Positions 1 through 30,856 of a DNA stretch of 30,856 nucleotides are shown one piece after another. Every line of letters starts with the position of its first letter. Position 1 is the stretch's first letter. The stretch comes from a virus, in the IMG/VR virus record IMGVR_UViG_3300013126_000152, positions 1-30,856 of that record; one strand, given 5' to 3'. Made by a program: the position numbers and the translations under genes. The notes beneath the pieces are model-generated. The model did no database searches. It saw only the letters and a list, made by a program, of their open reading frames with translations, and was not told the origin of the DNA.

Positions 1-1
1 A

Positions 2-328
2 ATAGAAGATAAGTTAGATGCTTTGGCTAATCAGTTACATCAGCATATGGCTGATGAAGAAATCCAGATTGCTGACATCCAGAAGTCAATAGAAAAGTAT
101 TTTGGTGAGTTAGATGCCCATATACACAAGTACCATCATGAATATCTTGACGGTGAGATTGAAGAAAAGAAGCAAAGCAAACAGTGGTGGGATAAGTTGA
201 AGCAGGGTGTTGCTGAAAAGATTATCCTGGTTATCTGTGGGGCATTGTTTATGTATTTGTCTGGTGTTGTATGGGATGATGTAAGAGCACACACAAATGG
301 CAGCCCGCAAGTCCAACAAACCAAATAA
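2..328 (+). CDS. Membrane-anchored coiled-coil protein, XhlA-like (5' partial)
   Basis: The reading frame is open to the left edge, so the gene starts outside the window; TTG at 23 and ATG at 47 are only internal candidates. About 60 residues of charged, helix-forming sequence (E/K/Q/H rich) come first. A single hydrophobic segment follows near the C-terminus (KIILVICGALFMYLSGVVW), then a short polar tail. This layout resembles XhlA/haemolysin-type phage membrane proteins that work with holins, and the next gene is a small two-TM protein, which fits a lysis pair. The assignment rests on topology and context only; a tail-associated membrane protein is possible. The last 32 bases overlap the next gene. 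Confidence 0.6.
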   Translation: MEDKLDALANQLHQHMADEEIQIADIQKSIEKYFGELDAHIHKYHHEYLDGEIEEKKQSKQWWDKLKQGVAEKIILVICGALFMYLSGVVWDDVRAHTNGSPQVQQTK

Positions 329-566
329 ACTGACTTGGAAGGATGTCCTGTTTATTGACCAGGATACTGGTAAATACAGCACAAACAAGTTGTGGATAAA
401 CATAGCCAGTGCGATAACGCTGATACTATTCCCATATGCTGTGGTTTATGGCAGCAAGATTGGTTATGAGTTGTGGTTAGTGGTTATGATGGCATTCCTG
501 GGCAACAGAACCATCAACAAAATCGCCGAAAAGAAGTTCGGTGTGGACAAGGAACAAGACAAATGA
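297..566 (+). CDS. Small two-TM membrane protein, holin-like
   Basis: This 89-residue protein has a polar N-terminus, then two hydrophobic helices (about residues 32-50, INIASAITLILFPYAVVYG, and 55-70, YELWLVVMMAFLGN), then a basic C-terminal tail. Size, topology and the phrase DQDTGKYSTNKLW before the first helix recall small phage holin-like families. It overlaps the preceding membrane gene and ends in an ATGA overlap with the head-tail joining gene, so it is in the same transcript. No endolysin is visible in the window, so a lysis role is inference. Confidence 0.6.
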   Translation: MAARKSNKPNKLTWKDVLFIDQDTGKYSTNKLWINIASAITLILFPYAVVYGSKIGYELWLVVMMAFLGNRTINKIAEKKFGVDKEQDK

Positions 567-1228
567 GTGCATCAAGCATACAACGACAAATCGACAATGC
601 CCACAAGAAGGTAGGTAAGAAGCTGGGTTATAATTACGGCTTATATAGACCACTTGATTCCAATGTAGATGTTATAAGTGATCGCAACCTCATCAAGTAT
701 ATGAAGGCAACCGTCACACTAAATGACAACTACACAATGCAAGTAGCCAATACACGATGGGATGCTCCAATGTGGGTTCTGTACTCTGAGACAGAGGATT
801 TACAGATGGGCGATTACCTGTATTCTGAGGAAGCTGGTAGAACCTTTTTTGTTCTTAATAAGCAACCACACCTTCCCGTTTTGGCTATCGAAGCAAACAC
901 AAGAATCAATATACAGCGTGTTGGTTATGGTGATTCTGGAGATGGATTTGCTCCAGCACAAACAACCTACATTGCAAAGAACCTACCGTGTTTTATGCAA
1001 TATGCAACTGGCTCTGTCAAGGTAGATCTGCCAGGTGGTGGATTTGGTGTTGTGCCATTCCGCACAATGACTGTGTATACAGCACTCCCATCCGAAACAA
1101 TGCTGTTGGGTTCTATTGTTGATGATGGTAATGGGTTCATTGGTGATATTACAACTTACGATTACAGCTCTGTCGGCATTGGTGTGAAGATTAGCGTCCA
1201 CGAAAGAGGTTATCCAAGTGAAAGTTAG
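563..1228 (+). CDS. Putative head-tail joining (head closure) protein
   Basis: The product is 221 residues. The ATG at 563 lies in an ATGA overlap with the stop of the holin-like gene, which makes it more likely than the upstream in-frame start at 473. The sequence has no strong motif I can name; it is mostly beta-rich, with aromatic residues in the middle (YLYSEEAGRTFFVLNKQ) and a Gly-rich segment (LPGGGFGVV). It lies directly before a tail-completion protein and a terminator-like protein, the slot that head-closure proteins fill in long-tailed phages. It overlaps the next gene by 11 bases. Function is by position. Confidence 0.5.
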   Translation: MSASSIQRQIDNAHKKVGKKLGYNYGLYRPLDSNVDVISDRNLIKYMKATVTLNDNYTMQVANTRWDAPMWVLYSETEDLQMGDYLYSEEAGRTFFVLNKQPHLPVLAIEANTRINIQRVGYGDSGDGFAPAQTTYIAKNLPCFMQYATGSVKVDLPGGGFGVVPFRTMTVYTALPSETMLLGSIVDDGNGFIGDITTYDYSSVGIGVKISVHERGYPSES

Positions 1229-1646
1229 TGTGAAGGTTGATGCAAGACAACTACACGCTGCTCTTGACAAAAAGCTATTGCAGATACAATTGATCAAGAC
1301 ATCCGAACTTGATAAGATTGGCAAGGAACAAGTAAATCTCACTCAACAGCGCATCAGATCAAGTAAAACAGATCCAACTGGCAAGCCTTGGGCACCTTGG
1401 AGCGTGGCAACACTTCGACAGAGACAACGGCAAGGCAATGCATCACGTGGGTTATTGTATAGAACAGGTGCATTGCTAACCAGCATTCAATATAGAGTGT
1501 CTAATAGTGTATTATCTGTATTCACAAACAAACCATACGCAACACATCTGCAATTTGGCACACCAAAAATGCCCGCCCGTGAGTTTATTGGATGGGGCAA
1601 CCAGATAAATACTATATTAGAAAGAATAAAGGACAAATTGAAATGA
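1218..1646 (+). CDS. Tail completion / virion morphogenesis protein (Phage_tail_S-like)
   Basis: GTG start at 1218 inside the end of the preceding gene; 142 residues. Helical N-terminus, then the pattern RIRSSKTDPTGKPWAPWS, a basic stretch, LLYRTGALLTSIQYRV, YATHLQFGT and PAREFIGW. This series (DPxGxPW, L..TG.L..SI, YA..HQFG-type, PAR.F.G) is what I recall for the P2 gpS / Mu virion morphogenesis family, which finishes the head-proximal tail end. It is followed by another ATGA-coupled gene of the same module. Fairly secure by motif and position. Confidence 0.75.
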   Translation: MKVSVKVDARQLHAALDKKLLQIQLIKTSELDKIGKEQVNLTQQRIRSSKTDPTGKPWAPWSVATLRQRQRQGNASRGLLYRTGALLTSIQYRVSNSVLSVFTNKPYATHLQFGTPKMPAREFIGWGNQINTILERIKDKLK

Positions 1647-2077
1647 TTAGTGAACTTGGCACTGATTTACTTACTAAAATCAAAGCATTACCATCAGGTA
1701 AATTAGGAACTACTCCAGTTCGAATCGGTCTTGCTGTGGGGGCAACAAGTATCGATCCATTTATGGAAAAGGTTCAGCTTCCAGCCGCTTGGGCTGTGTA
1801 TGTTGGTGATAATTTGAATACCAATGATGTACAAGGTAATGCTTGTGGTAATACAGCTGTCGCACAATTTGTCATCAAAGTGTTTGTTGAGTACATTTCT
1901 GAAAAAGATTTGCTTGACAACCAATATCCACTACTCCGTGAGATCGCAAAGCAAGTAAACGGTCAACCTGGACCGAAGGGTGCGATGAAATGGAAGTATG
2001 AGGGACAAACTTTGGATGAAATCACAGGCAATAGAGTGGTATTTGACCAGAGATATTCCATAGTTACAATATTATAG
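1643..2077 (+). CDS. Putative tail terminator protein (gp37/DUF1834-like)
   Basis: The product is 144 residues. The start is the ATG at 1643 (ATGA overlap with the stop of the tail completion gene); a longer in-frame start at 1592 lies inside that gene and is less likely. Features include a short helical N-terminus, LGTTPVRIGLAVGATSID, a central beta region and a C-terminal strand ending FDQRYSIVTIL. Position (after head-tail joining and tail completion, just before the tail tube) and size match tail terminators, which cap the tube and set tail length. The family resemblance is by memory and modest. A late promoter follows immediately. Confidence 0.55.
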   Translation: MISELGTDLLTKIKALPSGKLGTTPVRIGLAVGATSIDPFMEKVQLPAAWAVYVGDNLNTNDVQGNACGNTAVAQFVIKVFVEYISEKDLLDNQYPLLREIAKQVNGQPGPKGAMKWKYEGQTLDEITGNRVVFDQRYSIVTIL

Positions 2078-2078
2078 G

Positions 2079-2086
2079 TATAAATA
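2079..2086 (+). promoter_or_regulatory. T4-type late promoter (TATAAATA) before the tail tube gene
   Basis: Exact TATAAATA followed by CTCTTAC, close to the T4 late promoter, which has no -35 box. It lies in the 52-base gap between the terminator-like gene and the tail tube gene, 44 bases before that ATG. Start of transcription is expected about 6 bases after the octamer. Six other exact copies occur on this strand. Confidence 0.7.
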
Positions 2087-2129
2087 CTCTTACTCTACAC
2101 AATTTAATTTTGAAAAAGGATGAATAATC

Positions 2130-2894
2130 ATGGGAACATGCACAACTGAATATTTCGCTGGTCAAGGTAAAGTTTACGTTGCGCCACGCGCAAAAGCTGG
2201 TGCCATCAACGGTGGCTGGACAGAACTAGGCGATACATCACGTCTGGAAATCACAACAAATCAAACATTTAACGACATCTATGAGTCCTGCTCAGGCACA
2301 CGTTCTATCGTTGCTCACTACGTCACTCAAACTGACTGGGCTTTCGCTGTTGATGCAAAGTCATTCAGCAAGGAAAACATCGCACGTGCTCTATATGGTA
2401 CTGCTTCTGCCGTTACTGGTGCAACTGCTCCAACTGAAACTCTCACAGTTTACGGTCTGAATCAGATTGCTCCACTAAAGCACCCAGGCGTTTCTGCTGT
2501 AACAGTTAAGGATGGTGTAACAACGCTAACAGTTAACACTGACTACACAATTGATGCTGCTAACGGCACCATCACGCTAATCAGTGCTGCAAACCTAACT
2601 GGTCCAGCACCATACTCAATCGAAGTCGACTACACATACGCTGCATACGACAAGGTTGAAACAAACACAACTACTGGCGGTGAATACGCATTCCGCTTCG
2701 AAGGCATCAACATGACAACTGGTAAGACAGTTATTGCTGAAATCAATCGTGTTGCTCTTGACCTTGCAGGTGCTCTATCACTGATTAGCGCTGACGGCAC
2801 AGAACAAGTCTTCACAATGGAAGGTATGATTCTTGCTGATACAACACAACCATCTGGTGAAAGCCAATACGTTACAATCAAGAAAGCACAGTAA
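2130..2894 (+). CDS. Major tail tube protein
   Basis: This 254-residue protein has a good ribosome site (AAAAAGGATG, 13 bases before the ATG). The N-terminal part (about 1-90) and C-terminal part (about 180-254: GGEYAFRFEGINM, INRVALDLAGAL) form the tube-type beta fold. Between them, about residues 105-175, sits a separate Ig-like beta domain with the signature VKDGVTTLTV, DYTIDAANGTITL and IEVDYTYAAYD. It has its own late promoter upstream and a strong terminator downstream, consistent with a protein needed in hundreds of copies. Its neighbours (terminator protein before, chaperones and tape measure after) support the call. The inserted domain recurs in the fibre protein at 13457-14290. Confidence 0.8.
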   Translation: MGTCTTEYFAGQGKVYVAPRAKAGAINGGWTELGDTSRLEITTNQTFNDIYESCSGTRSIVAHYVTQTDWAFAVDAKSFSKENIARALYGTASAVTGATAPTETLTVYGLNQIAPLKHPGVSAVTVKDGVTTLTVNTDYTIDAANGTITLISAANLTGPAPYSIEVDYTYAAYDKVETNTTTGGEYAFRFEGINMTTGKTVIAEINRVALDLAGALSLISADGTEQVFTMEGMILADTTQPSGESQYVTIKKAQ

Positions 2895-2921
2895 TATAGT
2901 GCAGATGTAGCAAAGTAAGAT

Positions 2922-2948
2922 GAGCCTCTTCGGAGGCTCTCTTCTTTT
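2922..2948 (+). terminator. Rho-independent terminator with UUCG loop
   Basis: The perfect 7-bp stem GAGCCTC/GAGGCTC (2922-2928 / 2933-2939) is closed by the stable TTCG tetraloop and followed by a T-rich run (TCTTCTTTT). It ends the tail tube transcript. The same hairpin is found after the capsid gene at 29301-29320. Confidence 0.9.
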
Positions 2949-2955
2949 ATAAATA
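2948..2955 (+). promoter_or_regulatory. T4-type late promoter (TATAAATA) before the tail chaperone gene
   Basis: This exact TATAAATA begins at the last T of the terminator tail and lies 43 bases before the ATG at 2991. It would restart transcription for the chaperones, tape measure and tail tip after the terminator. Confidence 0.7.
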
Positions 2956-2990
2956 TAGATGTCGGCTAAACGACTATAGGAGATATTATA

Positions 2991-3383
2991 ATGAGTGAAG
3001 AACTACAACAACTATTCCCAACAGGGAAGGAAATCAGCATACGCGACGAAAACCTCACAATCAAACCATTCAAGTTTGGTGAGCTACCAAAGGTGTTTAA
3101 GGCTATTGAGCCACTATCAGATGCATTGACCAACTCCCTATATGCAGGTGAGTTCTCAATCACAACAATTGCAAAGATGATTGCAGATGGTGGAGATTCA
3201 GTAATCGATTTAATGGTAATTGGTTCACGCAAAGAACGTGGATGGATTACAGATTTGGAAATGGATGAAGGCGTGCTGCTCTTAACATCCATCATTGAGG
3301 TAAACGCTGATTTTTTTACCCAGAAGGTTCTGCCACAGATAAACCAAAAGCTGACAAAGCTAAATGGGCAGACCTCATCGTAA
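2991..3383 (+). CDS. Tail assembly chaperone, short (G-like) form
   Basis: This is the zero-frame product, 130 residues, with a good ribosome site (AGGAGATATTATA before ATG). It is a small acidic helical protein between tail tube and tape measure, the position of lambda gpG and its analogues, which bind the tape measure protein during tail assembly. Signature parts are ISIRDENLTIKPFKFGELP at the N-terminus and a helical core. A run of seven T at 3311-3317 near its end allows a -1 frameshift into the overlapping downstream frame (see the fused form). Confidence 0.8.
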   Translation: MSEELQQLFPTGKEISIRDENLTIKPFKFGELPKVFKAIEPLSDALTNSLYAGEFSITTIAKMIADGGDSVIDLMVIGSRKERGWITDLEMDEGVLLLTSIIEVNADFFTQKVLPQINQKLTKLNGQTSS

Positions 3384-3574
3384 ACTTGGTTAAATCAGGT
3401 TTCTCATTTGGAGAGGTGCAGGAAATGTATCTCTCTCAAATCAAGGCTTTATCGGAAGCATTAGCGCGCCATAATAGTGAAGAGTCTCTAAATACTATGA
3501 GCCTCAATCGGGTCGCATACCATGCCGACTCAAAAGAATATGGGAAGATTGTGAAGCAATTCCAAAGGAAATAA
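2991..3574 (+). CDS. Tail assembly chaperone, frameshifted (GT-like) fusion
   Basis: A -1 slip on the T7 run (3311-3317, zero frame reading ...GAT TTT TTT ACC) continues as TAC CCA GAA and stays open to the stop at 3572-3574. This gives a fusion of about 194 residues. The extra C-terminal part is about 85 residues (YPEGSATDKPKADKAKW, then FSFGEVQEMYLSQIKALSEAL). The same reading frame contains a 62-aa ORF at 3386-3574 that lacks a good ribosome site, which fits expression by frameshift only. The fused domain is helical, like lambda T. The fusion ends 3 bases before the tape measure start. Confidence 0.8.
3311..3317 (+). other. Programmed -1 frameshift slippery site (T TTT TTT)
   Basis: The heptamer T TTT TTT matches the X XXY YYZ rule with all T, so both tRNAs re-pair perfectly after a -1 slip. 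It lies at codon 107-109 of the chaperone gene, and the -1 frame is open downstream to 3574. I did not find an obvious strong stem right after it. Confidence 0.75.
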
Positions 3575-3577
3575 GTT

Positions 3578-6568
3578 ATGGCAAATCCAAATGTAACCGT
3601 CACGCTCACCGCTGTTGATAATCTATCATCAGCACTCAAAAATGTTGCCAATAATGCTCAACAGGCAGCCAATCAAGTTCAGAAGTCCATCTCTGGTGTC
3701 AACGGTGCACTAGATAAATTCCGCACTCAGGTTCTTGGTGCATTTGTTGTCTCTGGATTATTTGACACCATTGATGCACTGCAGACCATGCAGAATAAGT
3801 TGCGTGGAACTACTCAATCTGCAGATGAATTTAATAGAGCGATGACGGATGTCAACAAGATATCCACTGAAACTGGTATGGCGATGACAGATGTCGCCAA
3901 CTTGTTCAGTAAAATATCAGCCAACTCCCGACAGTTTGGTTTTGACATGGATGACATCACAACCACTACGTATGCTTTTGCAAATGCATTAAGAGCATCA
4001 GGTGCGGGGGCTCAAGGTGCTGCATCTGCCATGTACCAGTTCGGTCAGATCATGAACAAGGGCAAAGCAGACGGTGATGAACTCAAGACTGTGATGGAAA
4101 ACTTGAGTGGTCCTGTGTTGTCAATGCTTGCATCTAAACTGGGACTTACCGTCGCTGAAATGTTGAAGTTGCGTTCTGAAGGCAAACTCACAGCAGAGAT
4201 GGTTGCTACAGCATTCAAGTCATCAGCCAAAGAACTGGAACAGATGACAAGTCAGATGCCACTGACGGTTGGTCAATCACTCAACCAAGTCAAGAATTCA
4301 TTTGCTAATTTGTTGTTATCAATGGAACAATCAGTAGGAATGTTCAGTAAGATATCGGCTGGTCTGCAGTGGTTGGCTGAAAACTTCACATCTGTAGCAA
4401 AAACCATCGCAATTGTTGCTGGTGCTTGGGCTGGGATGAAGATGGCTGCATGGGCTGGCATTGCAATTTCTGCTGCTCAAGGGTTGTTAAAATTAGGGCA
4501 AGCAATGCGACAGGTTGGTGTTTGGACAGCTATTGCACAAGGTATTGCTAGTAAAGGCAAAGGTGTTATTGGGGCTATTGCAGGCGCAGGTGTGGCTGCT
4601 ATCGCAACAGAGCAAATATTTAAATCTGCAGATGAAGCCGCAAAAGAACTAGAGAAATCGATGAGTGAACTAGCCACCGAAAGTGAAGGTGCTGCTGGGT
4701 CTTTGAGTTATCTAGGTGAGGCACAGGAAGGGTTGGGTGATGTAGAAAATATAGTTAAAGAGCGCGAAAAGTTCATACAAAAATTGCGTGAAGAGGCTGC
4801 CGAAGCCAGGATGACAGCAGAAGAATTGCAGACACTAAAGTTGATTCAATTTGCTGCAACAATCGAAGATCCAACGCAACGTGATGCGTATATTAAGGAG
4901 GGTGAAGATTTAATTGCTTTGGCATCGGCACAGAAAAAGTCTAATGAAGCCAAGAAAGAGGCTGCCCAAGCGTATAAGCAAGCGGCTACTGAACGCAAAA
5001 ACTTCCTGAAAGATTTGGACAAAGAGATTGCTCTTGTAGGCAAGACTAATACTGAACAGAAGTTGTATGAAGCACAACAGATGGCTTTGACCATCGGTAA
5101 CAAGAAACAGCGTGAATCGTGGTTGGCATTGGCTGAAGCGAAGATTAAGGCATTGGCTGCTGCAGAAGAGGAATTTAAAAAGAAGGAAGAAATGATTGCA
5201 CAAGCCAAACAAATGGCTGATACAATCACGGGCGTTGCTGTTGAGTTGCAAAAGGAAATTGATGGCTACAATGAGTTAGGTCGTTCTGCTCAACTGGCTT
5301 ATGATTTGGAGAAGGGGCGATACAGAGATGCGTCCGAACAACAGAAAGAGTTACTACGCTTACTGGATGAAGAAAGAGCATCAAGAGAGTTGATCAATGA
5401 GCAACTTCGCATCGGTCGTGAAATCATGGATCAATTTGCTACTTCTGTGGCAAACCAAGAGTATCTCAACACAGCAAGCAGAGAATATTTGGAAATTCTC
5501 CAACAACAAGGTACAGAAGCTGCCGATGTGTTCCAGAAACAAAGAGAGCCAGTTGATGCTCTACGTTTGGAAATTAACGCTGCTGAAGTCGCTGTTAAGT
5601 CACTTCAGGCTGAAATCGACAGACTGAGTGCAACAGATGAATCAAGAGCTGAAAACTCTTATAAAATCAAAGACTTACAAGACCAACAACTTAAATTGGC
5701 TGGTGAGATTGCAACAAAGTATGAAGCCATCGCTGCAGCCACGAATGAATTTGCTGAAGCAAATCAAGCGGCTCATGAAGCTCAACAGCAGATTGCAAAA
5801 GAGACAGAAGCCTGGAAGAGTATTATCCAGAAGAATCGTGATGAGTGGAAGAAGATTGAAGATGAACTTGCTTTGGTCAAGAAATGGCACGAAGAAGGCA
5901 AAATATCCGCCGATGAATACCGTATCGCTGTTGAAAAAATTAACAAAGTTAAACTTGATAAAATCCGTGATGAAATGACGGAAACACAAAAGGCAGCAGT
6001 GCGTATCGCAGAAGAAATGCAAAGTGCTTTTGAAGACTTCTTCTTTGATGCGATGCAAGGAGAGTTTGGTAATCTTGCTGATTCATTTAAGAAGATGATT
6101 GACCGCATGGTTGCTGAGGCATTAGCAGCTAAACTAGCAAACGCGCTGTTTGGTGACTTCAAAACACAAGGTAGAACTGGAGGCGGTATGCTTGGGGGGT
6201 TACTGGAAGGCATTGCTGGGTTCTTCGGGTTTGGAAAACAAAGTACAAACCAGAGTAGGTTAGGCACTGGAGCTGGTGGAATTGTTGATGCTATTACTGG
6301 CATATTCAAGGCACAAGGTGGTCCAGTATCCGCAAATAGCCCATATGTTGTGGGTGAGATTGGTCCTGAACTATTCATACCAAAGACTTCTGGTACAATT
6401 ATCCCAGCAGACGTTACACAAGGGTTGATGTCTTCTGGCAATAGTCTGACGGTAAATATTACAGCGATGGATAGCAAAGATGTGTTGCGTGCTATGGACC
6501 AAATCAAGCGTCCGTTAGCAGAGATGTTGAACGGAACCAACCGCTCATACAATTTAGGAGCAAGATAA
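3578..6568 (+). CDS. Tail tape measure protein
   Basis: 996 residues, ribosome site AAAGGAAAT before the ATG. The N-terminal tape measure domain spans about residues 1-265 (LSSALKNVANNAQQAANQ, LSGPVLSMLASKLGLTVAEM, LPLTVGQSLNQVKNSF-like). Two hydrophobic, Ala/Gly-rich segments follow (about 276-299 and 329-344), likely the part that inserts into the host membrane. A long coiled coil rich in K/E/A/Q runs from about 365 to 850. Then comes a Gly-rich stretch, then the C-terminal motif GGPVSANSPYVVGEIGPELF common in lambda gpH-type proteins. At about 1.5 angstrom per residue the tail would be roughly 150 nm. It directly follows the frameshifted chaperone. Confidence 0.95.
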   Translation: MANPNVTVTLTAVDNLSSALKNVANNAQQAANQVQKSISGVNGALDKFRTQVLGAFVVSGLFDTIDALQTMQNKLRGTTQSADEFNRAMTDVNKISTETGMAMTDVANLFSKISANSRQFGFDMDDITTTTYAFANALRASGAGAQGAASAMYQFGQIMNKGKADGDELKTVMENLSGPVLSMLASKLGLTVAEMLKLRSEGKLTAEMVATAFKSSAKELEQMTSQMPLTVGQSLNQVKNSFANLLLSMEQSVGMFSKISAGLQWLAENFTSVAKTIAIVAGAWAGMKMAAWAGIAISAAQGLLKLGQAMRQVGVWTAIAQGIASKGKGVIGAIAGAGVAAIATEQIFKSADEAAKELEKSMSELATESEGAAGSLSYLGEAQEGLGDVENIVKEREKFIQKLREEAAEARMTAEELQTLKLIQFAATIEDPTQRDAYIKEGEDLIALASAQKKSNEAKKEAAQAYKQAATERKNFLKDLDKEIALVGKTNTEQKLYEAQQMALTIGNKKQRESWLALAEAKIKALAAAEEEFKKKEEMIAQAKQMADTITGVAVELQKEIDGYNELGRSAQLAYDLEKGRYRDASEQQKELLRLLDEERASRELINEQLRIGREIMDQFATSVANQEYLNTASREYLEILQQQGTEAADVFQKQREPVDALRLEINAAEVAVKSLQAEIDRLSATDESRAENSYKIKDLQDQQLKLAGEIATKYEAIAAATNEFAEANQAAHEAQQQIAKETEAWKSIIQKNRDEWKKIEDELALVKKWHEEGKISADEYRIAVEKINKVKLDKIRDEMTETQKAAVRIAEEMQSAFEDFFFDAMQGEFGNLADSFKKMIDRMVAEALAAKLANALFGDFKTQGRTGGGMLGGLLEGIAGFFGFGKQSTNQSRLGTGAGGIVDAITGIFKAQGGPVSANSPYVVGEIGPELFIPKTSGTIIPADVTQGLMSSGNSLTVNITAMDSKDVLRAMDQIKRPLAEMLNGTNRSYNLGAR

Positions 6569-7182
6569 TGGCGTTTCAGAATGTCATAATGCCGCAAATA
6601 AAACTTATGCACGGCGTTACAAAACAAGTTATAGATCCAGTACTGATTGTTGGTAATGGCAACCGTGAAACACGGAGAAAGCAGAATAGATACGAAAGAT
6701 TTATCTGGTCATACCCAGCCCGTTCTATTCTGGATACAAGCAAGCAAGAGTTGCATGAGTTCTTCCGTGGCGTCAATATGGCACTGGACTCATTCCTATT
6801 CCAAGACCCTGACTTCCCTGAGTTCTACAACACTGAACTGGTTCACAAGACTGGTTCTATTTGGTATCTGGAGTTGCCAAACGGACACCCCGTTATCAAC
6901 CCAGTTATGGGTGGATTGGTATTCAAGGTCAATGGAACAACAAAAGCAGCGACATTTGCAATAGATGCTGACGGCAGACCCACAGTAGATGTAACAGACA
7001 GTTCAGCAATAACAACAGTAACCGTATCAGGTCCTGTCTATATGACAGTGCGTTTGAATAGCCCAATCGCTTGGACACTAACCGCATTTGACCAGTCATT
7101 ATCAGGTGCTAACTGTGCACCAGCCCCATACATTGTAGACTTGAGCGATATTGAACTAATTGAGGTGTTTGAGCGTGCATAA
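6568..7182 (+). CDS. Distal tail protein, DUF2460 family (GTA gp12-like)
   Basis: The product is 204 residues; the ATG overlaps the stop of the tape measure (TAATG). The N-terminal pattern IDPVLIVGNGNRETRRKQNR.ERFIWSYPARS, then ELHEFFRGVNMALDSFLFQDPDFP, is typical of DUF2460, the distal tail ring of the Rhodobacter gene transfer agent and many siphophages. The C-terminal half is a beta domain. The next three genes keep the gp13-gp14-gp15 order of the GTA tail tip, which supports the call strongly. Confidence 0.85.
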   Translation: MAFQNVIMPQIKLMHGVTKQVIDPVLIVGNGNRETRRKQNRYERFIWSYPARSILDTSKQELHEFFRGVNMALDSFLFQDPDFPEFYNTELVHKTGSIWYLELPNGHPVINPVMGGLVFKVNGTTKAATFAIDADGRPTVDVTDSSAITTVTVSGPVYMTVRLNSPIAWTLTAFDQSLSGANCAPAPYIVDLSDIELIEVFERA

Positions 7183-8020
7183 CATATCAACAGACCTAAA
7201 AAATGAAATAATCAACGGTAAGCGTGCAGTATTAGTAAAGATCACCCGCAAGGATGGTCAAATATATGGCTATACTGATCACGACCTACCTCTTACCGTT
7301 GATTCCCAATTATATGTCCCAGCACCAGGTATTAAGCGGACAAGCCTAACAACTACAACCGACGATCGTGTTTCCAACCAGGAGTTTGCTTCTGCTTGGG
7401 TAGATGCACCTGAAGAGGACTTGTTGGCTGGTTTGTTTGATGATGCTGTTGTGGAGACAATGCTATGCTCTTGGGATCACCCAGAATACGGCACATTTAC
7501 AGTTGATAAAGGCAGTCTTGGTGTAATCCAGTGGACAGCAGACGGCTTCCGTGGTGATGTCCAATCCCACATGCGTCAACTAACCCGCAATATTGCGTTT
7601 ACATACACAGCAAGTTGCCGCCACCAGTTATTCAGCACATTTGGACCACACAAGTTGGGTGCTTGCACAATCAACAAAGCCAGTTATACATTCCCAGGTG
7701 CTGTTAGCGTAGTATCCACAGACAAGTTGATATTTGAGGTTAGTGGCTTGACACAAGCAGACGGGTTCTGTAGTGCTGGGACGATTACCTGGTCTACTGG
7801 CGCAAATGTTGGTGTAGTGAGTCCAGTCAAGAAACATACAGTTGGTGCGGTGACCACAATTGAGTTGTTCCTGCCAACACCATACAGCATTGAAGTGGGA
7901 GACAACTTTGACATTACTGCTGGTTGCGACAAGACATTTGCAACATGCAAGAATAAGTTCAACAATGTAGTGAACTTTGGTGGCTTCCCGCATATTCAGG
8001 TGGAGATTACAACACGATGA
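7175..8020 (+). CDS. Tail hub protein, DUF2163/BR0599 family (GTA gp13-like)
   Basis: I choose GTG at 7175 (281 residues), 9 bases after GAGG; the frame is open back to a TTG at 7160. N-terminal DUF2163 pattern: VLVKITRKDGQIYGYTDHD, then VDAPEEDLLAGLFDDAVVE. C-terminal BR0599 part: FTYTASCRHQLF, GACTINKASYTF, and GCDKTFATCKNKFNNVVNFGG. Four cysteines (C148, C164, C251, C258) sit where the GTA hub protein binds an iron-sulfur cluster. It forms the baseplate hub through which DNA exits. It overlaps the distal tail gene by 8 bases and the peptidase gene by 4 (ATGA). Confidence 0.85.
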   Translation: MHNISTDLKNEIINGKRAVLVKITRKDGQIYGYTDHDLPLTVDSQLYVPAPGIKRTSLTTTTDDRVSNQEFASAWVDAPEEDLLAGLFDDAVVETMLCSWDHPEYGTFTVDKGSLGVIQWTADGFRGDVQSHMRQLTRNIAFTYTASCRHQLFSTFGPHKLGACTINKASYTFPGAVSVVSTDKLIFEVSGLTQADGFCSAGTITWSTGANVGVVSPVKKHTVGAVTTIELFLPTPYSIEVGDNFDITAGCDKTFATCKNKFNNVVNFGGFPHIQVEITTR

Positions 8021-8472
8021 GAGATGTAGATAAACAACTTGATATTGTCAAGTCAGTAGTTACTTGGGTTAATACACCATACCATCACCATGCCCGTGTA
8101 AAGGGTATTGGTGTAGATTGTGCCCAGCTGATTGTTGCTGCTGCGCTTGAGAATGGCATTATTACACCTGATGAAGCACAAAATATCCCTAATTATCCAA
8201 CACAATGGCATTTACATAATAGGGAAGAAAAGTTGTTAGAAGCACTGGAGTCGTTCGGCTGTGTGGAGATCCCAAAAGAACAGACCCAACCAGGAGACAT
8301 CATATGTTTCCAGTTCGGTCGCACAACAAGCCATCTTGGTATCAAATTAAATGAGAATGATTTCATTCATGCACGGTATGATATCGGTAAGGTTGTTATA
8401 AATACTTTGCAGAACGAATGGTACGACAAATGGACTAAAACTTACGCGTTCCCTGGGGTGATAAATGGCTAA
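8017..8472 (+). CDS. Tail-tip NlpC/P60 cell-wall peptidase (GTA gp14-like)
   Basis: The product is 151 residues. The catalytic cysteine lies in GIGVDCAQLI (C35) and the catalytic histidine in TTSHLGIKL (H106), followed by DFIHA (H118) as third residue. The PGDII loop (92-96) is typical of the NlpC/P60 fold. In the tail tip it cuts peptidoglycan crosslinks during DNA entry. ATGA overlap with the hub gene. A late promoter octamer lies inside its 3' part, serving the genes that follow. Confidence 0.9.
   Translation: MRDVDKQLDIVKSVVTWVNTPYHHHARVKGIGVDCAQLIVAAALENGIITPDEAQNIPNYPTQWHLHNREEKLLEALESFGCVEIPKEQTQPGDIICFQFGRTTSHLGIKLNENDFIHARYDIGKVVINTLQNEWYDKWTKTYAFPGVING
8397..8404 (+). promoter_or_regulatory. 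T4-type late promoter (TATAAATA) inside the peptidase gene
   Basis: This exact TATAAATA followed by CTTTGC lies 60 bases before the megatron N-terminal gene at 8465. It lies within coding sequence, so chance is possible, but distance and orientation match the other late promoters. It would boost expression of the fibre island. Confidence 0.55.
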
Positions 8473-9088
8473 TCTGGTAATATCAGCAGCAGGGGCGGCG
8501 GTAGGTTATCTTGTAGGGGGTCCTACAGGAGCAAGTATTGGTTGGGCAGTCGGTAGTGCGTTAAGTGCTAAAGATCCAGAATCAACAATGCAGGCACCCA
8601 ATATTGGGGACTTGCGTGTACAAACCAGTCAGTATGGCACCGCAATACCGATTTGCGTTGGGAAACAAAGAGTTAGTGGTAATGTCTTCTGGGCGACTGA
8701 TAAAACAGCACGGACGACAGAAACCAAAACAGATGGTGGTAAAGGTGGATTAGTTGGAGGTGGTGGTGAAGTAACGACCGTCACAACAACATATACAGTC
8801 AATCTTGCAATCGGTATCTGTAAAGGACCAATATTGGGTGTTAGCCGTGTGTGGGCGGATGGGCAGTTGATTGTTGACGCAACTGTAGATGCTAAACCGC
8901 TGATCGGCAACTTGTATTTGGGAAGCAATAGCCAGATGCCAGATCCAACAATGGAAAGTCATCTTGGTTCAGGAAATGTCCCTGGATACAGAGGGTTAGC
9001 ATACATCGTATTGACAGATTTCAATTTAGGTGTTAGTGGTAGAATACCTAATTTCAGTTTTGAAGTGATTAAAGAGGGCGGAATATAA
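8465..9088 (+). CDS. Megatron N-terminal part (GTA gp15-like tail tip protein, split)
   Basis: This 207-residue product starts with the Gly/Ala-rich hydrophobic stretch AAGAAVGYLVGGPTGASIGW and continues with IGDLRVQTSQYGTAIPICVG, FWATDK, a Gly-rich loop (GGKGGLVGGGGE), TYTVNLAIGICKGPILGVSRVWADG and YRGLAYIVLTDFNLG. These are the hallmarks of the first about 200 residues of gp15/host-specificity megatron proteins, normally well over 1,000 residues long. Here the frame stops at 9088 after FSFEVIKEGGI. The remaining domains are found 6.8 kb downstream at 15930-18416. It overlaps the peptidase gene by 8 bases and the first fibre gene by 1 base. Confidence 0.85.
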   Translation: MANLVISAAGAAVGYLVGGPTGASIGWAVGSALSAKDPESTMQAPNIGDLRVQTSQYGTAIPICVGKQRVSGNVFWATDKTARTTETKTDGGKGGLVGGGGEVTTVTTTYTVNLAIGICKGPILGVSRVWADGQLIVDATVDAKPLIGNLYLGSNSQMPDPTMESHLGSGNVPGYRGLAYIVLTDFNLGVSGRIPNFSFEVIKEGGI

Positions 9089-10689
9089 TGGCATTAGCAA
9101 CAAACTCAACTCCTGGTAGTATCGTTCTGGCTGGTGACTTAACTGGTGTTGCAAACGCACCAGAATTGCGTGTCACTGGTGTTGTTGCTGGTAGTTATGG
9201 TCCCGCAAATATTGTAGTTGATAGCAAAGGTCGGTTGGTTTATGCTAAAGACGCTACTTGGAAGACAGACATTGTTCCTCTGGTGGTTGATGCTACATAT
9301 GCCGTGAAGGGCATTATCTCTACTTGTGATCCACGCATCACCATTGAAGGTGGATTGATTGCAGCACATCTGCCAGACGCACTAACACAAGCACAATACG
9401 ATGCTTTGGAAACTGAAGATGAACTTCTTCGTGCAAGTACACCAAAGGGCATTGTTCAGGTTGGTTCAGGTCTTGAAGTTGACAATGGTGTGTTGCGTGT
9501 TCAGTATGCAAGCACTACCAAATTCGGCATTATGAAGCCAGGCACTGGTTTGGATTTTGACATTGATGGTAAATTGACACCATTTGGGCTTGAATCTGGT
9601 GCTTCTGAAACAGAGAAGGGCATTGTACAGATTGGTGATAACATCGATGTGACTGGTGGTGTGATTTCCGTAAAGACTGCAACAGCAGCACAAAAAGGTG
9701 TTGTTCAAGTCGGTTCTGGACTGTCAGTTACTGGTGGTGTGATGTCATGGACTCAACCTGATTATCCAGTTGCTAGTAAGGTAGCAAAGGGATTTGTTGA
9801 AGTTGGTGCAAACATCGATGTCAATACTGGTGTTATTAGTGTTCCTGTTGCAACAGACACAGTAAAGGGTGTTGTACAGGCTGGTGATGGTATTGGTATA
9901 ACTGATGGATCTTTGCGTATTGCTGATGCTACTTATACAACCAAAGGGTTGGTGCAGATTGATGCTGGTAAGGGATTAGTTGTTAGCAGTGGTGTATTAT
10001 CTGTGCAGGACGCAACAGCAACCGAAAAGGGTGTTGCTCAGGTAGGCACAAATATTGATGTGTCTAGTGGAACCATTTCTGTGAAATTAGCATCATCTAC
10101 TGACAAAGGTGTTGTTAGAATTGGTTCTGGATTAGATGTTACTGATGGTGTCGTAAGTTGGACCCAACCAGCTTATCCAGTTGCATCAGCATCAAATAAG
10201 GGGTTTGTTCAAATAACAGAAGGCAATGGCATGTTGGTTGTAAACGGGGTACTTTCAATTAACGTGCTACCAGATACAACTACAACAAGTAAAGGTATAA
10301 TGCAAGTTGGATCGGGGTTGACTGCTACTTCTGGTGAATTATCAGTTGATTCCACAATTCTTCGATTGAATGCTAACAAAACACTGTCTAAAGTACAAAC
10401 ACACGGGGTGCAAGCTGTTACAGGATCTCCATTAACTTGGGACGGCAATAACGGCAACCTATACAGCTTCACTTTGTCAGGCAATATTACACTCAGCAAT
10501 GGTACTAATATAAATGTTGGGTCGTATTACCACTTTATTATTACCAATAGTGCAACGATTACGTACGGAAGCCAGTTTAAATTTAAAACTGGTTCTATTA
10601 AACAACCATCTGGCACCAAATCAGTATTAAGCTGCTATGCTGTTGATGCAAACACACTATATTGCATAATGCAACCAAATTTCGTTTAG
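9088..10689 (+). CDS. Tail fibre with 11 repeats, paralogue 1
   Basis: The product is 533 residues, ribosome site GAGGGCGG. The N-terminal head domain (AGDLTG, TGVVAGSY, VVDSKGRL; about 1-115) is followed by about 11 copies of a repeat of roughly 26-31 residues with the core KGVVQVGSGLxVTGGVxS. The C-terminal beta domain is about 95 residues (YSFTLSGNITLSNGTNI, SYYHFIITNSATITYG), ending NTLYCIMQPNFV. The repeats are expected to form a trimeric beta shaft, and the tip likely binds the receptor. It is clearly paralogous to the next gene in head, shaft and tip. Confidence 0.85.
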   Translation: MALATNSTPGSIVLAGDLTGVANAPELRVTGVVAGSYGPANIVVDSKGRLVYAKDATWKTDIVPLVVDATYAVKGIISTCDPRITIEGGLIAAHLPDALTQAQYDALETEDELLRASTPKGIVQVGSGLEVDNGVLRVQYASTTKFGIMKPGTGLDFDIDGKLTPFGLESGASETEKGIVQIGDNIDVTGGVISVKTATAAQKGVVQVGSGLSVTGGVMSWTQPDYPVASKVAKGFVEVGANIDVNTGVISVPVATDTVKGVVQAGDGIGITDGSLRIADATYTTKGLVQIDAGKGLVVSSGVLSVQDATATEKGVAQVGTNIDVSSGTISVKLASSTDKGVVRIGSGLDVTDGVVSWTQPAYPVASASNKGFVQITEGNGMLVVNGVLSINVLPDTTTTSKGIMQVGSGLTATSGELSVDSTILRLNANKTLSKVQTHGVQAVTGSPLTWDGNNGNLYSFTLSGNITLSNGTNINVGSYYHFIITNSATITYGSQFKFKTGSIKQPSGTKSVLSCYAVDANTLYCIMQPNFV

Positions 10690-10698
10690 GAGATGTAA

Positions 10699-12342
10699 AT
10701 GGCTAACGCTACACAAACAATTGCAGGTGATGTACAACTTGCTGGGGATTTAGGCGGCAACAACAACGCTGCATCACCAGCCCTAACCAATACAGCCGTT
10801 ACACCAGGCTCATATGTGGTTGCTAAATTCACAGTTGATGCTAAAGGACGTCTAACTTCAGCAGCTAGCTCCACTGCGCCAGAAATTATGGCGATCATTC
10901 CTGATGCAATGACGGTAGATGCGTATACCGCTCTATCTCCTGCAGAGAAAGAAGCCCGGGGTAATACTGCAAAAGGTATTGTTGTAGTCGACGACACAAA
11001 TCTGACGGTAGCCGACGGTCTACTGTCATTAACACCTCCTGACGCTACTACAACAAGCAAAGGTGTTGTGCAAATTGGTGAAGGGCTGTCTGTTACAGGC
11101 GGGGTGGTGTCGTACGGAGCCACAGATTATGCAACGACTAACGATTATGGTCTAGTAAAGATTGGATCTGGTTTGGTTGTTAGTTCTGGTGTGGTTTCAT
11201 TGGATACACTACCTGATGCCACCACAATAAGCAAAGGCGTGGTCCAGATTGGCACAAATATTGATGTGGCTGGTGGTGTGATCAGTGTAAAGACGGCAAG
11301 TGCTGCTGATTTGGGAGTTGTACAAATTGGAAGCGGTCTAACGGTTACAGATGGTGTGGTTGAGTTGGGTAGTTTACCAAATGCAACAACATCAACGTTG
11401 GGTGTTGTCCAGATTGGCGATAACATTGATGTAACTGCTGGTACGATCAGTGTGCCAGTAGCAACTACGTCTTCTCTTGGTGTTGTATCTGTACAATCTG
11501 GTGGTGGCTTGACAGTTACTGGTGGAGTACTAGCGTTTGATGGTACATACACAAATGCATCATATTCACAGAAAGGTATTGTGCAGATTCAATCTGGTGG
11601 TGGCATTTCTGTCACCAATGGTGTGATATCAATTGACACAACCGCATATGCTACCAGTGGATCAAAGGGTGTTGTACAAGTGGGGGCAAATATTGATGTG
11701 GATGCTGGTGTAATTAGCATAAAGACAGCTTCTGATACAGAGAAGGGTGTTGTGCAGATTGGGTCAGGGCTTGATGTTGTAGATGGTGTTGTTAGTTGGA
11801 CCCAACCAACTTATCCTGATGCATCTACAACTGAAAAGGGGATAGTACAAATCACACAGGCAAACGGATTAAATATTTCTAGCGGGGTATTATCATTTAG
11901 CCCTCCTGATGCGACCACATCTACAAAAGGAGTTGTGCAGATTGGCGACGGGTTATCGGTTACAGGCGGCGAAGTCAGCACTGATGCAACAGTTCCAAGA
12001 ACTACAACAGTCAATAATTTTACAAAAACGGTATATTCAACAGCATATACACTAACTGATGACGCTAATATTGCTGTTGATGCATCACAAAGCAATTTGT
12101 TTACGGTTACACTTGGTGGGAATCGTACATTAGATAATCCCACAAATCTTGCAGCTGGTGAATACACATTTATAATCAAGCAAGATGGTGTGGGTGGTCG
12201 ACAGTTAGCATTTGGAAGTGCATACAAGTGGAAGAGTGGTTTCAGTAATATATTATCAACGTCAGCCGGGGCTGTTGATATGATTGTGGCTATAAGTGAT
12301 GGTACTAATGTATATTGTAGTTTAGCAAGAGGATTTGTGTGA
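10699..12342 (+). CDS. Tail fibre with 12 repeats, paralogue 2
   Basis: The product is 547 residues with ribosome site TAGGAG 9 bases before the ATG. It has the same plan as the preceding fibre: head domain with AGDLGG, VTPGSYVVAKFTVDAKGRL; about 12 shaft repeats with the core KGVVQIGDNIDVTGGVIS (three begin LGVV instead of KGVV); C-terminal tip FTVTLGGNRTLDNPTNLAAG, ending VYCSLARGFV. Some shaft segments, such as SWTQPxYP, are shared nearly word for word with paralogue 1. This indicates tandem duplication and likely gene conversion. It may form a heteromeric fibre with its neighbour. Confidence 0.85.
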   Translation: MANATQTIAGDVQLAGDLGGNNNAASPALTNTAVTPGSYVVAKFTVDAKGRLTSAASSTAPEIMAIIPDAMTVDAYTALSPAEKEARGNTAKGIVVVDDTNLTVADGLLSLTPPDATTTSKGVVQIGEGLSVTGGVVSYGATDYATTNDYGLVKIGSGLVVSSGVVSLDTLPDATTISKGVVQIGTNIDVAGGVISVKTASAADLGVVQIGSGLTVTDGVVELGSLPNATTSTLGVVQIGDNIDVTAGTISVPVATTSSLGVVSVQSGGGLTVTGGVLAFDGTYTNASYSQKGIVQIQSGGGISVTNGVISIDTTAYATSGSKGVVQVGANIDVDAGVISIKTASDTEKGVVQIGSGLDVVDGVVSWTQPTYPDASTTEKGIVQITQANGLNISSGVLSFSPPDATTSTKGVVQIGDGLSVTGGEVSTDATVPRTTTVNNFTKTVYSTAYTLTDDANIAVDASQSNLFTVTLGGNRTLDNPTNLAAGEYTFIIKQDGVGGRQLAFGSAYKWKSGFSNILSTSAGAVDMIVAISDGTNVYCSLARGFV

Positions 12343-13457
12343 TGTTTGAAAATAATAAACATATCGCTAATGGTGAAATAGGTTATACGTCATCTTTTAT
12401 TTCAGGTCCTGCACACACAGGAACATTTGGTGCTAACATTTCATTAGCACGGGATGAAACGTATATGGCTGTGGGCATTGTAGGAGATAACACACCGTAC
12501 ATGACAAATGGCAGCGTTGTGATTCTAACCGGTAGTGGAACTACTTGGAGCGTGCAGACGAAGATCCAACCGTCAGGAGGCTGTGAACGACTTTTTAGCA
12601 GGCCTGCAATAGACGCTGACGGTAATACGTTAGTTATTTGTGGGAACGACAATTGTAATGGTTATGGCAAGGCGTATGTGTACACCAGAAGTGGTTCTAC
12701 ATGGTCGCTACAGACAGATTTAGACGCATCGGTAGATTTCACAGTATCGCAACCCTGTATAAGCGATGATGGCAACACTATAGTTGTTTCAAAGTATTCA
12801 TCCGACTCATCAATGAGAGTGTATACACGATCTGGATCGACATGGTCACCACAATCGACTATCACTCAAACTGGGGAATGGCTTGGTTATTCATTGGCAT
12901 TATCCCCTGATGGCAATAAACTTGTTGGTGGTGCTGTATTGTATGATGGTGTGCAAACAAATCAAGGAGCTGTGTATGTATACACTAGAAGTGGTAGCAC
13001 TTGGACACAACAACAGAGAATTGACACTCCAACACCAATCACAAATGGTAATTTTGGTAGTCATGTTTGTTTGAGTAGTGATACAAACACCATATCAGTG
13101 GTTGAAGGTGACACAACCAATTCTGCTATACATTTATTTGGGTGGAATGGTAGTTCTTACACACATTCAGCAACTTTAACAAATGCTCTATTCGATGCGC
13201 AGAATTATGAACATCTGGCGTTTAATGCCGATGGAACAATGCTTGTCGTTGGGTGTGGCGGAACCTCACCATTGATTTCAGGGCATAGTTCTATGTTGAT
13301 ATACAGAAAGATTGGTGGCACGTGGCACACTGAACCATACATTATAACATCAGCCCGTGCTGGTTTTGGATCTAATGTAGAATGCTCCGCAGATGGGAGA
13401 ATATTATACACCAGTAGTTCTGATCAACTGCATATTGTGGCGGAGACTACAATCTAA
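12342..13457 (+). CDS. Beta-propeller tail protein (FG-GAP-like), putative receptor binding
   Basis: 371 residues; ATG at 12342 overlaps the fibre stop and is preceded by AGAGGA. The sequence is built of repeats of about 50 residues of the type VYTRSGSTWxxQxxI, then a spacer, then LSxDGNTLVxG, which recur about six times (for example SDDGNTIVVS, SPDGNKLVGG, NADGTMLVVG). This is the pattern of an FG-GAP/integrin-alpha-like beta-propeller. No signal peptide or enzyme motif is seen. Its place in the fibre island suggests a receptor-binding role; the exact function is unknown. Confidence 0.7.
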   Translation: MFENNKHIANGEIGYTSSFISGPAHTGTFGANISLARDETYMAVGIVGDNTPYMTNGSVVILTGSGTTWSVQTKIQPSGGCERLFSRPAIDADGNTLVICGNDNCNGYGKAYVYTRSGSTWSLQTDLDASVDFTVSQPCISDDGNTIVVSKYSSDSSMRVYTRSGSTWSPQSTITQTGEWLGYSLALSPDGNKLVGGAVLYDGVQTNQGAVYVYTRSGSTWTQQQRIDTPTPITNGNFGSHVCLSSDTNTISVVEGDTTNSAIHLFGWNGSSYTHSATLTNALFDAQNYEHLAFNADGTMLVVGCGGTSPLISGHSSMLIYRKIGGTWHTEPYIITSARAGFGSNVECSADGRILYTSSSDQLHIVAETTI

Positions 13458-14290
13458 TGGCACTATTCGTTACAGTTTGGGAAGATAGCGGTCCTGTTGT
13501 TAGCAGCAAGGGCACAACCCGCACACAAGTTACTAACATTGGTTGGAAATCATCTGGTCTTGATGAGTCCAACCACTATGTCTACAATCCAATTATCCGT
13601 CCTGAAGAAGGTAGTGATATCCCATTCACATACAGTTACAAGAAGTATAACTTTATGAAGATTGCGGGCACATATCCACTTGGAAGTCGACCACGCATCA
13701 AGATAACTGGTGATTACACAGGGGCTGCTCCGCAAGGGGATAATAGCACTATCGAATCAGTAACCGCCGAAAGTATTTCTGTTACAGCGCTGAACACAGC
13801 AGTTTCATTAGCTAACAAAAACGTAAGTGAGGTTGTAGTGAAGAAAGGAAGTAATATGGTTCCTTCATCAGACTACACCATTGACGCAGAAGCAGGCACT
13901 CTAACATTTACAGTTGGTGACAATATTGGTACTTTGCCTGCTAATTTAAAGGTAGATTACAAATACAAAAAGAGTGAATACCAGAGCACAGGTGCTATTC
14001 GGTTATTTTACAAACTGACTAACATTTATGAGCAACCCAACAGTACTTGGGACGGCTCTCTGATGTATATTGCACCAGGTGAAACAAAAATATTATACCC
14101 AGCTGTTAGCACTACTGGTCCTGAAGCGGCTACTTCGTACCTCCAATACCTCACTGCAAACGCCACGTATTACTCCCAATACCTGGTTACACAACTTGTT
14201 GTAGAACAAGGCACCGAAGTTGATTTTGGCAACATAGGTGAACTAAATATAGAATGGTATATGGATGAGTATGAAGGAACCAATGTATGA
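13457..14290 (+). CDS. Tail fibre/tip structural protein with tail-tube-type Ig-like domain
   Basis: 277 residues, TAATG overlap with the propeller gene. Residues about 105-175 carry VSEVVVKKGSNMVPSSDYTI, AEAGTLTF and LKVDYKYKKSEYQ, closely matching the extra domain of the tail tube protein at 2130-2894 (VKDG..L.V..DYTIDA..GTITL...IEVDYTY). The flanking N-terminal and C-terminal parts are beta-rich and not recognised. The gene sits between two propeller genes in one transcript. A structural role in a side fibre or tip is inferred. Confidence 0.6.
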   Translation: MALFVTVWEDSGPVVSSKGTTRTQVTNIGWKSSGLDESNHYVYNPIIRPEEGSDIPFTYSYKKYNFMKIAGTYPLGSRPRIKITGDYTGAAPQGDNSTIESVTAESISVTALNTAVSLANKNVSEVVVKKGSNMVPSSDYTIDAEAGTLTFTVGDNIGTLPANLKVDYKYKKSEYQSTGAIRLFYKLTNIYEQPNSTWDGSLMYIAPGETKILYPAVSTTGPEAATSYLQYLTANATYYSQYLVTQLVVEQGTEVDFGNIGELNIEWYMDEYEGTNV

Positions 14291-15930
14291 GCTGGGAATG
14301 GGAACAAGACTTTACATCAACCGTTGAAAGTGCTTCTGAATATGAGGCTATCTTTGTAAATGGTGATATCTGGGTATTCAATGAAGGAAAAACAACAGAT
14401 CCCAACTGGAAGAACACCTGGCTGAACCAAAATGATGAACCAATGGATGTTCTGCGGGGGTTGAGTCTCACCATCTATAATTATTGGAATAGTATGAATG
14501 GCAATACTTCCAATAAGGACTTTCCTTACTATAATGATCAAACCCAGTCTTACACAGCACACCCATCACATCTCACCACAGATTATGAGCGTTTGACTTA
14601 CCACTTCTATTTTGACAACAACACTCATGAGATTTACAAAAATCGCATTGATTTAATTTGTTGTAATGCTGACAGTATCACTGATGATGACAAATCTCCT
14701 TACACCAACTATGGTGGTAACTTATCTGCTACAAAGTGGCATGATCGCGTTTATCTGTTGAATGGTCAAGATATTTTAGAGTTTGATGTCACCAAAAAGC
14801 AACTTGTGTCATCATTGGCGCAACTCTGGGGCAGAAAGACTGTTGTCCCTGCTGGTGTAGTTACAGATTCGGAAGAAAATTGCGTATTTGTTCCAGGAAC
14901 AGGCTCTATTGAAACAATCATACAAAAAACTACAGAAACTACACCAAATAGCAACTTGTGTGCTGCTAATGGAAAACTATACGTTACAACTCTAGAGTAT
15001 CACCCAGAAACTTACCAACAATGGTTGTACATCTACAATATTGCTACTGATGAGTGGAAAACTGTAGCACTACCAGGCAGACATCAAGGTGCTAAACGAC
15101 ACATTGTTGATGGATTGGATGGTTTTGTATGGATTACAGCAAAAAACAGCCATTCTATCATAAAAGTGAATGTTAATACCGATGAAGTTGTAGCAACTAT
15201 CCGCATAAACCGCCACCCATACAAGATGACCGTCAATCAAGGAAAACAACTTTTTGTTGCAAGTGATCCACAAGACAAAACAAGTCGGCTGTTGTATCAC
15301 CCTGATTTAGCAACATTAGTTGGAAGTGGCAGTTTAGAAGGTGCTTCAGGATATATTGTGGTTTCCGGTGGATTTAAGGTGATTGACACAAAAGACACTA
15401 CTTCTGGCATGATTACTCTTGTAGACCAGTCTGCAAACACACAATCCGCATATGCAAGCGGCAAATGTGATGGTAAGGGCGACTTCTTTGATGACGGAAA
15501 CGGATATTTGTGGTTTGTAACCGACAACCATTATGGCAGACTAAACAAGTCAACCAAAGAGATTAAAACCACATTCAAGGCATCAGAAGGAGCAGTCAAA
15601 GCGGAAGTTCTTGCTGATGCAATCCCAATGATTCCTGATAACTCATCGATCATCGATAACATTCAACATGGTGTGATGGATGGCATTAAAATTGGTGATG
15701 CTGGATCTGAGCCAACAATCCTCAAGGCACTGGTAACACCACAGTTCACATACCAACGTTGGAACGGGTTTACATTTGTTGATATTACAGTGAAACCTTA
15801 CCTATTCTTGATACTTGATGGTGAAGTTAGAATGTTCAGACTATCTGCTTTTGTCAGAAAGAATAAATATATCCATCGCGGAACCGCAATGATTGCCATT
15901 GGGGATCAGGCGTTTTACGGAGATGAATAA
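14287..15930 (+). CDS. Beta-propeller tail protein (NHL/SMP-30-like)
   Basis: 547 residues, ATGA overlap with the previous gene. The central 350 residues contain repeated segments of the kind WHDRVYLLNGQDILEFDVTK, ANGKLYVTTLEY, DGFVWITAKNSHSIIKVNV, VNQGKQLFVASDPQ and DDGNGYLWFVTDN, with spacing of about 45-50 residues typical of NHL/YVTN propellers. The C-terminal 100 residues (from about IIDNIQHGVMDG) look like a separate anchoring domain. Likely part of the host-recognition apparatus; no catalytic motif was recognised. Confidence 0.65.
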   Translation: MSWEWEQDFTSTVESASEYEAIFVNGDIWVFNEGKTTDPNWKNTWLNQNDEPMDVLRGLSLTIYNYWNSMNGNTSNKDFPYYNDQTQSYTAHPSHLTTDYERLTYHFYFDNNTHEIYKNRIDLICCNADSITDDDKSPYTNYGGNLSATKWHDRVYLLNGQDILEFDVTKKQLVSSLAQLWGRKTVVPAGVVTDSEENCVFVPGTGSIETIIQKTTETTPNSNLCAANGKLYVTTLEYHPETYQQWLYIYNIATDEWKTVALPGRHQGAKRHIVDGLDGFVWITAKNSHSIIKVNVNTDEVVATIRINRHPYKMTVNQGKQLFVASDPQDKTSRLLYHPDLATLVGSGSLEGASGYIVVSGGFKVIDTKDTTSGMITLVDQSANTQSAYASGKCDGKGDFFDDGNGYLWFVTDNHYGRLNKSTKEIKTTFKASEGAVKAEVLADAIPMIPDNSSIIDNIQHGVMDGIKIGDAGSEPTILKALVTPQFTYQRWNGFTFVDITVKPYLFLILDGEVRMFRLSAFVRKNKYIHRGTAMIAIGDQAFYGDE

Positions 15931-18416
15931 TGAGCGTCTGTCCAGTCCCAGCTAGCGCATCGCATACAGATTATACCACAGCAGGTTCCATAACAAATAC
16001 ACCACCAGACACAAAGTTTGAGATTTGTGAAGGTGGAACTACATCCACAATTTCAGGACCTGGTGGGTCTTCATCAACTACAGTTTGCTGCCCAAATCCT
16101 GGACCGCAAGGACCACAAGGCTGTGCTCTCAAGTGGGAGTCTGCTTGGGTAAACAACAAAACATACAACTATGAATCAGGTACACCTTGCGTCACCTCTA
16201 TTGTTACGCACAACAATGTAACTTACATCTGTAAGAAAACCCACAGTTCTACTGATACTACATCAGAACCTGGTGTTGGACCCAATTGGACAACCGATTG
16301 GGATATCTTCATGGCTGATGTTGGGCATTTGAAGTGGGCTGGTACCTGGGAAACTGGCAAGGCATACAAAGTAAATGATGTCGTGCTTGGACCAACCAGT
16401 GGGAATGGCTGGGTTTGTATGGTTGACCACACATCCAACAATGATGAACCGTCAACGTTACAAACAAACGCAAACTGGGATCCAATCACAGACTTATCTA
16501 AATCTACATTGCCTGAAGAAGAACAATCGTTCCTCAGCGGACTGATGGATGGTGTCATGGACTGGTGGAAAGATGCACCTCTATGGCAGAAACTACTTGC
16601 TATCGCTGCTGGCGTTGGGCTTGCTTATGCTGGCTACAAGATTATCGACTCAATGATGCAAGATGGTGAGACCAATCCTGATGGTGAATCAGTAGACACC
16701 CGTTATAACGGCACTGCTGGCTACAATGGCTCATTCACACAACCAACACTACCCGTTGTTGTGGCGTCCATCATGGAATTTGCAGGATACACACCAGACC
16801 AATACGATGTCTCATTGCTTGATAACAAAGAAGTAAACTTCAGCGTTACTGGTGGGATGAACACCCGTGCTCTACTGAACCAACTTGCACTGACATACCA
16901 GTTTGATGTGGTTCCATCAGGCGGTGTTGTCAAGTTTGTTCCTAAATATCAAACACCAGTCCGTGAACTAACCGCAGATGACCTGGGACATCAGGTTATG
17001 GACTCAAGCCTTGCTGGACCTGCACCATACACCGCTAAACGCCACCAGGGCATTGACTTGCCGCGTAGCATTACATTCACATACTTCAGTGCTGCATTGG
17101 ATCACAACACATTCACACAACAAGCAGAACTCTTCACATTTGAAGATGGTCAGGATGTGCAAATCCAGGTTCCATTCACACTATCCGACAGTGATGCAAA
17201 GCGTATTGCTGAAACAACACTGGTAAATGCACATATTGAGCAACAAGAGTTCACATTCACAACAGATTACCACAATATTGACCTTGAACCGGGTGATGTT
17301 ATTACAATCCCAGTTGGCACTCAAGGAGATGTTGCACAAGTGCGTATCAAGGAAATCAACGAAACAGAAGATGGTGTGTTAGAATTCCGTTGTGCACGCT
17401 CCGATTACAACACTCAATCTTATGAGTATTCAGGCGTAACCGTAACCACACCGCCAGCCCAGACCAGTAATGTGCCTGTGAGTATTGGATACAGTGATAC
17501 ACTGTTTATTGAGGTTCCACCACTAACATCTAACGATGGCAATCCACGCCTGTATGGCATCGTAACTGGCTTCGGTAAAGCTGGTTGGCCAGGTGCTAAC
17601 CTCTACAAATCAGTTGATGGTGGCAATACATACAACTTTGTTGCATCTACAAGCACAAAATGCACATGGGGTATGGTAACCAACCCAACACCAGCACCAG
17701 CAAAGGGCTATTATGTTTGGGATGACACAACAACAATCAGTGTGACACTGAAAGAAGGAACATTGAGCAATAGCACAGATATTGCGGTTCTAAACGGACA
17801 GAACTGGTGTATGATTGGTGAAGAACTGATTGGCTTTGTCAATGCAACACTGACAGGAGCAAACACATACACATTATCCCGCTTGTTGCGTGGACGCCGT
17901 GGATCTGAAGTCAAGTGTGGAACACACCTTGCAAATGAACTATTCGTGGTCCTTGATGGCAACTTGACATATATTGACCTCCCATCCAGTGAGTTGGGTC
18001 GTGTGGTCAAGTTTAAGACTGTGACTATGGGCAGCTCATTAGACAAATCTCCTGCGTTTGACATCCAACCATTCGGCTTGAATCTACTACCTTGGGCACC
18101 AGGTAATGTGCAGATCACAAAGAACAACAACGATTACGTGTTCACATGGGTTGAGCGGCCACGTCTGAACAATGGATTGCAAGACGACCGTGAGTTAGTT
18201 CACGATGCTGATTGGGCTGGTTATGGCATTACGATTTTTGGTGAGCCAGCAGCAACATCTGTAAAGAGAAGTGCTATCGTTGTGGTAAATACTTACACAT
18301 ACACAGAGGCTATGCAAATCGCTGACTTTGGTTCAGTTCAGACAACACTGAAAGCAAGTGTCGTCCAGTTGAGCACGAAGGTTGGTGGTGGATATCCTGC
18401 TGTGATTGAATATTAG
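15930..18416 (+). CDS. Megatron main part (gp15-like) with carbohydrate-binding modules
   Basis: 828 residues, TAATG overlap. Domains in order: a Cys-rich N-terminus with a short GPQGPQG stretch (about 1-68); two CBM5/12-like modules (about 70-130: WESAWVNNKTYNYESGTP..Y.CKKTHSS; about 134-190: WAGTWETGKAYKVNDVV..W.C..DHTS); a hydrophobic helix (about 213-235: LWQKLLAIAAGVGLAYAGY); then the gp15-type tail domains, with LEPGDVITIP near residue 450 and the family motif LSRLLRGRRGSE near 650. It supplies what the short ORF at 8465-9088 lacks. The TIM-barrel domain typical of GTA gp15 is not apparent. Confidence 0.75.
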   Translation: MSVCPVPASASHTDYTTAGSITNTPPDTKFEICEGGTTSTISGPGGSSSTTVCCPNPGPQGPQGCALKWESAWVNNKTYNYESGTPCVTSIVTHNNVTYICKKTHSSTDTTSEPGVGPNWTTDWDIFMADVGHLKWAGTWETGKAYKVNDVVLGPTSGNGWVCMVDHTSNNDEPSTLQTNANWDPITDLSKSTLPEEEQSFLSGLMDGVMDWWKDAPLWQKLLAIAAGVGLAYAGYKIIDSMMQDGETNPDGESVDTRYNGTAGYNGSFTQPTLPVVVASIMEFAGYTPDQYDVSLLDNKEVNFSVTGGMNTRALLNQLALTYQFDVVPSGGVVKFVPKYQTPVRELTADDLGHQVMDSSLAGPAPYTAKRHQGIDLPRSITFTYFSAALDHNTFTQQAELFTFEDGQDVQIQVPFTLSDSDAKRIAETTLVNAHIEQQEFTFTTDYHNIDLEPGDVITIPVGTQGDVAQVRIKEINETEDGVLEFRCARSDYNTQSYEYSGVTVTTPPAQTSNVPVSIGYSDTLFIEVPPLTSNDGNPRLYGIVTGFGKAGWPGANLYKSVDGGNTYNFVASTSTKCTWGMVTNPTPAPAKGYYVWDDTTTISVTLKEGTLSNSTDIAVLNGQNWCMIGEELIGFVNATLTGANTYTLSRLLRGRRGSEVKCGTHLANELFVVLDGNLTYIDLPSSELGRVVKFKTVTMGSSLDKSPAFDIQPFGLNLLPWAPGNVQITKNNNDYVFTWVERPRLNNGLQDDRELVHDADWAGYGITIFGEPAATSVKRSAIVVVNTYTYTEAMQIADFGSVQTTLKASVVQLSTKVGGGYPAVIEY

Positions 18417-18425
18417 GAGTAACAA

Positions 18426-18665
18426 ATGGCAACAACTACAAACTATGAAATGACACTTCTGGAAATCGGTCAGAAGGAAAAAGAGACAACAATCAACACA
18501 AATTTTACCACTTTGGATAATACCCCAAAGTATTTGGGTGATTTAGCATCTGCCCCTTCCGATTTAACAAAGATTCCAGTGGGGTCAACATACTTCAATA
18601 CAACATCGTCAAAGCTGCAAGTTCTGCGGAATAAGACAGGTCCCGTATGGAGTAATGTAGCCTGA
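18426..18665 (+). CDS. Small tail-associated protein, DUF2793-like
   Basis: 79 residues, ribosome site TAGGAG before ATG. The N-terminal phrase NYEMTLLEIGQKEKETTINT is like the start of DUF2793 phage proteins, found next to tail fibre genes. The C-terminal half (PVGSTYFNTTSSKLQVLRN..GPVWSNVA) is a small beta unit. It is the last gene of the tail transcript. Structural or chaperone role by position; moderate confidence. Confidence 0.6.
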   Translation: MATTTNYEMTLLEIGQKEKETTINTNFTTLDNTPKYLGDLASAPSDLTKIPVGSTYFNTTSSKLQVLRNKTGPVWSNVA

Positions 18666-18679
18666 CCCAAAAATAAATA

Positions 18680-18759
18680 TGTGACATTTGTTGCCTTCGT
18701 CATAAATACAATAGACAATGATTATGTTGTCTATATTATAGGAGAAAGCAAATGTCACA
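18680..18759 (+). promoter_or_regulatory. Long-range inverted repeat covering the start codon of the next gene
   Basis: TGTGACATTTG (18680-18690) is the exact reverse complement of CAAATGTCACA (18749-18759), which contains the ATG at 18752. A second perfect inverted repeat, ATAGACAA/TTGTCTAT (18711-18718 / 18727-18734), is nested inside. RNA starting upstream of 18680 could hide the start codon in an 11-bp helix; RNA starting inside the loop could not. Confidence 0.6.
18701..18708 (+). promoter_or_regulatory. Variant late promoter CATAAATA
   Basis: One base differs from TATAAATA. It sits 44 bases before the ATG at 18752, like the other late promoters, and between the two arms of the start-codon inverted repeat. 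Low confidence as a promoter by itself. Confidence 0.35.
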
Positions 18760-19102
18760 ACCACTACGTCCAGCAACAAGTATTACATACGAACAAGCAG
18801 TAGCATACGAATCATCCCGCACCAAATGGTATAATGTCCACGGACATATCACCAACATCCGCGAACTATCCCAGATCTTCAATATCCCTCACGGCACATT
18901 AGTTATGCGCCTAAAGGCTGGTTGGCCCCTTGATACTGCACTATTGGCTGACAAGAAGCAAAACTGGACTATCAACAATATCATCTACCTTCATACACAA
19001 GCTGATACAACAGATCGTGTCAAGGCAAAATTAGACGCCTATTTCAGCAAGAACAAGAAGAGGACAAAACCAAATCGTGTCATTGGTGGAGGATACTTCT
19101 AA
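18752..19102 (+). CDS. Helix-turn-helix DNA-binding protein, homing-nuclease-associated type
   Basis: 116 residues, ribosome site AGGAGAAAGCA. The centre (about residues 36-62, TNIRELSQIFNIPHGTLVMR, then KAGWPLDTALL) has the shape of the helix-turn-helix that accompanies phage HNH/GIY-YIG homing nucleases (xxxLsxxxgIpxxTlxxRlkxGWxxxxAL). A basic C-terminal tail follows (SKNKKRTKPNR). No nuclease catalytic motif is present, so it may be a freestanding DNA-binding remnant or a regulator. TAATG-coupled to the next gene. Its start codon can be occluded by an inverted repeat. Confidence 0.6.
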   Translation: MSQPLRPATSITYEQAVAYESSRTKWYNVHGHITNIRELSQIFNIPHGTLVMRLKAGWPLDTALLADKKQNWTINNIIYLHTQADTTDRVKAKLDAYFSKNKKRTKPNRVIGGGYF

Positions 19103-19485
19103 TGGAAAAGGAAATCGGAGCAGAAGAACTTGTCTATGCAACCATCACTGGTTTTGCAAAGCAAAAGGCAAGTATCAGTATTCAGTTCAAGCATGCTTCT
19201 GGTAAGACTGCTGACCATTGTTATTCACTTGACAAAGACAAGCATCGGCATTGTTATCGTCAGTTGGAAGTTGGTCAGCATTATGTCATTGTCACCAAAC
19301 ACGTGGGTAAACGCCGTTGGGTTTGGACAAAGGCAATGTTGGTTAGTAAGAAGGAAATGGCTGGATTCAGAGAGATTGCTGGGTTAGTCCCAACAGAAGT
19401 CAAGATGGCTGAAGCAATGCAGTGGTTGAGGGACTACCGTAACCCACCTCTACCCACATCACTTGCAGATTTACTGGAATTTTGA
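19102..19485 (+). CDS. Hypothetical protein, 127 aa
   Basis: I do not recognise this protein. It begins at the TAATG overlap with the HTH gene. The first half is beta-rich with alternating basic and hydrophobic residues (ISIQFKHASGKTADHCYSLD, YVIVTKHVGKRRWVWTK), like a small OB- or SH3-type nucleic-acid-binding fold. The second half is helical and ends PLPTSLADLLEF. Histidines and cysteines are present (DHCY, RHCYR) but no clean zinc motif. Coupling with a DNA-binding gene suggests a nucleic-acid role; this is inference. Confidence 0.7.
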   Translation: MEKEIGAEELVYATITGFAKQKASISIQFKHASGKTADHCYSLDKDKHRHCYRQLEVGQHYVIVTKHVGKRRWVWTKAMLVSKKEMAGFREIAGLVPTEVKMAEAMQWLRDYRNPPLPTSLADLLEF

Positions 19486-19494
19486 GGATATTAT

Positions 19495-19818
19495 ATGACA
19501 ATAAACAAAACAGGTATTGACTGGAAAGATCCAGAGCAACGCAAAGCATACCAACGGATGAAGAACAAAGAGTATTATGCCCGTGATAAAGAGAAGATAT
19601 TGGAGAAGTCCCGCCAATGGCATAAAGAGCATCCTGAAGTAATGACTGAGAACATGAAACGGTATTACGAAAAGAATCGGGAAGCACACCTTGCTAAAAT
19701 GGCTGAATATCACAAGAAAAATCGTGATAAACTCCGTGAGCAAGCAAAGGCAAGGCGGCATAAACGTCGTTTAGAAGAGCAACAGCAGCAAAATGTTGAC
19801 AATGGAGAAGCGAAGTAG
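19495..19818 (+). CDS. Highly charged repeat protein, 107 aa
   Basis: The protein is very rich in K, R and E with repeated units of about 24 residues: YYARDKEKILEKSRQWHKEH, then YYEKNREAHLAKMAEYHKKN and so on. Such Tyr-anchored charged repeats occur in phage DNA-binding proteins next to HNH nucleases, but no HNH or zinc motif is present here. It is probably one long helix or helical hairpin that binds nucleic acid. The ribosome site is weak (GAGGATATTAT). The last codons contain the -35 box of a consensus promoter. Confidence 0.6.
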   Translation: MTINKTGIDWKDPEQRKAYQRMKNKEYYARDKEKILEKSRQWHKEHPEVMTENMKRYYEKNREAHLAKMAEYHKKNRDKLREQAKARRHKRRLEEQQQQNVDNGEAK

Positions 19819-19824
19819 TATAAT
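19796..19824 (+). promoter_or_regulatory. Perfect consensus sigma70-type promoter
   Basis: TTGACA at 19796-19801 and TATAAT at 19819-19824 with a 17-bp spacer: both boxes and spacing match the consensus exactly. Expected start near 19831. The -35 box lies inside the end of the preceding gene. No ORF follows until 20043, so the direct product looks like a non-coding or leader RNA. Confidence 0.8.
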
Positions 19825-19830
19825 TAAGAT

Positions 19831-19892
19831 TAATGGGCGGGTGTAATAAACATTTAGCTTCTCCAATGCCTTGATACCGCATCCGTCCATTA
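19831..19892 (+). ncRNA. Candidate small RNA: 13-bp stem at the promoter start point
   Basis: TAATGGGCGGGTG (19831-19843) pairs with CATCCGTCCATTA (19880-19892) over 13 bp with two G-U wobbles and no gap, enclosing a 36-base loop. The stem begins exactly at the expected start of the consensus promoter. An A/T-rich stretch follows (19895-19915). No ORF with a ribosome site is present. It lacks D- and T-arm sequences, so it is not a tRNA. The transcript may end near 19915 or continue to the hairpin at 19988-20022. Confidence 0.5.
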
Positions 19893-19936
19893 CCCTAAAA
19901 AAATAAAAATATTTTTGTGTAAAATTGGGTAATAGA

Positions 19937-19944
19937 TATAAATA
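19937..19944 (+). promoter_or_regulatory. T4-type late promoter (TATAAATA) upstream of the GIY-YIG gene
   Basis: Exact TATAAATA followed by GAAGTACGG. It lies 106 bases before the ATG at 20043, further than the other late promoters. Late RNA would start close to 19950, so it would include the whole GGACGCCAA repeat set and the strong hairpin. Confidence 0.6.
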
Positions 19945-19951
19945 GAAGTAC

Positions 19952-20041
19952 GGACGCCAATCCAGTAGTATAATACAGATTAACTAGAAACCCCCGTATC
20001 GATTGGCGTCCTACGGGGGTTTCGCTTTATAAGGACGCCAA
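19952..20041 (+). promoter_or_regulatory. Alternative-pairing leader (GGACGCCAA / TTGGCGTCC elements)
   Basis: GGACGCCAATC (19952-19962) is the reverse complement of GATTGGCGTCC (20001-20011), which is the loop of the hairpin at 19988-20022. The same nine bases GGACGCCAA recur at 20033-20041, over the ribosome site and just before the ATG at 20043. The central element can pair with the upstream copy (opening the hairpin) or the downstream copy (hiding the ribosome site). This suggests a leader RNA switch for the nuclease gene. Confidence 0.5.
19988..20022 (+). terminator. Strong GC hairpin, probable rho-independent terminator
   Basis: A perfect 11-bp stem AAACCCCCGTA/TACGGGGGTTT (19988-19998 / 20012-20022) with a 13-base loop, followed by CGCTTTAT. 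The T run is interrupted, so termination may be partial. It would end the RNA from the promoter at 19796 or attenuate the nuclease gene. Confidence 0.6.
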
Positions 20042-20042
20042 A

Positions 20043-20561
20043 ATGAGTTACGTATATGCACTATCCAGATCAACTGAACCCCAAACCATATTTTACATAG
20101 GTGAAACTACATCACCTGAAAGTCGGTTGACTGGACACGTTGGAGATTATTGGACCTGTGAAGAAAAAGTTCACGTGTTGCTGAATGAGGCTGAGTTAAA
20201 CGGAGGGTTCATAATGCGCATTATGTTTGATACTCCAGGCAAAAAAGTGGGGAGGGCTGTCGAAGCTATGGTATCATATCTTAAACACACGGACATTGTT
20301 AACCCAAATACATCACGGTTATTGAATGTGCTAAGACACTTGAACGGCGCCAGTATTGATAACATTAAAATAACACCATTTGGTATTAGTGTTCTGAATT
20401 CAGTCAACTTAGAGAATGACATCAATTGTGATATTATGGAGTTTTTGTTGAAAGGGTGCACTGAAAAAATTGAGGACTTTGAAATATCAAAAGAGATTTG
20501 CACAATAGGATTCAACAAACTCCATCGATATTGTCAATCATATTATGGAGTTGTAAAATGA
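20043..20561 (+). CDS. GIY-YIG nuclease-fold protein, probable homing endonuclease
   Basis: 172 residues, ribosome site AAGGA 8 bases before the ATG. The N-terminus has the GIY-YIG elements: VYALS (4-8), IFYIGET (16-22), arginine in SPESRL (R28) and glutamate in GRAVEAMVSYL (E74), the usual catalytic pair. The C-terminal half (about 95-172) is not recognised and may bind DNA. No known intron or target gene is visible around it, so it looks like a freestanding (Seg-type) nuclease. Its ribosome site can be masked by leader pairing. It is coupled to the next gene by ATGA. Confidence 0.65.
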   Translation: MSYVYALSRSTEPQTIFYIGETTSPESRLTGHVGDYWTCEEKVHVLLNEAELNGGFIMRIMFDTPGKKVGRAVEAMVSYLKHTDIVNPNTSRLLNVLRHLNGASIDNIKITPFGISVLNSVNLENDINCDIMEFLLKGCTEKIEDFEISKEICTIGFNKLHRYCQSYYGVVK

Positions 20562-21073
20562 AACAGTGCATTGATATCTACACTGGAACATATGTAGACA
20601 ACAAAGACAAACAAGTAAAAGGTGTTGCCTTTGCGGCTATATGTAAAGGCAAGAAGGGTAGTTATACTCACACAAACACGGATCCAGAACAAACAAGTGC
20701 TATGGAGATGTGGATGAGTGAAATGGATACAATTCTCAAGAGGATCCCTGCTGATACAACTCAGTTTGAAGAGTGTGCTCTCATCATTCACTCCTGGTCT
20801 CACAATCTCAAAAAGATTACCAGTAAAATGCAATCCATTTACAACCAGCTAAAAGAGTATGATGAGGATATGTGGGATGTGGTTGCAATCAAGCTGAGAA
20901 GGGCAAATGGAACGAAATACCCATACCACGATCAAATGGCAAGTATTATGCTGACATTGTTGCGTTATAACAAAATGCTTCCACTTGATGTGAAATTTGT
21001 GTCTACAAGCCCGAAAAATGCAGCTATGGGACTTGCTTACCAGAGGGCGGAAGTAGCGTTAAAACCCGCATAG
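20558..21073 (+). CDS. Hypothetical protein with RNase H-like layout
   Basis: 171 residues from the ATG at 20558 (ATGA overlap); a longer in-frame start at 20498 would lie deep in the nuclease gene. Predicted order of strands and helices: QCIDIYTGTY, KGVAFAAICKGKKGSYTH, helix SAMEMWMSEMDTILKRI, strand ECALIIHSW, helix, strand VKFVST, helix NAAMGLAYQRAEVAL. This resembles RNase H folds with D6 and the helix glutamate in place, but the third acidic residue seems replaced by H/S (IIHSWS). It could be an inactive relative or an unrelated fold. Confidence 0.65.
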   Translation: MKQCIDIYTGTYVDNKDKQVKGVAFAAICKGKKGSYTHTNTDPEQTSAMEMWMSEMDTILKRIPADTTQFEECALIIHSWSHNLKKITSKMQSIYNQLKEYDEDMWDVVAIKLRRANGTKYPYHDQMASIMLTLLRYNKMLPLDVKFVSTSPKNAAMGLAYQRAEVALKPA

Positions 21074-21121
21074 CGCTGTCTTTATAGTGCTTTATAGTGC
21101 TTTATATTATAAAGCCAGCGC
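21073..21121 (+). repeat. Tandem TTTATAGTGC repeat inside an imperfect hairpin
   Basis: TTTATAGTGC occurs twice in tandem (21081-21090, 21091-21100), followed by TTTATATTAT. The outer arms GCGCTG/CAGCGC (21073-21078 / 21116-21121) and inner arms GCTTTA/TAAAGC (21099-21104 / 21110-21115) form a hairpin. The left outer arm overlaps the last codon and stop. No T run follows. In 21122-21250 I see only two small hairpins (GCCTTCGGC, GTGCTTCGCAC) and an unlikely N-terminal ORF extension. Confidence 0.45.
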
Positions 21122-21250
21122 AACTGGTTAACTCCGCTTGTTATGTGGATATCAACAATAGAAGAACTCCATTCCGCCTTCGGCTTCATGTCGTTCTTGT
21201 TTCTGTGCTTCGCACCTTATTGCTTTGCACCCCATGCACTAAATACTAAC

Positions 21251-21676
21251 ATGTACAAATACGGACATTGGCATTCGCCCATACAAATACCTGAACCAAA
21301 TCCATATGTTGGGTTCATTTACCAGATAACCAATTTGGCAACAGGAAAGAAGTACATTGGCAGGAAAAACATGACGTCTACAAGACGCAAACAAGTCAAA
21401 TGTAAGACGAAACCAGGAACAAAAACCGCCCGTATAACTAAACCATCTGATTGGCAAACATATACCAGTTCATCAACACAACTGAATAATGACATCTCCA
21501 ATTTGGGCATTAACCAGTTCTACTTCGAAATATTAAGTTTCCACACAACCAAAGCACGCCTGAATTACGAAGAAGTGAAGCAGTTAGTTATAAGAGGTGC
21601 ATTGACCAGTTATCTCCCAAATGGAGAACCAGAATATTATAACGGCATTATCCCACCAGTAAGGACAAGACCTTGA
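21251..21676 (+). CDS. SegE-like GIY-YIG endonuclease
   Basis: 141 residues from the ATG at 21251. The in-frame ATG at 21143 would add 36 residues of unconvincing hydrophobic sequence and has no ribosome site; the chosen start is also weak. Motifs: VGFIYQITNLATGKKYIGRK (20-39, the GIY and YIG parts with a basic residue after), SDWQTYTSS, LNNDISNLGINQFYFEILSF and ARLNYEEVKQLVI, with the glutamate for metal binding in the last. This series fits the SegE-type GIY-YIG group of T4-like phages. Probably a freestanding homing nuclease. It ends in a TTGA overlap with the next gene. Confidence 0.7.
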   Translation: MYKYGHWHSPIQIPEPNPYVGFIYQITNLATGKKYIGRKNMTSTRRKQVKCKTKPGTKTARITKPSDWQTYTSSSTQLNNDISNLGINQFYFEILSFHTTKARLNYEEVKQLVIRGALTSYLPNGEPEYYNGIIPPVRTRP

Positions 21677-22071
21677 AATCAATAGAGCAAATCAAGCAAG
21701 AAATAAACGCCAGCAAAGATCTGATTGACAAATCCCGCCGTTTATTTGAGTTAATTTGGATGCCATTCGGTCGTATTAGTACGGATGAGTATATGCCGTT
21801 AGTCAATAAGTTCCAATATAGGTGTAATGTAAATCCGTCCCTGAACTACCCACCACATGGTCCATTTATTCATTACCAGTCTCTATTGACAAAGGAAGGA
21901 ATTATGCGGATAACAAAATCGGGTTTGAAGACAGAACAAGTCAGGGCTGAGATGCTATTAGATAAATATGCTGGTATAGAAGAAGTAATACAAAGACCTC
22001 CAACCAAAAGATATTATACTCCATTGGATCCATCTCTAAAGAAGAAGCCAGGAAGACCAAGGAAGTATTAG
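21673..22071 (+). CDS. Hypothetical protein with AT-hook-like C-terminus
   Basis: 132 residues, TTG start at 21673 overlapping the previous stop and preceded by AAGGA at 7 bases, which supports this start. I do not recognise the family. It is mostly helical, with an N-terminal charged helix and a central region rich in P and Y (NPSLNYPPHGPFIHYQ). The end KKKPGRPRKY contains the GRP core of an AT-hook, suggesting binding to A/T-rich DNA. It sits directly upstream of the 10-bp repeat array and the small terminase gene. Confidence 0.65.
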   Translation: MKSIEQIKQEINASKDLIDKSRRLFELIWMPFGRISTDEYMPLVNKFQYRCNVNPSLNYPPHGPFIHYQSLLTKEGIMRITKSGLKTEQVRAEMLLDKYAGIEEVIQRPPTKRYYTPLDPSLKKKPGRPRKY

Positions 22072-22096
22072 GATTAAAAGGAAATCAGAGGAATGT

Positions 22097-22187
22097 CCAG
22101 GATTCTCCAGGAATCCTCAGGATTTTCTAGGATTAGAAGGAATCTCCAGGATTTTGTAGGATTTTGTAGGATTTTTCAGGATTATAA
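22097..22187 (+). repeat. Array of AGGATT/AGGAAT units with a 10-bp period
   Basis: AGGATT or AGGAAT starts at 22099, 22109, 22119, 22129, 22138, 22148, 22158, 22168 and 22178: nine units, spacing 10 bp except one step of 9, with another AGGATT at 22070. The unit consensus is YYAGGATTYT. The period equals one DNA turn and is not a multiple of three, so it is not a protein repeat. It lies between the AT-hook gene and the small terminase gene. Candidates are a packaging-recognition site or a replication site. Confidence 0.8.
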
Positions 22188-22200
22188 AGGAACAAGGAAT

Positions 22201-22638
22201 ATGTCCAGTAAAGTAGACCCAAGGAAGTGGATACCAACTCCAGAGATATTAGAGAAGATTAGAGAGCAATCCCGTATGGGTGTAACAGAGGCAAACATCG
22301 CAAGAAATGTGGGTTTGCACCCTTCTACGTTTAGTGAGAAGAAGAGTATGTATCCCGAAGTTGCGGAAGCGATAAGAGATGGAATGGCAACGGGTGAGAA
22401 TTTGGCGGTGGGTGCATTGTGGAATATGATTCAGGATACGAAGCATAAGGGGCATTTGACTGCTGTTATATTCTATTTGAAGTGTAGGCATGGGTGGAGT
22501 GATGGAAGTCGCCAGAGTGGTACTACTGTAGAGACTACCGCTCCATCAGGCGTAACATTTGAGATTTTGCAAAAAGGGGATCCACAACCACAGAAGGCAA
22601 CCGTAAACGACGTTGTTGACGATGTAATCCTCCACTAA
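22201..22638 (+). CDS. Probable terminase small subunit
   Basis: 145 residues from the ATG at 22201 (AAAGGAACAAGGAAT before it). The longer frame from 22093 would translate the 10-bp repeat array and is unlikely. The N-terminal helix-turn-helix REQSRMGVTEANIARNVGLH, then STFSEKKSMYPEVAEAIRDG, is followed by GENLAVGALWNMIQDTKHKG and AVIFYLKCRHGWSD, a combination I know from small terminase-like proteins. This subunit binds the packaging site and loads the large subunit. Unusually, the large subunit is 3.4 kb away on the opposite strand. A general HTH regulator cannot be excluded. Confidence 0.65.
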   Translation: MSSKVDPRKWIPTPEILEKIREQSRMGVTEANIARNVGLHPSTFSEKKSMYPEVAEAIRDGMATGENLAVGALWNMIQDTKHKGHLTAVIFYLKCRHGWSDGSRQSGTTVETTAPSGVTFEILQKGDPQPQKATVNDVVDDVILH

Positions 22639-22645
22639 ATATCTC

Positions 22646-22719
22646 TAAACCCAACTGTTCTAAACCCAACTCACTGTAGACCCAACTGTGTTTAGACCCA
22701 ACTACAGTTAGACCCAACT
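22646..22719 (+). repeat. Five iterons TARACCCAACT with a 16-bp period
   Basis: TAAACCCAACT at 22646 and 22661, then TAGACCCAACT at 22677, 22693 and 22709; steps are 15, 16, 16 and 16 bp. The 4-5 bases between units vary. They start 8 bases after the small terminase stop. ACTGTAG (22673-22679) and CTACAGT (22702-22708) inside the array form an inverted repeat. Such iterons are typical of protein-binding sites at origins or packaging starts. Confidence 0.8.
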
Positions 22720-22790
22720 CATTTTTCACACCCGCAGAATATGCGGTCTCACCCGTTCTATGCGGTGTTTGACCGTCTCCCCACTGTTTC

Positions 22791-22841
22791 TGCGGGTTAG
22801 ACACAGTTTCTCCCTGGGGCGATTAGCGGGTCTAACCCGCA
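22791..22841 (+). repeat. 12-bp perfect inverted repeat
   Basis: TGCGGGTTAGAC (22791-22802) and GTCTAACCCGCA (22830-22841) are exact reverse complements separated by 27 bases. The right arm also forms a tight local hairpin, GCGGGT-CTA-ACCCGC (22826-22840). Both contain TTAGAC/GTCTAA, close to the iteron core TAGAC. No T run follows, so it is not a good terminator. Confidence 0.65.
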
Positions 22842-22964
22842 TTCGACCGTTTTTGAGTACGTGAGCGCTTACTAACCTTTCATTTTCTCCTTCTGCTATG
22901 AGCCTTCTAAAACCTTACACTATTTATGGACCAATGTCAACAATTATATTTATGGTTGTACCTG

Positions 22965-22993
22965 TTGACTTTTTGTATTTATGGTGCTATAAT
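22965..22993 (+). promoter_or_regulatory. Early promoter P1 (extended -10)
   Basis: TTGACT (22965-22970), 17-bp spacer, TGC then TATAAT (22988-22993). The spacer contains TATTTATGG, shared with the two other early promoters. The start should be near 23000, at the foot of the hairpin 22999-23022, leading to the gene at 23051. Confidence 0.85.
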
Positions 22994-22998
22994 GTTTA

Positions 22999-23022
22999 CA
23001 TATGCTGGTGAAACGGCATATG
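22999..23022 (+). promoter_or_regulatory. 5' leader hairpin of the P1 transcript
   Basis: CATATGC (22999-23005) pairs with GCATATG (23016-23022) around the loop TGGTGAAACG, at the very 5' end of the predicted RNA. The third early leader (24158-24187) keeps the stem but changes T-A to C-G on both sides. It is followed by GAAAGGGTAAAAA, the leader end shared by all three early transcripts. Confidence 0.65.
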
Positions 23023-23050
23023 ACTAAACAACCACTGAAAGGGTAAAAAA

Positions 23051-23308
23051 ATGAATTTGATTGTGAGTGTTGATGTAAACCTGGATAATGGTAGCAATGT
23101 ATTTGTGCCCCGTGTGCCTGTGCACGTTGATGATGCTGTGTATAATGAATACGTAGCAAATGTGTCTACCTGGGGTGTTGATGATGTGGAAACCATCGCG
23201 ATGGTTGAGTGTATTCGGAATGAGATTGGCATACCTGATGTTGTATGGGATACACTGCCTGATCAAGATGAATATGATTATGTGATTGAGGTTGTTGAGG
23301 AAAACTAA
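23051..23308 (+). CDS. Very acidic small early protein
   Basis: 85 residues; I do not recognise the family. Counted charges: 19 Asp+Glu against 2 Arg and no Lys, a net charge near -17. Acidic residues are spread along the chain (HVDDAVYNEY, WGVDDVETIA, LPDQDEYDYVIEVVEEN). It is driven by a strong early promoter directly after the origin-like region. Small acidic early phage proteins often mimic DNA and block host restriction or other DNA-binding proteins, but this is only a suggestion here. A hairpin follows the stop. Confidence 0.75.
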   Translation: MNLIVSVDVNLDNGSNVFVPRVPVHVDDAVYNEYVANVSTWGVDDVETIAMVECIRNEIGIPDVVWDTLPDQDEYDYVIEVVEEN

Positions 23309-23312
23309 AACC

Positions 23313-23339
23313 GGGATCCCGCACTAATAGCGGGTTCTC
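23313..23339 (+). terminator. Hairpin after the acidic gene, possible terminator
   Basis: CCCGC/GCGGG (23318-23322 / 23330-23334) is extended by four more pairs beyond one T-T mismatch, with loop ACTAATA. The sequence after it (ACCATTTTCT) has only a short, displaced T run, so termination would be weak. Confidence 0.4.
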
Positions 23340-23348
23340 ACCATTTTC

Positions 23349-23356
23349 TATAAATA
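23349..23356 (+). promoter_or_regulatory. TATAAATA octamer upstream of early promoter P2
   Basis: An exact late-type octamer, but placed 130 bases before the next ATG and among early genes. A TTGACA (23358-23363) with TATAGA 18 bases on is also present. It may add late or second early expression, or be chance in A/T-rich DNA. Confidence 0.35.
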
Positions 23357-23391
23357 TTTGACAATGGACCATAAATATATGTATAGAGATG

Positions 23392-23420
23392 TTGACCTGT
23401 AAACATATTTATGCTATAAT
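23392..23420 (+). promoter_or_regulatory. Early promoter P2 (extended -10)
   Basis: TTGACC (23392-23397), 17-bp spacer, TGC then TATAAT (23415-23420). The spacer ends in TATTTATGC, matching P1 and P3. It serves the genes at 23479 and 23670. Confidence 0.85.
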
Positions 23421-23428
23421 GTCTCTAA

Positions 23429-23452
23429 TGGTTGAGCAATAGTGCACAGCCA
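23429..23452 (+). promoter_or_regulatory. 5' leader hairpin of the P2 transcript
   Basis: TGGTTG (23429-23434) pairs with CAGCCA (23447-23452) with one G-U; inside, GCA/TGC pairs around ATAG with A opposite A between the two helices. It differs in sequence from the P1 and P3 hairpins but has the same place and the same GAAAGGGTAAAAA element (23464-23476) after it. Confidence 0.55.
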
Positions 23453-23478
23453 ATAATACCAACGAAAGGGTAAAAATT

Positions 23479-23670
23479 ATGAATACGAAACAATTGTGTG
23501 GTTGGATGCGGGTTAAGAGCGCTGTACTGGCTGGTGGCGTTAAGGTTACTGGTAACCAATTGAATGATATGCTGCGCGCAGATGCAGCCCAATACGGCTA
23601 CCGTACGGCTGTATTGTCTGGTCGTGATATGGTCAACAAGCTTGTTGCATTGAATAGTGAGGTGGCATAA
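23479..23670 (+). CDS. Hypothetical early protein, 63 aa
   Basis: I do not recognise it. The start is set by the shared early leader ending GAAAGGGTAAAAATT before the ATG. The protein is basic and helical, with VKSAVLAGGVKVTGNQLNDM and GRDMVNKLVALNSEVA. It begins MNTKQ, as does the P3 gene product. The stop overlaps the next ATG (TAATG), so the two are co-translated from P2. Confidence 0.7.
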   Translation: MNTKQLCGWMRVKSAVLAGGVKVTGNQLNDMLRADAAQYGYRTAVLSGRDMVNKLVALNSEVA

Positions 23671-24113
23671 TGAACACACAGTTTACACACGATCAAATTT
23701 GGGCAGCTCTTCACCCAACCAATAGTTTCAAAACTATTATACAAGAGTTATCAGTTTTAAATGTAATATTAGGTGACATTATCCCATCTGCTGTGTTGAA
23801 ACAACGCGTTATTACCCGCGGAAAGAATGCTGGTTTTCGTCGTATTACTTACAACCGCAATTATGTGTTGTCTGCTAATGACATCGATAAACTGTTTGTT
23901 TATATGACTGGACTTCCAAAATCTGAATACGTTGCTCTCCGTCATTTTATTCAAAATGAAAAAGGTCAAACAATGTTTAGTCTAGTGCTTAATGATGATA
24001 CCAAAGATGCTGAATATGTCGCTCACTGGCATGATGTATATAACCGTACACAACATCTTCGTACTAAATGCTACGCTCATCTAGCACGTGATTTGGATAT
24101 GAATAATTACTAA
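23670..24113 (+). CDS. Hypothetical early protein, 147 aa
   Basis: Not recognised. It is coupled to the 63-aa gene by TAATG. The N-terminus is helical (FTHDQIWAALHP). The middle has basic stretches (LKQRVITRGKNAGFRRITYN) compatible with nucleic-acid binding. The C-terminus is rich in H, R and Y (HWHDVYNRTQHLRTKCYAHL). No catalytic motif is clear. Expression from P2 and the small size suggest a host-takeover or DNA-metabolism accessory. Confidence 0.7.
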   Translation: MNTQFTHDQIWAALHPTNSFKTIIQELSVLNVILGDIIPSAVLKQRVITRGKNAGFRRITYNRNYVLSANDIDKLFVYMTGLPKSEYVALRHFIQNEKGQTMFSLVLNDDTKDAEYVAHWHDVYNRTQHLRTKCYAHLARDLDMNNY

Positions 24114-24123
24114 GTGTGCACTG

Positions 24124-24152
24124 TTGACCTTTTGTGCTATTTATGGTACAAT
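24124..24152 (+). promoter_or_regulatory. Early promoter P3 (extended -10)
   Basis: TTGACC (24124-24129), 17-bp spacer, TGG then TACAAT (24147-24152). TATTTATGG again precedes the -10 box. It begins 10 bases after the stop of the 147-aa gene and serves the gene at 24218. Confidence 0.8.
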
Positions 24153-24157
24153 GGCTA

Positions 24158-24187
24158 CATACGCTGGTGAATGAGCACTGGCGTATG
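24158..24187 (+). promoter_or_regulatory. 5' leader hairpin of the P3 transcript
   Basis: CATACGC (24158-24164) pairs with GCGTATG (24181-24187); GTG/CAC (24167-24169 / 24176-24178) can extend it inside. Compared with P1 (CATATGC/GCATATG), one base pair has changed on both sides. GAAAGGGTAAAAA (24205-24217) then runs straight into the ATG at 24218. Confidence 0.65.
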
Positions 24188-24217
24188 AACTAAACAATAC
24201 TTTTGAAAGGGTAAAAA

Positions 24218-24445
24218 ATGAATACTAAACAACGCACGCTGCTAAACAACGCCGCTAAACTTGTCGCGGCGCAATCGCATGAAGCCCCATACACTGTACG
24301 CCGCGGGCTGGATAGAATGGCATCTGATCCTGAACTGATGTCTGAATGTGTACCAGTGTTTGGTATGGAGTTTGACAAGCTGGTTCAAGGCATGACAGAT
24401 TGTGGTATGCTTGATGTAGAGTTCCAAATGAAACAAGTCTTTTGA
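24218..24445 (+). CDS. Hypothetical early protein, 75 aa
   Basis: Not recognised. The start is fixed by the shared early leader. It is helical, with MNTKQRTLLNNAAKLVAAQS at the N-terminus, a central DPELMSECVPVFGMEFDKL segment and two cysteines. The shared MNTKQ opening with the 63-aa early protein suggests copying of the promoter-leader cassette together with the first codons. It is the last plus-strand gene before the convergent portal gene. Confidence 0.7.
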   Translation: MNTKQRTLLNNAAKLVAAQSHEAPYTVRRGLDRMASDPELMSECVPVFGMEFDKLVQGMTDCGMLDVEFQMKQVF

Positions 24446-24470
24446 AGACGTCTTTTGTTATATAGGGTCA

Positions 24471-24536
24471 AGCCTGACGGCTACCCTTTCGCCCGCTCAC
24501 TATACCCGCCGTCAGGCTGTTCAGTTTGGGTATAGT
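24471..24536. terminator. Interleaved inverted repeats between convergent genes
   Basis: AGCCTGACGG (24471-24480) pairs with CCGTCAGGCT (24509-24518), and ACTATACCC (24499-24507) inside that loop pairs with GGGTATAGT (24528-24536). The two perfect helices (10 and 9 bp) cross, giving a pseudoknot order. It lies in the 103-base gap between the 75-aa early gene and the portal gene, so a two-way terminator is likely, though no good T run is present. A small AAGACGTCTT palindrome (24445-24454) precedes it. Confidence 0.6.
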
Positions 24537-24548
24537 GGGCACTTCACA

Positions 24549-25958
24549 TTACCTTGAACGGTTCCTTACTGCACCGTCTTCAGCCATACGGGCATTCTCT
24601 TCTGGCTCATCTTCACTGTCTGGTCCTTCAACAGCAGCCTCAGCTTCCTCACCAGCCTCTTCCTGCCCAGTCAACAGCTCACGCTCTTCACTGACATCAT
24701 CAACAATCTCCCCCTCATATAGACGCTGCAATAGAGTGTCTAGTGATATGACACCAGTCTGAAACAGTTGCAATAGAGACATTACTTGCTTTGGATCCAT
24801 TACGGTTGGGCTTACATCTTTATTGAGCTCTACTTCTGGCTCTACGTCCATGCCCAGCCATAGGTTGTACCAGTAGAGAGCCATCTGTAGTCCTTCTTCA
24901 AGTGCTGTTGCAATAGTGACCAATGATGCACCTTCTGCACCCAAACGGATCTGCAACGCATCAGAGCTCTCTACACCACGCTTGTACTGCAGCATACGGC
25001 TGCCCAGGCTATACATCTGTTCTTCCTTTGTCTTTGCAAGCTCAGTTAAGAAGTTCATACCTGCACCAGTGAACTCAAGAAAGCCAGTGCTACTGCCCGC
25101 TGTCAAGTGAATGAATTGATCAGTGCCCAACCGTACGACCTGAGCATCGTTCTGCAAGTCACCAGTGATGTATGGGGTTGGTAGAGCAATGAAATGTGCA
25201 CCGTGCCCAATGTCAACACTTACTTTGAAATGATCGATGTTGATGTCAGCCATAGTGCCCAGTGGTGGCTTACCCATCTTATCAACACCAACACCGTTCG
25301 CATTGACGACAGTAAATGGGATATAGTTAAGACGCATGCCGCGTATTGTTGGAGTGATGGTCTCTACCACTTCATATTGTGGCTTTGTGCTTGAGCCATA
25401 ACCACCTGTAGGCGTCTTCTTCTGTTCCCATATCCTGACAGTGTATAGTCCAGCAGGGTCCATAAATAGTTCACGGTAGCGGGTTAGCAATAGCTGTTCA
25501 TATGGGTCCTTTGGGTTCGGTGCAAAGTATGTCTCTGCAAGCACGTAGAAGCTGTCTCCCCAGTTGACGATGTTCATACCATTGTAGCTTATGATATATG
25601 GTGTCTCAGCAACATCATCATAGTCAACAAGAAGACCAACACGTCCTGTTTTGAAGATGTCAGCATAGCATTGAGTGATGAATTCATCTTCACCAATGTC
25701 TCCATAGAAGACTGGATCGTCTCCAACAACATATTCAATTGAGTGTGATCTACGTGTCAGTGCACCAACCAAAGCGGTTAGTGTCCGTTCAATGACATTA
25801 TAGAAGCTGCTGCGATGACGGTATGCGTCATATTGTTCGTTAGTTTGACCAGTGAGCTTTGGGATGTAATCATACACCTTACCTTCATACGCATCAGAAG
25901 TGCGTTTCATAGCTGGTTGATATTCGTTATACAGTGGATGTGTCGTGTTAATAGGCAT
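24549..25958 (-). CDS. Portal protein (DUF4055-like)
   Basis: 469 residues; start at 25958 with AAAAGGGAA upstream. The pattern YNVIERTLTALVGALTRR, DIFKTGRVGLLVDYDD, VNANGVGVDKMGKPPLGTMA, then EFTGAGMNFL, LGSRMLQYKRGVESSDALQI and LWLGMD matches the DUF4055 group of phage portals. The C-terminal 55 residues are very acidic (EEAGEEAEAAVEGPDSEDEP), perhaps for contact with scaffold or terminase. It forms the ring at one head vertex through which DNA enters. It follows the large terminase in the same strand with a 41-base gap, and both oppose the capsid genes. Confidence 0.85.
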   Translation of the reverse strand: MPINTTHPLYNEYQPAMKRTSDAYEGKVYDYIPKLTGQTNEQYDAYRHRSSFYNVIERTLTALVGALTRRSHSIEYVVGDDPVFYGDIGEDEFITQCYADIFKTGRVGLLVDYDDVAETPYIISYNGMNIVNWGDSFYVLAETYFAPNPKDPYEQLLLTRYRELFMDPAGLYTVRIWEQKKTPTGGYGSSTKPQYEVVETITPTIRGMRLNYIPFTVVNANGVGVDKMGKPPLGTMADINIDHFKVSVDIGHGAHFIALPTPYITGDLQNDAQVVRLGTDQFIHLTAGSSTGFLEFTGAGMNFLTELAKTKEEQMYSLGSRMLQYKRGVESSDALQIRLGAEGASLVTIATALEEGLQMALYWYNLWLGMDVEPEVELNKDVSPTVMDPKQVMSLLQLFQTGVISLDTLLQRLYEGEIVDDVSEERELLTGQEEAGEEAEAAVEGPDSEDEPEENARMAEDGAVRNRSR

Positions 25959-25999
25959 AATAGTATTCCCTTTTCCTGGTACTGATTATTTATCTGTTG

Positions 26000-27301
26000 T
26001 CATACACCAATCATTCGTAAACCGCCTGATTGATATCTCTTTACTGGATACTTACTATAGATGAAGTAGCCAGCAGCATCATTCGGGTGGTCGGTGTCGT
26101 GTCCTTTGTCTGGTTGACCGTTGCCGTCATAGACTTGTTGTTCAAGTGCTTCGGTGTATTGTTTACATTTAAATGTATTGACTCTATATTTTCGTATACC
26201 GTCAGTTGTGATAAATGCCATATTCATACTGTTGATACGGTCTCTGACTGGTGGGTTTTTACTACCTGCATGCACACTGAATCCTGCTGTGCGTAACATA
26301 TTTAGATCAGACATACTACTGTTGTTGGTATGTCTTTGTGCTCCACTACTGTCTGGATAGACAGCAATAGTGAATTCTGGATACTTCTCTTTGATGATGT
26401 TAATCATCTGTTCTGTGTCACGTGCACCCATAATCTCATCAACAGCGACTGGTCCAATGTGATCAATGATGTGAACTACAGCAGCCATCTTACCAACGTT
26501 GAAGTCCATACCAACGTGTAGAGTTGGTAGCGGGATGGGATGACCGTAAATGTCCTTCTTACCAGCATTGTCTTTAATGATATCTTCGATGCATATGTTT
26601 GAATGGTTCTCTCTACGATCGAACTTATAGTAGATGCGTCCGCTTGTTAGGTTAACAAATTTTCCTTCAAGGTATGCCTCCACTAGTTCTGCGGGGTATG
26701 TGTCCAATAGCGACTGAATGAACTCAGGTGGTAGAAATGGGTTGTCTCTTGTCTTTGCTCTGACATACGCTCTGTCTTCTCTGTCACCTTCCTTTTCGAA
26801 GAACTCATATAGGAAACCAAACCCTTCGGGTGTTGATGTTGTGAAGCCTTGATATACCTTCCCTGACCGTAAACGTGATTGACACATACGCCACATTGCA
26901 ACAGCGACATCTTTATTGATGGTGTCGCATTCATCAACACCAAAGAATGCAAGGTTTAGACCTGCAAGGCGTCGATAATTTTCGGCGCTGCGTAGCAGCA
27001 ATACACACTCCCCTTGAGCAAACTGTAATGTAAACTGAGGCAGAGGGCTGGCTTTGTACTTGTACGGGATACCCGCTTCAATGAGACATTGTTCGAATTC
27101 AGGAATCAGAACGTCGTGCAACATACTGTTAATCGGTTCCAACAGTGCTGCTGTGTGTCCTGGGTTCAGTGATGCAAGGTGAATGGCTTTATAGCAAAAC
27201 GCTTTGGTCTTGCCTGCACCATAGCCCCCAATCAGTCCCAAATATCTTACATTGGTATTAGTGACAAAATCGTATTGGTGCGGTAGTAGTTGTATGCTCA
27301 T
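26000..27301 (-). CDS. terL: Terminase large subunit
   Basis: 433 residues. ATPase: Walker A GGYGAGKT (25-32), Walker B LAFFGVDECD with D123/E124, coupling motif TTSTPEG (154-160). Nuclease (RNase H-type): D266 in GMDFN, D317 in YPDSSG and D408 in HPNDAAGY. All expected catalytic residues are present. It drives DNA into the prohead and cuts the concatemer. The ATG overlaps the stop of a 22-aa peptide gene, and its own ribosome site is weak, so translation is probably coupled. It is on the opposite strand from capsid and tail genes. Confidence 0.95.
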   Translation of the reverse strand: MSIQLLPHQYDFVTNTNVRYLGLIGGYGAGKTKAFCYKAIHLASLNPGHTAALLEPINSMLHDVLIPEFEQCLIEAGIPYKYKASPLPQFTLQFAQGECVLLLRSAENYRRLAGLNLAFFGVDECDTINKDVAVAMWRMCQSRLRSGKVYQGFTTSTPEGFGFLYEFFEKEGDREDRAYVRAKTRDNPFLPPEFIQSLLDTYPAELVEAYLEGKFVNLTSGRIYYKFDRRENHSNICIEDIIKDNAGKKDIYGHPIPLPTLHVGMDFNVGKMAAVVHIIDHIGPVAVDEIMGARDTEQMINIIKEKYPEFTIAVYPDSSGAQRHTNNSSMSDLNMLRTAGFSVHAGSKNPPVRDRINSMNMAFITTDGIRKYRVNTFKCKQYTEALEQQVYDGNGQPDKGHDTDHPNDAAGYFIYSKYPVKRYQSGGLRMIGV

Positions 27302-27366
27302 ATATTATTCTTTATCAGTATTAGTAAACAACCCAACAATAAACCCAGTGTGAATACTGTAATCAT
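27298..27366 (-). CDS. 22-aa hydrophobic peptide upstream of large terminase
   Basis: ATG at 27366, stop at 27298. It is preceded by the best ribosome site of the region (AAAGGAG, 8 bases before). The peptide reads MITVFTLGLLLGCLLILIKN plus NI, a single membrane helix with a basic end. Its ATG overlaps the stop of the 66-aa gene (ATGA) and its stop overlaps the terminase ATG (ATGA). The double coupling and the strong ribosome site argue it is translated. It may act as a leader for terminase translation or as a small membrane protein. Confidence 0.6.
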   Translation of the reverse strand: MITVFTLGLLLGCLLILIKNNI

Positions 27367-27563
27367 TCCTGTATCTCCTTTAGAATATGGTCTGCAGCCA
27401 CGACAAAAGTGCCCTGACCGTCTGTAGATACCTTATAGAATATTTTATTGTTAGTATTTATGATGATGTCCACGATTGTCCCGTAGTTTTCAGTGAAGCC
27501 ACCCCCACTGCATTTACATTTGGGTTGTTTGTAGTAGACTTTAGAATTGCGCTGGAGGGTCAT
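27363..27563 (-). CDS. Small beta-rich protein with CKC motif, 66 aa
   Basis: I choose the ATG at 27563; an upstream ATG at 27599 would add 12 residues. Not recognised. It has YKQPKCKCSGGGFTENYG, then strands TIVDIIINTNNKIFYKVS and GTFVVAADHILKEI, like a small SH3-type barrel with a CxC near the N-terminus. It is first in the minus-strand operon and coupled to the 22-aa peptide by ATGA, which supports it being real. A GATAAATA octamer (27576-27569 on this strand) lies just upstream. Confidence 0.6.
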   Translation of the reverse strand: MTLQRNSKVYYKQPKCKCSGGGFTENYGTIVDIIINTNNKIFYKVSTDGQGTFVVAADHILKEIQE

Positions 27564-27615
27564 TACTATATTTATCTCTTTACCATTGAAATATTTCACA
27601 CTTCCCGTGTTTGGT

Positions 27616-27623
27616 TATAAATA
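27616..27623 (+). promoter_or_regulatory. T4-type late promoter (TATAAATA) before scaffold and capsid
   Basis: Exact TATAAATA followed by CATACTG in the divergent gap between the minus-strand terminase operon and the plus-strand head genes, 53 bases before the ATG at 27669. On the opposite strand a TATAAT (27648-27643) with a poor -35 could serve the terminase operon. Confidence 0.7.
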
Positions 27624-27668
27624 CATACTGCAATCACGCAAAATTATACTTTTATCGGGGATAAAACA

Positions 27669-28316
27669 ATGGCACTACAATACGAAGCAACCGCAGTTCC
27701 TGAGGAACTACAACAGTTTTACAAAGAAGTTGATGGTAAGTATGTTCTTGATGTTGAAGGTGTGGTACCATCTTCACAGTACCAACAAGTACAGACACGA
27801 CTACAGGAATTAGACGGCAAAGTTGCAGAGTTTCGCACAAATAATATTGCGTTGAAGCAACAATTAGAATCAGCAGGGAAGCAAACAGTTGATGTTGAGG
27901 CTCTATTGGAGCCACGCATTGGTGAGATGAAAGCCAATTACACACAACAGATTGAGACCCTCACAAAAACGAAATCGCAGTTAGAGCAGCATCTTGAAAG
28001 AGTGCTGCTATCTGACAGTGTGAAGGACGCAGCAATTAAGCACGGGGTGCTTGAGACTGCTCTACCAGATGTGTTGAACCGCGCCAGGGAGACATTTGTC
28101 GTCAGGGACGGAGTGGCAGTCAGCAAAGATAAGGCAAAGGACAAAGAAGGCAAAGACCTTACTGTTCAGGGCTGGATTCTTGGTTTGACTGAAACAGCAT
28201 CGCATCTTTTTGCACCATCCAGGGGATCAGGTGCACAAAGACCAGTATCAGGTGTCACCCAGCAACCAACTATGTCATCCGTTGACAAGATCGCTGCAGG
28301 GTTGGCAAAGAAATAA
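27669..28316 (+). CDS. Putative capsid scaffolding protein
   Basis: 215 residues, GGGGATAA before the ATG. The start LQYEATAVPEELQQFYKEVD, then GKYVLDVEGVVPSSQY, is followed by a coiled coil (about 35-120: LQELDGKVAEFRTNNIALKQ, IETLTKTKSQLEQHLERVLL) and a flexible basic end (SSVDKIAAGLAKK). This arrangement is typical of scaffolding proteins, and it sits directly before the capsid gene with no protease gene in between. It would fill the prohead during assembly. The capsid gene follows after 29 bases. Confidence 0.75.
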   Translation: MALQYEATAVPEELQQFYKEVDGKYVLDVEGVVPSSQYQQVQTRLQELDGKVAEFRTNNIALKQQLESAGKQTVDVEALLEPRIGEMKANYTQQIETLTKTKSQLEQHLERVLLSDSVKDAAIKHGVLETALPDVLNRARETFVVRDGVAVSKDKAKDKEGKDLTVQGWILGLTETASHLFAPSRGSGAQRPVSGVTQQPTMSSVDKIAAGLAKK

Positions 28317-28345
28317 TTTGACAATCTAACACAAGGAGTATTAAA

Positions 28346-29272
28346 ATGGCTACAGTAACACTAGCAGAAGCATCCAAACTAGGTCTAAATGACCTACAAG
28401 CAGGCGTTGTTGAAAACATCGTCACAGTAAACGCAATGTATCAAGTTCTACCATTCCAGACAATCAACGGCAATGCACTAGCATACAACCGTGAATCTGT
28501 TCTTGGTGATGTAGAAGTGCTTGGCATTGGTGGCACAATCACAGCAAAGGCACAAGCTGAATACACACCACTAACAGCAACTCTAACCACAATCATCGGT
28601 GATGCAGAAGTCAACGGTCTAATCGTTGCTCAAGGCATCGGTGGCAATGCTGGTAATGATGTCGTTGCTCAACAAATCGCATCTAAGGCAAAGGCAGTTG
28701 GTCGTGAATTCCAGCGTCAACTAATCCTTGGCGATTCCGCAACTCCAGGTGAATTTGACGGTCTAGCAAAGCTAGTTGCATCTACACAGAAGGTTGATGC
28801 TAACGCAAATGCACTAACACTATCCATGATGGACGAACTATTGGCTGCTGTTACAGCAAAGAATGGTCAAGTCGACTACATCACTGCTCACAGCAAGGTT
28901 ATCAACAAGATCAAGGCTCTATACCGCGCTCTTGGTGGTGCTACAATTGAGCAAGTTCAAATGGGTACTGGTGCTGACGGTCGTCCAGTATATGTTATGA
29001 TGTACGAAGGTATCCCAATCTTCCGTAACGATTACATCCCAACAAACGGTGGTGCTGGTACTAACGAAACCACAATCTTCGCAGGTACATTCAATGACGG
29101 TACAGGCAACGGTTTGACTGGTCTAACAGCCGCAAACGGTGCTGGTATCCAAGTTGAAGATGTCGGTGCTGCTGAAACAGCCGACAACCGCATCTGGCGT
29201 GTGAAGTTCTACTCTGGTCTAGTTAACTACTCAGACCTAGGTCTAGCTGCAATCACAGAAGTTACACTGTAA
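28346..29272 (+). CDS. Major capsid protein (GP7-type)
   Basis: 308 residues, strong ribosome site AAGGAGTATTAAA. Motifs: LAEASKLGLNDLQAGVVENI, MYQVLPFQTINGNALAYNRE, VVAQQIASKAKAVGREFQRQ, LILGDSATPGEFDGL and GIPIFRNDYIPTN. These fit the HK97-fold capsid group I know as GP7-like, which has no cleaved delta domain. Leucine use is unlike the neighbours: 20 of 27 codons are CTA. A UUCG-loop terminator and a new late promoter follow. Scaffold before and adaptor after confirm the head module. Confidence 0.9.
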   Translation: MATVTLAEASKLGLNDLQAGVVENIVTVNAMYQVLPFQTINGNALAYNRESVLGDVEVLGIGGTITAKAQAEYTPLTATLTTIIGDAEVNGLIVAQGIGGNAGNDVVAQQIASKAKAVGREFQRQLILGDSATPGEFDGLAKLVASTQKVDANANALTLSMMDELLAAVTAKNGQVDYITAHSKVINKIKALYRALGGATIEQVQMGTGADGRPVYVMMYEGIPIFRNDYIPTNGGAGTNETTIFAGTFNDGTGNGLTGLTAANGAGIQVEDVGAAETADNRIWRVKFYSGLVNYSDLGLAAITEVTL

Positions 29273-29300
29273 TATTCTGCGGTTAAACTAACCAAAGACA

Positions 29301-29322
29301 AGAGCCTCTTCGGAGGCTCTTT
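29301..29322 (+). terminator. Rho-independent terminator with UUCG loop after the capsid gene
   Basis: AGAGCCTC/GAGGCTCT (29301-29308 / 29313-29320) with TTCG loop and TTTCTGT after it. The core is identical to the hairpin after the tail tube gene (2922-2939). It ends the capsid transcript. Confidence 0.9.
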
Positions 29323-29340
29323 CTGTATCCGTTGTGCGGG

Positions 29341-29348
29341 TATAAATA
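29341..29348 (+). promoter_or_regulatory. T4-type late promoter (TATAAATA) after the capsid terminator
   Basis: Exact TATAAATA followed by TAGTATT, 20 bases after the terminator and 34 before the ATG at 29375. It restarts transcription for the adaptor and fibre genes. Confidence 0.7.
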
Positions 29349-29374
29349 TAGTATTATCAACAAGGATTCCTACC

Positions 29375-29923
29375 ATGGCTTTCGACTCAACACTATCAGG
29401 ATCAAATGCAAACAGCTACATTCCAGTAGCAACAGCAGACGATTATTTCACATTCCACCTTGACGGAACTTCATACTGGACCAGCCTATCAACCGCACAA
29501 AAGCAGGCTGCTTTGGTTCAGGCAACCAATCGCATTGATATGGAAATGTTTGGTGGAAGACCAACAGTAGACAATCAGCGTCTCCAGTGGCCACGCACTT
29601 GGATTATTGACCGCAATATGAACCCACAAGATCAAGTTCAGGATGCTGGTGGTAGATATTACCGCCCAAATAACACAATTCCTAAAGAATTGGCCGATGC
29701 TACATGTGAAATGGCATTAAACTACCTAAAAATCCAGAATGGTGACTATACAGTTGATGAGAACGATTTGGAAACCTTGTCAACATACAAGATTGGTCCA
29801 ATTGACGTGTCAATAAAGGACAACCTAAAGGCTGATCGCCTACCAACGAAGGTTAAAGTGCTCCTACAAGCAATTGGACCAAACGCATGGAGTGGCAATG
29901 CACCAATAACATACGAAAGATAA
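29375..29923 (+). CDS. Head-tail adaptor (DnaT-like domain family)
   Basis: 182 residues, AAGGA 9 bases before the ATG. The start GSNANSYIPVATADDYFTFH, then WTSLSTAQKQAALVQATNRI, RLQWPRTW and IPKELADATCEMALNYLK, is the pattern of the phage group labelled DnaT-like single-strand-binding domain. That group sits after the capsid gene and, by structure, acts as a head-tail connector. The label is historic; an adaptor role under the portal is more likely than DNA replication. Two bases separate it from the next gene. Confidence 0.75.
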   Translation: MAFDSTLSGSNANSYIPVATADDYFTFHLDGTSYWTSLSTAQKQAALVQATNRIDMEMFGGRPTVDNQRLQWPRTWIIDRNMNPQDQVQDAGGRYYRPNNTIPKELADATCEMALNYLKIQNGDYTVDENDLETLSTYKIGPIDVSIKDNLKADRLPTKVKVLLQAIGPNAWSGNAPITYER

Positions 29924-29925
29924 CA

Positions 29926-30180
29926 ATGAATAACTTACTAGATATCTATACAACATCGCATATCCCTTTGGCTGCTTTCTTGAAGGTCAGAGGTTCTAAA
30001 CTGATAAATATTGAGGTGAAGGAAAAACGTGGTGTGTTTACATTTGAGAGTGTGGACAGACAACTAATCATAGACTTCAACAATGGCATTGCTAGTGTAG
30101 AACCCGCAGAATATGCCACCAAAATGAGTCAAATGACACAAACCGCAAAACGATTGCTTAAAGAAGCAGGAGAACAGTAA
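29926..30180 (+). CDS. DUF5659-like small protein
   Basis: 84 residues from the ATG at 29926, directly after the adaptor stop; the in-frame ATG at 29887 lies inside the adaptor gene. The pattern YTTSHIPLAAFLKVRGSKLI, then KEKRGVFTFESVDRQLIIDF and a helical end (TQTAKRLLKEAGEQ), recalls DUF5659, small proteins common in head modules of aquatic phages. Function unknown. TAATG-coupled to the next gene. Confidence 0.6.
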   Translation: MNNLLDIYTTSHIPLAAFLKVRGSKLINIEVKEKRGVFTFESVDRQLIIDFNNGIASVEPAEYATKMSQMTQTAKRLLKEAGEQ

Positions 30181-30524
30181 TGGCTGCAGGCAAATACAAC
30201 ATGTTAGTCCAACAAGGGGCTACTTACAACCAATCAATCACATTGAAGAGCTCCACTGGAACACCGATTAACATTACAGGCTGTACTGTGGCTGCACAAA
30301 TACGTGAACAATACAGCGATGCAACTCCTGTGGCTACATTCACAACCAATATTCCTGTTGGTACAGATGGTGTTATCCAGATATCTCTGACACCAACGGA
30401 AACCAGCGCAATCACTATTGAGAAGGGCGTATACGATATTGAAATCACATATCCAGGTGGCACTAAAGACCGCATTCTACAAGGTAATGTTGTGATCAGC
30501 AAAGAGGTGACACGCAATGGTTAA
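30180..30524 (+). CDS. Beta-sandwich fibre-base protein (BppU N-terminal-like)
   Basis: 114 residues. The pattern VQQGATYNQSITLKSSTGTP, INITGCTVAAQIRE, GVIQISLTPTETSAITIEKG, YDIEITYPGGTKDRILQGNV and VTRNG fits small beta domains at the base of phage side fibres (lactococcal BppU N-terminal type and relatives next to collagen-like fibres). It probably anchors the following collagen-like fibre to the virion. Overlaps the next gene by 8 bases. Confidence 0.65.
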   Translation: MAAGKYNMLVQQGATYNQSITLKSSTGTPINITGCTVAAQIREQYSDATPVATFTTNIPVGTDGVIQISLTPTETSAITIEKGVYDIEITYPGGTKDRILQGNVVISKEVTRNG

Positions 30525-30856
30525 TACAGTCGTAGTATCGGAAACAAATTATAACGTTGTTGTAGATGAATCTAACAATATCGTAGTTGAGATTGATCAA
30601 CCGTCCGTGGGACCTGCAGGTCCACGTGGCTACACAGGATCGCAAGGACCAATCGGGTTTACTGGTTCAGTGGGTTATGTAGGCTCACAGGGTGATATTG
30701 GTTTTACAGGATCAACTGGCTCACAAGGAGATGAAGGTGAAAGAGGTTATACAGGAAGTCAAGGTGAAGTTGGTTACACTGGGTCGGTTGGCATTCAAGG
30801 GAGCATCGGCTACACTGGTAGCGCTGGGTCTGCTGGCGCTGTGGGTTTTACTGGAA
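30517..30856 (+). CDS. Collagen-like fibre protein (3' partial)
   Basis: ATG at 30517; the frame stays open to the window edge (113 complete codons plus one base). After a short beta N-terminus (VVDESNNIVVEIDQPSVGPA) come Gly-X-Y triplets without a break, in the style GYTGSQGPIGFTGSVGYVGS, with Thr, Ser, Phe/Tyr and Gln in X/Y positions. These form a collagen-type triple helix in phage fibres, either on the head or as side fibres. Its place behind the adaptor and fibre-base genes suggests a head-proximal fibre. Confidence 0.85.
   Translation, partial: MVNTVVVSETNYNVVVDESNNIVVEIDQPSVGPAGPRGYTGSQGPIGFTGSVGYVGSQGDIGFTGSTGSQGDEGERGYTGSQGEVGYTGSVGIQGSIGYTGSAGSAGAVGFTG

Follow-up and report, generated by a model that had tools for sequence, protein, structure and literature searches.

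Three copies of a phage promoter–leader cassette with a predicted mRNA-protecting 5′ stem-loop

A promoter, a stem-loop at or close to the predicted 5′ end of the RNA and a ribosome-binding site (RBS) recur together three times (P1, P2 and P3) in the window analysed here, which is an entire IMG/VR record (30,856 bases, linear). We interpret them, with a probability of about 0.6, as a three-copy phage cassette whose 5′-terminal stabilising stem-loop works as an mRNA-protecting leader, most likely an ordinary leader of this type used three times rather than a new kind of signal. In the proposed mechanism, each unit would be driven by a strong host-type sigma-70 promoter with an extended -10, and the stem-loop, starting about 0–2 nt from the predicted RNA 5′ end and followed by a short linker and an A-rich RBS, would protect the mRNA 5′ end and thereby stabilise the message. 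P1 and P3 would have been duplicated, with the hairpin kept as the copies diverged, P2 would share the promoter and RBS with a hairpin of different sequence, and TATTTATGG, as a probable operator, would allow the units to be regulated together. The motifs, their positions, the predicted folds and the retained pairing are observed, whereas we infer the start sites, the time of expression, the stabilisation and the operator function; early timing and 5′ ends are deduced from promoter type only. If this reading is true, the leaders represent a natural, repeated use of 5′ hairpins by a phage to keep the mRNAs of small genes alive in the host, and their paralogous copies show that pairing, not sequence, is kept.

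Promoters, leaders and genes of the three units

All three promoters carry TTGACY, a 17-bp spacer, an extended -10 (TGC or TGG) and TATAAT or TACAAT, as the original prediction had described them. The elements of the three units, with hairpins taken from fold predictions, are as follows:

22965..22993, plus strand: P1 promoter, TTGACT/17/TGC-TATAAT
22999..23022, plus strand: P1 leader hairpin (9-bp stem with a GUGAAA loop); transcript start predicted near 23000
23037..23049, plus strand: GAAAGGGTAAAAA, RBS copy 1
23051..23308, plus strand: gene under P1, 85 aa
23392..23420, plus strand: P2 promoter, TTGACC/17/TGC-TATAAT
23429..23452, plus strand: P2 leader hairpin, 6+3 bp, loop AUAG, sequence unrelated to P1/P3
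23464..23476, plus strand: GAAAGGGTAAAAA, RBS copy 2
23479..23670, plus strand: first gene under P2, 63 aa (MNTKQ...)
23670..24113, plus strand: second gene under P2, 147 aa, with its own GAGGTGG Shine-Dalgarno, the strongest listed
24124..24152, plus strand: P3 promoter, TTGACC/17/TGG-TACAAT
24158..24187, plus strand: P3 leader hairpin (12-bp stem with an AAUGAG loop), paralogous to that of P1
24205..24217, plus strand: GAAAGGGTAAAAA, RBS copy 3
24218..24445, plus strand: gene under P3, 75 aa (MNTKQ...), predicted all-helical

Transcription starts were placed 7 nt after the -10, based on -10 spacing, at about 23000, 23427 and 24159. The stems begin 5–8 nt past the end of the -10, about 0–2 nt from this predicted +1, with the predicted start at the stem foot in P1 and P3 and two bases ahead of it in P2. 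The earlier claim of a hairpin at the predicted RNA 5′ end stands for all three leaders, which fold unusually well: -12.8 kcal/mol for P1 (z -5.5, 0/200 shuffles as good), -17.7 kcal/mol for P3 (z -5.6, 0/200) and -10.2 kcal/mol for P2, the last being statistically weak (z -2.3, 4/200). That P2 has a hairpin of different sequence at the same place was likewise borne out at this lower significance. The RBS lies outside all stems, which end 11–17 nt upstream of GAAAGGG. Rfam covariance models gave no match at E ≤ 1 anywhere in the window.

The 13-mer GAAAGGGTAAAAA occurs at exactly three sites in the window, no extra site appears when two mismatches are allowed, and its first nine bases alone would be expected 0.18 times by chance. 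The prediction of 13 identical bases directly before the ATG therefore holds for their identity, but not for strict abutting, as the gaps are 1, 2 and 0 nt. GAAAGGGTAAAAA also precedes an ATG in at least 120 stretches of viral contigs and is for that reason not diagnostic alone. Most other genes in the window have AGGAG-like RBSs, unlike the GAAAGGG of the three leaders. Against the E. coli 16S tail the three sites score -4.5 and are among the phage's weakest, whereas a CCUCCUUUCU tail, should the host have one, would make them strong (-8.5); the suggested role in preferential translation is unsupported. The idea that this RBS was kept because it is the strongest also finds no support with a tail of the E. 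coli type.

The leaders of P1 and P3 are 76% identical over 51 nt and are, on sequence grounds, paralogues from a duplication, in agreement with the proposal that the cassette was copied as a unit. The MNTKQ start shared by the 63-aa and 75-aa proteins was confirmed, but the two have no similarity beyond it, which indicates that the copying, or the constraint, reaches just a few codons into the gene. None of the four proteins (85, 63, 147 and 75 aa) had a match in PHROGs, Pfam, phages or viral contigs, and the 85-, 147- and 75-aa proteins had none in genome contigs, the 63-aa protein not being among those queries. Single-sequence structure prediction for two of the proteins returned no usable function. 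If the leaders work as proposed, four small proteins without homologues are likely strongly expressed and worth testing.

Leader hairpins: pairing, base rates and known counterparts

The compensatory change reported between the stems is correct: CATATGC/GCATATG in P1 corresponds to CATACGC/GCGTATG in P3, with both sides altered and pairing retained. Overall, 3 of the 18 aligned stem positions differ and all nine pairs are kept, one U-A pair having become C-G through changes on both sides and one G-C pair G-U through a single change. The P3 stem is also 3 bp longer (12 bp), owing to an indel in the loop. Between 1.9% (no transition bias) and 7.2% (strong bias) of random substitution triples would keep all nine pairs, and just one pair truly covaries between P1 and P3, so that the retained pairing lends modest support from one comparison of two copies. 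Pairing also seems to matter more than sequence in this small sample, in which P1 and P3 keep all pairs and P2 has a different stem. Of the original proposal that the hairpin is selected as RNA, the survival of pairing through three substitutions and an indel, with G-U tolerated, speaks in favour, but the covariation itself depends on a single pair.

The same symmetry could in principle belong to DNA, with the inverted repeat at the start site serving as an operator for a dimeric repressor rather than as an RNA element. Symmetric CATATG-type arms near +1 occupy a classic operator position, a dimer site would equally predict symmetric changes in both arms, and TATTTATGG is evidence of shared DNA motifs in the region. 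However, P2 lacks the arm sequence, the arm spacing of P1 and P3 differs by several bases, and several pairs are G-U in the RNA, which breaks the symmetry in DNA; a dyad with the same half-sites at a fixed spacing in every copy was not found among P1–P3. We regard this explanation as very improbable. Folded as DNA, these strands reach about half the stability of the RNA stems. Since G-U pairs, the change in P1/P3 arm spacing and the unrelated P2 arms favour RNA over a DNA operator, the hairpins are likely under selection at the RNA level.

The frequency of such hairpins was assessed in 230 viral loci, counting those of at least -9 kcal/mol whose start lies no more than 8 nt from the expected 5′ end. 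They were present at 6.4% of random positions and at 5.6% of promoter-like sites (n = 412), and the notion that strong phage promoters generally bear 5′ hairpins was rejected on this comparison. Among extended -10 TTGAC promoters, a hairpin follows 2/32 at other viral loci vs. 3/3 here (Fisher p 0.0015), or 2/16 elsewhere when locus L053, the source of the other 16 promoters, is left out (p 0.010); the cut-offs were chosen after the window was seen and the paralogues P1 and P3 were counted separately, hence the true strength of this enrichment is lower.

These base rates bear on a simpler explanation, namely that the leaders are recent copies of one promoter–RBS cassette whose hairpins were inherited or arose by chance and have no function. 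The 76% identity of P1 and P3, the weak hairpin of P2, the roughly 6% of random positions with an equally strong hairpin near the start and the 2–7% of random substitution triples that pairing survives would all fit it. It accounts less well for the joint presence of hairpins in all three units, for an indel that lengthened the P3 stem and for a P2 stem that differs in sequence yet occupies the same place, and we consider it unlikely, if still the least improbable of the alternatives.

Locus L053 (IMGVR_UViG_3300032007_000018) has, at 227-12039, no fewer than 16 extended -10 promoters that are almost identical and have 17-bp spacers; most precede small genes and one a tRNA-like sequence. It resembles the present window in placing such promoters before many small genes, but differs in having no 5′ hairpins after them.

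The mRNA-protecting reading has several experimentally studied counterparts. In E. coli, a 5′ hairpin stabilises bla mRNA and impedes 5′-end conversion by RppH, according to a review that cites Emory 1992 and the research on papA and ompA (PMC3997798), and the effect is message-dependent, as rpsO and T7-transcribed lacZ mRNAs were not helped (PMC3997798). In C. necator, inserting the T7 gene 10 stem-loop ahead of the SD increased expression 1.5- to 3-fold and made the mRNA more stable, and an A/U-rich sequence likewise stabilised mRNA (PMC6146998). Among phages, T4 gene 32 mRNA is stabilised by a 5′ hairpin (PMC8948821). As in the ompA and papA leaders and the synthetic hairpins on bla in E. 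coli (PMC3997798), the stem in the present leaders is predicted to lie at or near the RNA 5′ end with the RBS downstream and outside, and pairing seems to outweigh sequence; the differences are that three copies stand here behind phage sigma-70-type promoters and that stabilisation is predicted. The T7 gene 10 leader likewise combines a phage 5′ stem-loop with an A/U-rich linker and an RBS downstream (PMC6146998), but it has a T7 RNA polymerase promoter and another sequence, in contrast to the sigma-70-type promoters of the window; the leaders matched none of 50,697 phage records. The T4 gene 32 leader and CUUCGG hairpins share with them a 5′ hairpin in phage mRNA with a role in stability (PMC8948821), which for the present leaders is predicted, with the C(UUCG)G loop absent from all three leaders (loops GUGAAA, AUAG and AAUGAG). 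Because their anatomy matches that of known 5′ stem-loops, the leaders are filed with these, their functional membership being a prediction.

Candidate operators and a possible anti-leader RNA

The motif TATTTATGG, absent from the original prediction, occurs 6 times in the window vs. 0.31 expected, and five of the six sites lie within or upstream of P1, P2 and P3. The sites around the promoters, including a one-base variant, are:

22921..22955, plus strand: two copies of TATTTATGG ahead of P1, candidate operators
22976..22984, plus strand: TATTTATGG within the P1 spacer
23369..23377, minus strand: TATTTATGG upstream of P2, inverted
23406-23414: TATTTATGC, one-base variant of TATTTATGG, in the P2 spacer
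24138..24146, plus strand: TATTTATGG within the P3 spacer

The distance between the motif and the -10 in P1 differs by 3 bp from that in P2 and P3, so that the motif is more than extended -10 context, and TATTTATGG is a candidate operator. Upstream of P1 and P2, 22921-22945 and 23353-23377 form a 25-nt inverted repeat pair (84%) containing a TTGAC element and TATTTATGG; these may act as further weak promoters or as operator blocks.

A second feature that had gone unnoticed lies downstream of the third unit, between convergent genes:

24471..24540, plus strand: interleaved inverted repeats, with arms 24471-24481/24508-24518 (11 bp) and 24495-24507/24528-24540 (13 bp)

The arms follow the order a-b-a'-b', the second and third being directly adjacent, an arrangement that is pseudoknot-like on either strand. 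The only other occurrence of GAAAGGGTA in the 30.9 kb window is found here, at 24482-24490 on the minus strand, and at these positions a plus-strand RNA would present UACCCUUUC, which is perfectly complementary to the GAAAGGGUA shared by the three leaders. The conserved 9–13 nt RBS might accordingly be the target of a phage antisense RNA, in which UACCCUUUC, exposed by the structured 3′ region that follows the third gene, pairs with GAAAGGGUA and represses translation of the three units together, in cis or in trans. Such a role would be compatible with a hairpin that also protects the mRNA, and would make the three leaders an RNA-controlled regulon, in which 5′ hairpins protect the messages and a 3′ pseudoknot-like RNA shuts the units off together as it accumulates.

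Besides the position of this sole extra GAAAGGGTA on the opposite strand, the calculated pairing with the three RBSs (-14.2 to -16.1 kcal/mol, compared with -12.5 or weaker for 28 other RBSs), a fold of the full P3 transcript that pairs the UACCCUUUC region with the RBS, and the AGGAG-like rather than GAAAGGG sites of most other phage genes would agree with antisense control. On the other hand, the idea is post hoc: a 9-nt complement arises in 0.8% of shuffles of the 3′ region, and in 4.3% when the whole intergenic DNA of the cluster is shuffled. The complement spans just 9–10 of the 13 conserved bases, a non-pseudoknot fold puts UACCCUUUC partly into another stem, and no plus-strand U-tract terminator-like site was found in the repeat region. 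Antisense control is thus quite unlikely in our estimation, the combined regulon being equally doubtful, and the inverted-repeat region is best described as a speculative anti-leader element, a lead only. Its closest parallels are OppZ and CarZ, autoregulatory sRNAs derived from 3′ UTRs, in which a 3′ region is likewise complementary to the translation sites of its own operon (PMC7398697). Complementarity of this kind, to RBSs of the own operon, amounts here to 9–10 nt at -14 to -16 kcal/mol; unlike OppZ and CarZ, the putative element, a prediction from sequence, has no U-tract terminator. If real, it would let the phage switch off a set of genes with a single antisense loop.

Relatives and setting of the virus record

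The original prediction had proposed searching the genome and its relatives for the leader cassette; its three copies in the window were confirmed, and the searches run found no relative. Viral stretches were screened for TATAAT followed after 38–55 nt by GAAAGGGTAAAAA, and none of the 27 that matched was cassette-like. A pattern built on the P1/P3 stem start gave 0 matches, as did the whole cassette in genome contigs, the leader DNA had no match in phages and plasmids, and Citrobacter phage K1M, Escherichia phage Oekolampad and Salmonella phage SETP13 contain no comparable array.

The record encodes a siphovirus gene set (portal, terminase, scaffold, capsid, tape measure and tail). Its terminase shares 45.6% identity with its counterpart in Citrobacter phage vB_CfrS_K1M and reaches a best identity of ≤ 48% with the viral contigs found, so these relatives are too distant for a leader alignment; the portal, the capsid, the 147-aa protein and other small proteins retrieved no relatives from viral contigs. 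The cassette region is flanked on the left by the small terminase gene and on the right by the portal gene, on the minus strand and pointing towards the cassettes. The right end of the record (30600-30856) lies inside a gene for collagen-like GXX repeats and no replication gene was recognised within it, which means that a portion of the genome is probably missing and the record probably incomplete.

Further structured DNA was observed outside the cassettes. Immediately after the small terminase gene, tandem 16-bp repeats with the core ACCCAACT (22644-22721) are iteron-like or packaging-site-like, and are followed by a structured stretch with a perfect 12-bp stem (22791-22802/22830-22841). A sigma-70 promoter at 19796 (19796-19831) matches the consensus at 12/12 positions, and the element AGTAGTATAATNNAGATTAA is repeated in copies about 150 bp apart (19796-19831 and the 19966-19985 region). 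Competing stems GGACGCCAATC, GATTGGCGTCC and AGGACGCCAA, together with GAAACCCCCGTA/TACGGGGGTTTC, occupy 19952-20041, with TATAAT in the first loop and a final arm that covers the Shine-Dalgarno of a GIY-YIG-like gene at 20043; this stretch resembles an attenuator of translation, and the position of the transcription start could determine its state.
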